This document shows positions 1 to 44,572 of a stretch of DNA of 44,572 nt, piece after piece. The notes under the pieces were generated by a model. It searched no databases. It was not told the origin of the DNA and saw nothing but the letters and a program-made list of their open reading frames with translations. Each line of letters starts with the position of its first letter. The first letter of the stretch is position 1. Source of the stretch: a virus; the IMG/VR virus record IMGVR_UViG_3300009370_001180, positions 1-44,572 of that record. The stretch is one strand, 5' to 3'. A program made the translations under genes and the position numbers.

Positions 1-905
1 GGTTTCATTACAGAAAGATAACCCTCTTGGTCACCATACATTTTTTTAAATGTCTCTGGATCATGATCCGCTATTTTTTTCATTACGTATTCTCTTGGAG
101 CGGTATCTGACTTATCTATAAGTTGTGCTAATGATTTCAGCATACCTTTGTCTAATAGTTCTGCTGATGTCATAAACATACCATAGTCCATGGAATCCGG
201 ACCAATCTCTCTAGCATAATTTCTGATTACTCTTGATGCCATTGTTGTTATATCTTCTTTCATTTCATTTGCTCTTCTTAATGCGTTTGCAACATCTGGG
301 TGATCTGCTAGACCAGGAGCAATTCTATTAATAATATTATAAGCGGCTGTATAATTGCCACCTTTAACTCTTGGATGATTTAAAACACGATAAGCCTGTT
401 TAATTTGGTTGGTAGTAAACTTTTGGTTTCTTATTCGATCAACATCAGCAGATGTCATACCGTCTTCTTCAAATGGATAATCGTCTGGCGCATCTGGTCC
501 AGATGATGCATAATCCATACTAACCCAGTCAGTAAATTCGTCTGTCCTTTCAAGTTCTTGTAATTCTTCATCAGTTAAAGGTGTACCATCTATATATTTT
601 GCTCCATGTAGCTCATAAATCATATCACTAAAATCCTGCATTTCATATTCTATACTATTATGATCTATTTCTTTACCACGAAACATTATATTGGCATAAT
701 CAACTTTTGTTCCGCCTGGTGTTACACCTGCTTCTACTGCTGGTTTTTCTTTACTCCATAATTTTGTAAAGTCCAATGGTTCAGGTTTTTTATAATTTTT
801 TGCTCTTGCTTTTTCTATTCTATCACCAAGCTCTTTTGACGTCATGGTTGTTACTGGTCTAACTTGTGGTTTTTCTCTAGGGTTATTAAATTCGTTATAT
901 TTCAT
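1..905 (-). CDS. Unknown phage protein, C-terminus cut by window edge
   Basis: The reading frame is open from an ATG at 903-905 to the left edge with no stop, so the C-terminus lies outside the window. About 300 residues are visible. The protein starts MKYNEFNNPREKPQVRP, has a Lys/Glu/Pro-rich first 70 residues and an acidic middle. It ends in a helical region containing YRVLNHPRVKGGNYTAAYN and DPETFKKMYGDQEGY. I recognise no catalytic motif. The start follows the stop of the upstream gene by one base (TAATATG), so it is probably translationally coupled to it. Its beginning resembles the tagged neighbours only loosely (no I/L-x-E site). It could be a virion component, but that is a guess from context. 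Confidence 0.8.
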   Translation of the reverse strand, partial: MKYNEFNNPREKPQVRPVTTMTSKELGDRIEKARAKNYKKPEPLDFTKLWSKEKPAVEAGVTPGGTKVDYANIMFRGKEIDHNSIEYEMQDFSDMIYELHGAKYIDGTPLTDEELQELERTDEFTDWVSMDYASSGPDAPDDYPFEEDGMTSADVDRIRNQKFTTNQIKQAYRVLNHPRVKGGNYTAAYNIINRIAPGLADHPDVANALRRANEMKEDITTMASRVIRNYAREIGPDSMDYGMFMTSAELLDKGMLKSLAQLIDKSDTAPREYVMKKIADHDPETFKKMYGDQEGYLSVMK

Positions 906-906
906 A

Positions 907-1326
907 TTAATTAAATCCAAAATGTGTTACTTCTGGATATTTTGCTAAAATTTTTCTTGCTAATTCGTTATGATGTTTTACTTGTCTATTATCCCAACCT
1001 TCTGGTTTTCCGCCACCTATCATTGTAGCACCGCCTCCGGATCTATCAACTGTTGTTGGAATTTCTTGTGATGGTTTATCAATATTTTTTTGTAACCATT
1101 GTGTAGTACGTCCTATAAATTCTTTTGCATCTACTGGACTTGCACTTTCAAAATCACTGTCATATCCTAGTGTGTCTAAAAACTGACGCATACTCATATT
1201 ACTCATATAAGGTGTGTCTAATGCTTCGTCTTTTGCCCAAGCATCTGGAAAAGACCAAGTTTTTTCATCTTTTTTAAAGTAAGGTAACATTGATGCGCCT
1301 TCTTGAATAAATTCTTGTGCTTTCAT
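907..1326 (-). CDS. Putative head-packaged protein with T4-type capsid-targeting tag
   Basis: A 139-residue protein starting MKAQEFIQEGAS. This closely resembles the capsid-targeting sequence of T4 internal proteins (MKTYQEFIAEA), with I-Q-E followed by G as a likely prohead-protease cleavage site. The remainder is soluble and contains a Gly-rich stretch (SGGGATMIGGGKPEGW) and a conserved-looking C-terminus (HHNELARKILAKYPEVTHFGFN). Its function is unknown. An AATAAATA late box lies 5 bases upstream of the ATG with no Shine-Dalgarno sequence. Late expression plus the tag suggests delivery inside the capsid; this is inference. Confidence 0.75.
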   Translation of the reverse strand: MKAQEFIQEGASMLPYFKKDEKTWSFPDAWAKDEALDTPYMSNMSMRQFLDTLGYDSDFESASPVDAKEFIGRTTQWLQKNIDKPSQEIPTTVDRSGGGATMIGGGKPEGWDNRQVKHHNELARKILAKYPEVTHFGFN

Positions 1327-1331
1327 AGTAG

Positions 1332-1339
1332 TATTTATT
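1332..1339 (-). promoter_or_regulatory. Late promoter AATAAATA, 5 nt before ATG at 1326
   Basis: Minus-strand AATAAATA matches the T4 late promoter box TATAAATA except at the first base. Only 5 bases separate it from the start codon, so the mRNA would be leaderless or nearly so. The box overlaps the stop codon of the upstream zinc-ribbon gene. Confidence 0.65.
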
Positions 1340-1481
1340 TACAAGTGTCGCATCTACATTCACGGCATACTTCTATTTCATATTCTTCGCCGCCTTCAGA
1401 TGGATACCTATGTTCCGTTCTTGTAGCTCTAGTTTCGCAGTGTGAATCACCACCACAGTTCTTGCATTTTTTTAGTTCCAT
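1335..1481 (-). CDS. 48-residue Cys-rich zinc-ribbon-like protein
   Basis: A short gene of 48 codons plus stop, starting MELKKCKNCGGDSHC and ending CRECRCDTCK. It has seven cysteines: CxxC near the N-terminus, one more before the charged middle, and CxxCxC..C at the end. That pattern suggests one or two structural zinc sites. The start codon overlaps the preceding stop (TAATG), so it is coupled to the gene upstream. The function is not recognised; a small nucleic-acid-binding or adaptor role is possible. Confidence 0.65.
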   Translation of the reverse strand: MELKKCKNCGGDSHCETRATRTEHRYPSEGGEEYEIEVCRECRCDTCK

Positions 1482-1768
1482 TATGGATATGGTCTCCGTT
1501 GTACAGGCCCACCAAACATACTAGTACCTTTTCCTAATTCATGCCATGGTTTAGCTGTACCGTCTTTATTTTTCTTTTGTACTATTTTAGGTAGTTTTGG
1601 TGCTTTTGTGCCTGAACGTCCTGGTGATCCTATATAGGATTTATTACCTCTATCCTTGCCTATTGCAACGTGTGGTGATGTAACTGTTGCTATATTGCCG
1701 CTTGATGTAGCACCTGCAGTTGCTTGTTCACCTATTCGTTTATGTATTATAATTTCTGTAATTTTCAT
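1481..1768 (-). CDS. Small basic protein with possible capsid-targeting tag
   Basis: A 95-residue, Gly/Lys/Pro-rich and probably disordered protein. It begins MKITEIIIHKRIGEQATAG. The first residues match the MRINEI-type tags of nearby proteins, but the possible cleavage site (I-G-E before Q) is later, at about residue 14. The C-terminus carries a KPWHELGKGTSMFGGP stretch. A CATAAATA late box sits 6 bases before the ATG. The basic, low-complexity composition would suit a head-internal DNA-associated protein, but this is inference. The tag is weaker here than in the other carriers. Confidence 0.65.
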   Translation of the reverse strand: MKITEIIIHKRIGEQATAGATSSGNIATVTSPHVAIGKDRGNKSYIGSPGRSGTKAPKLPKIVQKKNKDGTAKPWHELGKGTSMFGGPVQRRPYP

Positions 1769-2640
1769 TACTTATATTTATGGGAAAAGTAGTGGGCAAA
1801 CGAAAAGGTTTGCATAGAAACTGTAGGGTTTCCACTAGTTACATTATATGCGTCTAGAAAATATATTTTATTCTTTTTGTTAATGTTAAATGTTATATGA
1901 AATGATCCTCCAATATATTGTGGATATTGTGTAAAATATGGTAAAACATAAGGGTCAGCTAAAGTACCACGTTTTTTAAAAAGATCTATCCATTTTGTTC
2001 TTGGAAAGTTATAATTTTTCTGATTATCCTTATATGCCCCATTACGTTGATACCAAAGTTCTTGTTTTTCACAATCTTTTTTAATTTTATTAATTTTATT
2101 GTTTCTATCTAAAACAATATCAAAAAATTGAGGTATTGGCCACTCCAGTCTGGGTTTTTCGCTCCGGATCGAAAAATCCTTATCTTTTTCAATCTTAGAT
2201 ACTAATTTTTTGTATAGGTTTTCTTGGAATTCGAAAAAAAACTGCCCATTGTTTTTTAAAAGTTCTTTTGGACAAAGTATAAAAAAATTTGGTTCTATTA
2301 GTGATGACTTTGACATAAATCCATTAGTATAATTACTATCATCATTGTCAACTTCAATTCTAACTTCTCCAGTAAGTTTTTCTTCTTCAATTTCAATTAA
2401 TTTTAAAAATTTTGGAATTTTACATTTAATTTGAATTAGATCAGGAATGGAGAGAGAATTATGGTTAAACCGTTTGAGTTTTTTCATAAAACTTTTTATT
2501 ATACTTGTGGGTATTTCTATATGATTGATGTCTTGTGTTAATTGATATGTTTCAATTAAATTATTGTTTATATAAATTCTAATTGTTGCATTTTTTTTAT
2601 ACTTTTTATATAGTAAACCAATACCTAATATATAACTCAT
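1768..2640 (-). CDS. Hypothetical phage protein
   Basis: A 290-residue soluble protein, rich in Lys, Asn and Ile, with no motif I can assign. It starts MSYILGIGLLYKKYKKN. The N-terminal 90 residues look like beta strands (TIRIYINNNLIETYQL). The C-terminal half contains an aromatic segment (LPYFTQYPQYIGGSFHITF). It overlaps the preceding methyltransferase-like gene by 4 bases (ATGA), so the two are co-translated and may act together. A virion-surface or modification role is possible but unsupported. Confidence 0.7.
   Translation of the reverse strand: MSYILGIGLLYKKYKKNATIRIYINNNLIETYQLTQDINHIEIPTSIIKSFMKKLKRFNHNSLSIPDLIQIKCKIPKFLKLIEIEEEKLTGEVRIEVDNDDSNYTNGFMSKSSLIEPNFFILCPKELLKNNGQFFFEFQENLYKKLVSKIEKDKDFSIRSEKPRLEWPIPQFFDIVLDRNNKINKIKKDCEKQELWYQRNGAYKDNQKNYNFPRTKWIDLFKKRGTLADPYVLPYFTQYPQYIGGSFHITFNINKKNKIYFLDAYNVTSGNPTVSMQTFSFAHYFSHKYK
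1775..1782 (-). promoter_or_regulatory. Late promoter CATAAATA, 6 nt before ATG at 1768
   Basis: A minus-strand CATAAATA box with a 6-base gap to the start codon and no Shine-Dalgarno sequence. It has the same geometry as the other late boxes in the window, and lies inside the 3' end of the upstream coding region. Confidence 0.55.
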
Positions 2641-3380
2641 ATTTTTTTGATTTTTCCGTTTTCAAATTTTAATCTTATACCATTGGATATAAAAATTCCA
2701 TTTATTCTGTTAGAAATAAGCTCTGTCTTAAAACCTAAAATTTGATACCTATGACTTGACACCTTTGGTATATTAATGTTCAGATTGAATAGATCAATTT
2801 CAATATCTTCTTCAATTAAATCTTCAATTATATCAGTTTCCATTTTAACATTACAAATTCCATCACCAAATTGTCTTTTAATATAATCATTACCAATTTT
2901 TTCAGGTTGATAATAAGTCTTATCTATGTAATCACTATTAAATTTAAAAATTTTTAATCGTATCGGATTTGGAATAATTCTTGCAAAATTTTTCCACTTA
3001 TACATATGTTCCCATGTTTTAAAATCATATGCTCTAGTCCATATTTGTTCCCATACAACATAGTCAAATCCTTCCAAAGGATCATTACGCAGGTCATAAA
3101 CAATATGATTAATTTTAGGGTAATATCTTTTTCCAATATTAACGCAAAGTTGACCTAAATCAGAATTTGTTACTTTTGCACCTAAGTTTCTAAGAGTATC
3201 GGCATTTCTGCCTACTCCTCCTGCTATTGTTAAAATTTTTTTATTATTAAAGTCGTAAGGCAACTTAGATATATTTTCAAACATTATTTTTTTCCGTAAA
3301 CCTGAATTAGCGTCCCAAGTTGAGTTTCCTGCTCCCATAACAGGATCGTCATTATTACCAAAACTTCTAAGGTGTATCAT
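2637..3380 (-). CDS. Class I SAM-dependent methyltransferase-like protein
   Basis: A 247-residue protein. Residues about 48-72 read ILTIAGGVGRNADTLRNLGA followed by KVTNSDLG. This is the glycine-rich motif I and acidic strand-2 end of a Rossmann-fold SAM methyltransferase. An FDYVVWEQIW segment is in the position of motif IV. The C-terminal third is beta-rich and diverged. The substrate is unknown. It overlaps the next gene by 4 bases. The N-terminus (GNNDDPVMGAGNSTWDANSGLRKK) resembles phage-borne methyltransferase-like proteins. The fold call is fairly sure; catalytic activity is not. Confidence 0.6.
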   Translation of the reverse strand: MIHLRSFGNNDDPVMGAGNSTWDANSGLRKKIMFENISKLPYDFNNKKILTIAGGVGRNADTLRNLGAKVTNSDLGQLCVNIGKRYYPKINHIVYDLRNDPLEGFDYVVWEQIWTRAYDFKTWEHMYKWKNFARIIPNPIRLKIFKFNSDYIDKTYYQPEKIGNDYIKRQFGDGICNVKMETDIIEDLIEEDIEIDLFNLNINIPKVSSHRYQILGFKTELISNRINGIFISNGIRLKFENGKIKKI

Positions 3381-3402
3381 ACGTATAAAGTAATTATTTG
3401 TA

Positions 3403-4050
3403 TTATCTAAGGTGTAATTTTTTTACGTTCTTATATTCGTCGCCAGGTTTGACGTCTTTAGTGGTGTTTTGTTTGGTAATAATACCAACACCGGCGGCAT
3501 CTTCTTTTTTGTATATGTTTTGAATTTTATCAATCAAAGGTGGCCAATTTTCTGCAATGACTTTGGCTTGAACTTCTGCCAATTTATAATCTTTTTTAAT
3601 TATATTTTGAGCCATTTGTAATCCATGCATTAAAGAAGATTGAGCTTCACCTAATGCTCTTGCTGGTGCAAATTGATCTACCTCTTCTTTTACTTGTTTG
3701 TGTTTAATGTATGCGTCAATAATTTTGTCATCCATATCGTGTAATGCTTTCCATTCTGGCATATCAACATATGGTTTTGCTATAGGATTGTTATGATCTT
3801 GTTCTATCGGTGCTTCATTAGTTTTATTTTTGCTTTTGTTATAAGAAGCCCAAGCAACTGCATATGGATTATCAACCTTGCCTTTTAATGCTTTAACTTG
3901 TTTTTCTCTGCCAGGAGGTGCTTTTTCGTTGGCTCTGTTGTTGCCTTTATTTTTAAAGTCAAAACCCCCACCAGGTTTTCTAATTAAACCCATAGGTTTA
4001 ATTGATTGGGGCATTATCAGCCATTCACCTATAATTTCATTAATTCTCAT
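3403..4050 (-). CDS. Putative head-packaged protein with MRINEIIGE tag
   Basis: A 215-residue protein starting MRINEIIGEW, with an I-G-E cleavage-like site at residues 7-9. After the tag comes a basic, Gly/Pro-rich linker and then a GKVDNPYAVAWASYNKS segment. I associate that segment with small phage and prophage proteins; its role is unknown to me. The rest is helical and charged. It overlaps the 3' end of the thioredoxin-like gene by 11 bases, so it is expressed from the kinase operon whose late promoter is at 5291-5298. Capsid packaging is inferred from the tag. Confidence 0.7.
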   Translation of the reverse strand: MRINEIIGEWLIMPQSIKPMGLIRKPGGGFDFKNKGNNRANEKAPPGREKQVKALKGKVDNPYAVAWASYNKSKNKTNEAPIEQDHNNPIAKPYVDMPEWKALHDMDDKIIDAYIKHKQVKEEVDQFAPARALGEAQSSLMHGLQMAQNIIKKDYKLAEVQAKVIAENWPPLIDKIQNIYKKEDAAGVGIITKQNTTKDVKPGDEYKNVKKLHLR

Positions 4051-4420
4051 AATCTAATTTGTGTTCCTCAATAAAAATGTTAATTCTTATCATAAAATCG
4101 CCTTTGTCTCTATAACCAGTAAGTCTTGATAACTCTTTTTTACCATTCCATATAATAAATGTTGGTGTTCCTCTAATATGTTTAATTCTGTTTTCAGCAT
4201 ATGCTTCTTTAAACCATTCAGGTTGTTTATATACATTAATTATGACTAATGGAAGATACCTTGATTGTTCAGTATCGTTATAGTCTACTGCTACTTCGTT
4301 AATAAAATTTTGACAAATATTACAACCTGGATTGTGTGCCATTAACAATTGTAAGTGTTCTTTTGCATATATTGGAAAAGTAAATAATATAAAAAATAAA
4401 GTTAATAATAGTTTTTTCAT
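4040..4420 (-). CDS. Exported thioredoxin-fold protein
   Basis: A 126-residue protein with a clear signal peptide (MKKLLLTLFFILFTFPIYAKE) and then a thioredoxin-like fold. A CNIC redox pair (CxxC) is near residue 36, and the cis-proline region is RGTPTFIIWNGKKE around residues 84-97. It is close to the SoxW/DsbE-like group of periplasmic thioredoxins. It probably acts in the host periplasm on disulfides, perhaps during virion or surface protein maturation. It sits in an operon with a membrane protein and two tagged proteins. The fold is confident; the partner is unknown. Confidence 0.75.
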   Translation of the reverse strand: MKKLLLTLFFILFTFPIYAKEHLQLLMAHNPGCNICQNFINEVAVDYNDTEQSRYLPLVIINVYKQPEWFKEAYAENRIKHIRGTPTFIIWNGKKELSRLTGYRDKGDFMIRINIFIEEHKLDYEN

Positions 4421-4678
4421 CTACCATCTCCATGGCAACATTGACATACCTACTAGATTAAAATACATCTCAATAAGGTAGATACATATTATCAACATAG
4501 ATGTTTTGAATATAAATCTATATGGTTGAGGTAGACTATTCTGCCATCTATTAAATCTACTACCTTGTACCTTTTCATGCATATTGGTTTTATCGGCTAT
4601 TTTGTTTGCCCAGTAATTTGCAGATAATATGTTTGACAACATCTTAAAAGGCCATAATATAATTCTAAGTATTTTCAT
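4421..4678 (-). CDS. Small membrane protein
   Basis: An 85-residue protein with a hydrophobic N-terminal segment (ILRIILWPFKML), a charged middle and one clear transmembrane helix near residues 58-80 (FIFKTSMLIICIYLIEMYF). It overlaps the kinase gene by 4 bases and directly abuts the exported thioredoxin-like gene, so it may anchor or partner that protein at the inner membrane. No family is recognised. Confidence 0.65.
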   Translation of the reverse strand: MKILRIILWPFKMLSNILSANYWANKIADKTNMHEKVQGSRFNRWQNSLPQPYRFIFKTSMLIICIYLIEMYFNLVGMSMLPWRW

Positions 4679-5283
4679 TGCAAAAATTTTCTAATGTCTT
4701 TTTCAACTTGTACTATTTGTTCAGGCATTGTGTCTTGTTCATCATCAGAATTATTAATAATATGTACGTCATTAAACAAACGTTGAAATCTTCCTAAATT
4801 TTGTTCTATAACTTCAAAATTTTTATGTATAAGATCGTCAGGTAATTGACGTTCTCTTTGTTTGTTTCTACGTAAAGCAGTTTGTAAATCAGTGTTGACA
4901 AAAACCATTGTTGTTTCATATCCTTTATCTTCTAATCCACTTTTTATTCTTTCAATAGTTTCATATACTCTACCTGTAGAATCTATTAGCAAACCTAATC
5001 CACTTTCGGTGTGTAATTGTTGTTGTTTAGCAACTAATTCTTTTGATCTTTGTCTTTGTTTTTCTCGTTCAGGTTCCTCTTCAGGAGGCATTTTCCATGA
5101 TAAGTTTTTCTTTGTCATGAGACGTTTAAACCAAGTGTCCATGTTTACTTGTTTTAATCCTTGGAATACACCTGCTAATTTTCTAGCAACATATGTTTTA
5201 CCTGCACCAGGAGAGCCAGCAAAAAATATTGCTTTATGTCTAAAAGGATCGTGTGGACCTTCTAGGATTTCATTTATTCGCAT
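4675..5283 (-). CDS. Zeta/AAA_33-like P-loop kinase with capsid-targeting tag
   Basis: A 202-residue kinase-type P-loop protein. Residues 1-10 form the tag MRINEILEGP, with I-L-E before G as the cleavage-like site. Walker A (GSPGAGKT) is at about residues 23-30. A DSTGRVYET segment, an FVNTDLQTALRRNKQR lid-like segment and a C-terminal helix follow. This matches the zeta toxin/AAA_33 kinase superfamily, which phosphorylates small molecules or nucleic-acid ends. I chose ATG 5281-5283 because the tag begins there and a late box lies 7 bases upstream. The longer frame starting at 5328 would overlap the radical SAM gene and has no promoter. The substrate is unknown; if packaged, it would enter the host with the DNA. 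Confidence 0.75.
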   Translation of the reverse strand: MRINEILEGPHDPFRHKAIFFAGSPGAGKTYVARKLAGVFQGLKQVNMDTWFKRLMTKKNLSWKMPPEEEPEREKQRQRSKELVAKQQQLHTESGLGLLIDSTGRVYETIERIKSGLEDKGYETTMVFVNTDLQTALRRNKQRERQLPDDLIHKNFEVIEQNLGRFQRLFNDVHIINNSDDEQDTMPEQIVQVEKDIRKFLQ

Positions 5284-5290
5284 ATATGAA

Positions 5291-5298
5291 TATTTATT
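5291..5298 (-). promoter_or_regulatory. Late promoter AATAAATA, 7 nt before ATG at 5283
   Basis: Minus-strand AATAAATA ends 7 bases before the kinase ATG, with no Shine-Dalgarno sequence between them. It drives the kinase, membrane protein, thioredoxin-like and MRINEIIGE genes. Confidence 0.65.
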
Positions 5299-6385
5299 GA
5301 AATATCCAAGAGTGTAAAAATGGATCAACGTCTATTAGTTTTAAGTGTCTATGCGAATCTTGTTCAGTAATTTCGTCTTTTAACGCATTATGTGATGATT
5401 TTACATATTTCGCTGTCGAGTATTTTTTGATTAGATAGTTTATTTCACTTCTGAATTGTGAAGCATAATAAACAGATACAGGAAATTTTAATAGTTTTTT
5501 AATATTATTAATGTATGTTTCTCTGTATTCCAATGGTACACTACATTCTAAAAAAATTTCGGGTTCATTTAAAATAGATATATTAATATGATTTGAATAT
5601 TGCTTCATCCATGAGCAAGTTTCGTATAATTTGTGAGAAGTTAAATTACTTGCAACTAAATTAAATTGTAGAAAGTTTGCATTCTCACTTACAAATTTAA
5701 CGTTTTGTTCAAATTCATCCCAACCTAAAGGATAACGTACATATGTACCAAGTATACCAACAGCATCACAAGAACAAATTATTGTTAAATTTTCAAATTT
5801 TTTAATTATTTCTTTCCATGGAGCAGGCAGTCTTTTTAGATTTGTGTTAATAATTACTTCACAAAAAGGATTAACAAGATGTAAAGCATTTAAAAATTCT
5901 AAATAGTCTTTTATAAAAGTGGGTTCTCCTCCTGCAAGGTAAACTTTTTTAAGTATTTTTTTATCTAATGTATGGATATAATTTTGATTTTCTTCATTTA
6001 TAGAAATTTTTATGCCTTTTTCTTTTGCCCATAAAGTGCTTTCTTCTGCATTACAAGTTTTACATTTTAAATTACAAGTTGGATTGTATCTAATATCTGC
6101 AAATTGTATTTTTGGATTATCTATGTCTGGAGTACCAAATTTTTTAATCCAATCGTTGGTTTCTCTTATTCTATGACTCCAATTTGATTCTTTTTCACTT
6201 TTGTAACAATTACTACATACATCAGGTTGTATGCCCTTCAACATAGAGTCTCTTACATAATCTATGGTTTGGTTATTTTTGTATTTTTGTGCATGGCAAC
6301 AAGGAGCAGATTGTCCAGTTATATTTTTAAACTCATGGACCCATGGTAAAATACATATTGCTTTGTTTTGTTTAACATCAAACAT
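5294..6385 (-). CDS. Radical SAM protein, twitch/SPASM-like
   Basis: A 363-residue protein. A Cys-rich N-terminus (CILPWVHEF, CCHAQKY, CSNCYKSE) precedes the radical SAM [4Fe-4S] motif CNLKCKTC (CxxxCxxC) at about residues 107-114. Then come a GGEPTF SAM-binding motif and the TIM-barrel strands (INTNLKRL, ICSCDAVG). The early cysteines may bind an auxiliary cluster, as in twitch-domain enzymes of marine phages. It would catalyse a radical reaction on an unknown substrate, perhaps a peptide. A variant late box (ATTAAATA) lies 6 bases upstream. The family is sure; the product is unknown. Confidence 0.85.
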   Translation of the reverse strand: MFDVKQNKAICILPWVHEFKNITGQSAPCCHAQKYKNNQTIDYVRDSMLKGIQPDVCSNCYKSEKESNWSHRIRETNDWIKKFGTPDIDNPKIQFADIRYNPTCNLKCKTCNAEESTLWAKEKGIKISINEENQNYIHTLDKKILKKVYLAGGEPTFIKDYLEFLNALHLVNPFCEVIINTNLKRLPAPWKEIIKKFENLTIICSCDAVGILGTYVRYPLGWDEFEQNVKFVSENANFLQFNLVASNLTSHKLYETCSWMKQYSNHINISILNEPEIFLECSVPLEYRETYINNIKKLLKFPVSVYYASQFRSEINYLIKKYSTAKYVKSSHNALKDEITEQDSHRHLKLIDVDPFLHSWIFQ

Positions 6386-6391
6386 TGCCAG

Positions 6392-6399
6392 TATTTAAT
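6392..6399 (-). promoter_or_regulatory. Late-type box ATTAAATA, 6 nt before ATG at 6385
   Basis: Minus-strand ATTAAATA, a one-base variant of the AATAAATA boxes, with a 6-base gap to the radical SAM start and no Shine-Dalgarno sequence. Confidence 0.5.
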
Positions 6400-6415
6400 T
6401 TGTAAAATTTAGGTA

Positions 6416-6622
6416 TTATTTTTTTGGCATTGGGTTCTCACCTGTTAGTTTGGGTCTAGCAAACCACAGTTTAAACCATTCTTCTGTTCCAGGACGGACA
6501 TTATGTTTTCTTTGATATTCTGCTTTTTTTGTTCCATGAAGAGAAAGGTTTTCTCCCATTGAATCTTCTACAGGTAAATTCTCAATGCCTGCTAATTTTT
6601 TTAAACGTTCTAAATCTTCCAT
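6416..6622 (-). CDS. Small hypothetical phage protein (LERLKKLAGI type)
   Basis: A 68-residue charged protein that starts MEDLERLKKLAGIENLP. This N-terminal helix recurs in small T4-type phage proteins. The C-terminus (KHNVRPGTEEWFKLWFARP) is conserved-looking, with aromatic residues. It overlaps the upstream small gene by 13 bases. The function is unknown. Confidence 0.65.
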   Translation of the reverse strand: MEDLERLKKLAGIENLPVEDSMGENLSLHGTKKAEYQRKHNVRPGTEEWFKLWFARPKLTGENPMPKK

Positions 6623-6789
6623 GATCTTAATTGTTCTTTGGTAGGCTTATGATCTTTTAATTTTTCTACTTTGCCGCCTTTGGCTAAAAACTCTTGCATT
6701 TTTTTATCTAACTCTCTTTGTTTTTCTTGTGGTGTTTTTGGTATTTCACCTGTTGTGTATGCTCTATTGATCCCGCTGAATTTTGCCAT
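6610..6789 (-). CDS. 59-residue hypothetical protein
   Basis: A short gene starting MAKFSGINRAYTTGEIPKT and ending LRSWKI. It is basic and helical, with no membrane segment or known motif. A GGAAAT Shine-Dalgarno-like stretch precedes the ATG at 6787-6789. It overlaps the next gene by 13 bases. The KDHKPTKEQLRSWKI tail looks like a short helix-turn. It is probably real because it fills an otherwise empty 190-base space and has good initiation signals. Confidence 0.6.
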   Translation of the reverse strand: MAKFSGINRAYTTGEIPKTPQEKQRELDKKMQEFLAKGGKVEKLKDHKPTKEQLRSWKI

Positions 6790-6801
6790 ATTTCCTTTTT
6801 G

Positions 6802-7467
6802 TTATTTAATTAAAATTTTTCCAAATTCTAGTTCTTTGCTTTTATCTTTTATATGATCTGTAATATACCAATTTCCTGAAACAGAAATACGTTCTACATC
6901 TGATCTAAATGGTGGTACAGTATGTTTTAATGATGAATGAAATATCCATAAATCATTTATAGTAGGGAGTATTCCATGACCAGTGCTAATACCTTTTTGT
7001 TCTTCTCCATATATAAAACTTATTGTTCCAGGTCCACTACCTCGTCCTTCAAATGCTTGATCTTCTTTTTTTAATTCTTCTGGAACTTGCAAGTATAAAA
7101 CAAATGAAAAGTCTCCAGTATGATTATGTGGAGGATTATATTCTCCCTTTTTCATAAAATTAATCCATAATGTTGCGAGCCATATTTCTTTAAAAGGATC
7201 CATACCATAATAGTAATTGGGATCTGATTTGTCTTGTAATTTTTTAAAATAAGGAATAAAATAGTTTTGAAAATTATCAACAAACCATTTCTTATCTAGG
7301 TCTTCGAAGATATTTTCCTTTTTCATATGACCTGCAAGATTTTTAACGTGTGATCTAGTTGTTTTATGACCACGATTTAATAGTTCTTTACAGAGATCAG
7401 TATTACATTTTGTGCCACCTATTACTGGTCCAAAGTGAAGATATCTATGATTGATCTGATTTACCAT
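6802..7467 (-). CDS. 2OG-Fe(II) oxygenase-like protein
   Basis: About 221 residues of double-stranded beta-helix type. The iron site is suggested by PPHNHTGDFSFVLYL (HxH region, about residue 115) and by a distal His with the 2OG-binding Arg in LKHTVPPF..RISVSGN near the C-terminus. This is the pattern of the phage YubA-like 2OG-Fe(II) oxygenase family. It would hydroxylate an unknown substrate. ATG 7465-7467 is preferred over the in-frame TTG at 7476. The start lies within the 3' end of the NMNAT-HAD gene, implying co-transcription. Confidence 0.7.
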   Translation of the reverse strand: MVNQINHRYLHFGPVIGGTKCNTDLCKELLNRGHKTTRSHVKNLAGHMKKENIFEDLDKKWFVDNFQNYFIPYFKKLQDKSDPNYYYGMDPFKEIWLATLWINFMKKGEYNPPHNHTGDFSFVLYLQVPEELKKEDQAFEGRGSGPGTISFIYGEEQKGISTGHGILPTINDLWIFHSSLKHTVPPFRSDVERISVSGNWYITDHIKDKSKELEFGKILIK

Positions 7468-8617
7468 ATTGGTCAAGTGCTTGTTTTACTTTAGTTAGTG
7501 AATCTCTATTTGCTTGATATAAAATTCCATAACCTCCCGCTCCCTGCCAACGTTCAATATTAACTGGCCTGTCGTCTATTAAAATATTTGGTGTACCAGA
7601 TGCTTTGTCTTTTGCATAACTTTCTTTACGTCCTGTTATTACAATTTCATCTGGTTGTTCAATGTTATTTTGTATCCATAATTTTTTGTATTTGGTAGAG
7701 TTTTCATTGTCACCTCTTAAAGGAGATGTGTTAATTGAAAAGTTTCCACCAGTAAACTCTTTAACCATTGATATTAATTCACCAGCACTATCAAATTTAG
7801 GAAGTGTTGCAAAAAAATCTGTGCCTGATATTCTATTAATAACTTCTTGTTTTAAATCTTTAGTTTTGTCTGAACTTAATTCTTTCCAGTGTTGTACGCC
7901 ATACATTTTTTCAACACCACCAAAGAAGTCAGCCAAAACGCCATCCATGTCAATATATACTATTGGTTTACCGTCCATATCTTCATTATACAACTTTTTG
8001 TTGTTTTCAGCAACCTGGACTCCAAGTGCGTCTTGTATTTTATCGTATAGTACTTTACCAGCATCACCGCCCATTACTATTTTAGAAAATTCATGTTCCT
8101 GACCTTTTAGTGCCAACTCTCTTGCCTTAGATGCTGAAACACCTGCTATGTCATCTGCGTCTGGATCTCTTTGTCCAGCACTGACTACTTGGACGTCATC
8201 AAATTTATAAGGAATGTTACCTTGCTTATCTGGATTGCCGTTATATTGATTTAAAAATTTTTGGAATTCCATTACACGATCATCACCAGCAACCATTATT
8301 ACTCTTGTTCTACCTTGTGCTTCTATTTTTTGTAATGCTTGAATAATTGTTTTTACATCTGCACTTCCAATTTGCAAATTAGGATCATTTACTTGACTTG
8401 TAATGTATGCTTGTTTCTCTTGAAACGTTAATGGATCTTTTTTATTGTTTTGTGTATGTGTTAAAAATAGATATCCTTTGCCATTGACTTGTCTAGCCAT
8501 TGACTGTACTTTTTCTATTAATTTTTGGTGTCCTATTGTGGGAGGATTGAATCGGCCAAATGCAAAGACGGCTGTGGACCTGTCATCCTCCTTAAGAAAC
8601 AATTCCCTTAGGTGCAT
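7445..8617 (-). CDS. NMN adenylyltransferase-like / HAD nucleotidase fusion with capsid-targeting tag
   Basis: A 390-residue two-domain protein. Residues 1-11 (MHLRELFLKED) resemble the T4 Alt leader (MELITELFDED), with L-K-E as cleavage-like site. Residues about 16-200 form a nucleotidyltransferase domain with GRFNPPTIGH (HxGH-type motif) and VSASKARELAL (the SxxxxR-type motif), like NMNAT/NadM. Residues about 215-385 form a HAD domain with YIDMDGVLADFF (DxDG motif), ITGRKESYAKDK and LIDDRP, like 5'(3')-deoxynucleotidases. It probably makes NAD+ or a related dinucleotide and cleaves a nucleotide phosphate. It overlaps the upstream tagged gene by 26 bases. Domain calls are strong; the substrates and the packaging are inferred. 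Confidence 0.8.
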   Translation of the reverse strand: MHLRELFLKEDDRSTAVFAFGRFNPPTIGHQKLIEKVQSMARQVNGKGYLFLTHTQNNKKDPLTFQEKQAYITSQVNDPNLQIGSADVKTIIQALQKIEAQGRTRVIMVAGDDRVMEFQKFLNQYNGNPDKQGNIPYKFDDVQVVSAGQRDPDADDIAGVSASKARELALKGQEHEFSKIVMGGDAGKVLYDKIQDALGVQVAENNKKLYNEDMDGKPIVYIDMDGVLADFFGGVEKMYGVQHWKELSSDKTKDLKQEVINRISGTDFFATLPKFDSAGELISMVKEFTGGNFSINTSPLRGDNENSTKYKKLWIQNNIEQPDEIVITGRKESYAKDKASGTPNILIDDRPVNIERWQGAGGYGILYQANRDSLTKVKQALDQYGKSDQS

Positions 8618-8948
8618 CGTATTCGCCTTGTTCTATATTTTCTTTTTCTCTATTTGCAATTATTTGAGCAACTTGCAGTCTAGTTTCTTTAGGAAACATA
8701 TCTTTAACATCTTGGTCAGGTGTGCCAAATTCTTGTACGTATTGTCTTGCGGCATCATCAACAAGATACATCCATAATTTAATTACTTTTTCGTGATCGT
8801 ATATGCCTCTTTTCATTTTTCTTTTAATATTTGTTATAATAGGCATAAAACGTCTACGATATAAATCTTCATCGTTCATAATAAACAAGTCTAACTCGTT
8901 TATTGCGTCTGAATCTTGTGCTTCTGTTATGAATTGATTTGCTCTCAT
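8592..8948 (-). CDS. Putative head-packaged protein with MRANQFITEA tag
   Basis: A 118-residue helical, charged protein. Its first ten residues, MRANQFITEA, are very close to the T4 internal-protein leader (QEFIAEA against NQFITEA), with I-T-E before A. The remainder has a helical YDHEKVIKLWMYLVDDAARQYVQEF segment and a KETRLQVAQIIANREKENIE tail, with no enzyme motif. It lies behind its own late box and is translationally coupled to the NMNAT-HAD fusion downstream. The two may therefore be co-packaged; this is inference. Confidence 0.72.
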   Translation of the reverse strand: MRANQFITEAQDSDAINELDLFIMNDEDLYRRRFMPIITNIKRKMKRGIYDHEKVIKLWMYLVDDAARQYVQEFGTPDQDVKDMFPKETRLQVAQIIANREKENIEQGEYDAPKGIVS

Positions 8949-8955
8949 ATAAGCA

Positions 8956-8963
8956 TATTTATT
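8956..8963 (-). promoter_or_regulatory. Late promoter AATAAATA, 7 nt before ATG at 8948
   Basis: Minus-strand AATAAATA with a 7-base gap to the start of the MRANQF gene and no Shine-Dalgarno sequence. Box and spacing match the kinase late promoter at 5291-5298. Confidence 0.65.
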
Positions 8964-9441
8964 AGTAAAGGTTTTCTAATAGCCACATATAAAAGGGTGA
9001 AGTAAATGAGAATGTCCAGGTACCGTTATGACCCATTTGGGTAACATTTTTAAGAGTTTCTGGTAGTTTGTTGCCTGCTTCTGCTTGTTGTGATGCCCAT
9101 GGTTCTGGATAGTTAGGTTTATATACACCTTCGTATATTAATGAACCAAGCTCAATTTCGTCAATTTCTATAGATTTTATATGTAATAGTTGATCTTTAA
9201 CAATTTTTCCATCTTCAACTATTGTTTGTTTTTTATCTTTACCTAATCTGTCTATGATAAAATTATATGATTTATTTTCTTCAAATTCGTGCTCAAATTC
9301 TATAATAGTTGGTTTATCGTTAGTACCTGTGATTTCTTCTTTGAAATGACTCTTCTCATTAATTTTTATATCAGCAATTGGTGGCTTATCCCACATTGTT
9401 GCGTATAGTTCTAATTTAAATTTTAATTTTTCAGTTGCCAT
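8962..9441 (-). CDS. Hypothetical protein, possible virion-associated beta protein
   Basis: A 159-residue, beta-rich, acidic protein without membrane segments. It contains IKSIEIDEIELGSLIYEGVY followed by KPNYPEPWASQ and ends TFSFTSPFYMWLLENLY. This pattern is familiar to me from marine T4-type phages as a conserved protein of unknown function. The fold could be a carbohydrate-binding-like beta sandwich. It overlaps the preceding 62-residue gene by 11 bases and carries no capsid tag. Confidence 0.65.
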   Translation of the reverse strand: MATEKLKFKLELYATMWDKPPIADIKINEKSHFKEEITGTNDKPTIIEFEHEFEENKSYNFIIDRLGKDKKQTIVEDGKIVKDQLLHIKSIEIDEIELGSLIYEGVYKPNYPEPWASQQAEAGNKLPETLKNVTQMGHNGTWTFSFTSPFYMWLLENLY

Positions 9442-9619
9442 ATGTAAACTCTAATCCTGCTGTATGCCCTATATACGGTTTATTTACGTCTAGTCGATGC
9501 ATCTCAATTGTTATTTGAGTACCCTCAATGGCTACTTTTAGATGTTTATCACTACGAAATAGTATGTCTGCAGTTTTAGTTTTGCCATTATTTGTACAAG
9601 TAATTTCAATTTTGTCCAT
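9431..9619 (-). CDS. 62-residue hypothetical protein
   Basis: A small, mostly beta-strand protein (MDKIEITCTNNGKTKTADILF). It has no recognised motif. It begins immediately after the S8 protease stop (TAATATG) and overlaps the next gene by 11 bases, so it is read from the same transcript as one or both. It may partner the 159-residue beta protein. Confidence 0.6.
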   Translation of the reverse strand: MDKIEITCTNNGKTKTADILFRSDKHLKVAIEGTQITIEMHRLDVNKPYIGHTAGLEFTYGN

Positions 9620-9620
9620 A

Positions 9621-12600
9621 TTACTTTTCTATTGGTATAAATTTGTCAGTTTCTAAATCGTAAACTAATCCGTGTTTTGTTGCGTTGTTTTCGTTGTTAT
9701 TGGAATATAGATTTGCTTTTAATACTTCTTCACCATTTTCATTTTTTTCATAACATTTTGGATTTTTCTTCCATAAAAAATTACAATTTGTGTTTAACTT
9801 TTTAACAAAGTTGAATGCTAGGTTAACACCGTCCTGTCCAGCAACACCTGATATATCTTTTCTGTATTCTGTTTTAAAATTAAAAGAAAAATCCATGTCA
9901 TTTTTTGGAGTGTGTTTATAAAAGAATCCAATGTCTTTCTCTATTGTGCTTGAACTCATCTCAGAATTAATATCTGTATAATTTACTGTTCCATCTAATG
10001 TTCTAGATTCAGGGACTGATAAATTCATTGTACCATTTGTAATATGACTTGGTGTTGATAATGTAAATCCCCAAGTGTTATTTTGATCTTTGTGTATTTT
10101 ATATGCTAGTTTCATTGATTCTGTTTCAATATTATCAAATCCTGTTATTAAACTATTGTCAATTGTATTAACATCTGTGTAACCTTTTGAATAATCAAAA
10201 CTTAATACATTGTTACCTAATTGATATTCAACACCTATTTGTCCAAAGTTTGTAATGTTATTATCACCAACTGCAAGAACACCATCTGAAGAGTTACCTA
10301 ACCAGTTGTCTTGTTCGTTCATTTGTCCTATTGATGTTTTTAATTTAAATTTATCACTTAACATAAAGTTTTTACCTACATTTAAAGAATAGTCTCCATT
10401 ACCACCATCACCTGTGTATAAGCCAAAGTTCATAAATCCTAGATCGTAATTTCCACCTTGTGTAAAATTACCGTACATAGATTGTATTGGAAGATATGTG
10501 TTCCCTTGCATTGTTGCATCAACGTCAGAAATTTTTCTCGTATCTTTAACTGTAAAACCAGATCCTAAATTAATATAATAATCCCTTTCATATTCGTCTA
10601 GTATCATTACTTTTAAATTTGCTAAATTACTTGGCAACGCAGTACCAGTTGAGAAATATGTTCCATATGTTCCTACTAATGGTCCATTTGTTCTACCTGT
10701 TGTAGGAATACCTACTGCACCTTGAGGTTTTGTTGCTTCGTCTAAATCTAATAATCCTTGTCCATGTACATTAACATCATAACCTGTTAAATTTTTATCT
10801 GCTGTCGATAATACAAGTTTAACTAAATTTTCACCTTTCATGTGTGGCCACATTTGATTTATTACACCAAATGCACCAGTAACGTGGGGTGCCGCCATAC
10901 TAGTACCAGACATATTCATATATCCATTACCCGATAAATGTGTAGGTGTTGAACTATAAATCATATCACCCGGTGCTAATATATAAAAGTCTGAAATTTT
11001 GTTTGTATCATTACAAGTATTGTTAGATGTATTAATATCTAAACATACATGGCCTGCTTTGTTACCTTGAACATTTGAGCCATCCCAGTTACCTACTATA
11101 ACCATTTTGCCACCTAACACAAGATTTCCATTTGCATCGGTTTCAACTGCCCATATACCAGGATCACCTGCGTGATTATGTCCGGTGTTACCTGCCGAGT
11201 TTACTAAAATAATATCATTGTCTGTTGCAATTTTCCAATATTTTCCTTGACCGTCACCAACGTTGACTGCCGCAGTAATTTCTGTTGCGTTGTATGTGCC
11301 ATCTGATAATTGAATTACTGTTGAACCATTATTCCATGTCCAATCATTTGAACCACTAGTAAATACTGTTGGAGAGTTAAAACTCATATTAACTGCAACA
11401 ATGTTTAAGTTTTCACCATTTGGATCTTTTAATTTTGCAAAATCGTGTAATGCCTGTTGAGCATAACTTTTTGAGATACCACCAAATCCATAATAGTCAA
11501 CATTAGCACCAACTAGATCTGCATCAAAAGCCACACCGTGATTTCCTGTGCCATCTTTTTTACCTGCTATAATACCTGCAACGTGTGTACCGTGAACCTG
11601 TGTATTACCTGAAGTAGATACCGTGTTGTCATATCTTGTATAATCATTGTAAAATTTATATTTGCCATTTAATTCTGGGTGATTAGTTTGTTGGTATGTA
11701 TCAATTACTCCTAATACTGCACCTTTACCTGTCCACCCTTTAGCATAAGCCTCCGCGGCATTTATTGTATTCAATCCGTGGTTTCTATTAAATTCAGTAG
11801 TTTTATGATCTGATACAACTGTAGACATATTTTCTGTTTTTGTTCCAAGTGTGTTATCTGTATCTGTGTATGCATTTGATATAACAACCTGTGCAATCTG
11901 TGTACCTGAATCAGCAGTTGTACTAACTGTGTTTGCAGTTGTTGAACTTACTTCTCTTTCTTCGGTTCTTGTAGAAGTATCAATAGTAGAAGCCACCCAG
12001 TCGCCAGTCACTACTGTTGCAGTACCATTTATAATTTCAGTTGTACCATCTTTGTATGTGTTTTGTATTTTAGGTGTAGTAGTTGTAATTGTTCTTGTAT
12101 TTTTCTTTGTAATATCTGTGTATGTTCTAACAAAATATACTCTTGTTGTTACAGGAGTTGTCACGGTAGTATCAACATATCTAACTGTCGTTCTTGTTGT
12201 AGTATTGTTTCCATTGTTAACGTCAGTTACTACATCTCTATTAGCAGTTGTAGTTGTTGTCGTGCCATTTGTAGTAGATGTTTGTTCGTCACCATCTGCA
12301 TAATTTGTTACAACATAGTTGTCGCTTGTTTCAGTAACCGTAGTTACTGTTGCTTCTAATGTTGTTGTACCTGTAACTGGATTGTCTCCTTCTCTAGTTT
12401 CAGTAACTTCTGTAATTGTTGGGTCTAAAGTTGTTGTAGAAACAGTCGGTGTTCCATATGTGCAGGCACTATCAACAGTTGAACCATTTAATAAAGTCGT
12501 TCTAACTATCGTACAAGGTGTTGTTGTAGTAGTTCGATAATTAGGTGTAGTAGTTGTAATTGTTCTTGTTTCTTGTCCACCCCCTTGATATACAGTTACC

Positions 12601-13244
12601 CATGAACTAGTAGATGATTGTACTTCACCTTGTGAATCAACAGTAGAAATTGTAGGTGTGCCAGCAATTGTTGCCGTACTTTTAATTTTTTTAGTTTCAG
12701 CATAACTTGTTGCAGTTGTATCTTTTTCTATATTAATAATTTCTTGTGCTTTAGCTTCTTTTACAACTAAATTATATTCTGTAATAGAAACTGCATTACC
12801 ATTTGATACTTTTTGTATAATAGGTTTAACATAATTTTTCATATAGAGAATGGCCGCATATGCTTCTTTGTATGAGTTAGAGTTATAAATTGTGTATTTG
12901 TCACCATCGCTTTGTTGTGCGATTAAATCTTCTGTTGCTGACCAAAGTGCTTCTGCTTGATTAAGTTGTCCTAATAATGTATTTGCGGTTGCAATATCTT
13001 CTGCATTAGGTCCTGTTAATACTGCCTGTATGGCAGAATAATCACCACCTGATATAGTTGATTGAAAACTTGATAATAAACTTGAATATGAACTTACAAT
13101 AGATTCAGAACCTGATAAATTGGATAAATCATCATTAATAAAATCGTTAACGGCACCCGGAGCACCACCACCTCCTCCACCACAAGCGGTTAATGATAAT
13201 CCTGCCAATCCAGCTAATATTGTATTTTTAAATTTAGATGTCAT
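9621..13244 (-). CDS. Subtilase (S8) lipoprotein with autotransporter-like C-terminus
   Basis: A 1207-residue protein. A lipoprotein signal peptide ends in the lipobox LTAC (Cys at about residue 20), followed by a Gly run. Residues about 190-460 are extremely Thr-rich, with repeated TTTTP and VTET stretches. A peptidase S8 domain follows with catalytic Asp515 (GVIDTYQQ), His551 (HGTHVAGI) and Ser782 (GTSMAAP), plus the oxyanion Asn in SAGN. The last about 320 residues show alternating strands typical of an autotransporter beta-barrel (LGFMNFGLYTG, FGQIGVEYQLG, LAFNFVKKL), with an unusual tail of about 60 residues after the last aromatic strand. It would be exported, lipidated and surface exposed. 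It is coupled (ATGA) to a 61-residue membrane protein behind an early promoter. It is probably host-derived. Confidence 0.88.
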   Translation of the reverse strand: MTSKFKNTILAGLAGLSLTACGGGGGGAPGAVNDFINDDLSNLSGSESIVSSYSSLLSSFQSTISGGDYSAIQAVLTGPNAEDIATANTLLGQLNQAEALWSATEDLIAQQSDGDKYTIYNSNSYKEAYAAILYMKNYVKPIIQKVSNGNAVSITEYNLVVKEAKAQEIINIEKDTTATSYAETKKIKSTATIAGTPTISTVDSQGEVQSSTSSWVTVYQGGGQETRTITTTTPNYRTTTTTPCTIVRTTLLNGSTVDSACTYGTPTVSTTTLDPTITEVTETREGDNPVTGTTTLEATVTTVTETSDNYVVTNYADGDEQTSTTNGTTTTTTANRDVVTDVNNGNNTTTRTTVRYVDTTVTTPVTTRVYFVRTYTDITKKNTRTITTTTPKIQNTYKDGTTEIINGTATVVTGDWVASTIDTSTRTEEREVSSTTANTVSTTADSGTQIAQVVISNAYTDTDNTLGTKTENMSTVVSDHKTTEFNRNHGLNTINAAEAYAKGWTGKGAVLGVIDTYQQTNHPELNGKYKFYNDYTRYDNTVSTSGNTQVHGTHVAGIIAGKKDGTGNHGVAFDADLVGANVDYYGFGGISKSYAQQALHDFAKLKDPNGENLNIVAVNMSFNSPTVFTSGSNDWTWNNGSTVIQLSDGTYNATEITAAVNVGDGQGKYWKIATDNDIILVNSAGNTGHNHAGDPGIWAVETDANGNLVLGGKMVIVGNWDGSNVQGNKAGHVCLDINTSNNTCNDTNKISDFYILAPGDMIYSSTPTHLSGNGYMNMSGTSMAAPHVTGAFGVINQMWPHMKGENLVKLVLSTADKNLTGYDVNVHGQGLLDLDEATKPQGAVGIPTTGRTNGPLVGTYGTYFSTGTALPSNLANLKVMILDEYERDYYINLGSGFTVKDTRKISDVDATMQGNTYLPIQSMYGNFTQGGNYDLGFMNFGLYTGDGGNGDYSLNVGKNFMLSDKFKLKTSIGQMNEQDNWLGNSSDGVLAVGDNNITNFGQIGVEYQLGNNVLSFDYSKGYTDVNTIDNSLITGFDNIETESMKLAYKIHKDQNNTWGFTLSTPSHITNGTMNLSVPESRTLDGTVNYTDINSEMSSSTIEKDIGFFYKHTPKNDMDFSFNFKTEYRKDISGVAGQDGVNLAFNFVKKLNTNCNFLWKKNPKCYEKNENGEEVLKANLYSNNNENNATKHGLVYDLETDKFIPIEK

Positions 13245-13426
13245 TTTAATATAGTACCCATTATAAATGCACCTAATAAAAATGCTATTGCTAATTGTGT
13301 TAATCTATAATATGCTTTTTGTACGGAATACCCATTTTGTCTTAGACAAATTACATGAGCATCTAATGATTCAGCTGTAACTGTAATATCTATTGTTTGT
13401 ATTTTTTCAATTTCTTTATCGTCCAT
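13241..13426 (-). CDS. Small tail-anchored membrane protein
   Basis: A 61-residue protein with a soluble N-terminal half (IDITVTAESLDAHVICLRQNGY) and a single C-terminal transmembrane helix (QLAIAFLLGAFIMGTIL). It is the first gene behind the sigma-70 promoter at 13434-13461, and its stop overlaps the start of the S8 lipoprotein gene (ATGA). It may assist export or control of the protease, but nothing in the sequence proves it. Confidence 0.65.
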   Translation of the reverse strand: MDDKEIEKIQTIDITVTAESLDAHVICLRQNGYSVQKAYYRLTQLAIAFLLGAFIMGTILK

Positions 13427-13433
13427 TAATACT

Positions 13434-13461
13434 AGTATAGCATATTAATGGTAAATGTCAA
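13434..13461 (-). promoter_or_regulatory. Sigma-70 early promoter for the S8 operon
   Basis: On the minus strand, TTGACA (13456-13461) and TATACT (13434-13439) are separated by 16 bases, with a TGC extended -10. The -10 ends 7 bases before ATG 13426, so the predicted transcript is nearly leaderless. Just upstream lies a GGTCT/AGACC inverted repeat near 13470-13484, a possible operator or weak stem. Confidence 0.8.
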
Positions 13462-13523
13462 CCAAAGTTGGTCTTATATAGACCTAGTAAATCAACGGTT
13501 TATTTTTGGTAATTGTGGATAAG

Positions 13524-14099
13524 TTAGTGATTTAATTGTGTAGAAGTTATTGTACCGGCTGTAACTGATGTTGCTTTTGCTCTAACCCAAACAAAATTGC
13601 CAGTAAAATTGGAACTAGATATTGTAGTGCTTTGATCTGTTGTAAATGTAGTGCCTGAAATATCAAACCAGTCATCTTCAGATGGTGTTGTTGCAAGTGA
13701 ACCCTGCATTTTAATTGCACCAGTTAATGTTGCAGAAACTTTGTGTGCCACAGTATGTACACCGTCTGGTTGTGAATAATATCCATCACCTTTAATTTTA
13801 TTAGAAACAAATCCAGTATGATCTAAAGTAGTTGTAGTAGAACCATCTGATGTTTCTGTTGTAACAATTTCTTCGACAATAAGTTCTGTGCTAGATGATA
13901 CAGTTTTTACAGTAAACGTTGAATTGTTGTTTGTAGTTCCTGATACTGTAATTAAATCACGTACCGCAAAATTGTTTAATGTAGTGCTTGTTGCTGAAAT
14001 TTTATATTCACTACCTGTAGCAGTAAAACTGATATCCGTACCTGTTACGTTTGCTTTATGTGACTTTGATGCTAATACTGTTGTGCTTGTCTGTGCCAT
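13524..14099 (-). CDS. Putative virion (tail or decoration) protein
   Basis: A 191-residue, Thr/Ser-rich beta protein without charged helices. It starts MAQTSTTVLASKSHKANVTG. The composition, the repeated short strands (FTVKTVSSSTELIVEEIV) and the C-terminal segment DDWFDISGTTFTT...FVWVRAKAT match phage tail-associated proteins. A late box is 7 bases upstream. The exact place in the virion is not known. Confidence 0.6.
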   Translation of the reverse strand: MAQTSTTVLASKSHKANVTGTDISFTATGSEYKISATSTTLNNFAVRDLITVSGTTNNNSTFTVKTVSSSTELIVEEIVTTETSDGSTTTTLDHTGFVSNKIKGDGYYSQPDGVHTVAHKVSATLTGAIKMQGSLATTPSEDDWFDISGTTFTTDQSTTISSSNFTGNFVWVRAKATSVTAGTITSTQLNH

Positions 14100-14106
14100 T
14101 TGTTGT

Positions 14107-14114
14107 TATTTATT
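14107..14114 (-). promoter_or_regulatory. Late promoter AATAAATA, 7 nt before ATG at 14099
   Basis: Minus-strand AATAAATA with a 7-base gap to the start of the 191-residue virion-like protein and no Shine-Dalgarno sequence. It overlaps the 3' end of the gene upstream. Confidence 0.6.
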
Positions 14115-14406
14115 TGTTTCTATGCTTCTTGAATCTTTCGGTTTTTGGACCTAATCCATATACTGCGGCCAATTCGTTTGGTTCTTGCCCATCAACAGTC
14201 AGTATATTAATGTATTTTATTTTGTGTGCTTTACCGTCAGCCTCACCACGTTCTTCACAAATACAATAATTATTTTTTGCAATTTTTACTCGTAAATATG
14301 CTTTCTTAAAAAACGGTGTTCCCCATAATTGTTTTTCAATAAAGGACTCTACAATAGAATCTTCCCCAAATATATTATTTTCTTTTAATTTTTTTATTGC
14401 TTTCAT
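14110..14406 (-). CDS. Hypothetical basic protein
   Basis: A 98-residue, basic protein (MKAIKKLKENNIFGEDSIVESF) with a strand-rich centre (AYLRVKIAKNNYCICEE) and a Lys/Arg-rich C-terminus (GLGPKTERFKKHRNK). It is the last gene of the dnaJ-def-clpA transcription unit and overlaps the preceding gene by 32 bases. No motif is recognised; nucleic-acid binding is possible from charge alone. Confidence 0.6.
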   Translation of the reverse strand: MKAIKKLKENNIFGEDSIVESFIEKQLWGTPFFKKAYLRVKIAKNNYCICEERGEADGKAHKIKYINILTVDGQEPNELAAVYGLGPKTERFKKHRNK

Positions 14407-15055
14407 TTTTTATTTTTACATATTTTATAACTTTATCTATTGCTTTTTGTGCTAACATATAGATTGGAGTTAACATTTTTTGCTCACTTACATAAAAATA
14501 CCCGTGATAACAATGTGGATATTTTCCTTCAAGATAGTCTAATACATATTTGTTAGTAACTAAACAGTTATCCACATTTCGTTCTAAGAAGTGCCATAGG
14601 TTTTGTCTTTCTTGTTTTGTAATATGTTGATGTACGTCTTTCTTTAAATGTATTTGATATTGATATTTGTCGTGTGGTAATCTTCGACACCCAATTGTAT
14701 TTTTACCTAATTTATTATATTTTGGATCAATGCTTTTTGCTCCATACCAAGAATCCCAAAATGTTTCAATTAATAATTGTGCCAGACTTTTATTAGAATA
14801 AAAAATTGCATACTTTTGTTGTAGCCTAAATTTCATTTTTGTTCTATGATCTAAAATAAATTGTGCTAATTTAATTACATCTGGTGATGTTTTATACCAT
14901 TTTGTATTAAGATACCTTACACTTTTATCTTTACCTTGAATCATCTCTAAAAGTTTTTGATCTGTTGTGGGATATAAAATACCTGCCCATGGCATTTTAA
15001 AGATATTTTTAAATTGGTACTTACCGTAATATAATTTATTATGATGGATTCTCAT
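14375..15055 (-). CDS. Hypothetical protein of early operon
   Basis: A 226-residue, very basic protein (MRIHHNKLYYGKYQFKNIFK start, NESNKKIKRK end) with many Tyr, His and Lys residues. It contains YQYQIHLKKDVHQHITKQE and the helical KLAQFILDHRTKMKFRLQQKY. It overlaps the clpA-like stop by 17 bases. The family is not recognised. Charge and position suggest an early nucleic-acid-associated protein, but this is not demonstrated. Confidence 0.65.
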   Translation of the reverse strand: MRIHHNKLYYGKYQFKNIFKMPWAGILYPTTDQKLLEMIQGKDKSVRYLNTKWYKTSPDVIKLAQFILDHRTKMKFRLQQKYAIFYSNKSLAQLLIETFWDSWYGAKSIDPKYNKLGKNTIGCRRLPHDKYQYQIHLKKDVHQHITKQERQNLWHFLERNVDNCLVTNKYVLDYLEGKYPHCYHGYFYVSEQKMLTPIYMLAQKAIDKVIKYVKIKNESNKKIKRK

Positions 15056-17381
15056 TTTTAATTTTAGGTTTAAAATTATCTATAATTTTAGTTGTTTTAA
15101 ATGCAACTGTAAGTTTTGGTATAACGTCGTTAGATAAATTTACTTCTACCATTCCGCCTTCTGTAAGTTCACCAAACAAGATCATTCGAGATAATGGTTT
15201 TTTAATTTCATCATCAATAACTCTTTGTAAAGGTCTTGCTCCCATTTTAGAATTAAATCCTTTTTTAATTAAAAATTCAATAGCTTCGTTGGTAGCATTA
15301 ACTTCTACATTTTTCTCAATGGTCATTGCATTAAGTTCTGCTAAGAATTTTTTAACAATTAATTTCATTGTGTCTTTTGCTAGTTTATCAAATTTAATTG
15401 TTGCATCTAATCTGTTTCTAAATTCTGGTGGGAAGAATCGTTTTAATGCGGCATCATCTTCGCCTGTTCTTTCACTAGGACCAAAGCCAATACTGTTTCT
15501 TTCCATTTCTTCTGCACCTAGGTTAGAAGTCATAATAAGTGTAATATTCCTACAATCTGCTTTTTTACCATTAGAACCAGTCACTGTACCATAGTCCATA
15601 ACTTGTAACAACATATTAGATACATCACGATGTGCTTTTTCTACTTCATCAAATAATACAACTGCGTGTGGATTTTTTTCTACTTCGTTTATAAACATAC
15701 CACCACCCATTGTAGTATCTTCAAATCCAACGTAACCTGGAGGTGATCCAATTAGTTTTGCAATAGAATGTTTCTCTTGATATTCTGACATGTCAAATCT
15801 TAATAGTTCAACACCTAAAGTTTTTGCTAATTGTCTTGCAGTTTCAGTTTTACCACAACCTGTTGGTCCTAAAAATAAAAATGAACCAATTGGTTTGTTT
15901 AAAGTTTTTAATCCTGCTCTTGCAACTAATATTTTGTCTACAATAGTGTTAATTGCTTTATCTTGCCCAAACACTTGTAATTTCATTTTTTCTTCTAATG
16001 TTTTTAAATTACTTGCTTGTTTTTGAGATAATTGTTCAATACTAATACCAGTTATTGCCGCAATCTCGTGTATAATTTCTTCGTGATCTATTTTACCATC
16101 TTTAGTTCCATTTAATCTTAATCTTGCACAGGCAACGTCGATAATATCAATTGCTTTGTCAGGTAATTTTTTATCTGCTATAAATTTTGATGAATATTCT
16201 ACTGCGTCTTCACAAGCCTCATCAGTAATTGTGCATTTATGAAACTTTTCATAATATTGTTTTACACCTTTTAATATTTTAATCGCAGTTTCATTTTTAG
16301 GCTCACCTATTTGTAATCTTTGGAACCTTCTCATTAATGCTCTATCTTTTTCAAAATATTTTCTATATTCTTCCCATGTAGTAGATGCAATTACTTTTAT
16401 GTTACCTTTTAGTAATGCAGGTTTAATCATATTAGCCATATCCATGCTATTACCACTTCCAGTAGCACCAGCACCAACCATCATATGTGCTTCATCAATA
16501 AACAATATCGATTTGCCTTTTTGGTCTAATGCATTTACAATTAGTTTTAATCTTTCTTCAAAATCTCCTCTAAATTTAGATCCTGCTATTAAAGAGTTTA
16601 CATCTAAATTCCAAACTATGTGATCCTTAATGTATTCAGGTACATCATCTTTGTTTTTTGCAATACGTCTTGCTAGTCCTTCTACCACTGCTGTCTTACC
16701 AACACCAGGATCACCTACTATTAATACATTATTTTTATTTCTTCTTGCTAATATCTGTTTTAATTGATTTGTTTCGTCTTCTCTGCCTATAACAGGATCA
16801 ATTTTCTTATCAAAATATTTTTGGTTTAAATTTTCACAATAACTCTTTAATACTCTATCTGCTTGGTTAGGTCTTAGTTTTTGTTCTGATTGTGGTTGAC
16901 CTCCACTTAAACCTCCACCTAAAGTTGCCATACCTTCATCGAGTATAGTTTCAGTTGATACTAAATCAAGTAAATCTTGTTTGTTTACTTGATGTTTCTT
17001 TAAGAAAAATGCACCATAACTTTTCTTTTCAGAAAATATAGATATTAAAATATCAATTGATGATACATCTTGTCTACCTTGGAATAGTGCTTGAGTAAAC
17101 GCTCTATTCATTAATCTTTCTAATGAAGCAGTTTTTCTTGGAACTACCTTAGTTGTAGCTTTTGAAATAATATCATTACATTTAGTATCAAGGTATTCTG
17201 CAATATCTTTTATTAGTCCTGCAACATTTATTTTAAATTCAGTTAGTGTTGTGCTAATATGTTCGTCTTTTATAAGTGCAAGAAGTACGTGTTCAATAGT
17301 AACGTATTCGTGTTTTCTATTCTCTGCTTCTTTAACTGCGTTTTCGAATATGTTTTCTAGGCTTTCGTTTGCTTCTAACAT
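15039..17381 (-). CDS. clpA: ClpA-like AAA+ unfoldase
   Basis: A protein of about 780 residues with the full ClpA layout: an N-terminal Clp repeat domain (about 1-145), the first AAA+ module with Walker A GDPGVGKT near residue 224 and Walker B FIDEAH, and the second with GPTGCGKT near residue 507, Walker B LFDEVEKAH, and sensor regions ending NRLDATIKF. An I-G-F tripeptide in SIGFGPSER (about residue 630) sits where ClpA/ClpX carry the ClpP-docking loop, so it could dock on host ClpP. I see no clpP here. ATG 17379-17381 has GGAG five bases upstream and is better than the GTG at 17387. It is the fourth gene of the early dnaJ operon. Confidence 0.9.
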   Translation of the reverse strand: MLEANESLENIFENAVKEAENRKHEYVTIEHVLLALIKDEHISTTLTEFKINVAGLIKDIAEYLDTKCNDIISKATTKVVPRKTASLERLMNRAFTQALFQGRQDVSSIDILISIFSEKKSYGAFFLKKHQVNKQDLLDLVSTETILDEGMATLGGGLSGGQPQSEQKLRPNQADRVLKSYCENLNQKYFDKKIDPVIGREDETNQLKQILARRNKNNVLIVGDPGVGKTAVVEGLARRIAKNKDDVPEYIKDHIVWNLDVNSLIAGSKFRGDFEERLKLIVNALDQKGKSILFIDEAHMMVGAGATGSGNSMDMANMIKPALLKGNIKVIASTTWEEYRKYFEKDRALMRRFQRLQIGEPKNETAIKILKGVKQYYEKFHKCTITDEACEDAVEYSSKFIADKKLPDKAIDIIDVACARLRLNGTKDGKIDHEEIIHEIAAITGISIEQLSQKQASNLKTLEEKMKLQVFGQDKAINTIVDKILVARAGLKTLNKPIGSFLFLGPTGCGKTETARQLAKTLGVELLRFDMSEYQEKHSIAKLIGSPPGYVGFEDTTMGGGMFINEVEKNPHAVVLFDEVEKAHRDVSNMLLQVMDYGTVTGSNGKKADCRNITLIMTSNLGAEEMERNSIGFGPSERTGEDDAALKRFFPPEFRNRLDATIKFDKLAKDTMKLIVKKFLAELNAMTIEKNVEVNATNEAIEFLIKKGFNSKMGARPLQRVIDDEIKKPLSRMILFGELTEGGMVEVNLSNDVIPKLTVAFKTTKIIDNFKPKIKNENPS

Positions 17382-17580
17382 CTCCACTCCAATCTATTTT
17401 GCCCGAGTTTATTTCGTCCCAAGTTTCCACATCTCTGTCGTCCCAATAGCATTCCTGTTGTACTGCCGCTATTAGTCTCTCTACATCCTCTTTGCCTATT
17501 GGTTTCTTGTAAGTTCCATCTAAAATTTTCCATACCTTTTTCTTTTTTATCCTGTTATTTTTTTCTTTGCCATGTCCCAT
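17332..17580 (-). CDS. Small basic hypothetical protein
   Basis: An 82-residue protein with basic ends (KEKNNRIKKKKVWKILDG at the start, RSKRKPRKHIRKRS at the end) and a middle containing DVERLIAAVQQECYWDD. It overlaps the deformylase gene by 34 bases upstream and the clpA-like gene by about 50 bases downstream. It has no known domain; it may be a small adaptor for the Clp protein, which is only a positional suggestion. Confidence 0.6.
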   Translation of the reverse strand: MGHGKEKNNRIKKKKVWKILDGTYKKPIGKEDVERLIAAVQQECYWDDRDVETWDEINSGKIDWSGDVRSKRKPRKHIRKRS

Positions 17581-18050
17581 CGTAATTTACTAATTCTTTT
17601 ATTAAACGTAATACCTTCAAGGTGATCAAGTTCATGTTGGAAACACTTGGATTCCATGTTGTCCAGTCTTGCTGTTTCTTTTGTTTCTTGCGTTGTTTCA
17701 TATTCTACTTCTATTACTTTTGGTCTTTCTACTTTTATAAAGATGCCTTTAAAACTTAAACACCCTTCCTCGTGTATAACTTTTTCTTCACTTTCTGTTA
17801 TCACCCGTGGATTCCATATTATAACAGGTTTTTTAAATTTGTCAAACGTATCACTACCAATTGCAAAGAATCGCTTGGTAATCCCTATTTGGTTTGCCGC
17901 AAGACCCATTCCTTTATTTTCTAACATAAATTTTATCATATCATTTTCAAATTGTTCTATGTCATTGTAACCTTTAATAGAATCTTCTTTAGTCCAAACA
18001 GAACTTACTTCATTTAATACTTGATGTGGCCATGAGAATAATTGTATCAT
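17547..18050 (-). CDS. def: Peptide deformylase
   Basis: A 167-residue metalloenzyme that removes the formyl group from nascent N-terminal Met. All three family motifs are present: GMGLAANQIG (about 47-56), EGCLSF (metal-binding Cys, about 94-99) and QHELDHLEG (HExxH, about 138-146). Length and motifs indicate an active enzyme. Phage deformylases are known in marine cyanophages, where they are thought to act on host proteins during infection. It overlaps the dnaJ stop by 4 bases (ATGA) and is expressed early with the chaperone genes. Confidence 0.95.
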   Translation of the reverse strand: MIQLFSWPHQVLNEVSSVWTKEDSIKGYNDIEQFENDMIKFMLENKGMGLAANQIGITKRFFAIGSDTFDKFKKPVIIWNPRVITESEEKVIHEEGCLSFKGIFIKVERPKVIEVEYETTQETKETARLDNMESKCFQHELDHLEGITFNKRISKLRWDMAKKKITG

Positions 18051-18889
18051 AAATCTTTTATTTTCTTTAAGTCACCAGCTGATAGTTGTGGAATTAAAAC
18101 TATAATTTTCACATACAGATTTCCTCTAATATTTAACGTTTTGTGTATAGGCATACCTTGTCCCTTACAAGCAATTAATGTATCTGGTTGTGTGCCTGCA
18201 GGTACTTGCACTTTTATAGTAGAATCAGTTAATGTTTTTAATTCTATTACACATCCTCTTATAGCTTGAAAACAATCAATAGTTTTATTAGTATGTAAGT
18301 CGTTTCCGTCTCTTGTATAACCATCAGAATCTAATACACTCATTTGTACTAATAAATCTCCACGTGGTATACTTTTAAGTGAATTATCTCCCATACCTTT
18401 ATATTTGAAAGTTACTCCATGTTGTATACCAGCAGGTATTTTAACTGTGGCAAATTCTTCTTTGCCTGATGGCAATCTATAGTTAATAGTTTTTTCCATA
18501 CTATTCATTGCTTCTTTAATTGATATTGCCATACGTACATTTACTGATTTGTTTGCACGTTGTCTTTGACGGAATCTTGTTCGCACATTAGGTCCGCCAA
18601 ATCCAGAAAAGAAATTTTCAAATATATCATCGCCAAAAAAGTCTTCTGAAGTAAAATGGAAGTTTCCACCTTGTCCACCCATACTTTGACCATACTTTCT
18701 TACAGTATCATACTCGTGTCTTTTCTTTGTATCTTTTAATGTGTCGTATGCTTCGTTGGCTTCTTTAAATTTTACTTCATCGCCACCACGATCTGGGTGT
18801 TCTTTTTTAGCAATACTTTTAAAAGCCTTTTTTATTTGGTCATTAGATGCGTTTTCAGCCACACCTAGCATATCATAATAATTCTTCAT
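18047..18889 (-). CDS. dnaJ: DnaJ/CbpA-type J-domain co-chaperone
   Basis: A 280-residue protein. The J domain (about 1-67) contains KEHPDRGGDE with the essential HPD triplet that stimulates DnaK. A Gly/Phe-rich stretch (SMGGQGGNFHF, ENFFSGFGG) follows, then two beta-rich C-terminal substrate-binding domains (VRMAISIKEAM, VKIPAGIQHG, VQVPAGTQPD). There is no Cys zinc-finger, so it is type II like CbpA. It would recruit host DnaK. It is the first gene of an early operon behind a near-perfect sigma-70 promoter. Confidence 0.93.
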   Translation of the reverse strand: MKNYYDMLGVAENASNDQIKKAFKSIAKKEHPDRGGDEVKFKEANEAYDTLKDTKKRHEYDTVRKYGQSMGGQGGNFHFTSEDFFGDDIFENFFSGFGGPNVRTRFRQRQRANKSVNVRMAISIKEAMNSMEKTINYRLPSGKEEFATVKIPAGIQHGVTFKYKGMGDNSLKSIPRGDLLVQMSVLDSDGYTRDGNDLHTNKTIDCFQAIRGCVIELKTLTDSTIKVQVPAGTQPDTLIACKGQGMPIHKTLNIRGNLYVKIIVLIPQLSAGDLKKIKDL

Positions 18890-18900
18890 TTACAGTAATT

Positions 18901-18928
18901 ATTATATTACAGATCTGTGAATTGTCAA
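18901..18928 (-). promoter_or_regulatory. Consensus sigma-70 early promoter for dnaJ-def-clpA
   Basis: On the minus strand, TTGACA (18923-18928), 16 bases, TATAAT (18901-18906). Both hexamers are perfect. The -10 ends 11 bases before ATG 18889, leaving a leader of only about 5 bases. It should be read by host RNA polymerase immediately on infection. Confidence 0.9.
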
Positions 18929-18938
18929 TGTTTGGTAA

Positions 18939-19262
18939 TTATTTTTTGTTTTTTGGAAGTGTTGCTCCTGGCTTACCAACATACAATCCAAAGAATGCCG
19001 CACCGGCACCAACTATTGTTGATATAAACATAGCTTGAGCATTTGTTGGATCTTCTAAACCCATAAACCATTTAACTGATGTATAAAAAGCAAAGATGTA
19101 GGCCAACATTACTAGTCGAGGAATAACTCTAAATTTATCTAATAATCCTGCAATTTTATTTGTTACCGTAGGAGCGTCATCACCAGTTTCTGGAACAAGA
19201 TCGCTTTTTTTTAATTCGTATTCTTCTGTAGTTTTTTTAACTTTAACTAAATCGTCAGCCAT
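18939..19262 (-). CDS. Putative holin
   Basis: A 107-residue protein with a charged N-terminus (MADDLVKVKKTTEEYELKK), two transmembrane helices (about 49-67 IPRLVMLAYIFAFYTSVKWF and about 76-97 AMFISTIVGAGAAFFGLYVG) separated by a short loop, and a basic tail. This is the form of a class II-type holin, and the segment AMFISTIVGAGAAFFGLYVG is typical of putative holins in marine myoviruses. It is the last gene of the lysis cluster and coupled (TAATG) to the DUF1353 gene. Confidence 0.75.
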   Translation of the reverse strand: MADDLVKVKKTTEEYELKKSDLVPETGDDAPTVTNKIAGLLDKFRVIPRLVMLAYIFAFYTSVKWFMGLEDPTNAQAMFISTIVGAGAAFFGLYVGKPGATLPKNKK

Positions 19263-19852
19263 TATTTTATACCTTCAATTTTAGCATTTCTTTTTCTGTG
19301 TCCGTTCCATGCCATAAAACCGCCAAGTCTCAATGACCAATATGATAGGTAGTTCATAGTATAAAACCCGTTAACAAAGATGTTAATATCTCTGAATGTT
19401 TTATCCATCCATTTTTGATCTTTAATGCCAATAGTTTCTTTTTTGTTTTTAAGAAGTAGTGTTTGATACTTGTAACCGTAGTCGTGTACAAGTCCACCCA
19501 TTAATAATACTCCAACTGGAGAGAAAAAAGTTCTTAGGAATTTTGGAATACTTGCACCATCAAATGTAAATCCTGCAGGTATTACGTAATCAGTTCCGTT
19601 TATGTTGTAGTACCAATCTTTTGTGACAGTCCAGTTTCTTGTTGATAGTATCCACATTAATATACCTTTAAAAAATCCTATACCTTTTGTAGATATTTTT
19701 AATGGTTGCATATGTGGAAATTCTTTATATGTAAATTCTACTTTAGGTGGTTTTCTTTTATCTAATACGTTTATAAGCCAACCTATTAGAATAAAAACAA
19801 TCACTAAAGTCCATTGCCAAAATTTCATTGCAAGTGTTATTATAAATTCCAT
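19262..19852 (-). CDS. DUF1353 membrane-anchored protein
   Basis: A 196-residue protein with an N-terminal transmembrane helix (FWQWTLVIVFILIGWLIN) and a DUF1353-like region with YVIPAGFTFDGASIPKFLR and GGLVHDYGYKYQT. DUF1353 proteins occur in phage lysis and morphogenesis regions; the role is not settled. Here it lies between the nuclease and holin genes. A late box at 19871-19878 and a GGAAAAA Shine-Dalgarno sequence precede the ATG, in contrast to the leaderless genes nearby. Confidence 0.8.
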   Translation of the reverse strand: MEFIITLAMKFWQWTLVIVFILIGWLINVLDKRKPPKVEFTYKEFPHMQPLKISTKGIGFFKGILMWILSTRNWTVTKDWYYNINGTDYVIPAGFTFDGASIPKFLRTFFSPVGVLLMGGLVHDYGYKYQTLLLKNKKETIGIKDQKWMDKTFRDINIFVNGFYTMNYLSYWSLRLGGFMAWNGHRKRNAKIEGIK

Positions 19853-19870
19853 GTTTTTCCTTTTTATACG

Positions 19871-19878
19871 TATTTATT
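19871..19878 (-). promoter_or_regulatory. Late promoter AATAAATA with 18-nt leader
   Basis: Minus-strand AATAAATA lies 18 bases before ATG 19852, and GGAAAAA lies between. This is the conventional late promoter plus ribosome-binding-site layout, a useful contrast to the boxes that abut the start codon. Confidence 0.6.
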
Positions 19879-20311
19879 GAATTGGGCCTTCAACTAGACC
19901 CTCTTTAACAAGTTTTTTTCTATTTTTAATGTGTTGTTCGTGTATATCTTCTTTAGCACCACCAAAATAAGCCACAGCATGACCTTCTTCACAAAGTATA
20001 GTTGCACATATACGCCCATCTTCAGTTTTAAAATTACCTAGGATACGTCCAAATTTACCCTTCATATCTTCACCTTTTTTGCTTACTTGTGTTTTTAAAA
20101 TAGCATTCTCACCTAATAACTCTTGTAATCTATTTTTAGCCGCTAATCCAAATTTCTTTTCTATGTCATTGCTTGTTCTTGATTCAGGTGTGTCTATTCC
20201 CATAACTCTAACACGTTCATTGTGTATCCACGTACCAAAACCTAAGTCAATATCAACATCAACAGTATCACCGTCAATTACTTTTAACACTTTACATCTA
20301 TATTCGTACAT
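19874..20311 (-). CDS. Staphylococcal-nuclease-like (thermonuclease) protein
   Basis: A 145-residue SNase/OB-fold nuclease. It has VIDGDTVDVDIDLGF with the metal-binding Asp, RVRVMGIDTPESR with the catalytic Arg-type segment, KGKFGRILGNF and GHAVAYFGG, in the family order. No signal peptide is visible, so it acts in the cytoplasm unless released by lysis. It is in the lysis cluster, coupled to the preceding small membrane gene (TAATG). It may degrade host nucleic acid or act late; the target is unknown. Confidence 0.88.
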   Translation of the reverse strand: MYEYRCKVLKVIDGDTVDVDIDLGFGTWIHNERVRVMGIDTPESRTSNDIEKKFGLAAKNRLQELLGENAILKTQVSKKGEDMKGKFGRILGNFKTEDGRICATILCEEGHAVAYFGGAKEDIHEQHIKNRKKLVKEGLVEGPIQ

Positions 20312-20538
20312 TATTTTTCCCTTACTATATATTTGATTGGTACATCTGATTTAACAACAACGTGTTTATCAGTATCCATATTTTTAAAAACAATATGATT
20401 TGGTTTTACTTCTTTAAATTTACGTACTTGTACTTTAAATTCAGTTCCTTCAAACCAATAAGTTAGTTCCAAAGGATGTCCTACGATCCAAAACCATATT
20501 GTTAAAAAAAATTCTTTAATCCAATGAAAGATAAACAT
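20311..20538 (-). CDS. Small membrane protein in lysis cluster
   Basis: A 75-residue protein with an N-terminal hydrophobic helix (HWIKEFFLTIWFWIVG) and a soluble beta-rich C-terminus (YWFEGTEFKVQVRKFKEV). It is coupled at both ends by TAATG junctions with the o-spanin and the nuclease. It may be an accessory lysis protein, but no family is recognised. Confidence 0.62.
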   Translation of the reverse strand: MFIFHWIKEFFLTIWFWIVGHPLELTYWFEGTEFKVQVRKFKEVKPNHIVFKNMDTDKHVVVKSDVPIKYIVREK

Positions 20539-20888
20539 TATTCACTTTCCGTTTCGTAATATTTTTTGTATTCTTCTAATAAATTGTTAGTTTCTTGTAA
20601 TTTTTGTCTTATTTGTGCAAAGTTTTTTGCCAGCATTTCAAAATCTTTATCTGTTAATCCAAATAATACAGGATCAATTCCTGCTTCTTCTAATTTTTTA
20701 AATACTTCTTCTGCGTTTGCACTTGTAATGACTATCCATTTAAGTTGTTCAAGTTGTAATGCAGTAGGCATTGGATAATCTAATTTTTGTCTTGGCTCTT
20801 CGACTGAAAATATTTTTATTTTTTTCTCACCACCGATTGAACAACCAGTTAAAAACACTATTAATACTAATGCAATAATTTTACTCAT
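20538..20888 (-). CDS. Putative o-spanin lipoprotein (Rz1-like)
   Basis: A 116-residue protein with a lipoprotein signal peptide (MSKIIALVLIVFLTGCSIGG, lipobox LTGC) and a mature part rich in helices (FEMLAKNFAQIRQKLQETNN, LLEEYKKYYETESE) suited to coiled-coil pairing. It directly follows the i-spanin candidate with an 8-base overlap. Together they fit the outer- and inner-membrane spanin pair that disrupts the Gram-negative outer membrane after endolysin action. The assignment rests on topology and gene order, not on sequence similarity. Confidence 0.75.
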   Translation of the reverse strand: MSKIIALVLIVFLTGCSIGGEKKIKIFSVEEPRQKLDYPMPTALQLEQLKWIVITSANAEEVFKKLEEAGIDPVLFGLTDKDFEMLAKNFAQIRQKLQETNNLLEEYKKYYETESE

Positions 20889-21354
20889 AATGTACGTAAC
20901 TCGGGTTTGCTAAACTTGGGCATTCCGTATTAATCTCCGATCGTTTTGTTGCTTTTAATTCTTCTTCTGTGTGTTCAGCACCTGATGCCAACTCAACACA
21001 TCTTTGGGCATTCTCAGCACCTTTGTTTATAATTCTTTCAACTGATTTTGTTTTTGCTATTGCTAGTTTGCCAACATCTCTTTTTTTCTTATTAAATCTT
21101 TTATCTAAATCGTCTAAATCTTTTTTAAATGTTTGTATTAAGACATTTAATTTTTTATTACTTTCCATGATTGCTTCAAAATCTGCTTTTTGTTGTTCTA
21201 GAACTTTGTTCTGTTCTGTAATAGCAGTTTCTAATTGTATTTGGTTTGCTTTAAGTGTGGCATTGTCTGCTCTCAATTTGAAAACATACATACCTGCACC
21301 TGCTATACCCATAATGATAATTAGGGTAAAAATCATTCTAATTTGTCCGAACAT
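20881..21354 (-). CDS. Putative i-spanin (Rz-like)
   Basis: A 157-residue protein with an N-terminal signal anchor (IRMIFTLIIIMGIAGAGMYV) followed by a long coiled coil (about residues 30-100, with regular Leu/Lys/Glu heptads such as LETAITEQNKVLEQQKADFE) and a C-terminal domain with two Cys. That is Rz topology. It lies between the M15 endolysin and the lipoprotein o-spanin. A late box is 8 bases upstream with no Shine-Dalgarno sequence. Confidence 0.75.
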   Translation of the reverse strand: MFGQIRMIFTLIIIMGIAGAGMYVFKLRADNATLKANQIQLETAITEQNKVLEQQKADFEAIMESNKKLNVLIQTFKKDLDDLDKRFNKKKRDVGKLAIAKTKSVERIINKGAENAQRCVELASGAEHTEEELKATKRSEINTECPSLANPSYVHYE

Positions 21355-21362
21355 AATGTACG

Positions 21363-21370
21363 TATTTATT
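21363..21370 (-). promoter_or_regulatory. Late promoter AATAAATA, 8 nt before ATG at 21354
   Basis: Minus-strand AATAAATA with an 8-base gap to the i-spanin start and no Shine-Dalgarno sequence. It overlaps the endolysin stop codon region, so spanins can be expressed apart from the endolysin. Confidence 0.6.
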
Positions 21371-21830
21371 GAATTAAACCAGGCTTGTAGACTGTTTTTC
21401 CATTTTCTTTCATCGCTGTTAATGATGCGTTGCGATTGTCTTCTGTTTTATAACTAACATGAATCCAACCAGAATCTGGTATGCCTGGTGTGTAAAATTC
21501 CAAAATTAATTGGTCAAAATCAAGGTTATCTTCAATCCACTTGGCAACGTCATAGTTTGGAGTGCCTGGACATTCTATATCTACTGCTTGTCCTTTACAA
21601 TGTTGTGAAGTATTTGAACCACCAATTGCATAGTTTAAATCACCACTTCTATATCCTGAATTAATTACTGTTACGCCAAAGTTATCTCTAACAGGTTGTA
21701 CTACATTTTCAAATAATGCTTTTGCATTTTCTAAATGTCCTTCAACAGGAGTATTATCAATGCCTCTTCGTTCAGCAGTTTGACTTTTAGTAAATTCTTG
21801 TAAACTGAAATTTTCGCTTAATCTTACCAT
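21366..21830 (-). CDS. M15-family peptidase, probable endolysin
   Basis: A 154-residue zinc peptidase of the M15 (D,D-carboxypeptidase/endopeptidase) family. An INSGYRSGDLN substrate-region motif is followed by SQHCKGQAVDIE, giving the SxHxxGxAxD metal ligands, and by GWIHVSY with the second His. It would cleave peptidoglycan stem-peptide bonds. It lacks a signal peptide, so release depends on the holin. It is followed by spanins and downstream by the holin candidate. It overlaps the previous gene by 7 bases. Confidence 0.88.
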   Translation of the reverse strand: MVRLSENFSLQEFTKSQTAERRGIDNTPVEGHLENAKALFENVVQPVRDNFGVTVINSGYRSGDLNYAIGGSNTSQHCKGQAVDIECPGTPNYDVAKWIEDNLDFDQLILEFYTPGIPDSGWIHVSYKTEDNRNASLTAMKENGKTVYKPGLIQ

Positions 21831-22564
21831 CCACTTTTACTTAACAAAGCCGACTCTTGGCCTTTAGAAAAAATGAATCTGTCTTCTGTAGTTTTGGTAA
21901 TTTGATATGGTCCAAAATATTTTGTGAGGTAGATACACTCACTCATTGCTTCTTGATCTATTTTAAATGCTTTTACTTCGTTTATTATCATTTGTGTATC
22001 ACCAAATGCGTGTAATTCAAATTTAAGTGCTTCTGCATTTTGTTTTTTTATGTCAACAATATTGTTATCTAACTTAAATTCCATCATATTAAACTTATCA
22101 AAGAAATTTTTTACTTCACCTAATCTTAATGAACTAATTTTTTGTGTGTATGCTATTGGTGTTCTTGGTAATACATCCGCTAGATTCTTTGCTGATGCTT
22201 CAAATGGTACATCTCTTTTATGATATGTAAAATGGAACGTCTCAATATTAGTTAATTTTTTAAGGTCTTCTAAAAATTTATAAATGTGTCGATCAACTTT
22301 TTCATCTCTTTGAAACTCAACAAATACTCTATGTTTGCCATCTGCCATTGTGCCTGGCGTAGCATCTGCATCTAATACTTCTTTGTATCCAGTTTCAGCG
22401 AAACGTTCTAAATCTTTTGCTGGTGCTAAACCATTAACAACAAATGCAAGAACCATAATGTTCCTGTCATCGCCCATTTTTGATTTGTATCGATCTACTG
22501 AAAACGTTTTTGAAACAACGCCTTCTAAATCGCCAGCTTTTAATCCTTCATTAAATTGTTGCAT
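21824..22564 (-). CDS. Conserved phage protein of unknown function
   Basis: A 246-residue soluble protein. The N-terminal part is short and acidic. A domain of alternating strands and helices follows (DRNIMVLAFVVNGLAP, HRVFVEFQRDEKVDRHIYKF, IETFHFTYHKRDVPF), and the C-terminus contains CIYLTKYFGPYQITKTTEDRF. It overlaps the upstream gene by 14 bases and the endolysin gene by 7. I recognise no catalytic site. It may be a virion or packaging-associated protein of marine T4-type phages. Confidence 0.65.
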   Translation of the reverse strand: MQQFNEGLKAGDLEGVVSKTFSVDRYKSKMGDDRNIMVLAFVVNGLAPAKDLERFAETGYKEVLDADATPGTMADGKHRVFVEFQRDEKVDRHIYKFLEDLKKLTNIETFHFTYHKRDVPFEASAKNLADVLPRTPIAYTQKISSLRLGEVKNFFDKFNMMEFKLDNNIVDIKKQNAEALKFELHAFGDTQMIINEVKAFKIDQEAMSECIYLTKYFGPYQITKTTEDRFIFSKGQESALLSKSGW

Positions 22565-23033
22565 CTAAACTATTTAGGTCCCCTGCACCCATATCAGATT
22601 CGTCTTGGCTATCAATTTCGTCTTTGCCATGTTTAAAATTACCAATTAATTCTTTTGGCATTTTAATCTCTACTACCCAAATATCGTGCCCATCAATTTT
22701 ACCTTTAGTTGTACCTGGTCTATAATCTTCCGGAGACTTTATTTCTCTTGGTTTTAGTAATTCGTCTTTTGCATATGTAACTTTACAACCTCTGTCTAAC
22801 AATCTTTTGCCACCTGAAGGGTCAGGCATTTTATCAGCAGGCCACATAAATGAACAAGTAACAAAATGTCTTGAATCAACTGGTCCTGATAGTAATTCAC
22901 CATCTTCCCAATTTTGAAAAACATACACATCTAACTCGTCTAAAACTCTTTCAAAATCTTTTAAAATTGTTAAAGTAGGTCCTACTGCGTATAAAGACTG
23001 TACGTTACGGATTATATCTAATACATCATGCAT
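22551..23033 (-). CDS. Hypothetical phage protein
   Basis: A 160-residue acidic protein starting MHDVLDIIRNVQSLYAVGPT, with a FERVLDELDVYVFQNWEDGE helix-strand segment, a strand with VTCSFMWPADKMPDPSGG and an acidic Asp/Ser-rich tail. There is no recognised domain. A GCTAAATA box lies 8 bases before the ATG, a divergent late-type signal. It is coupled to the 246-residue gene, so the two may form a complex. Confidence 0.62.
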   Translation of the reverse strand: MHDVLDIIRNVQSLYAVGPTLTILKDFERVLDELDVYVFQNWEDGELLSGPVDSRHFVTCSFMWPADKMPDPSGGKRLLDRGCKVTYAKDELLKPREIKSPEDYRPGTTKGKIDGHDIWVVEIKMPKELIGNFKHGKDEIDSQDESDMGAGDLNSLDATI

Positions 23034-23056
23034 AATGCTACTATTTAGCGATTAGA

Positions 23057-23335
23057 CTATGACTCAAGAAAGGTATTAATTGCTTCGGCATACCACTTTT
23101 TATAGTGGTCTAGAATACGTGAATAGGGTATATTATCTCTTTCTGCAACTGGTATGCCAGGCAGATCGTTCTTAATAATTTCCTCATTTACAAGATCTAA
23201 CACCACAGTGTATTCTAACATTTTTCCAGGACCAATTTTCTTTTTGGATAGTTCTACAAATTCGTCAAACTTTTTATCCGGTTTTATAATGTATTTGACA
23301 CAAAAGAATCTTTTTTTATTATGTTTTTTACCCAT
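23057..23335 (-). CDS. Small protein co-transcribed with clamp loader
   Basis: A 92-residue, basic protein (MGKKHNKKRFFCVKYIIKPD) with a helical region (KFDEFVELSKKKIGPGKMLEY) and a C-terminal helix (YSRILDHYKKWYAEAINTF). It overlaps the clamp loader stop by 8 bases. The position is where T4 has the small clamp loader subunit gp62, but I see no clear gp62 or RegA similarity, so I leave it unnamed. Confidence 0.62.
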   Translation of the reverse strand: MGKKHNKKRFFCVKYIIKPDKKFDEFVELSKKKIGPGKMLEYTVVLDLVNEEIIKNDLPGIPVAERDNIPYSRILDHYKKWYAEAINTFLES

Positions 23336-24254
23336 TGTTTAACCTTGCTAGTTTAATCATAACACTTGCTAAATTTATTTCAGGATCAGCAACAAATGAA
23401 TGATCTACTAATCCCTGCTTAATAATTAGCACTGCTTTGTCTTGTAGCTCATCTTCTTTGGATATTATTTCTAAATTATCATACAACCATCTGTATATTT
23501 CTTCACATTCTTCGGGCCTTGCTTGACTACATACTAATTTTCTTGCTTCGTTTATTTTACCTGCTTTAAACAGCTCAACCATTTGTAATCTATAATCTTG
23601 TTGTCCTGAATCTCCACTTGTTGGTGGCATAAGTTTGCCATCTCTGCAATTTTGCTGTATCATATTAATACATTTTCTTAAATCAGGATATGTTGCTTTT
23701 ACATAAGTGTCTAGAGTTTCAATGTCTTGTTCAGTTTGTTCAGAAATTAATATTTCTGCTACCCTTGCTGTAAATTCTGTTTTGTCAATTACTTCCATAT
23801 GGAAACCTTGACATCTACTATGAAGTGCCGGAATAATTCTATTTGGATAATTGCAAGTTATTATAAATCTTGCTGAAGTATGATATGTTTCCATTACACC
23901 ACGTAATGCCGCTTGTCCATTTGGACTCATATAGTCTGCTTCATCAAGTAATACATATTTGTATGCACCAAATGGCATAATTTGTACAAAGTTATTAATT
24001 TTTTCTCTTACAATATCTACAGAATTTTCTCTAGAAGCATTTATTTCTAATATATCATAACTGCTTACTTCAAGTTCGTTGAATAATACTTTTGCAAGTG
24101 TAGTTTTACCAACACCAGGTGCACCACTTAATAATAAATGTGGAATTGCTTTATCATTTATCCAAGATTGTATTTGTTGTCGTTGTGCTTCATCACGAAC
24201 AACATATTCTTTTAATGTTTTTGGTCTATACTTCTCTACCCAAAGTTCTTTCAT
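23328..24254 (-). CDS. 44: Sliding-clamp loader large subunit (T4 gp44-like)
   Basis: A 308-residue AAA+ ATPase that opens the sliding clamp and loads it on DNA. It has a WVEKYRPKTL start typical of gp44/RFC-small subunits, Walker A GAPGVGKTT (about 44-52), Walker B LLDEADYM (about 101-108), the sensor 1 segment ITCNYPNRI and the arginine-finger SRC motif (HSRC, about 144). It is essential for phage replication. It is preceded by a sigma-70 promoter whose -10 lies 6 bases from the ATG. The sliding clamp (gp45) and small loader subunit are not in this window. Confidence 0.95.
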   Translation of the reverse strand: MKELWVEKYRPKTLKEYVVRDEAQRQQIQSWINDKAIPHLLLSGAPGVGKTTLAKVLFNELEVSSYDILEINASRENSVDIVREKINNFVQIMPFGAYKYVLLDEADYMSPNGQAALRGVMETYHTSARFIITCNYPNRIIPALHSRCQGFHMEVIDKTEFTARVAEILISEQTEQDIETLDTYVKATYPDLRKCINMIQQNCRDGKLMPPTSGDSGQQDYRLQMVELFKAGKINEARKLVCSQARPEECEEIYRWLYDNLEIISKEDELQDKAVLIIKQGLVDHSFVADPEINLASVMIKLARLNNG

Positions 24255-24260
24255 ATAGTA

Positions 24261-24289
24261 ATAATATATAAATTATTGTTAATTGTCAA
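24261..24289 (-). promoter_or_regulatory. Sigma-70 early promoter for the clamp loader
   Basis: On the minus strand, TTGACA (24284-24289), 17 bases, TATTAT (24261-24266). The -10 ends 6 bases before ATG 24254, predicting a leaderless transcript. The -35 overlaps the end of the ParB-like gene. Confidence 0.82.
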
Positions 24290-24672
24290 TCTTTGTAGAA
24301 TGCCCATTCTCCTATAATTTCACTGCATTCTAATTTAAATCCATATTGACGATCGATATCTCGTAAAATTTTATTTGCTTTAGCCATGCTTAATCCTATA
24401 TCTGCTGGTAATGGTAGTGCTTCGATTTCTTTTTCTTTCATTGCTTTTGCCGCCTGTACTCTATGCCATCCATCTGTTAATAGAAAGTAACCAGAATCTT
24501 TTATAGGTGTTACAAGTATTGGATCCAACGGCTCTGATTGTTTTTTTAGTTTGTTTATCCAACCTCTTTTTTCTTTGTTGAGTGGTCGTTTTGCACCCAA
24601 CCCTAGTTCGGCCATTGTGACAAGTTTGTCTATAGGCACAAACATTCTTTTAAGTTTAATTTTTTTAGTCAT
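24286..24672 (-). CDS. ParB/sulfiredoxin-like nuclease-fold protein
   Basis: A 128-residue protein with a ParB N-terminal-like core: the strand-helix region MFVPIDKLVTMAELG, then LDPILVTPIKDSGYFLLTDGWHRVQAAKAM, where TDGWHRVQA matches the ParB xDGxHRxxA motif. It ends CSEIIGEWAFYKD. ParB-like domains bind CTP or cleave ATP/DNA in phages, but the activity here is not known. It overlaps the GroES-like gene by 8 bases, so it is co-expressed with it. Confidence 0.78.
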   Translation of the reverse strand: MTKKIKLKRMFVPIDKLVTMAELGLGAKRPLNKEKRGWINKLKKQSEPLDPILVTPIKDSGYFLLTDGWHRVQAAKAMKEKEIEALPLPADIGLSMAKANKILRDIDRQYGFKLECSEIIGEWAFYKD

Positions 24673-25108
24673 TGCCGGGAAGTTTAGTCATTTGTTGGTG
24701 TCCACCTGTGTTGACATATCCGGCTTGTTTTCTATTTTGTTCTGGCTCTTCGTCTGATACAAGCAAGATATCGTTTTCGTCAATCATTCTTACTTCTAAT
24801 TCAATACCGTTTTTAGCAACTTTGAATGCTCTAGACCAACGACCGTGTGAAACTAATAGCCATTGTCCAATTTTTACATCTTCTTGTTGATTTCCAATAG
24901 CATAAACTTTTGCCCATCTAGGATGAATACCTGATTGTGATCCATCGTCATCTACAAGTATAATACCGCCTTTAGATCTTGTTTCACCGAAGTGCATATC
25001 AGATACTAATACTCTTTTTTTAAGTGGAGTGATATCATGATCAACGGTGTATTGTTTACCGCCATGCGATCCAAATCCTTTTGCTTGTAAGTCCTCTATT
25101 TGTGACAT
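24665..25108 (-). CDS. GroES-like co-chaperonin (T4 gp31 analogue)
   Basis: A 147-residue protein with a GroES-type beta-barrel core: DITPLKKRVLVSDM, then ETRSKGGIILVDDD, then WAKVYAIGNQQEDVKIGQWLLVSHG, and DENDILLVSDEE at the end of the core. The GGIIL segment matches the GroEL-binding hydrophobic tripeptide of the mobile loop (IVL in E. coli GroES). It has N- and C-terminal extensions (about 25 and 35 residues) absent from bacterial GroES. It probably replaces host GroES to fold the phage capsid protein, as T4 gp31 does. It has its own sigma-70 promoter. Confidence 0.82.
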   Translation of the reverse strand: MSQIEDLQAKGFGSHGGKQYTVDHDITPLKKRVLVSDMHFGETRSKGGIILVDDDGSQSGIHPRWAKVYAIGNQQEDVKIGQWLLVSHGRWSRAFKVAKNGIELEVRMIDENDILLVSDEEPEQNRKQAGYVNTGGHQQMTKLPGND

Positions 25109-25114
25109 AGAAGT

Positions 25115-25143
25115 ATTATATAAGATTTATTCTAATCCGTCAA
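25115..25143 (-). promoter_or_regulatory. Sigma-70 early promoter for the groES-like gene
   Basis: On the minus strand, TTGACG (25138-25143), 17 bases, TATAAT (25115-25120). The -10 ends 6 bases before ATG 25108. The -35 lies within the last codons of the preceding gene, the same arrangement as at the clamp loader promoter. Confidence 0.75.
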
Positions 25144-25513
25144 GTGCGGCGTCAATACCTTTTTTCTCAGTGGGAGTTTTTGGTTTAAATGTTTCTACTG
25201 GTTTAGCAGTTGGTTTTGATTCCACTGGAGTCATTTTTTGTACTGGTGTTGGAGGTGTTTTTCTTGGAGGTGTAGGTTTTGCTCTTGCAGGTGTATCATC
25301 AACCTTACCTTTTGGTTGTTCGTAATATGTTTTCATTACTTCTGCTTTTGATGTTACAATTTGTCCATGTGGTCCTAATACATCACCTCTAGCATTAACA
25401 TTCATATTACCAACGGCTCTAACTGTTTCGTTTGCCGTTCGTAATTTTTCAATATCTACCATACGACCTTGCATTGTTCTATACATTCTTTTTCTGGGTG
25501 CTCTTGCTACCAT
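25127..25513 (-). CDS. Low-complexity phage protein, probable virion component
   Basis: A 128-residue basic protein. A compact N-terminal part (MYRTMQGRMVDIEKLRTANE, then VRAVGNMNVNARGDVLGPHG) is followed by a Pro/Lys/Thr-rich disordered tail (TPARAKPTPPRKTPPTPVQ) and a short end LDGLE. The N-terminal pattern resembles a small protein conserved in T4-type marine phages. AGGAG lies in good position before the ATG. It may be a structural or assembly protein, but its place is unknown. Confidence 0.65.
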   Translation of the reverse strand: MVARAPRKRMYRTMQGRMVDIEKLRTANETVRAVGNMNVNARGDVLGPHGQIVTSKAEVMKTYYEQPKGKVDDTPARAKPTPPRKTPPTPVQKMTPVESKPTAKPVETFKPKTPTEKKGIDAALDGLE

Positions 25514-25539
25514 TTTATGCTCCTATTATATTTTACTTA

Positions 25540-26061
25540 TCATCTTAAAAATTCGGCGATATTTAAGTTATATTGCAATGGATTTATCTTATGTACGCCA
25601 ATTAAAAATAAACAAAAACTTGCCACACTACTACCTCTACCCACACCCCATACTATATTGTTTTTTCGTAATGTATCTACAAAGTAGATTAAAAATTGTA
25701 ATACTTTTATAAAGTTTTTCTTTTCAAATAACAAATATTCTTGTTCTACTCTTTTTTTCTCAAAATCGTTTTGACACTTATTCAATAACCATTCCAATAC
25801 ATTTAATTCATAATACTTTTGTGGCATGTGCCAATTAGCAATATTTGTTGCATCAACTTTTGCTGGAGTAGGTCGTTTTGGTACAGTTTGTAATTGTTGT
25901 AGATCAATTCCGGTATTTTTTATGCTGTTATTGTATTGTTCAGTGTCTTCAAAGAATAATTTTGATATATCGAAGTCTGGATTAGTATAGAGTGAATCTA
26001 TTGCATCTTCTTCTGTAAAGATACAATCACCTGTTTCATTTATTTTTATCTTTCCCACCAT
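25540..26061 (-). CDS. DnaE-like fragment with GRGS palm motif
   Basis: A 173-residue protein whose C-terminal about 65 residues resemble part of the bacterial DNA polymerase III alpha subunit (C-family). The key segment is WGVGRGSSVASF (about 138-149), then IGVHKINPLQYNL and IAEFLR, matching the DnaE GPGRGSxxGSL..DPLxxxLLFERFL region. That part precedes the catalytic aspartate pair, and this gene stops (TGA) where those residues would come, so no polymerase active site is present. It overlaps the upstream gene by 26 bases. It may mimic or bind polymerase or nucleotide. Confidence 0.7.
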   Translation of the reverse strand: MVGKIKINETGDCIFTEEDAIDSLYTNPDFDISKLFFEDTEQYNNSIKNTGIDLQQLQTVPKRPTPAKVDATNIANWHMPQKYYELNVLEWLLNKCQNDFEKKRVEQEYLLFEKKNFIKVLQFLIYFVDTLRKNNIVWGVGRGSSVASFCLFLIGVHKINPLQYNLNIAEFLR

Positions 26062-26668
26062 CTAAAACCTTTGGATTAAACTCAAATATTTTAGCATGGG
26101 TTTCGTGCTTCTTGTCAACTGGTATTTTATTATTCCAACTAAAGTGTCCTGTGTATATGCCTTTATCAAGTTCTCTATCATATGTTGCCGTGTCTGCCCT
26201 TAACCACCATGGATCAAAACCTTCATATTTTTTTGAAAACCAATCAGGTGTATCTAATAGTATAAGTTCTTTACTATCTTTGTCAACCGAATATGTAATA
26301 CCATCCCCTTGCCAACTAGAAAGTTCTAATTTATTCACTACAATTACAGAATCTAAAATTGCATTTGCTTTGCAGAAGCATACCGCCGCCATTATTTGAT
26401 CATATGGTGGCTTTGGTAATTCTATAAATCTATTGTTAGATGATTTTTGTAAAGTATGGTAAAGAGGTTCATCTTTCCATGTAGTAATTGTATTCGCCAT
26501 TACCATTTCAAAGAGATTTTTTAATCTATCAAAATATTCTGTTTGTTCTTTTAAATTTGCAGTGTAGGGTGTTATGAAAAGTTTAATACTATATTCGTTT
26601 GCGAATAATTCACCGTCTACAATTATAATTGATTTAAATTTTGTTTTCCAACTAAATGAATTTGGCAT
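26036..26668 (-). CDS. Hypothetical protein
   Basis: A 210-residue soluble protein, rich in aromatic residues (PNSFSWKTKFKSIIIVDGELF, WQGDGITYSVDKD, FDPWWLRADTATYD, YTGHFSWNN). It has no recognised domain. It is directly coupled to the DnaE-like fragment (26-base overlap), which argues for joint function. Confidence 0.65.
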   Translation of the reverse strand: MPNSFSWKTKFKSIIIVDGELFANEYSIKLFITPYTANLKEQTEYFDRLKNLFEMVMANTITTWKDEPLYHTLQKSSNNRFIELPKPPYDQIMAAVCFCKANAILDSVIVVNKLELSSWQGDGITYSVDKDSKELILLDTPDWFSKKYEGFDPWWLRADTATYDRELDKGIYTGHFSWNNKIPVDKKHETHAKIFEFNPKVLDGGKDKNK

Positions 26669-26680
26669 TAAACATACTTA

Positions 26681-26932
26681 CTATTCAATGTTGATTAAAT
26701 CACCTAAATCTGGTTCGCCTCTTGCTTTTTTAAAGTCTTTGTGCCATTGTTCAACTCTTCTTTGTCTAATAGCATCTTGATAAGTTCCAAGTGCATGTTG
26801 TAGTTTTTGTAACATGTCTGGATTTCTGCCTCGTCTAGCAATAGCAACTTTTCTAGAAAGCTCTTTTATTCTTTTGGAGATATCTTCTTCAGATAAATTT
26901 CCGATTTCTTCTTGTAATGGATGAAAATACAT
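26681..26932 (-). CDS. Small helical phage protein
   Basis: An 83-residue, almost fully helical, charged protein starting MYFHPLQEEIGNLSEEDI. It continues with KRIKELSRKVAIARR and HALGTYQDAIRQRRVEQWHK. I recall similar short proteins in marine T4-type phages, without a known role. A strong AGGAGGT Shine-Dalgarno sequence precedes the ATG. Confidence 0.65.
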   Translation of the reverse strand: MYFHPLQEEIGNLSEEDISKRIKELSRKVAIARRGRNPDMLQKLQHALGTYQDAIRQRRVEQWHKDFKKARGEPDLGDLINIE

Positions 26933-26944
26933 TACTACCTCCTA

Positions 26945-27508
26945 TTAGATGTAGTTGTTACCCAATTGGTTCATTAAAATTGTTGTACCTGCATCTGGAG
27001 TTGTAAACTCGTAAACATATCTTCCAGATGTTGGACAAGTTATTGTATTAGAAGAGCCATCTCCACCTAATACTAAACCAGATACTAATACAGCAGTTGG
27101 AATTGTAATCGTGTGTGCTGTAGATGCAAACGTAATATCTAATACAATTCTACCCAGTGTTGCTGTAGCAGGCCAATTGGTAAATGATAATGTTATAGAT
27201 GCATTAGACGTTATAGTTTGGTAATGTCCATTTTGGTGATTTAATGTAATTGCACCACCAGTTGTACCATGTGCGTATACTGTTTCTGATGTATCTTTAA
27301 ATTTTGCTCTAATAACTTCATTATCAGCAAAATCACTTGAAGCGTTTAAGTTTGCTTTGTTTGTTTGTAATGCTTCTATTTCTGTTACTGCTTCAGTAAA
27401 ATTGTTTTTAATTGCACTAAAATTATCTCTAAATCCTTGTGAACTGTTATCCTGTCCTGCTTTAGGATAAGTGCCGTCTACGTTACCTGGTACTATGTTA
27501 CTTGCCAT
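26945..27508 (-). CDS. Tail-fibre-related protein with ANDGTG-like N-terminus
   Basis: A 187-residue protein. The N-terminal DNSSQGFRDNFSAIKNNFTE is a variant of the docking motif shared by the three larger fibre proteins (ANDGTGDxLR..INANFTELY). A short coiled-coil-like helix follows, then a beta-rich C-terminus (HYQTITSNASITLSFTNWPA, HTITIPTAVLVSGLVLG) resembling a fibre tip. It is likely part of the fibre or baseplate periphery. It abuts the large adhesin gene with a one-base TAATG overlap. Confidence 0.75.
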   Translation of the reverse strand: MASNIVPGNVDGTYPKAGQDNSSQGFRDNFSAIKNNFTEAVTEIEALQTNKANLNASSDFADNEVIRAKFKDTSETVYAHGTTGGAITLNHQNGHYQTITSNASITLSFTNWPATATLGRIVLDITFASTAHTITIPTAVLVSGLVLGGDGSSNTITCPTSGRYVYEFTTPDAGTTILMNQLGNNYI

Positions 27509-30009
27509 TAAAATATTCCTTTGCTTCTAAATTTAAGATATTTATCGTTAGCTCTTTCGACTGTAATAATAGTGCCGTCTGACGGTACTTCTTTGGTAAA
27601 AGTAATTGTAGTTTTACTAGTTGAAGTATTATGAGTAAGTTCAATGCCATATTCATGGTCTGCAGATCTTAATTCACCATCAGCAGTTAAATCTGTTGGC
27701 TTTTGGTTATTGTCTGCTGTTACTCCGTCTCCAGCATAAACAATATCACTACCTTCTTTAACCAAAATATCTTCTTCATGTACAATCTCATCTAATTGGA
27801 ATGTAGTAGTTGAGCCATCTGCTGTGAATTTAGCAGGTGTAACTTTGCTTTTACTAACTTGATATCTATCTACAATAAAGTCAATATTTCTAAAAATTAA
27901 TCCTTTATCTTTTATTCTTTTCTTTAACAAAGCAGATGTACCTGCCTTGCAATAACATATAGGTACTGCTAATACAAACCCCAATGGTGCTAGGTCACCT
28001 GATTGTGTTGTTTTCATCCATAAAGGCAAATGGTCCCATTCTTTATGTCCTAAAGTTTTCATTCTACTTCTCATATTTGCAACTGCATTTGGATAAAGTG
28101 TTGCCATATAATCTAAATCTGCTGAAATTTGACCAGCATATGGAACTTTAGAGCCAGACGTGCTAAATGATAATCCGCCAGAGGTTGTAATATTGAAGTC
28201 ATCCATATCAGTAGTTAAATTAACTGTTCCTGCTCTTGGACCTAACATAGGTTTTGCAACATCTGTTCTTAATGAAACCGATGAACTAATTGCTGTACCA
28301 TCATTATTAACAAGTTTGTCTGTCATTTCAAGATAAACAACTTCATATTTTATAATATTGTTTTCTTTTGCAACTGCTGTTTTTAATTCTCCAAAATATA
28401 AAGTTTTTGGAGCATGATTTTGTTCCATTTGTTGTTGGAATGCTGTAAGTGTTTGTGCTTGTAATCCTGCCATCATTAACATTTCAGGATTTAGTTTCAT
28501 TCCAAAATTATTATCCTCTGGTCTGTAAATATATTCAGGAGAATTAATATTTGGATCTTGTGCAATATTATAAAATATATTTTGATCAATAAAAGATGTT
28601 GAATGTCCGGTCATATTACCATATTCAATAGTAGTATATGGTATGTCAATGTTTAATGTAAATTCTTTTGATGTTGCTAATGACTGATATTGGTCACTAA
28701 CCGTAACTGTAAATGTATATGCTCGAGTTGAATCAGTAAAGTCACTTGGATCAATTGTTCCTATTAAATTTCCTTGTGGAGATAATGTTATACCTGTTGG
28801 CAACGATCCAGATGTTAAACTATAAGTTAAAACTCTATTTGTTTCTTCTGCTACTGCTGAAAATGATAATATACTTGGAATATCTGCCGTCAATGTACCA
28901 ATGGTTGCTGGAGTTGTAAATGTAATTCCAATATCAATTTCACCAATTACTTTCATTGTAAATATTTGATCAGTGAACACATTTATTCCAGTTGATACAA
29001 CTCTGTTCGCTCTTATTGTAAATGTATAACTTGTTTCAATAGCGGTCTGTCTTGCCAATGTTCCATATATTTCTCCAGAGCTAATATTAATTGATAAACC
29101 TGAAGGCATAGCACCTGATACGATTGAATATTCTAAATCTGCTTGTAATGGATCAAAATCTTCAACGTCAATTTTAATTACACAGGCGTTGTCATGTCTA
29201 AATGTTCCAAGGGCTGATGCTGTTTTGAAAATTGGTCTTCTATTAGCACTAAAATCAACTGTTAATGCTGAACCCCCTATTTCATTCATGTCTACTGTAA
29301 TTTCTGAATTTGATACTCTCCAATAATCTGCTGTATAAACAAATATTGAATTATTTTGATCTACATAACTTGTACTATCTGAAACTCTTACTATAAAATC
29401 ATAATTTATTGATCTAGATTTTGAAAATACTGTTCTATCGTAAACATAATCATCATAATCTTCTGCATATCCACCTTGTGGTCCATATCGTTCATCTTCT
29501 GTAAGTTGTACTATTCCAGATATTAATCCTGTTGCTGACATAGTAATACCTGGTGGTAATGCACCTTGTACAATTTCATAAACTAACGATTGTCCTGCTC
29601 TTGTATCTGTATCACTTGCCGCTATTTGGAATGATAACGATGATCCATCCAATATCCAATATAAACCAACTCTTGAAGAGTCATCTAACTGGAGTTGTCC
29701 TGATGCAGTTGTAAATGTTGGTGCGTCTGCACCTTCTATATCTAAATAAAAATTTCTATCTGTAATTGTTGTTCCAGCTGTGGCACGTACAACGAAGGTG
29801 TATCTAGTTCTTTTCGAAACCTCAGCTGGAATCCCTGTAAGTAAGCCTGCTGAAGTAAGTTCCATTCCTGAAGGTAGGCTCCCTGCAATTACGGAGTAAG
29901 TGATAGCCGTAGAATCGGCTGTATTCGCTTCTAATTGTAGCGAATATGACACTTGCTCATCAATTGATGCAAGTTTACCTGCTGTGGTTGACCACACTGG
30001 TGTCGACAT
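27508..30009 (-). CDS. Large virion adhesin with four putative Ig (He_PIG) repeats
   Basis: An 833-residue structural protein. Four He_PIG-like cadherin/Ig repeats are marked by GSLPSGMELTSAGLLTGIP, GALPPGITMSATGLISGIV, GAMPSGLSINISSGEIYGT and GSLPTGITLSPQGNLIGTI at intervals of about 100 residues across the first 460 residues. The C-terminal about 350 residues are unrelated, with a YCKAGTSALLKKRIKDKGLIF region and a strand-rich end. It probably binds carbohydrate or protein on the host. A late box at 30031-30038 and GGAG precede the ATG. Confidence 0.8.
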   Translation of the reverse strand: MSTPVWSTTAGKLASIDEQVSYSLQLEANTADSTAITYSVIAGSLPSGMELTSAGLLTGIPAEVSKRTRYTFVVRATAGTTITDRNFYLDIEGADAPTFTTASGQLQLDDSSRVGLYWILDGSSLSFQIAASDTDTRAGQSLVYEIVQGALPPGITMSATGLISGIVQLTEDERYGPQGGYAEDYDDYVYDRTVFSKSRSINYDFIVRVSDSTSYVDQNNSIFVYTADYWRVSNSEITVDMNEIGGSALTVDFSANRRPIFKTASALGTFRHDNACVIKIDVEDFDPLQADLEYSIVSGAMPSGLSINISSGEIYGTLARQTAIETSYTFTIRANRVVSTGINVFTDQIFTMKVIGEIDIGITFTTPATIGTLTADIPSILSFSAVAEETNRVLTYSLTSGSLPTGITLSPQGNLIGTIDPSDFTDSTRAYTFTVTVSDQYQSLATSKEFTLNIDIPYTTIEYGNMTGHSTSFIDQNIFYNIAQDPNINSPEYIYRPEDNNFGMKLNPEMLMMAGLQAQTLTAFQQQMEQNHAPKTLYFGELKTAVAKENNIIKYEVVYLEMTDKLVNNDGTAISSSVSLRTDVAKPMLGPRAGTVNLTTDMDDFNITTSGGLSFSTSGSKVPYAGQISADLDYMATLYPNAVANMRSRMKTLGHKEWDHLPLWMKTTQSGDLAPLGFVLAVPICYCKAGTSALLKKRIKDKGLIFRNIDFIVDRYQVSKSKVTPAKFTADGSTTTFQLDEIVHEEDILVKEGSDIVYAGDGVTADNNQKPTDLTADGELRSADHEYGIELTHNTSTSKTTITFTKEVPSDGTIITVERANDKYLKFRSKGIF

Positions 30010-30030
30010 TAGAACTTACTCCTTCACCAG

Positions 30031-30038
30031 TATTTATT
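30031..30038 (-). promoter_or_regulatory. Late promoter AATAAATA with 21-nt leader
   Basis: Minus-strand AATAAATA lies 21 bases before ATG 30009, with GGAG between. It is the conventional layout and drives the adhesin and following genes. Confidence 0.65.
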
Positions 30039-30053
30039 GAGTTTTAGATACTA

Positions 30054-31916
30054 TTAAGATACAGTAGCACTAAAGCAAGTTGCTGGATTAACACCTGTAA
30101 GGCATCTCATAGTTCCTCTAACGTGCCATTGGTCAGTTGCTATATCAACTAGTTCAAGATAGTCACCTATTTGACCACCTGTTGTACCACCATTAATGGT
30201 GATAGTATCAGTAGCCGCTACTGTTGGAAATGCTGTAACTGCCGTTGCGTCTTCATCTAGGTACATCATGATACCGTCAATAGTGTTATTGGCATCTGGT
30301 GCTTTGATTACATAGGTTGATGTGTTCACAACTGTTACTATGAATTTGTATGTTGCACCTGAACCTGTTGCGTCTGGTAGTGTTAATGTAACTAGTGCAT
30401 TACCACCTACTTCACCAAGTAATAATGTTCTACCTGCGTGTTCTGTTTCTGTAATTGCATCAGTTGCCGTGAAAGTATGTATTGCTGGTTTAAAAGATCC
30501 AGTCAATGTTAATTGTGAAGCAGTAGTTACTACTCCAGTACCGTTAGTTTCAAATACTAAATTTTCGTTAGTTGATCGTTGTGCAATAGTGGCTCCTGTG
30601 CCCATTTCTATACCATAATCGCACCATAGTTCTCCACATAATATTTGTTCAGGTACATGAACATAAGATCCACCCAGTGTGATTATACCTGTACCATTAG
30701 GATTTATGTTTAACGCACCATTTGAATTTGTTGCTATAATACCGTTTCCGTTTATTGCAACGTTGTCAACATCCATTCTACCTGTAACAACAACGTCACC
30801 TGTAATAGTTTGTCCAATAGTTGTCATTGCTGATGCAACATTAACAACACCTGTACTATTTGCTGAAAGGTCTAAGTTAGCATTTGAGGCATTTGTTGTA
30901 ATTGCATGATCTTTAATTCTTACATAGTCAATATCTGATTGTCCTGTAACTGTGTGTGTTCCAGTTGTAGTAATATCTGCTGTTGTTAGTGTTCCAGTTA
31001 TTCCTAAAGTAGTACTAAATGTTCCTGCTCCTGTTACGGCTAGTGTACTACCATCAAAAGTTAAGTTTGCTTCACCTTGGAATGCATGAGCACCTGTTAC
31101 TGTTGTAATAGTATTATTAGTTGAACCTGTTAATACTGCTTTTGTATCTGCATATGCTTTTATTGATTGTTGTGTAGCAAGTTGTGTTGCTGAATTTGTT
31201 CCCATAGCATCTTCATCTAAGATACCTGTTACAGTTGCACCTGTTGCCAATGTTACACTTGTTCCTAAAGTTGCCGCACCGTTAACTTGTAATGCTTCTG
31301 CTATTGTAATTTGAGATGAATCTGCCGCACTTAAAGTTGTACCACTAACTGTTACTGCACCTACTACAACATTACCTGTTCCACCTGGTTGAATTGATAT
31401 ATGACTGTTTGAAGGTGAGGTTATTGTGTTATCATTAAAAGTTAAATTTTCAATAATGACACCACCTGTTGCATTTCCAGTTATAGTTACGTCACCGTTT
31501 GTAACTGTGCTTGTTAATGTTGTACCATCAATTTGTAATTGGTCTGCTTCAAATACACCAGTTACTTTTGTTTGGTCACCTGCACCATCACCAAGGTTAA
31601 TGTTTCCATTTGCAAAAATATTTCCTGTTGCTGTTAAACTTCCTGTAACATTAGTTGTTCCTTCAAGCTCAACTGTACCTGTTCCGTTAGGAATAATTCT
31701 AATATTTTCGTTTGATCTTGCTGATGTAATATTAAATCCGTTTATATCTAGATTACCACCTAATTGGGGTGATGTATCATCTAGTATATCATTTGCTTCG
31801 GCAGTATCGCCGTATAATTCTGTAAAATTTGCATTTATCTTTGTAAATGCTGTTCTTAATGGATCACCTGTACCGTCATTTGCTGATGAACCTATGCTAA
31901 CTGTTTGTTGTGCCAT
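30054..31916 (-). CDS. Tail fibre protein with repeated SN..NGTG modules
   Basis: A 620-residue protein. The N-terminal docking motif GSSANDGTGDPLRTAFTKIN (then ANFTELY) is followed by repeats built on the pattern SNxNxxIxPNGTGxVxLxG, each about 20-30 residues with a DSxQITIAEALQVNG-like spacer. The C-terminal about 120 residues are a distinct domain (NALVTLTLPDATGSGATYKF, DYLELVDIATDQWHVRG). It is an elongated trimeric-type fibre with a distal tip. AGGAG and a late box at 31939-31946 precede it. The repeats recur in the next two genes. Confidence 0.82.
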   Translation of the reverse strand: MAQQTVSIGSSANDGTGDPLRTAFTKINANFTELYGDTAEANDILDDTSPQLGGNLDINGFNITSARSNENIRIIPNGTGTVELEGTTNVTGSLTATGNIFANGNINLGDGAGDQTKVTGVFEADQLQIDGTTLTSTVTNGDVTITGNATGGVIIENLTFNDNTITSPSNSHISIQPGGTGNVVVGAVTVSGTTLSAADSSQITIAEALQVNGAATLGTSVTLATGATVTGILDEDAMGTNSATQLATQQSIKAYADTKAVLTGSTNNTITTVTGAHAFQGEANLTFDGSTLAVTGAGTFSTTLGITGTLTTADITTTGTHTVTGQSDIDYVRIKDHAITTNASNANLDLSANSTGVVNVASAMTTIGQTITGDVVVTGRMDVDNVAINGNGIIATNSNGALNINPNGTGIITLGGSYVHVPEQILCGELWCDYGIEMGTGATIAQRSTNENLVFETNGTGVVTTASQLTLTGSFKPAIHTFTATDAITETEHAGRTLLLGEVGGNALVTLTLPDATGSGATYKFIVTVVNTSTYVIKAPDANNTIDGIMMYLDEDATAVTAFPTVAATDTITINGGTTGGQIGDYLELVDIATDQWHVRGTMRCLTGVNPATCFSATVS

Positions 31917-31938
31917 GTTTTAAATCTCCTAATATGAT

Positions 31939-31946
31939 TATTTATT
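31939..31946 (-). promoter_or_regulatory. Late promoter AATAAATA with 22-nt leader
   Basis: Minus-strand AATAAATA lies 22 bases before ATG 31916, with AGGAG between. Normal late promoter plus ribosome-binding-site spacing. Confidence 0.65.
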
Positions 31947-31972
31947 AGAAATTTTATAAACCGAATGTAATT

Positions 31973-32971
31973 TTATACTTTGATTAACGTTTTAACAAAC
32001 TTATATGTAACTGAATTATTAGATACAGGAACTATTAAAATTCTACAGTTGTTACCACTAATATCTGCTGAGTAAGTTGCTAATGATGCTCCAGTTGAAC
32101 TTACACCTGTTGTTGATATGAAAGCAGTTGTACCGTTATGAGTTACGTAGATTTCGTCAAGTGCATATCTACTCTCTGCCGCATCTGTAATACTAACTTG
32201 ATATTTTGCACTTCTGTAAGTTGCATGAACAAAACTGTCTAATGGTTGTTGTCCAGATGAACCTGCGTGTGTTACTGTGCCATCTGATTGTGAAGAATTG
32301 TTTAATACGGTTAATCCAGTAATTGATGTTGCTGTTAGTGTTCCATTGACTTGCAAGTTGTCTGATATTGTTACAGCACTAGAATCTGTAGACGATATTA
32401 CGTTTGTGTCAAGTATGTTTGCACTTAAAGTTCCAGAAACGTTTAATGCATCATTAATTTGTATTGCAGTTGAGTCTGAAGATGAAATTGAATTGGTATC
32501 AATTGTGTTTACACTTAAAGTTCCAGATATATTTAAATTGTCTGAGACTGTTACAGCACTAGAATCATCAGAAGAAATTGTATTGACTTGTAATGTTTCA
32601 TTAATTTTAATTGAACTAGAATCATCTGCACTTAAAGTTGTACCATTAATTCTAATTGCACCTACAATAATGTTTCCTGTACCTGATGCAGATACAATTA
32701 AATCTTCATTTGATCTTGTACCTTCAATGTGGTTATCTCTAATTTGAATTCCTTCTAATTCTATAACACCTGTACCAGATGCTAATAATTTTAAATTTGC
32801 ATTTGAGGCATTTGTAGAAATTGTATTTCCTGCAAGTGATATTGAAGAAGTTGCAGGAGATGCCGCATATAATTCTGTGAAGTTAGCATTTACAGAAATA
32901 AATGCTGATCTTAAATCATCACCTGTTCCGTCATTTGCGTTACTACCTACATTAATTGTTGTCTGTGCCAT
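31973..32971 (-). CDS. Tail fibre protein, paralogue with DSS repeats
   Basis: A 332-residue protein with the same N-terminus (VGSNANDGTGDDLRSAFISV then NANFTELY). It has SN..L modules and a repeat series of about 35-residue units ending SADDSS, SSDDSS, SSSDST and SSTDSS before NLxVSGTLS segments. The C-terminal tip contains YQVSITDAAESRYALDEIYV. The nearly identical DNA repeats could recombine. GGATAA before the ATG is a modest Shine-Dalgarno sequence. Confidence 0.8.
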   Translation of the reverse strand: MAQTTINVGSNANDGTGDDLRSAFISVNANFTELYAASPATSSISLAGNTISTNASNANLKLLASGTGVIELEGIQIRDNHIEGTRSNEDLIVSASGTGNIIVGAIRINGTTLSADDSSSIKINETLQVNTISSDDSSAVTVSDNLNISGTLSVNTIDTNSISSSDSTAIQINDALNVSGTLSANILDTNVISSTDSSAVTISDNLQVNGTLTATSITGLTVLNNSSQSDGTVTHAGSSGQQPLDSFVHATYRSAKYQVSITDAAESRYALDEIYVTHNGTTAFISTTGVSSTGASLATYSADISGNNCRILIVPVSNNSVTYKFVKTLIKV

Positions 32972-32977
32972 TGTTTA

Positions 32978-34387
32978 TTATCCTATACTAATTTTTAGAT
33001 CTGTTCCACTTCTCCAAAGTCTTCCTGCAACACTTGGATCCGATGTTGGAAGATTAGTAAAATCTATTTGTGATCCTGTTGCAACTAAATTACCATTTAT
33101 ATCTACTGCTTCTGCAATTGATATTTTTGTTGAATCTGCTGAACTTATAGTTGTACCGTTTATTGTAATTGCACCAACAACAATATTACCAGTTCCTGAC
33201 GCCGCTAAATTTAAATCGTCATTACTTCTTGAAGCACTAATTTTGTTATCTGTTATCGTGATGGCACCGTCTACGTCCAAAGTGCCTGAAACTTTGGCTC
33301 CTGTTGTTGTAACTCTAAGTCTTTCTGTTACAGCACTAGAATAAAAAGAACTTAAAATTATTTCGTTTGTTGTACCATCAGTTCCATCAAATTTAATACT
33401 GGCCCCTTCTGTTCCACCATCACCTAAAAAACTTATTCCAGGCACGTTTGCGTTGTCTGTTCTTTGAAATTGAATAAGCGGTGTAGCAGAATGTAAATGT
33501 AAATTACTGTCTGTATAGACCTTGCCTGTACCATTCGCAGATAATTCTAGATTATCGTTAGATCTTAATGTTGTAATTTTGTTCTCAGTCATGCTGATGG
33601 TAGCATCACTTAAAGAAGAATCACTATCACTCATAATGTTAAAAGTTCCTGTTACACTGGCCCCGGTCCATGTAACTCTAAATCTTTCGTCCGTACTTGA
33701 ATTATCTCTTACTTTAAAAATAATTTCTTTGTTTGTTCCATTAGTACCATCCATGTACATCTTGGCTCTGACGTCACCGCCGGCACTTTGGAAATCAATA
33801 CCTGGTGTGTTTGCATCACTTGTTCTCTGGAGTGTTATGGTTGCAGTGGATTGTTTAATATGTAATGAAGTGTCAGGTGAACTAACATCTCCTATACCAA
33901 CTTGACCACCTGCCTTTAATAAAATGTCACCTGAGCCATTAGGCTCAACTGTGATGTTTCCACCTGCACCATCAGCTATTTTTATTGTACCTGAATTTGT
34001 GCCACTGTTTGTGCTTAATGTTAAATCACCAGTTCCAAGAGTTGTTATGGTTGCATTGGTATTGTTAACACCAACTGTTAATGTATCGTTCACGTGTACC
34101 ACACCTGTGCCGTTACCTGCTAGTGTCACATCACCGTTTGTAACAAGCGAAGTTATTGCATCATCTGTAATTTGTAATTGATCTATTTCGACTATACCCG
34201 TTCCATTGGCTTGTATTTTTACATCACCATTGGTTTGGTTGTTTGTGAATAATCCACCCAAACTAGATCCGGCTAAATCATCGTAGACCTCTACGAAATT
34301 CGCGTTGATCTTCGCCATAGCGCCACGTAAAGTATCGCCTGTTGCCGTGTTTCCTTCTGTTCCAGTGTCTATTATTAATCGTGCCAT
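32978..34387 (-). CDS. Tail fibre protein, paralogue
   Basis: A 469-residue member of the fibre set. The N-terminus TATGDTLRGAMAKINANFVE is the docking motif. Repeats such as NGDVKIQANGTGIVEI, NGDVTLAGNGTGVVHV and SNDDLNLAASGTGNIVVG follow. The C-terminal segment PTSDPSVAGRLWRSGTDLKI is characteristic of phage fibre ends. Two longer copies of an LHIKQSTATITLQRT-like unit occur (TDNANVPGISFLGDGG and its partner). A late box lies 14 bases upstream. Confidence 0.82.
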   Translation of the reverse strand: MARLIIDTGTEGNTATGDTLRGAMAKINANFVEVYDDLAGSSLGGLFTNNQTNGDVKIQANGTGIVEIDQLQITDDAITSLVTNGDVTLAGNGTGVVHVNDTLTVGVNNTNATITTLGTGDLTLSTNSGTNSGTIKIADGAGGNITVEPNGSGDILLKAGGQVGIGDVSSPDTSLHIKQSTATITLQRTSDANTPGIDFQSAGGDVRAKMYMDGTNGTNKEIIFKVRDNSSTDERFRVTWTGASVTGTFNIMSDSDSSLSDATISMTENKITTLRSNDNLELSANGTGKVYTDSNLHLHSATPLIQFQRTDNANVPGISFLGDGGTEGASIKFDGTDGTTNEIILSSFYSSAVTERLRVTTTGAKVSGTLDVDGAITITDNKISASRSNDDLNLAASGTGNIVVGAITINGTTISSADSTKISIAEAVDINGNLVATGSQIDFTNLPTSDPSVAGRLWRSGTDLKISIG

Positions 34388-34401
34388 ATTATTATAATAC
34401 G

Positions 34402-34414
34402 TATTTATTAAATA
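34402..34414. promoter_or_regulatory. Back-to-back late promoters between divergent genes
   Basis: Minus-strand AATAAATA (34402-34409) faces the fibre gene (14-base gap to ATG 34387). Overlapping plus-strand ATTAAATA (34407-34414) lies 5 bases before ATG 34420. The two boxes share three bases, so both genes start from one 13-base AT-rich site. This is the only divergent promoter in the window. Confidence 0.65.
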
Positions 34415-34419
34415 CTTAT

Positions 34420-34698
34420 ATGTTCATAGAAACGTTGAAAACGATGAGATTGTATGAACGTCAAAGTAAATTAGGCGTATATCATACGTTTCATAGAAAA
34501 AATACCATATATTATTTTAAATGTGATTCGTGTGGAGTAACATTTTTAAGACCTAGGTCACAAGTAGATCCAGATAGAGCAAGTAATGATTATAAACACG
34601 TTTGTTCGTATTGTGATAGCAAGAAATTTGCTCAAAAAGTAGGTATTAAAATGCGTAAGATTTACAAACTTGATGCTTCGAGTACAGTTACTTTATAA
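34420..34698 (+). CDS. Zinc-finger-like protein, the only plus-strand gene
   Basis: A 92-residue protein starting MFIETLKTMRLYERQSKLG. It has two CxxC pairs (FKCDSCGV and CSYCDSKKF) separated by about 31 residues, a treble-clef or zinc-ribbon arrangement, and many basic residues. A DNA/RNA-binding or regulatory role is plausible. The start at ATG 34420 is supported by the ATTAAATA box five bases upstream, the same spacing as at minus-strand genes. The end overlaps the convergent MptE-like gene by 6 bases. Confidence 0.78.
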   Translation: MFIETLKTMRLYERQSKLGVYHTFHRKNTIYYFKCDSCGVTFLRPRSQVDPDRASNDYKHVCSYCDSKKFAQKVGIKMRKIYKLDASSTVTL

Positions 34699-35463
34699 TT
34701 TCCGCCAATTAATTTTATCACGATCTCCGTCTACCCAACGTCTTAAATCTGCATAAATTCCAACTTTAATATTAGGTTGATCAAAGTAAGATCTTAAAAA
34801 ATGATTACCATCTAGGTATTCTCTACGATTAATAAAATAAAAATTTGTATTTGGATGTTTACGGAATGTTTGTCTTAATTGAAATAGCCATTCATATTTG
34901 AGATAGGCTTTCATGTTGATTCTTGAAGGATAATTTGTTGTATTTTTGTACATATTATTTTGTTCTCTGCTATGTTCTCCTCTTTTGCTAAATTCCCATT
35001 GTCTTGAACCTAGTATGTCAAACGCCAATATTACTATATTTTTAATACCTGATTCTACGGCTAGTAATATTGCTGAAGTACCAGATCCTTTTGATTCAGT
35101 AAAATCAATTGTTCTAATTTCATTACCTTTTTTAATGTCACCTCCTCGCCAAACTCTATAAAGTTTTAAACCTATTGGTATACCTGCATTTGGAGAGAAA
35201 TTGGCTTGTGAGTCTCCATCGCATAGATAATTCCATTTGGATATGTCATCAAGTCCGTGTATTTTTAGATTAGGATTTGTTTCATCATACCATTGTTTTA
35301 ATTCTTCATACATTGGTGGATTAACTGCTACAATATGATCACATAGTTCAGGATAGTCTCTGTATATGGCATTACAACCATATATTATGCCTTTATTTTT
35401 TAAATCTTTTATTGGAAATATATTTCTTGACTCGCCATTACCTATTATGAATGCTGTGTCCAT
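34693..35463 (-). CDS. MptE-like IIGNGESR protein (paralogue 1)
   Basis: A 256-residue protein starting MDTAFIIGNGESRNIFPIKD. A Gly-rich IIGNGESR loop is followed by GIIYGCNAIYRDYPELCDHI, a Rossmann-like pattern of the MptE-like/DUF115 superfamily, and later by IVILAFDILGS. The start is ATG 35461-35463, sharing a base with the IscA stop (TAATG); the longer frame to 35493 lies inside iscA. It resembles the protein at 38997-39629. These occur in phage glycosylation-type regions; the substrate is unknown. Confidence 0.72.
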   Translation of the reverse strand: MDTAFIIGNGESRNIFPIKDLKNKGIIYGCNAIYRDYPELCDHIVAVNPPMYEELKQWYDETNPNLKIHGLDDISKWNYLCDGDSQANFSPNAGIPIGLKLYRVWRGGDIKKGNEIRTIDFTESKGSGTSAILLAVESGIKNIVILAFDILGSRQWEFSKRGEHSREQNNMYKNTTNYPSRINMKAYLKYEWLFQLRQTFRKHPNTNFYFINRREYLDGNHFLRSYFDQPNIKVGIYADLRRWVDGDRDKINWRKL

Positions 35464-35798
35464 TAGACACCAAAACTTTCTCCACATCCACAAGAGCTTG
35501 AACTGTTTGGATTGACAATTTCAAATTGAGAACCAAATGTTTCTTCTATCCAATCAATTTTTGTGCCTGCAATATAGAGCATAGAAGTTTCATCAACAAC
35601 AAAACGACCAGTACCCCAATCTTCAGTGATGTCTTCGGAGCCTACTTTATCTTTAGAATCAATAAATCCCCAATCGTATTTGAAACCTGCACATCCTCCT
35701 CCTAATACTGCCAAACTTACAGCATACTTGCCAGGATTTTTAGAAAGCAATTTTTCCATTTGTGCTTTTGCTGAATCTGTTATATCAAACCATTTCAT
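35463..35798 (-). CDS. iscA: IscA/HesB-type Fe-S cluster carrier
   Basis: A 111-residue A-type carrier. MKWFDITDSAKAQMEKLLSK is the typical start. The first Cys is in GGGCAGFKYDW, and the C-terminal pair in SSCGCGESFGV gives the CxGC-type ligand set, so the iron-sulfur site is complete. It would supply [4Fe-4S] or [2Fe-2S] clusters, plausibly for the radical SAM enzyme at 5294-6385. A late AATAAATA box lies 5 bases before the ATG with no Shine-Dalgarno sequence. Confidence 0.92.
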   Translation of the reverse strand: MKWFDITDSAKAQMEKLLSKNPGKYAVSLAVLGGGCAGFKYDWGFIDSKDKVGSEDITEDWGTGRFVVDETSMLYIAGTKIDWIEETFGSQFEIVNPNSSSSCGCGESFGV

Positions 35799-35803
35799 AT
35801 TAA

Positions 35804-35811
35804 TATTTATT
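35804..35811 (-). promoter_or_regulatory. Late promoter AATAAATA, 5 nt before ATG at 35798
   Basis: Minus-strand AATAAATA with a 5-base gap to the iscA start and no Shine-Dalgarno sequence. Confidence 0.62.
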
Positions 35812-36121
35812 TGTTTGTATCTCCCATATTTTGTATTCCGATGGCCAAAAAGAATGCCATAGCTTCTCTTTTATTTTCAAAACTCATATAACTGTTTTGA
35901 TTTTCCCAATTATGATTATAGGGATTAGTTAAATCAGGCCCCTCAAACCACCAACCCCATTTCTTTTTACAATTAATTTGACACCATTCTATACATTCAC
36001 CCATTATGCCATTTGATTGCATATCAATATCGTATTTGAATCTTTTTTCATAACCACAGTCGTCAGGAATCTCCTCTAATGGTTTCATACTTGCTATTTT
36101 TACTTTACCAAACTTTTTCAT
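35807..36121 (-). CDS. Hypothetical protein
   Basis: A 104-residue protein starting MKKFGKVKIASMK. ATG 36121 is preferred over the TTG at 36127. It is rich in Trp and Cys (ECIEWCQINCKKKWGWWFEG) and contains SYMSFENKREAMAFFLAIG. No domain is recognised; the clustered Cys and Trp may form a small metal or binding site. It overlaps the glycosyltransferase stop by 4 bases, so it is coupled. Confidence 0.6.
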   Translation of the reverse strand: MKKFGKVKIASMKPLEEIPDDCGYEKRFKYDIDMQSNGIMGECIEWCQINCKKKWGWWFEGPDLTNPYNHNWENQNSYMSFENKREAMAFFLAIGIQNMGDTNK

Positions 36122-36813
36122 TTCCAATTTTCCTCAACAAAAGCATCTCCACAGTTAAACGGTTTAGGTTCACCATGAAAAACTGCTACTTTGTTTGCTT
36201 CTATAATTTTTGGAGGTCGGTCAAATATAAGTTTTGGTCCACGTCTTGCTTTTGTGTCTTTGTAACCAATCATTTCCCATTTATAAGAACGTATCCAATC
36301 ATCTGGCCAGTGGTTTGTATCTTGTTTTGCTCTTTTAGTAATCCAATCTTGATCTCCATGGTTGTCTCCCATTACTACATTAGGTTTAGAAACGAAGTCA
36401 TCCCATAGGTAATTTACAGTACCTGTTTTCCATCTCATTACACTTGAATTGCATAATTTCCAATCTTTAATTCTACATCTATTGAAATCTCTAATAATCA
36501 TAAACTTGTCTGGATTATAATTGAATAATTCGTCAATATTTTTAAAAACAATTACATCTAAATCAAAATATAATATATTGCCTTGTAATGGAAAATGTCC
36601 ACCAAACATCCATAACTTACTCCACCATGTTTTAATCCATGGGTCATTTGGCAGTTTTATTGTTTTGATATGTGGATCTAATCCTTTGATATCGTCAGTA
36701 ATACAGTGAAATTCAAAAGGCACGGTAGTATTCCTTTTAACCATATTATAAAGTACATTTACATATTGTGAAATGTATTTGTTACCCCATTTAACGCATA
36801 CTATATGATTCAT
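36118..36813 (-). CDS. Glycosyltransferase (GT-A type, DxD)
   Basis: A 231-residue protein with the GT-A pattern: an N-terminal CVKWGNKYISQYVNVLYNM strand-helix, then GNILYFDLDVIVFKN (DLD acidic motif, about residue 86) and NSSVMRWKTGTVNYLWDDF, followed by HGDQDWITKRA near the acceptor site. It looks like families GT8/GT32. It probably adds a sugar to a phage or host macromolecule. It overlaps the upstream unknown gene by 23 bases and lies next to two MptE-like paralogues. Confidence 0.8.
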   Translation of the reverse strand: MNHIVCVKWGNKYISQYVNVLYNMVKRNTTVPFEFHCITDDIKGLDPHIKTIKLPNDPWIKTWWSKLWMFGGHFPLQGNILYFDLDVIVFKNIDELFNYNPDKFMIIRDFNRCRIKDWKLCNSSVMRWKTGTVNYLWDDFVSKPNVVMGDNHGDQDWITKRAKQDTNHWPDDWIRSYKWEMIGYKDTKARRGPKLIFDRPPKIIEANKVAVFHGEPKPFNCGDAFVEENWK

Positions 36814-37933
36814 AACCTCGTTTTAATCCTTCCATTTGTCTTTGTTTCCAATCGTCATTATCTAGTGTGTATGGATATTCACATTCTGTCGTATATGAAC
36901 CAATGATATGGATACTTTTTATATTTAAATTATTTTTCATTTGTTTGTAAACTTCCAGAAAAGGTTTATTTTGAAATGCCAGTTTCATATCTACCTGTCC
37001 TAATTTAATATAGCCAAGTGATAATTTGGGATCTCCCCAATCGTAATTATTTTCTTTTAACCAATTTTTATAATTGTCCATCTCTCCTTTTTTCCAATCA
37101 AAAGTATCTTCAGTAATTGTTTGTCCCCAATCAATATCAAACTCTCCACTATAATATTTTTGGTGATTTATAGCAGAACAGGTTGTTTCATCCATTTCTG
37201 GTGCATCTTCATCTCTCCAAACTTCGTAAAGTGTTTTTCCTACCTGACTCCAATGTAGATATACTCCCCCTAATTCTCTATCATATCTGTTTTGTTTGAA
37301 TAATTCATAATCTTCTTCATGTAAATCATATCTTGGTGCATTTAAAAAAGTTGTAATTTGACTGCATCTCATCCATTCAGGTTCGATCTTACTTTTTCTA
37401 TAGGCATGAACCCAACTTTCTATTTCGTGACATAAAATATTTAATTGTCTTATTGCATATTTTGTATCATTGTCTGCTTGTTTGTACCATGTTGAAAGGT
37501 TCCAAGCAGTACCTTGTAGTTCTTCAAAGTAACGATGTAATAAATTACAAGCATCGTGTTTTAATCTTAAACCTGGAGTTTTCATTGGATCATTATCTAT
37601 CATGTAGCCAATTGGTAACTTATCCGAATATTGAAAATCTTCGTTTGTGAAAGTTTTTAATTTAGGATATGGTGGGTTAAAATTAAATGAATTAATTTGT
37701 GCTATATTTTTGTTTAATTCTTCGCAAAGATAAGTTAAATCTCTTTTGGAATCTGCCCAGCCTAAAAAGCAGAAGTTTTTTTCTAATATTCTTTTTTGTT
37801 TTAGATTATCTCTTAATGCTTCTAACCATCTTTTGCCTAATGGTGTATCGTAGATGTTTATTCTTAACTGTTTATTGTTAAGTCGAATAACAATGTTTTC
37901 ATATAGGAAATTATCTGTTATGTGTTTGTCCAT
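36791..37933 (-). CDS. Conserved phage protein of unknown function
   Basis: A 380-residue soluble protein. It contains MIDNDPMKTPGLRLKHDACN and HRYFEELQGTAWNLSTWYKQ, a helix-rich middle (CHEIESWVHAYRKSKIEPEW), and YLHWSQVGKTLYEVWRDEDA followed by repeated FDxxW-type strands. No motif tells its activity. It is tightly coupled to QueD upstream and the glycosyltransferase downstream, so a sugar or nucleoside modification pathway is possible. Confidence 0.65.
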   Translation of the reverse strand: MDKHITDNFLYENIVIRLNNKQLRINIYDTPLGKRWLEALRDNLKQKRILEKNFCFLGWADSKRDLTYLCEELNKNIAQINSFNFNPPYPKLKTFTNEDFQYSDKLPIGYMIDNDPMKTPGLRLKHDACNLLHRYFEELQGTAWNLSTWYKQADNDTKYAIRQLNILCHEIESWVHAYRKSKIEPEWMRCSQITTFLNAPRYDLHEEDYELFKQNRYDRELGGVYLHWSQVGKTLYEVWRDEDAPEMDETTCSAINHQKYYSGEFDIDWGQTITEDTFDWKKGEMDNYKNWLKENNYDWGDPKLSLGYIKLGQVDMKLAFQNKPFLEVYKQMKNNLNIKSIHIIGSYTTECEYPYTLDNDDWKQRQMEGLKRGYESYSMR

Positions 37934-38418
37934 CCCTTGAATCCTGCATTTGGGTTTGTATAGATTGAGCTATTTTTGTCATTCTCTCTAGCCTCAACAC
38001 TAATAACCCAAGCACGTCCACGAGATTTTTCACGTAAAAGTTTGTCTGCCCATTCACAAAGATAATGTGCGGTACCTTCCATGCCAGGCCCCATGGGATG
38101 AGTTCTAATTCTGCATACACCTGCTTGTTCTAATTTTTTAAAAGTATCCATATATGGATCTTCTTCATCAAGCACCAATGTATGGTCATACATATGATCT
38201 AAATGTGCTTTTACATCTTTTAGATCGCCATAATCAACTACAAAACCTTCTTTAGTAAAACTTTTACAACCAAATACAAAGTGAAAACTTCTGCTGTATC
38301 CATGAATTAAATGGCAATTGCCATCGTGTCTATATTGTCTATGAGCACAAGGAAAGTTCCAAAAACTTTTTGTTGATGTAAAACATTCTTCTGTTACATT
38401 ATCATAATCGTCAGCCAT
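37918..38418 (-). CDS. queD: QueD-like 6-carboxy-tetrahydropterin synthase
   Basis: A 166-residue member of the 6-pyruvoyl-tetrahydropterin synthase fold. Zinc His are in PCAHRQYRHDG and CHLIHGYSRSFHF, which also supplies the catalytic Cys. DYGDLK, DHTLVLDEEDP and EGTAHYLCEW follow in family order. QueD makes CPH4, the precursor of 7-deazaguanine (preQ0). No other preQ0 gene is seen in this window. The product may feed DNA or tRNA 7-deazaguanine modification. Family is confident; pathway is inferred. Confidence 0.85.
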   Translation of the reverse strand: MADDYDNVTEECFTSTKSFWNFPCAHRQYRHDGNCHLIHGYSRSFHFVFGCKSFTKEGFVVDYGDLKDVKAHLDHMYDHTLVLDEEDPYMDTFKKLEQAGVCRIRTHPMGPGMEGTAHYLCEWADKLLREKSRGRAWVISVEARENDKNSSIYTNPNAGFKGWTNT

Positions 38419-38675
38419 TAGTGTAATCTCCTTTTAAATTTTTCAAAATCAAGTCCTAATTCTTCAGATTTGTTTCGTATGCTGTCAGTAAGTTCGTTTG
38501 GTATATTTAATTCACCATCTAGAATAGATTTTAAGAAGTGAATTAATACAGAAAATTCAGGTCTGTTTGCAACAGATTCAGGGTCAACATCGTGTTTTTC
38601 CATTGCATGAAGCATCGCTTCTGTAACATCAAGTAATGCTTTAATACTTTTACTATGTTTGTCAAAATGTGTCAT
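38418..38675 (-). CDS. Small acidic hypothetical protein
   Basis: An 85-residue helical protein (HSKSIKALLDVTEAMLHAME, then SVLIHFLKSILDGELNIPNE). It is coupled by TAATG to the LSm-like gene and by overlap to queD. No domain is recognised. It is expressed from the early promoter at 38987-39014. Confidence 0.6.
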   Translation of the reverse strand: MTHFDKHSKSIKALLDVTEAMLHAMEKHDVDPESVANRPEFSVLIHFLKSILDGELNIPNELTDSIRNKSEELGLDFEKFKRRLH

Positions 38676-38980
38676 TATACTATAATTTTTGGTTTGTCAG
38701 GCATTTTCACTGTAGAAAATATTCTTTCATATTCTGTTTTAATTTTATCATTAATGTTTGCAATAGATGTAACTTTATCTTTAGCAATATTAATAGGTTC
38801 TGTTTGTTCAGCAGTTGAAAAAAATGTTCCAAATGCCAATCCTTGTGGTCCTTGCATTAATACTAGTGCTTTCTCAATGCTAATATAATCATCATTAAGT
38901 AATTTAAATTTTGCAATTACTTCTTCACCTGATGTAAGTTTTAAAGTAACAAGATTTCCTTCTTTAAAATTATTAAACAT
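38675..38980 (-). CDS. LSm/small-barrel-like protein
   Basis: A 101-residue protein whose first 55 residues (FKEGNLVTLKLTSGEEVIAK followed by FKLLNDDYISIEKALVLM) give a five-strand small-barrel pattern like LSm/Hfq. Hfq-type residues are not clearly conserved, so RNA binding is a suggestion. The remainder is helical. It lies behind an early promoter with TATACT 6 bases before the ATG and is coupled downstream (TAATG). Confidence 0.62.
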   Translation of the reverse strand: MFNNFKEGNLVTLKLTSGEEVIAKFKLLNDDYISIEKALVLMQGPQGLAFGTFFSTAEQTEPINIAKDKVTSIANINDKIKTEYERIFSTVKMPDKPKIIV

Positions 38981-38986
38981 AGTATT

Positions 38987-39014
38987 AGTATAAACGTTAT
39001 TTAGATTTTGTCAA
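38987..39014 (-). promoter_or_regulatory. Sigma-70 early promoter for the LSm-like gene
   Basis: On the minus strand, TTGACA (39009-39014), 16 bases, TATACT (38987-38992). The -10 ends 6 bases before ATG 38980. The -35 lies in the C-terminal codons of the preceding MptE-like gene. Confidence 0.82.
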
Positions 39015-39629
39015 CTGCTTATTAATAAATTTAGCCATGCCTTCATATGATTCTTGGAAAACGTTTTTATGTGCTTTCCATTCCTTTGGCATTTTCCAAT
39101 TTTCTTCATTTACCACAATCCATCGTACGTCAGGTGATAATTTCATTAATTTATCAAATTGATATATCCAATAAGATGGATCTACAGGTCTTTTAATATA
39201 AGTGTATCCATGTGAACCTGTGTACATATTATTAATTTTTTTATTTCGGTCGTAGAGATCAAACCCTAACATGAAAATTGCTTTTGGTTTAAAAGTTAAT
39301 GCTAACACTCCTGCATAAGGTCCAGTCCCCCAATGAAAAGGATCGTCTTGTCTTTTGTCTCCTTCGTAAGGTAATTCTGGTAATCTTTTTACATTTGGCC
39401 AAAATTGAAATTGTTTAAACCATCTATCTCTGGTAAAAATATTTGTATTTTTACTGACTGTATTTGCGGCCTCTTGGCACATATGTTTATCGCAACATAC
39501 AACATATTCAAGCATATAATCTCTGTATAAAGCATTACAGCCAACCACAGTTGAGAAGTCTTTTAAAGGACTTATATCAAATCCTCTTCGTGATTCACCA
39601 TTGCCTATTATAGAAACATACTTGGTCAT
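38997..39629 (-). CDS. MptE-like IIGNGESR protein (paralogue 2)
   Basis: A 210-residue protein starting MTKYVSIIGNGESRRGFDIS, followed by VVGCNALYRDYMLEYVVCCD and AIFMLGFDLYDRNKKINN. It shares the IIGNGESR...GCNAxYRDY and (F/L)GFDL-type segments with the protein at 34693-35463, so the two are paralogues. The start at 39627-39629 was chosen because a late ATTAAATA box sits five bases upstream; the in-frame upstream ATG at 39668 has no such signal. The function is unknown, perhaps sugar or nucleotide transfer. Confidence 0.72.
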   Translation of the reverse strand: MTKYVSIIGNGESRRGFDISPLKDFSTVVGCNALYRDYMLEYVVCCDKHMCQEAANTVSKNTNIFTRDRWFKQFQFWPNVKRLPELPYEGDKRQDDPFHWGTGPYAGVLALTFKPKAIFMLGFDLYDRNKKINNMYTGSHGYTYIKRPVDPSYWIYQFDKLMKLSPDVRWIVVNEENWKMPKEWKAHKNVFQESYEGMAKFINKQLTKSK

Positions 39630-39634
39630 ACTAC

Positions 39635-39642
39635 TATTTAAT
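39635..39642 (-). promoter_or_regulatory. Late-type box ATTAAATA, 5 nt before ATG at 39629
   Basis: Minus-strand ATTAAATA with a 5-base gap to the start, in an 80-base noncoding stretch (39630-39709). The rest of that stretch shows only a weak CACATA/TATGTG inverted repeat and no clear terminator. Confidence 0.55.
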
Positions 39643-39709
39643 ACCCCTTTAAACGCACATAGAGCCACGTATACGCATGGTAAAATTGTTTTTGGGCATA
39701 TGTGTATTA

Positions 39710-39943
39710 CTACTCATTATCGTTAATTAAATGCCATATGGTAACATATCTATCCCATGCTTTTTGTAGGGTAGGATACTTACGTCTTAGTTTGATTGCT
39801 TCTCTGCCAACCATTTCTGCTTCGTCGATTTCTTTTTCTATATCTTTAGCATACTGTGATTGTGAAACAAGTTTGCCTCGAGTACCATCTTTTTTTTGTC
39901 TGTACACAGTTTCTCCTCCATCTGGTGAAATATAAATTGCCAT
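39710..39943 (-). CDS. Small hypothetical protein
   Basis: A 77-residue protein (MAIYISPDGGETVYRQKKDG), with helical KDIEKEIDEAEMVGREAIK and TLQKAWDRYVTIWHLINDNE segments. It shares its start with the end of the HIT gene (TAATG), so it is the last gene of the early operon. No known domain. Confidence 0.65.
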   Translation of the reverse strand: MAIYISPDGGETVYRQKKDGTRGKLVSQSQYAKDIEKEIDEAEMVGREAIKLRRKYPTLQKAWDRYVTIWHLINDNE

Positions 39944-40356
39944 TAATAATATTCCTTGTGGTCACCTTTAGGATGAGATAGTCTAATTCCGTTATTTGTA
40001 TTTTTATCACAGTCTCCATTGCGTCTAGGAATAAAATGTACGTGTGGCCACATAATAGATTGACCCGCCGCCTTACCTATATTTTGTCCAATATTAAAAC
40101 CATCCATTTTCTTTTCTTTAATCCATTGTTCCCCACAATAAAAAGCAAGTTTGTATGCTTCACCTACGTGTTCAATATCATTTTTTTTTGGAACAAACAA
40201 TAAATGTCCTTTTACAACAGGATATTTGTCGTAAAATACAGAAACTTTCTCATTTTGAAACATTGGTGGTACGTTCGTTGGATTAAGCCAAGTACATTCT
40301 TCGTAGTATTCAATTACTTCTCTGGGTTTCTTGTATGTAGGTTTTTTTGATGGCAT
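39943..40356 (-). CDS. HIT-family nucleotide hydrolase/transferase
   Basis: A 137-residue protein with the histidine triad near the C-terminus: AAGQSIMWPHVHFIPRRNGD contains the HxH core; the first His of a canonical HxHxH is replaced (W-P-H-V-H). An NVPPMFQNEKVSVFYDKYPV strand pair and GHLLFVPKKNDIEHVGEAY fit HINT/FHIT-like proteins. These hydrolyse dinucleotides (Ap4A) or nucleoside phosphoramidates. It would act in the cytoplasm early in infection. The activity is inferred, and the altered triad leaves doubt. Confidence 0.78.
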   Translation of the reverse strand: MPSKKPTYKKPREVIEYYEECTWLNPTNVPPMFQNEKVSVFYDKYPVVKGHLLFVPKKNDIEHVGEAYKLAFYCGEQWIKEKKMDGFNIGQNIGKAAGQSIMWPHVHFIPRRNGDCDKNTNNGIRLSHPKGDHKEYY

Positions 40357-40681
40357 TAGTTTTTATGATTCCTATTTTAATATTACTAGAATTTGGTTTA
40401 TGTTGCAATCTAATTTTTCCCCAATATTTGGTTTTTGTAACACTTGGATTGTGTCCTAAAACATTTAATAGGTTAACCAACGCCTTTCTTACTTTTTCAG
40501 CACCACCATGTTTTTTACAAGTGTCTGATCTCCCTACGTGTACAATTTTATTATTAATTTTTATTTTATACACACAAGGTAATTTGATCCATTTAGTAAC
40601 TGGATTTTTATTGTGTCGTATTTTATATTTTTCTATTGTGTATAAATCCTCAATAGAATACCAATTAATTTCCGTCGTCAT
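40310..40681 (-). CDS. Small basic protein, possible GIY-YIG-like
   Basis: A 123-residue, basic protein starting MTTEINWYSIEDLYTIEKYK. ATG 40681 is preferred because it falls within the end of the SET gene (17-base overlap). LPCVYKIKINNKIVHVGRSD resembles the first strands of GIY-YIG nucleases (YxI..VGRS), followed by basic helices (GAEKVRKALVNLLNVLGHN). The similarity is faint, and the catalytic Arg/Glu are not placed with confidence. An alternative is an RNA-binding protein. Confidence 0.55.
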   Translation of the reverse strand: MTTEINWYSIEDLYTIEKYKIRHNKNPVTKWIKLPCVYKIKINNKIVHVGRSDTCKKHGGAEKVRKALVNLLNVLGHNPSVTKTKYWGKIRLQHKPNSSNIKIGIIKTNAIKKTYIQETQRSN

Positions 40682-40985
40682 CAAAATCCATGTATAATGT
40701 ATATTTGGCAACTAATTCATCATTTGCTTTAATGTCTTTAATTGACATAAGATATACTACTGGCAATTGATGCCAAAATCCTTGATATGTTTTACAATTT
40801 GGGTTTTCTGAATGATTATAAAATGCACCTAAAGCTGTTCTTATATGACCATGTGGAAAATTTTTATTTTTAATATGTACAATTCCAAATACTGTATCTT
40901 TTGGAAAATCTTTTGTAGCATATAAACCTAAGCCTTGTATTTTAGAATATTTAATTGTAATTCCATCTGGAAGAGGTTTATACAT
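40665..40985 (-). CDS. SET-domain protein methyltransferase
   Basis: A 106-residue compact SET domain. YSKIQGLGLYATKDFPKDTV is the N-terminal SET motif (GxGxxA), GAFYNHSENPNCKTY is the NHSxxPNC SAM/substrate motif, and DELVAKYTLYMDFDD matches the GEELxxxY end. All three motifs are in order, which suggests an active Lys methyltransferase. Such small SET proteins occur in bacteria and viruses (for example vSET). The substrate is unknown; a host protein is possible. It is expressed early from the DUF2061 operon. Confidence 0.88.
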   Translation of the reverse strand: MYKPLPDGITIKYSKIQGLGLYATKDFPKDTVFGIVHIKNKNFPHGHIRTALGAFYNHSENPNCKTYQGFWHQLPVVYLMSIKDIKANDELVAKYTLYMDFDDDGN

Positions 40986-41511
40986 TTTTAATTCCTAATT
41001 GTTTATATACTTTTTGTACTTTCTTTGCTTGAAAGTAACAATCTTCTAATGCGTTGTGTAGTCCAGTTCTCTTTTCATTTAAATCACGTGGTACTAGACT
41101 AAACAAAGTTCGCGAATCTCGTATTTGCCAGTATTGCCATGGAACTGGATGACCTAATTGTTTATATAAATTTTGTAGTATAGCATAATCAAATAATGGG
41201 CCTTGACACCAAAATACATCAACGCCAACAGACCATTTGTTAATAGTTTTAATCATTTCTTCTAAACTAATTCTATCTTTGTCACCTAGTGCTTCATCGG
41301 ATATTTCTTTTGGTTGCGTACTCCACCAGTCTAATGTTTCTTGCATTACTTCTCTGCCTTTTGCAGTTTGTGAATCTACGTCAACTCTAAAATACATTCC
41401 TTGTGATGGTTCTGCGTGAGTGCATGGATCAAATTTAACACCACCAACAGTTAAAATTACTGCATCAGGATTTGTGCTTAACGTTTCTAAGTCTATCATT
41501 GCGTGGATCAT
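40978..41511 (-). CDS. 3'-5' exonuclease (DEDD/DnaQ type, DexA-like)
   Basis: A 177-residue protein. The first acidic pair is in MIDLETLSTNPDAVILTVGG (DxE, ExoI motif), followed by the ExoII-like region VFWCQGPLFDYAIL and the ExoIII-like HNALEDCYFQAKKVQ with His and Asp. This is the RNase T/DexA family that trims DNA or RNA 3' ends. I chose ATG 41509-41511, which overlaps the upstream stop (ATGA). It may supply host DNA degradation or replication proofreading. The family is confident. Confidence 0.88.
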   Translation of the reverse strand: MIHAMIDLETLSTNPDAVILTVGGVKFDPCTHAEPSQGMYFRVDVDSQTAKGREVMQETLDWWSTQPKEISDEALGDKDRISLEEMIKTINKWSVGVDVFWCQGPLFDYAILQNLYKQLGHPVPWQYWQIRDSRTLFSLVPRDLNEKRTGLHNALEDCYFQAKKVQKVYKQLGIKNV

Positions 41512-41699
41512 GTGTATTCCTTTTTCTTTGGTTTCCACCCAGTCCAAGAAACATCTTTTAATGGATCGTCAATCTCTTTTATATTAGTAACCTTGTTATT
41601 AGGAAATCTTAATTCAATATCTTTTCCATCATTACTATAAACAAAAGTTTTAATAGTTTTCTTTTCTAGTTTCAATTTAAATTCCCAACATTTAGTCAT
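41508..41699 (-). CDS. Small hypothetical protein
   Basis: A 63-residue basic protein (MTKCWEFKLKLEKKTIKTFV, then KVTNIKEIDDPLKDVSW). It is coupled to the exonuclease gene (ATGA) and to its upstream gene by 8 bases. It has no recognised domain. Confidence 0.6.
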   Translation of the reverse strand: MTKCWEFKLKLEKKTIKTFVYSNDGKDIELRFPNNKVTNIKEIDDPLKDVSWTGWKPKKKEYT

Positions 41700-41862
41700 T
41701 TTTTTTATCGTGTTCTTTTATCCAATTTTCTATATTTTTTTCTGTGAAATATATTCCAGAAGGCCAAAGCATTGGTTTTTCTTTTCTTACTTTGTTATCA
41801 TTTTGATAATTATTCATTTTATTGAATAAAAAACTTGCTAAACTTTTAATATAGTTACTCAT
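41692..41862 (-). CDS. Small hypothetical protein
   Basis: A 56-residue protein starting MSNYIKSLASFLFNKMNNYQ with an NIENWIKEHDKKND tail. ATG 41862 overlaps the DUF2061 gene end by 8 bases; the in-frame ATG at 41886 is less likely because the overlap would be much longer. The N-terminal half is amphipathic and may associate with membranes. No family recognised. Confidence 0.55.
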   Translation of the reverse strand: MSNYIKSLASFLFNKMNNYQNDNKVRKEKPMLWPSGIYFTEKNIENWIKEHDKKND

Positions 41863-42178
41863 CGTTTTTTTTATCTCTAAAATCATATTTTATATGAGTA
41901 TTTTTATCTCTAAAATCGTATTTTATAGGTTTCCAATCTTCTGCAAAAGGAAATATATGAGTGTGTTCCTCAGGTCCTATGTAACCCCATTTAATTTTGC
42001 TCCAACCTCTTTCGTGAGCATAATATAAAAACATTTTTGTTATTACCTCAATACCTGCAATGGCACCGGCTAGTGTTAAGTAACCTGTAATTATCCAACT
42101 GATTAAAAATGTATCAGTAGTCGCAAGGATTCTCCAAGTCAAGGTTTTAACCAGACTTCTTCTGATTTTACTTTCCAT
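41855..42178 (-). CDS. DUF2061 membrane protein
   Basis: A 107-residue protein with a DUF2061 core: the basic start MESKIRRSLVKTLTWRILAT is followed by two transmembrane helices (TFLISWIITGYLTLAGAIAG and a second predicted at VITKMFLYYAHE), and HERGWSKIKWGY is a typical end. DUF2061 function is not known. The last about 20 residues are a duplicated KYDFRDK unit (see the direct repeat). It is first in an operon behind a sigma-70 promoter. Confidence 0.8.
   Translation of the reverse strand: MESKIRRSLVKTLTWRILATTDTFLISWIITGYLTLAGAIAGIEVITKMFLYYAHERGWSKIKWGYIGPEEHTHIFPFAEDWKPIKYDFRDKNTHIKYDFRDKKNDE
41871..41927. repeat. Direct repeat 24 bp x2 (33-bp period) in DUF2061 3' end
   Basis: The 24-base unit at 41871-41894 recurs at 41904-41927 with one mismatch, giving the protein a repeated YDFRDK segment. 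The overlapping next gene starts in the spacer region upstream. This is consistent with a recent slippage duplication. Confidence 0.75.
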
Positions 42179-42183
42179 AGTTT

Positions 42184-42212
42184 ATTTTACTGCGAAAACC
42201 AAAATCTGTCAA
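42184..42212 (-). promoter_or_regulatory. Sigma-70 early promoter for the DUF2061 operon
   Basis: On the minus strand, TTGACA (42207-42212), 17 bases, TAAAAT (42184-42189). The -10 ends 5 bases before ATG 42178, again predicting a leaderless transcript. It would drive DUF2061, two small genes, the exonuclease, SET, HIT and others. Confidence 0.8.
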
Positions 42213-42464
42213 TTAAGATGATGGTTTGTTATATTCTTCTATGGTAGGTTTACCACCATTTTCTATATATTCTTGGTAATTTTTAAATTGTTGTTCGTCC
42301 ATGCAGTATATTTGGCCAGCCGAAGTTGGATAAACCTGCATCATATATTCTTTAACAGGTCCTGATGCCACAAGGCAATCGTTAATAGTTGAATATTGTT
42401 GCTTGTCCCAAATTGCTTGGCAATTCGCACCAAGACATATTATTATTACCATTATGAAATTCAT
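42213..42464 (-). CDS. Small secreted Cys-containing protein
   Basis: An 83-residue protein with an N-terminal hydrophobic signal (MNFIMVIIICLGANCQAIWD) and a mature part with Cys residues (INDCLVASGP, IYCMDEQQF) and a polar tail. It is probably periplasmic. A strong GGGAG Shine-Dalgarno sequence lies six bases before the ATG, unlike the leaderless genes. No family recognised. Confidence 0.65.
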   Translation of the reverse strand: MNFIMVIIICLGANCQAIWDKQQYSTINDCLVASGPVKEYMMQVYPTSAGQIYCMDEQQFKNYQEYIENGGKPTIEEYNKPSS

Positions 42465-42533
42465 TTTTCTCTCCCGACCAAATTTATTTACGTGTTGTGA
42501 ATTGTAAGTAATCTGCTATTAGAAGTTATAAGA

Positions 42534-42782
42534 CTACTTCTTCTTTTTGCTAACAGTTCTCACTTTAGCCTGTAGTCGAATAAGGTCATTGTCCAGCATA
42601 CGTACTCTATCAATGAGTTTGATAAGTGTTGCTGATGTGGAATTTAATTTTGGAGTAATTTCGTTTGTAATGTATTTCCAAAGGAACCATATAAAATATG
42701 CAAGGAAGAACACAGCGACAGTGGGGAACCCATAGTCCTGTATGATTGTCGTTACTGTCATTGTTTTGCTTACAACGTCCAT
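42534..42782 (-). CDS. Single-pass membrane protein, paralogue A
   Basis: An 82-residue protein with one transmembrane helix (GFPTVAVFFLAYFIWFLWKY) near residues 18-37, followed by a coiled-coil-like helix (TLIKLIDRVRMLDNDLIRLQ) and a basic tail. It resembles its neighbour at 42782-43063 in layout and in the QDYGFPT/AELGLPI start. The stop of that gene shares a base with its start (TAATG). The role is unknown; similar short anchored helices occur in marine phages. Confidence 0.7.
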   Translation of the reverse strand: MDVVSKTMTVTTIIQDYGFPTVAVFFLAYFIWFLWKYITNEITPKLNSTSATLIKLIDRVRMLDNDLIRLQAKVRTVSKKKK

Positions 42783-43063
42783 TAGTCTTTCCTCGCATCT
42801 ACTTTGCCGTCTGCCCTAGCCACTCTGTCTGTGTCTACAGGTATGCCTAGTTGCTCTGACACTTCTTGATCAATTTTTATAATATCGTTGTTCATTGTTT
42901 TTACTCTGTTATCAAGTTGAGATATAACACTTTCAATAAATTTAATTGAATTTACAATACCGTTTAAAATATATTTGATTATGAACAGTATGAATACACC
43001 CATTCCCACTGTTGCGGCAATTGGTAATCCTAATTCTGCTACTAGACTAAAAAATTGATTCAT
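42782..43063 (-). CDS. Single-pass membrane protein, paralogue B
   Basis: A 93-residue protein with a transmembrane segment (ATVGMGVFILFIIKYILNGI) and a long following helix (FIESVISQLDNRVKTMNNDI). LGLPIAA at the start parallels YGFPTVA in paralogue A. A GTTAAATA box lies 8 bases before the ATG. The pair may form an inner-membrane complex, perhaps with the neighbouring cyclase, but there is no direct evidence. Confidence 0.7.
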   Translation of the reverse strand: MNQFFSLVAELGLPIAATVGMGVFILFIIKYILNGIVNSIKFIESVISQLDNRVKTMNNDIIKIDQEVSEQLGIPVDTDRVARADGKVDARKD

Positions 43064-43074
43064 TATGTGTGTAT

Positions 43075-44571
43075 TTAACTTTTGATTGTATACACTTTGA
43101 TTTCTTCTGTTTTGCCTTTGACTGTAATATGGTCAATATACTCAAACGGAAATACACCTTCGTAAATATCTTGCACTGTATTGTCTGAAATTACTAAAGT
43201 TTTTCCTAATGTTTTACTAGAGCTTTCTAAACGTGATGCAAGGTTAACAGAGTCACCTATTACAGAATAATCAAATCTTTGATCAGAACCCATGTTGCCT
43301 ACAAGTGCTTCACCTGTGTTGATTCCTATGCCTATGTTAATGTTTGGTAATCCTTCAGCTTCTAATTCTTTATTTAATTTTGCTAATTCGGTTTGCATTT
43401 GTAGAGCAGTTTGTATTGCTAATACTTGATGATTTGGTACATCAAGTGGAGCATTCCAAAATGCCATTATACAGTCGCCCATAAATTTATCTATTGTGCC
43501 GCCGTTAGCAATAATAACATTGGTCATCCTAGTTAAAAATCTATTAATTAATTTTGTAAGTCCTTCTGGATTACCTTTATACTTTTCACTAATAGGTGTA
43601 AATCCTCTTATGTCTGAAAATAAGAAAGTCATTGTTTTTGTTTCGCCACCTAATTTTAACAATGATGGATTCTTTTGTAACTTTTTAACCATGCCAGGAT
43701 CTAAATAATGTTCAAATTGTTTTTTAATTTGTTTTCTTAATCTACTTTGTGTTGCAAAATTATTGTATGTGCTATGTGACCAAATTAAAAATATATAAAG
43801 TACTGCAAATGATGGGTCAATTAAAAATCCTTTATTTGCATAAGCCATAAATGATGCATAACTTATTCCACCTAATACAAAAACTAATAACGGAATAGAA
43901 AATAATACTGATACTCTAGGAATTAATATAATCATTAATAATCCTAGTAAACCCATAAACAAAATTTCATATGTATCTGCTTGTGGAAGTCTAGTCAAAT
44001 ATTTTCCTGTTAATAAAGTATCTAATGCTTGAGCAGTAATTTCTTGATCTGTAGCTAATCCAAATGGTGTATATTTTAAAACACTTAATCCTGCGGCATC
44101 TAATCCTACAATTACTATTTTTCCTTTAACTGTATTTGCATCAAATTCAGAACTTAAAACATAGTCAGCAGATACGCGATTATATTTTTTTGGATTTGCA
44201 TAATTTATATACATTTCTGCATTATGATTTACAGGTATTCCAGCATTCTTTTTAACAAGGATTTCATCTATACCGTGTTCTTTAGCAACAACTTTAATTC
44301 TGCTTGATTTGTTAATTACTCTAACATTTTCAATTAACATACTAGGATATATTTTGTTGCCTACTGTTATTAATATTGGCATTTTTCTTACAACAGAATC
44401 GGGTTCAGGTGCTGTTACATTTACACCACTTCCTGCTATACCTACTGTAAGTTCAGTCAAAGGAGGTACTATACCTGCGTAGTTCCATAACCATGGTTCT
44501 ACATTTCCTTTTTTTATAATTTGTGTTGTGCTAGGTAAAACATTATCAGCATTATTTTTAACACTCATCAT
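43075..44571 (-). CDS. CHASE2-type adenylate/guanylate cyclase, N-terminus outside window
   Basis: At least 498 residues; the real start may lie beyond the window edge. Residues 1-200 are the C-terminal part of a CHASE2 sensor (a GVNVTAPEPDSVVRKMPI-type motif, then GKIVIVGLDAAGLSVLKYTP). Three transmembrane helices follow at about 205-270. The class III cyclase domain (about 312-498) has metal Asp residues in FLFSDIRGF (about 319) and MGDCIMAFWN (about 364), the Lys in DKFMGD, and FDYSVIGDSVNLASRLES with the transition-state Asn/Arg. It appears catalytically complete. It would make cAMP or cGMP in the inner membrane in response to an outer signal. Confidence 0.88.
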   Translation of the reverse strand: MMSVKNNADNVLPSTTQIIKKGNVEPWLWNYAGIVPPLTELTVGIAGSGVNVTAPEPDSVVRKMPILITVGNKIYPSMLIENVRVINKSSRIKVVAKEHGIDEILVKKNAGIPVNHNAEMYINYANPKKYNRVSADYVLSSEFDANTVKGKIVIVGLDAAGLSVLKYTPFGLATDQEITAQALDTLLTGKYLTRLPQADTYEILFMGLLGLLMIILIPRVSVLFSIPLLVFVLGGISYASFMAYANKGFLIDPSFAVLYIFLIWSHSTYNNFATQSRLRKQIKKQFEHYLDPGMVKKLQKNPSLLKLGGETKTMTFLFSDIRGFTPISEKYKGNPEGLTKLINRFLTRMTNVIIANGGTIDKFMGDCIMAFWNAPLDVPNHQVLAIQTALQMQTELAKLNKELEAEGLPNINIGIGINTGEALVGNMGSDQRFDYSVIGDSVNLASRLESSSKTLGKTLVISDNTVQDIYEGVFPFEYIDHITVKGKTEEIKVYTIKS

Positions 44572-44572
44572 T

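What the first reader, a model, noticed from the sequence alone, without database searches (positions are those of the whole stretch)
907..8948. Cluster of six proteins carrying T4-internal-protein-like capsid-targeting tags: a candidate injected effector arsenal
Six proteins within 8 kb begin with related leaders: MKAQEFIQE|G (1326), MKITEI...IGE|Q (1768), MRINEIIGE|W (4050), MRINEILE|G (5283), MHLRELFLKE|D (8617) and MRANQFITE|A (8948). Each has an (I/L)-x-E site, and the bodies are unrelated. Known from T4: internal proteins (leader MKTYQEFIAEA) and Alt (MELITELFDED) carry an N-terminal capsid-targeting sequence cut by gp21 protease after (L/I)-x-E, then enter the host with the DNA. Here every tagged gene is behind a late promoter or directly downstream of one, as packaging requires. 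The payloads include a P-loop kinase and an NMNAT-nucleotidase fusion. Inference: the phage packages these proteins in its head and injects them at the start of infection.
Basis: partly seen in the sequence, partly recalled or inferred. Interest (0 to 1): 0.93.

Follow-up and report, generated by a model that had tools for sequence, protein, structure and literature searches.

The report
Phage proteins tagged for head packaging
A group of otherwise unrelated proteins in a marine virus of bacteria carries short removable start-tags like those that T4 uses to load proteins into its head, so the virus probably packs them, and may deliver them into the host cell with its DNA.

Summary
All six leaders lie at the stated places and each has an [I/L]-x-E site. 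In relatives the leaders vary in length (3-27 residues) and sequence. In the four families scored, E is followed directly by the conserved body, and the residue two before E is I, L, V, M or F in 100 of 101 distinct sequences. The capsid protein of relatives has the same kind of site, and one tagged protein (1481-1768) repeats that protein's sequence after the site (IGE|QATAGATSSGNIAT). Relatives G005, G016 and G011 carry a gp21-type (S77) protease with portal, scaffold and capsid genes, and tagged genes; the window's own contigs lack that module. In cultured relative PA5oct the same N-terminal pattern starts 6 of 93 proteins flagged by mass spectrometry and 3 of 352 others (P=0.0035). A seventh leader lies at 21824-22564. 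The weak member is 3403-4050: most relatives lack its second site. Packaging and cutting are well supported by comparison but unproved for this virus; injection and an effector role are inferred from T4 and untested. This is a new variant of the T4 internal-protein system.

The parts
907..1326 (-). tagged protein, 139 aa, no Pfam or PHROG match at E<=0.01; leader MKAQEFIQE|G
   Evidence: E before the body in 24 of 26 distinct sequences, two of them inside a longer protein; model: residues 1-8 pLDDT<50, first strand starts at residue 10
1300..1326 (-). leader of 907-1326
1332..1337 (-). late-promoter-like TAAATA, 5 nt before ATG
1481..1768 (-). tagged basic 95-aa protein whose sequence after the site repeats the capsid protein's predicted mature N-arm (IGE|QATAGATSSGNIAT)
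   Evidence: (pI 10.7)
1727..1768 (-). leader of 1481-1768
1775..1780 (-). TAAATA 6 nt before ATG
3403..4050 (-). tagged protein, 215 aa, MRINEIIGE|W; second site kept in 4 of 17 distinct sequences
4675..5283 (-). tagged P-loop kinase (Zeta_toxin / AAA_33), MRINEILE|GPHDP
   Evidence: (15 of 15 distinct N-termini)
5260..5283 (-). leader of the kinase
5291..5296 (-). TAAATA 7 nt before ATG
7445..8617 (-). tagged nucleotidyltransferase + 5'-nucleotidase (NT5C) fusion, MHLRELFLKE|D
8588..8617 (-). leader of the fusion protein
8592..8948 (-). tagged protein, 118 aa, predicted helical, MRANQFITE|A
   Evidence: (20 of 26 distinct N-termini; the other 6 are distant and lack the leader)
8922..8948 (-). 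leader of 8592-8948
8956..8961 (-). TAAATA 7 nt before ATG
3..905 (-). candidate only: ORF cut by the window end, MKYNEF start but no [I/L]-x-E site near it
6416..6622 (-). 68-aa ORF with MEDLERLKKLAGI; a like LAGI motif ends the gp22-like scaffold of G005 and G016 (association with the system is a guess)

Best explanation
The leaders are capsid-targeting propeptides of the T4 type. Late in infection the tagged proteins join the prohead core through the leader. The phage's S77 (gp21-type) prohead protease cuts after [I/L/V/M/F]-x-E, as it is predicted to do in the major capsid protein. The bodies then stay in the head and probably leave with the DNA into the next cell. Shown by comparison: the conserved site, its match to the capsid protein site, the co-occurrence of protease and tagged genes in relatives, and the tag's enrichment among MS-flagged proteins of PA5oct. 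Inferred: packaging and cutting in this virus, ejection, and action in the host (nucleotide enzymes and small proteins acting early, perhaps as counter-defence). The confidence given is for packaging and cutting of most of the tagged proteins; the first rival shares these steps and differs over ejection only.
For: Junctions: E precedes the conserved body in 24/26, 15/15, 20/26 and 44/45 distinct sequences of four families. P3 is I, L, V, M or F in 100 of 101, against 18-37% of the other leader residues, while P2 varies. The kinase site survives in remote relatives with other leaders: HTVC008M FILKE|GLYDP, Melnitz ELQE|GVYDP, and inside a 778-aa Atu_ph07 protein EVTE|GVND. In G005 and L254 the 907-1326 body is the end of a longer protein and the junction is kept inside it (LAGLGE|GASMLPYY). 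The capsid protein of relatives has L-x-E or I-x-E before ATAGAT or a close variant in 75 of 75 distinct sequences (70 by pattern, 5 read by eye; the loci are the best 80 of a capped list). Protein 1481-1768 repeats that junction: a strict pattern for it gave 74 distinct matches among 34,619 ORF translations of the loci held, all by their context capsid proteins or this family; in PA5oct it also hit EST35_0203 (flagged ESI-MS/MS), and in the Atu_ph07 stretch held the kinase protein. S77 protease: G005 4e-27, G016 8e-26, G011 1e-25, each with portal, scaffold and capsid genes. PA5oct: 6/93 MS-flagged versus 3/352 other CDS, P=0.0035. The model of 907-1326 starts its fold at residue 10, just after the site. 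T4 precedent: PMC9026906 passages.
Against: No virion data exist for this virus. Its record and longer contigs show no S77 hit, and of these the longest, G001, has none of eight head and tail markers; nor have G004 and G006. Protein 3403-4050 mostly lacks the second site in relatives. The G005 relative of 1481-1768 reads INNE|Q, with N at P3. Six distant relatives of 8592-8948 and 10 of 56 N-termini of the 7445-8617 family have no leader; the HTVC008M relative of the latter has no clear site before its body. The strict family scan flagged 1481-1768 and 21824-22564, and 8592-8948 only through G005; it did not flag 907-1326, 3403-4050, 4675-5283 or 7445-8617. PA5oct's relatives of 7445-8617 and 21824-22564 are not MS-flagged; they also lack the leader. 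The PA5oct difference rests on few proteins (6 and 3). Nothing tests ejection.
Confidence: 0.78

Rival explanations
1. The leaders do target the head and are cut, but the proteins serve assembly, DNA condensation or capsid structure and are not effectors in the host. (It shares packaging and cutting with the best explanation.)
For: 1481-1768 mimics the capsid protein N-arm and is small and very basic. In PA5oct a tagged 73-aa protein lies between the portal and a core-like gene. In G005 a T4-like leader (MSTFTHYLTE) sits on a protein whose PA5oct relative is MS-flagged and lies near the tail sheath and tube genes.
Against: Two payloads are enzymes of nucleotide chemistry, odd for structural parts; T4 CTS proteins such as IPs and Alt are ejected (PMC9026906, passages).
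Confidence: 0.3
2. The similar N-termini reflect translation start rules of leaderless late mRNAs (Lys or Arg second codon), not targeting.
For: Four of six tagged genes have the promoter box 5-7 nt before ATG, and genes of that layout rarely have a Shine-Dalgarno-like motif.
Against: Other genes with the same layout lack the tag, e.g. MFDVKQ and MSTPVW in G001. It does not explain the conserved E and P3 at variable distance, nor the match to the capsid protein site. In PA5oct the tag occurs without the close box.
Confidence: 0.04
3. The leaders are dead remnants or serve binding to a non-head structure such as the tail or neck.
For: A related leader occurs on the G005 protein at 35537-36199, a few genes from the tail tube and sheath genes.
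Against: The site is kept with a variable P2, which fits selection on a protease site; leader-less relatives exist as the alternative state.
Confidence: 0.06

Closest known systems
T4 internal proteins IPI, IPII, IPIII and Alt with the capsid targeting sequence (PMC9026906, passages read; PMC12373910, passages read)
   Same: Short N-terminal leader on unrelated bodies, E at the cut, I/L two residues before it, gp21-type protease in relatives; leader ends such as EFIQE and QFITE resemble the T4 leader quoted in the finding
   Different: Bodies are not known IPs: four of six have no Pfam family, two of these no PHROG and two only weak unknown-function PHROGs; two payloads are nucleotide enzymes; leader length ranges from 3 to 27; one body carries a copy of the capsid protein N-arm
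PA5oct (Arenbergviridae) virion proteins such as EST35_0150 MKINDIITE|G
   Same: Same tag pattern on MS-flagged proteins; related capsid protein (68%) and protease (53%)
   Different: Different payloads; its relatives of 7445-8617 and 21824-22564 have no leader
Giant-phage ejection and inner-body proteins (SPN3US, phiKZ)
   Same: Head proteins cut after E by an S77-like protease, some ejected (PMC9026906 passages; PMC13282480 passages)
   Different: S/A-x-E motif in phiKZ instead of L/I-x-E; I tested no relationship

Membership tests
T4-type capsid-targeted internal proteins | Short N-terminal leader with [I/L]-x-E at the end | tested here: met
   6 of 6 in the window; relatives; weak for 3403-4050
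T4-type capsid-targeted internal proteins | Unrelated bodies sharing only the leader | tested here: met
   no significant body-body match
T4-type capsid-targeted internal proteins | gp21-type (S77) prohead protease in the phage | tested here: inconclusive
   Present in relatives G005, G016, G011; not found in the window or its longer contigs G001-G003; G001 lacks the whole head module
T4-type capsid-targeted internal proteins | Capsid protein cut at the same kind of site | tested here: inconclusive
   By sequence only, in relatives: 75 of 75 distinct capsid proteins have L/I-x-E before ATAGAT or a close variant (read by eye); cutting not observed, and the window virus's own capsid protein is not in hand
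T4-type capsid-targeted internal proteins | Late expression | tested here: inconclusive
   TAAATA before 4 of 6 genes; no expression data
T4-type capsid-targeted internal proteins | Present in virions with the leader removed | not testable with these tools
   No virion of this phage; proxy in PA5oct supports the tag
T4-type capsid-targeted internal proteins | Ejected into the host with DNA | not testable with these tools
   Needs infection experiments
Zeta toxin / P-loop kinase (4675-5283) | Pfam Zeta_toxin above cut-off with a P-loop | tested here: met
   55.4 bits (cut-off 22.3); GSPGAGKT read; toxicity not tested
NMNAT (7445-8617, first domain) | Nicotinamide-mononucleotide adenylyltransferase specificity | tested here: inconclusive
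   CTP_transf_like 27.4 bits over cut-off 21; best PHROGs are 'cytidyltransferase', the NMNAT PHROG only 0.0012

The most novel reading that the evidence does not exclude
Phages of this T4 superclade share a general head-loading address that works for any protein, including enzymes. They use it to deliver, in the first minute, a kit that handles nucleotides (nucleotidyltransferase-nucleotidase and a kinase) against NAD- or RNA-depleting host defences. A second address copies the capsid protein's own cut site and N-arm, seen in 1481-1768, in an MS-flagged PA5oct protein and in an Atu_ph07 protein that also holds the kinase; cargo can also be made as polyproteins that the prohead protease cuts apart.
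Probability: 0.2. Interest if true: 0.88.

Novelty: new variant of a known kind. Interest (0 to 1): 0.68.

Why it matters
If true, head cargo in uncultured marine phages can be read from sequence by a conserved cleavable leader, giving a list of candidate injected proteins and a direct test in cultured relatives (HTVC008M, Melnitz, PA5oct). It would extend T4 internal proteins, whose known functions include blocking GmrSD restriction (PMC12373910, passages), from small inhibitors to enzymes.

Tried and rejected
Pfam S77 in the window's own record and its longer contigs: no hit; kept as inconclusive because G001 also lacks eight head and tail markers. The 14 control genomes of these searches never passed the family cut-off, so the search was validated only by the hits in relatives.

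Fold searches of two models gave nothing: no PDB match with E<=0.001 for 907-1326 or 8592-8948. phmmer against PDB: kinase to L-seryl-tRNA(Sec) kinase 1.5e-4; fusion protein to a 5' nucleotidase only at 0.0097. 1481-1768 has no match in the phage collection at E<=0.1.

The first regex for the 7445-8617 site picked a wrong E and was replaced. The family-wide site scan gave 2 of 74 families in G001 (1481-1768 and 21824-22564) and 4 of 93 in G005 (capsid protein and relatives of 1481-1768, 8592-8948 and 21824-22564), with 0 and 2 families in the control stretch; of those two, one is the capsid protein site itself and the other a badly aligned family with leader lengths 8-80. I did not check whether each unflagged family had enough sequences to enter the scan. 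The strict junction pattern misses the G005 copy of 1481-1768 and the G006 copy, which the ORF picker dropped. In PA5oct a second, looser pattern made after seeing the data gave 8 of 93 and 5 of 352; I do not rest on it. ORFs of PA5oct down to 26 residues were rechecked: the six extra hits are not annotated genes.

Considered and dropped: calling the first domain of 7445-8617 an NMNAT (evidence weak); an ADP-ribosyltransferase-like look of the Atu_ph07 N-terminus (my impression; no Pfam hit).

Literature: ten searches. Only 15 papers of the held library contain 'capsid targeting sequence' (listing); by title and abstract start they concern T4, P1, P22 and SPN3US, some of them T4-based vectors or vaccines. 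I found no report of such leaders in marine relatives in those searches; most subscription journals are not held. Passages were read of PMC9026906, PMC12373910, PMC9391042, PMC2984593 and PMC13282480, no paper in full; the PA5oct paper was not read, its MS flags come from the GenBank record notes.
Full report
What is there. The window is a 44,572-base fragment of a virus record. Pfam sees a Zeta_toxin/AAA_33 kinase at 4675-5283 and a CTP_transf_like plus NT5C fusion at 7445-8617; the other four have no Pfam family. The bodies do not match each other.

Where it belongs. The clamp loader is closest to Pseudomonas PA5oct-type jumbo phages (53.6%). The capsid protein of the relative G005 is 73% identical to that of Sinorhizobium phage Phosso and 68% to that of PA5oct. 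Contigs with the 7445-8617 protein 100% identical reach 137,583 bases (G001); relatives at 80% and 70% lie on 196,581 (G005) and 172,389 (G006) bases.

The site test. Over 297 loci I collected each family by BLAST and anchored it on its body. Leaders differ in length and sequence, yet the body follows directly after E: 24 of 26 distinct sequences for 907-1326 (one of the two misses reads IRE|GAT and escaped the pattern), 15 of 15 for the kinase, 20 of 26 for 8592-8948, 44 of 45 for 1481-1768. P3 is I, L, V, M or F in 100 of the 101 sites scored, against 18-37% in the rest of the leaders, while P2 varies; leader lengths run from 3 to 27. For 7445-8617, 45 of 56 distinct N-termini have a site, 10 have no leader and 1 has neither. 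For 3403-4050 only 4 of 17 keep the second site; it is the weak member. The six misses in 8592-8948 are distant relatives with another N-terminus. These sequences are related to each other, so the counts are not independent events.

Internal sites. In G005 and L254 the body of 907-1326 is not a separate gene: it ends a 594-residue protein (G005) that starts MRFSEF, and the junction is kept inside it as LAGLGE|GASMLPYY. The Atu_ph07 relative of the kinase is likewise the middle of a 778-residue protein, preceded by EVTE|GVND.

The capsid protein link. Relatives' capsid proteins read, for example, KKYLSE|QATAGATSAGNVATLN in G005, with L-x-E or I-x-E in 75 of 75 distinct sequences (70 by pattern, 5 by eye), plus an earlier LTE|G-type site. 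Protein 1481-1768 has IGE|QATAGATSSGNIATVT. A strict pattern for this junction gave 74 distinct matches in the ORF translations of the loci held, all capsid proteins or this family by their context. In PA5oct it hit the capsid protein and EST35_0203 (flagged ESI-MS/MS). In the stretch of Atu_ph07 that I held it hit the end of the protein that contains the kinase relative.

The protease. The Peptidase_S77 model finds nothing in the window or in G001-G004. It is above the cut-off in G005 (4e-27), G008 and G009 (3 of 10 records) and in G011-G016 and G018 (7 of 10 records; G004 was in both lists, so 10 of 19 distinct records). G005, G016 and G011 carry portal, scaffold, protease and capsid genes and tagged genes. 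G001, G004 and G006 lack all eight head and tail markers tested, so they look like fragments without that module.

Is the tag more than chance? One pattern for the leader start hit 50 of 1238 ORFs (42 at the first start) and 12 of 5091 internal Met residues. It was drawn partly from these leaders. A more independent test used PA5oct, whose GenBank record flags 93 of 445 CDS 'ESI-MS/MS' (my reading of the tables). The same, unchanged pattern starts 6 of the 93 and 3 of the 352 others, or 4 if a start five codons downstream is counted (P=0.0035 and 0.0073). Its relatives of 7445-8617 and 21824-22564 have no leader and are not flagged, which fits but proves little.

A seventh tagged protein. 21824-22564 reads MQQFNE|GLKAGDLE; all six distinct sequences found, its own included, have [FILV]-x-E|GL. 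In relatives, further proteins with the tag start include a DUF6321 protein in G011 (MRAQEFITE|A) and, without a clear second site, a nucleotidase-chitinase fusion and a nucleotidyltransferase-domain protein, and CWKGY-type proteins with ITE|K, ILE|G and similar ends.

Structure. The AlphaFold model of 907-1326 has residues 1-8 below pLDDT 50 and its first strand begins at residue 10, right after the predicted cut. The model of 8592-8948 is helical, with mean pLDDT 58 for the first ten residues. Neither fold has a confident PDB match.

How it most likely works. Late genes make leader-bearing proteins; the leader joins them to the prohead core; the S77 protease removes it while it matures the shell; the bodies stay with the DNA and probably enter the next cell. 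In T4, residues 4 and 7 of the leader matter most for targeting and residues 8 and 10 for processing, at L/I-X-E, and IPs and Alt are ejected (PMC9026906, passages); Ip1-3 block GmrSD nucleases (PMC12373910, passages). Steps up to cutting are supported by comparison; ejection and function are inference. The payload functions are open: the kinase resembles L-seryl-tRNA(Sec) kinase weakly, and the fusion's first domain is nucleotidyltransferase-like without settled substrate.

Novelty. The principle is known from T4. What is new here, as far as my ten searches of the open library go, is its spread to this marine group, the enzyme payloads, and the copy of the capsid protein's junction in a small basic protein.

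Noticed in passing
starts at 1326, 1768, 5283, 8948 and many genes of G001, G004, G005, G006, G011, G016: TAAATA late-promoter boxes peak 4-8 nt before the start codon (16-27 per record; shuffled mean 1.4-2.8), and those genes rarely have a Shine-Dalgarno-like motif (14 of 121 against 445 of 1109 others, summed): the late mRNAs may be leaderless. In the PA5oct MS-flagged genes 25 of 30 boxes lie 19-32 nt upstream.
   Followed up: partly
6416-6622; G005 62525-63589 and others: A motif like ELxRIxKLAGI recurs in the scaffold C-terminus, in small proteins beside the tagged cluster, in some proteins of the tail-gene region, and just before the internal junction of the G005 fusion (LAGLGE|GASM); it may be a second docking motif.
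   Followed up: partly
L334 5260-7596 (Agrobacterium phage Atu_ph07): A 778-aa protein with an N-terminal MKWNDLNE|A start, a kinase domain preceded by EVTE|GVND, and a C-terminal ITE|TSSAGSTGAGNVAT capsid-arm-like end: possibly a head-cargo polyprotein.
   Followed up: partly
3-905, continued in G001 74663-76804: Long ORF right after the cluster beginning MKYNEF without an [I/L]-x-E site near it; proteins at the like place in relatives begin MRFSEF, MRFHEF, MKFNEL.
   Followed up: partly
9621-13244: 1207-aa protein with a lipoprotein-like N-terminus and a subtilisin-like catalytic region by eye (HGTHVAG, GTSMAAPH); seems unusual in a phage.
   Followed up: no
43075-44571: ORF with an adenylate/guanylate cyclase-like C-terminal region by eye, on a phage contig.
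   Followed up: no
15039-17387 and 18047-18889: ClpA-like and DnaJ-like genes; PA5oct has both next to each other.
   Followed up: no
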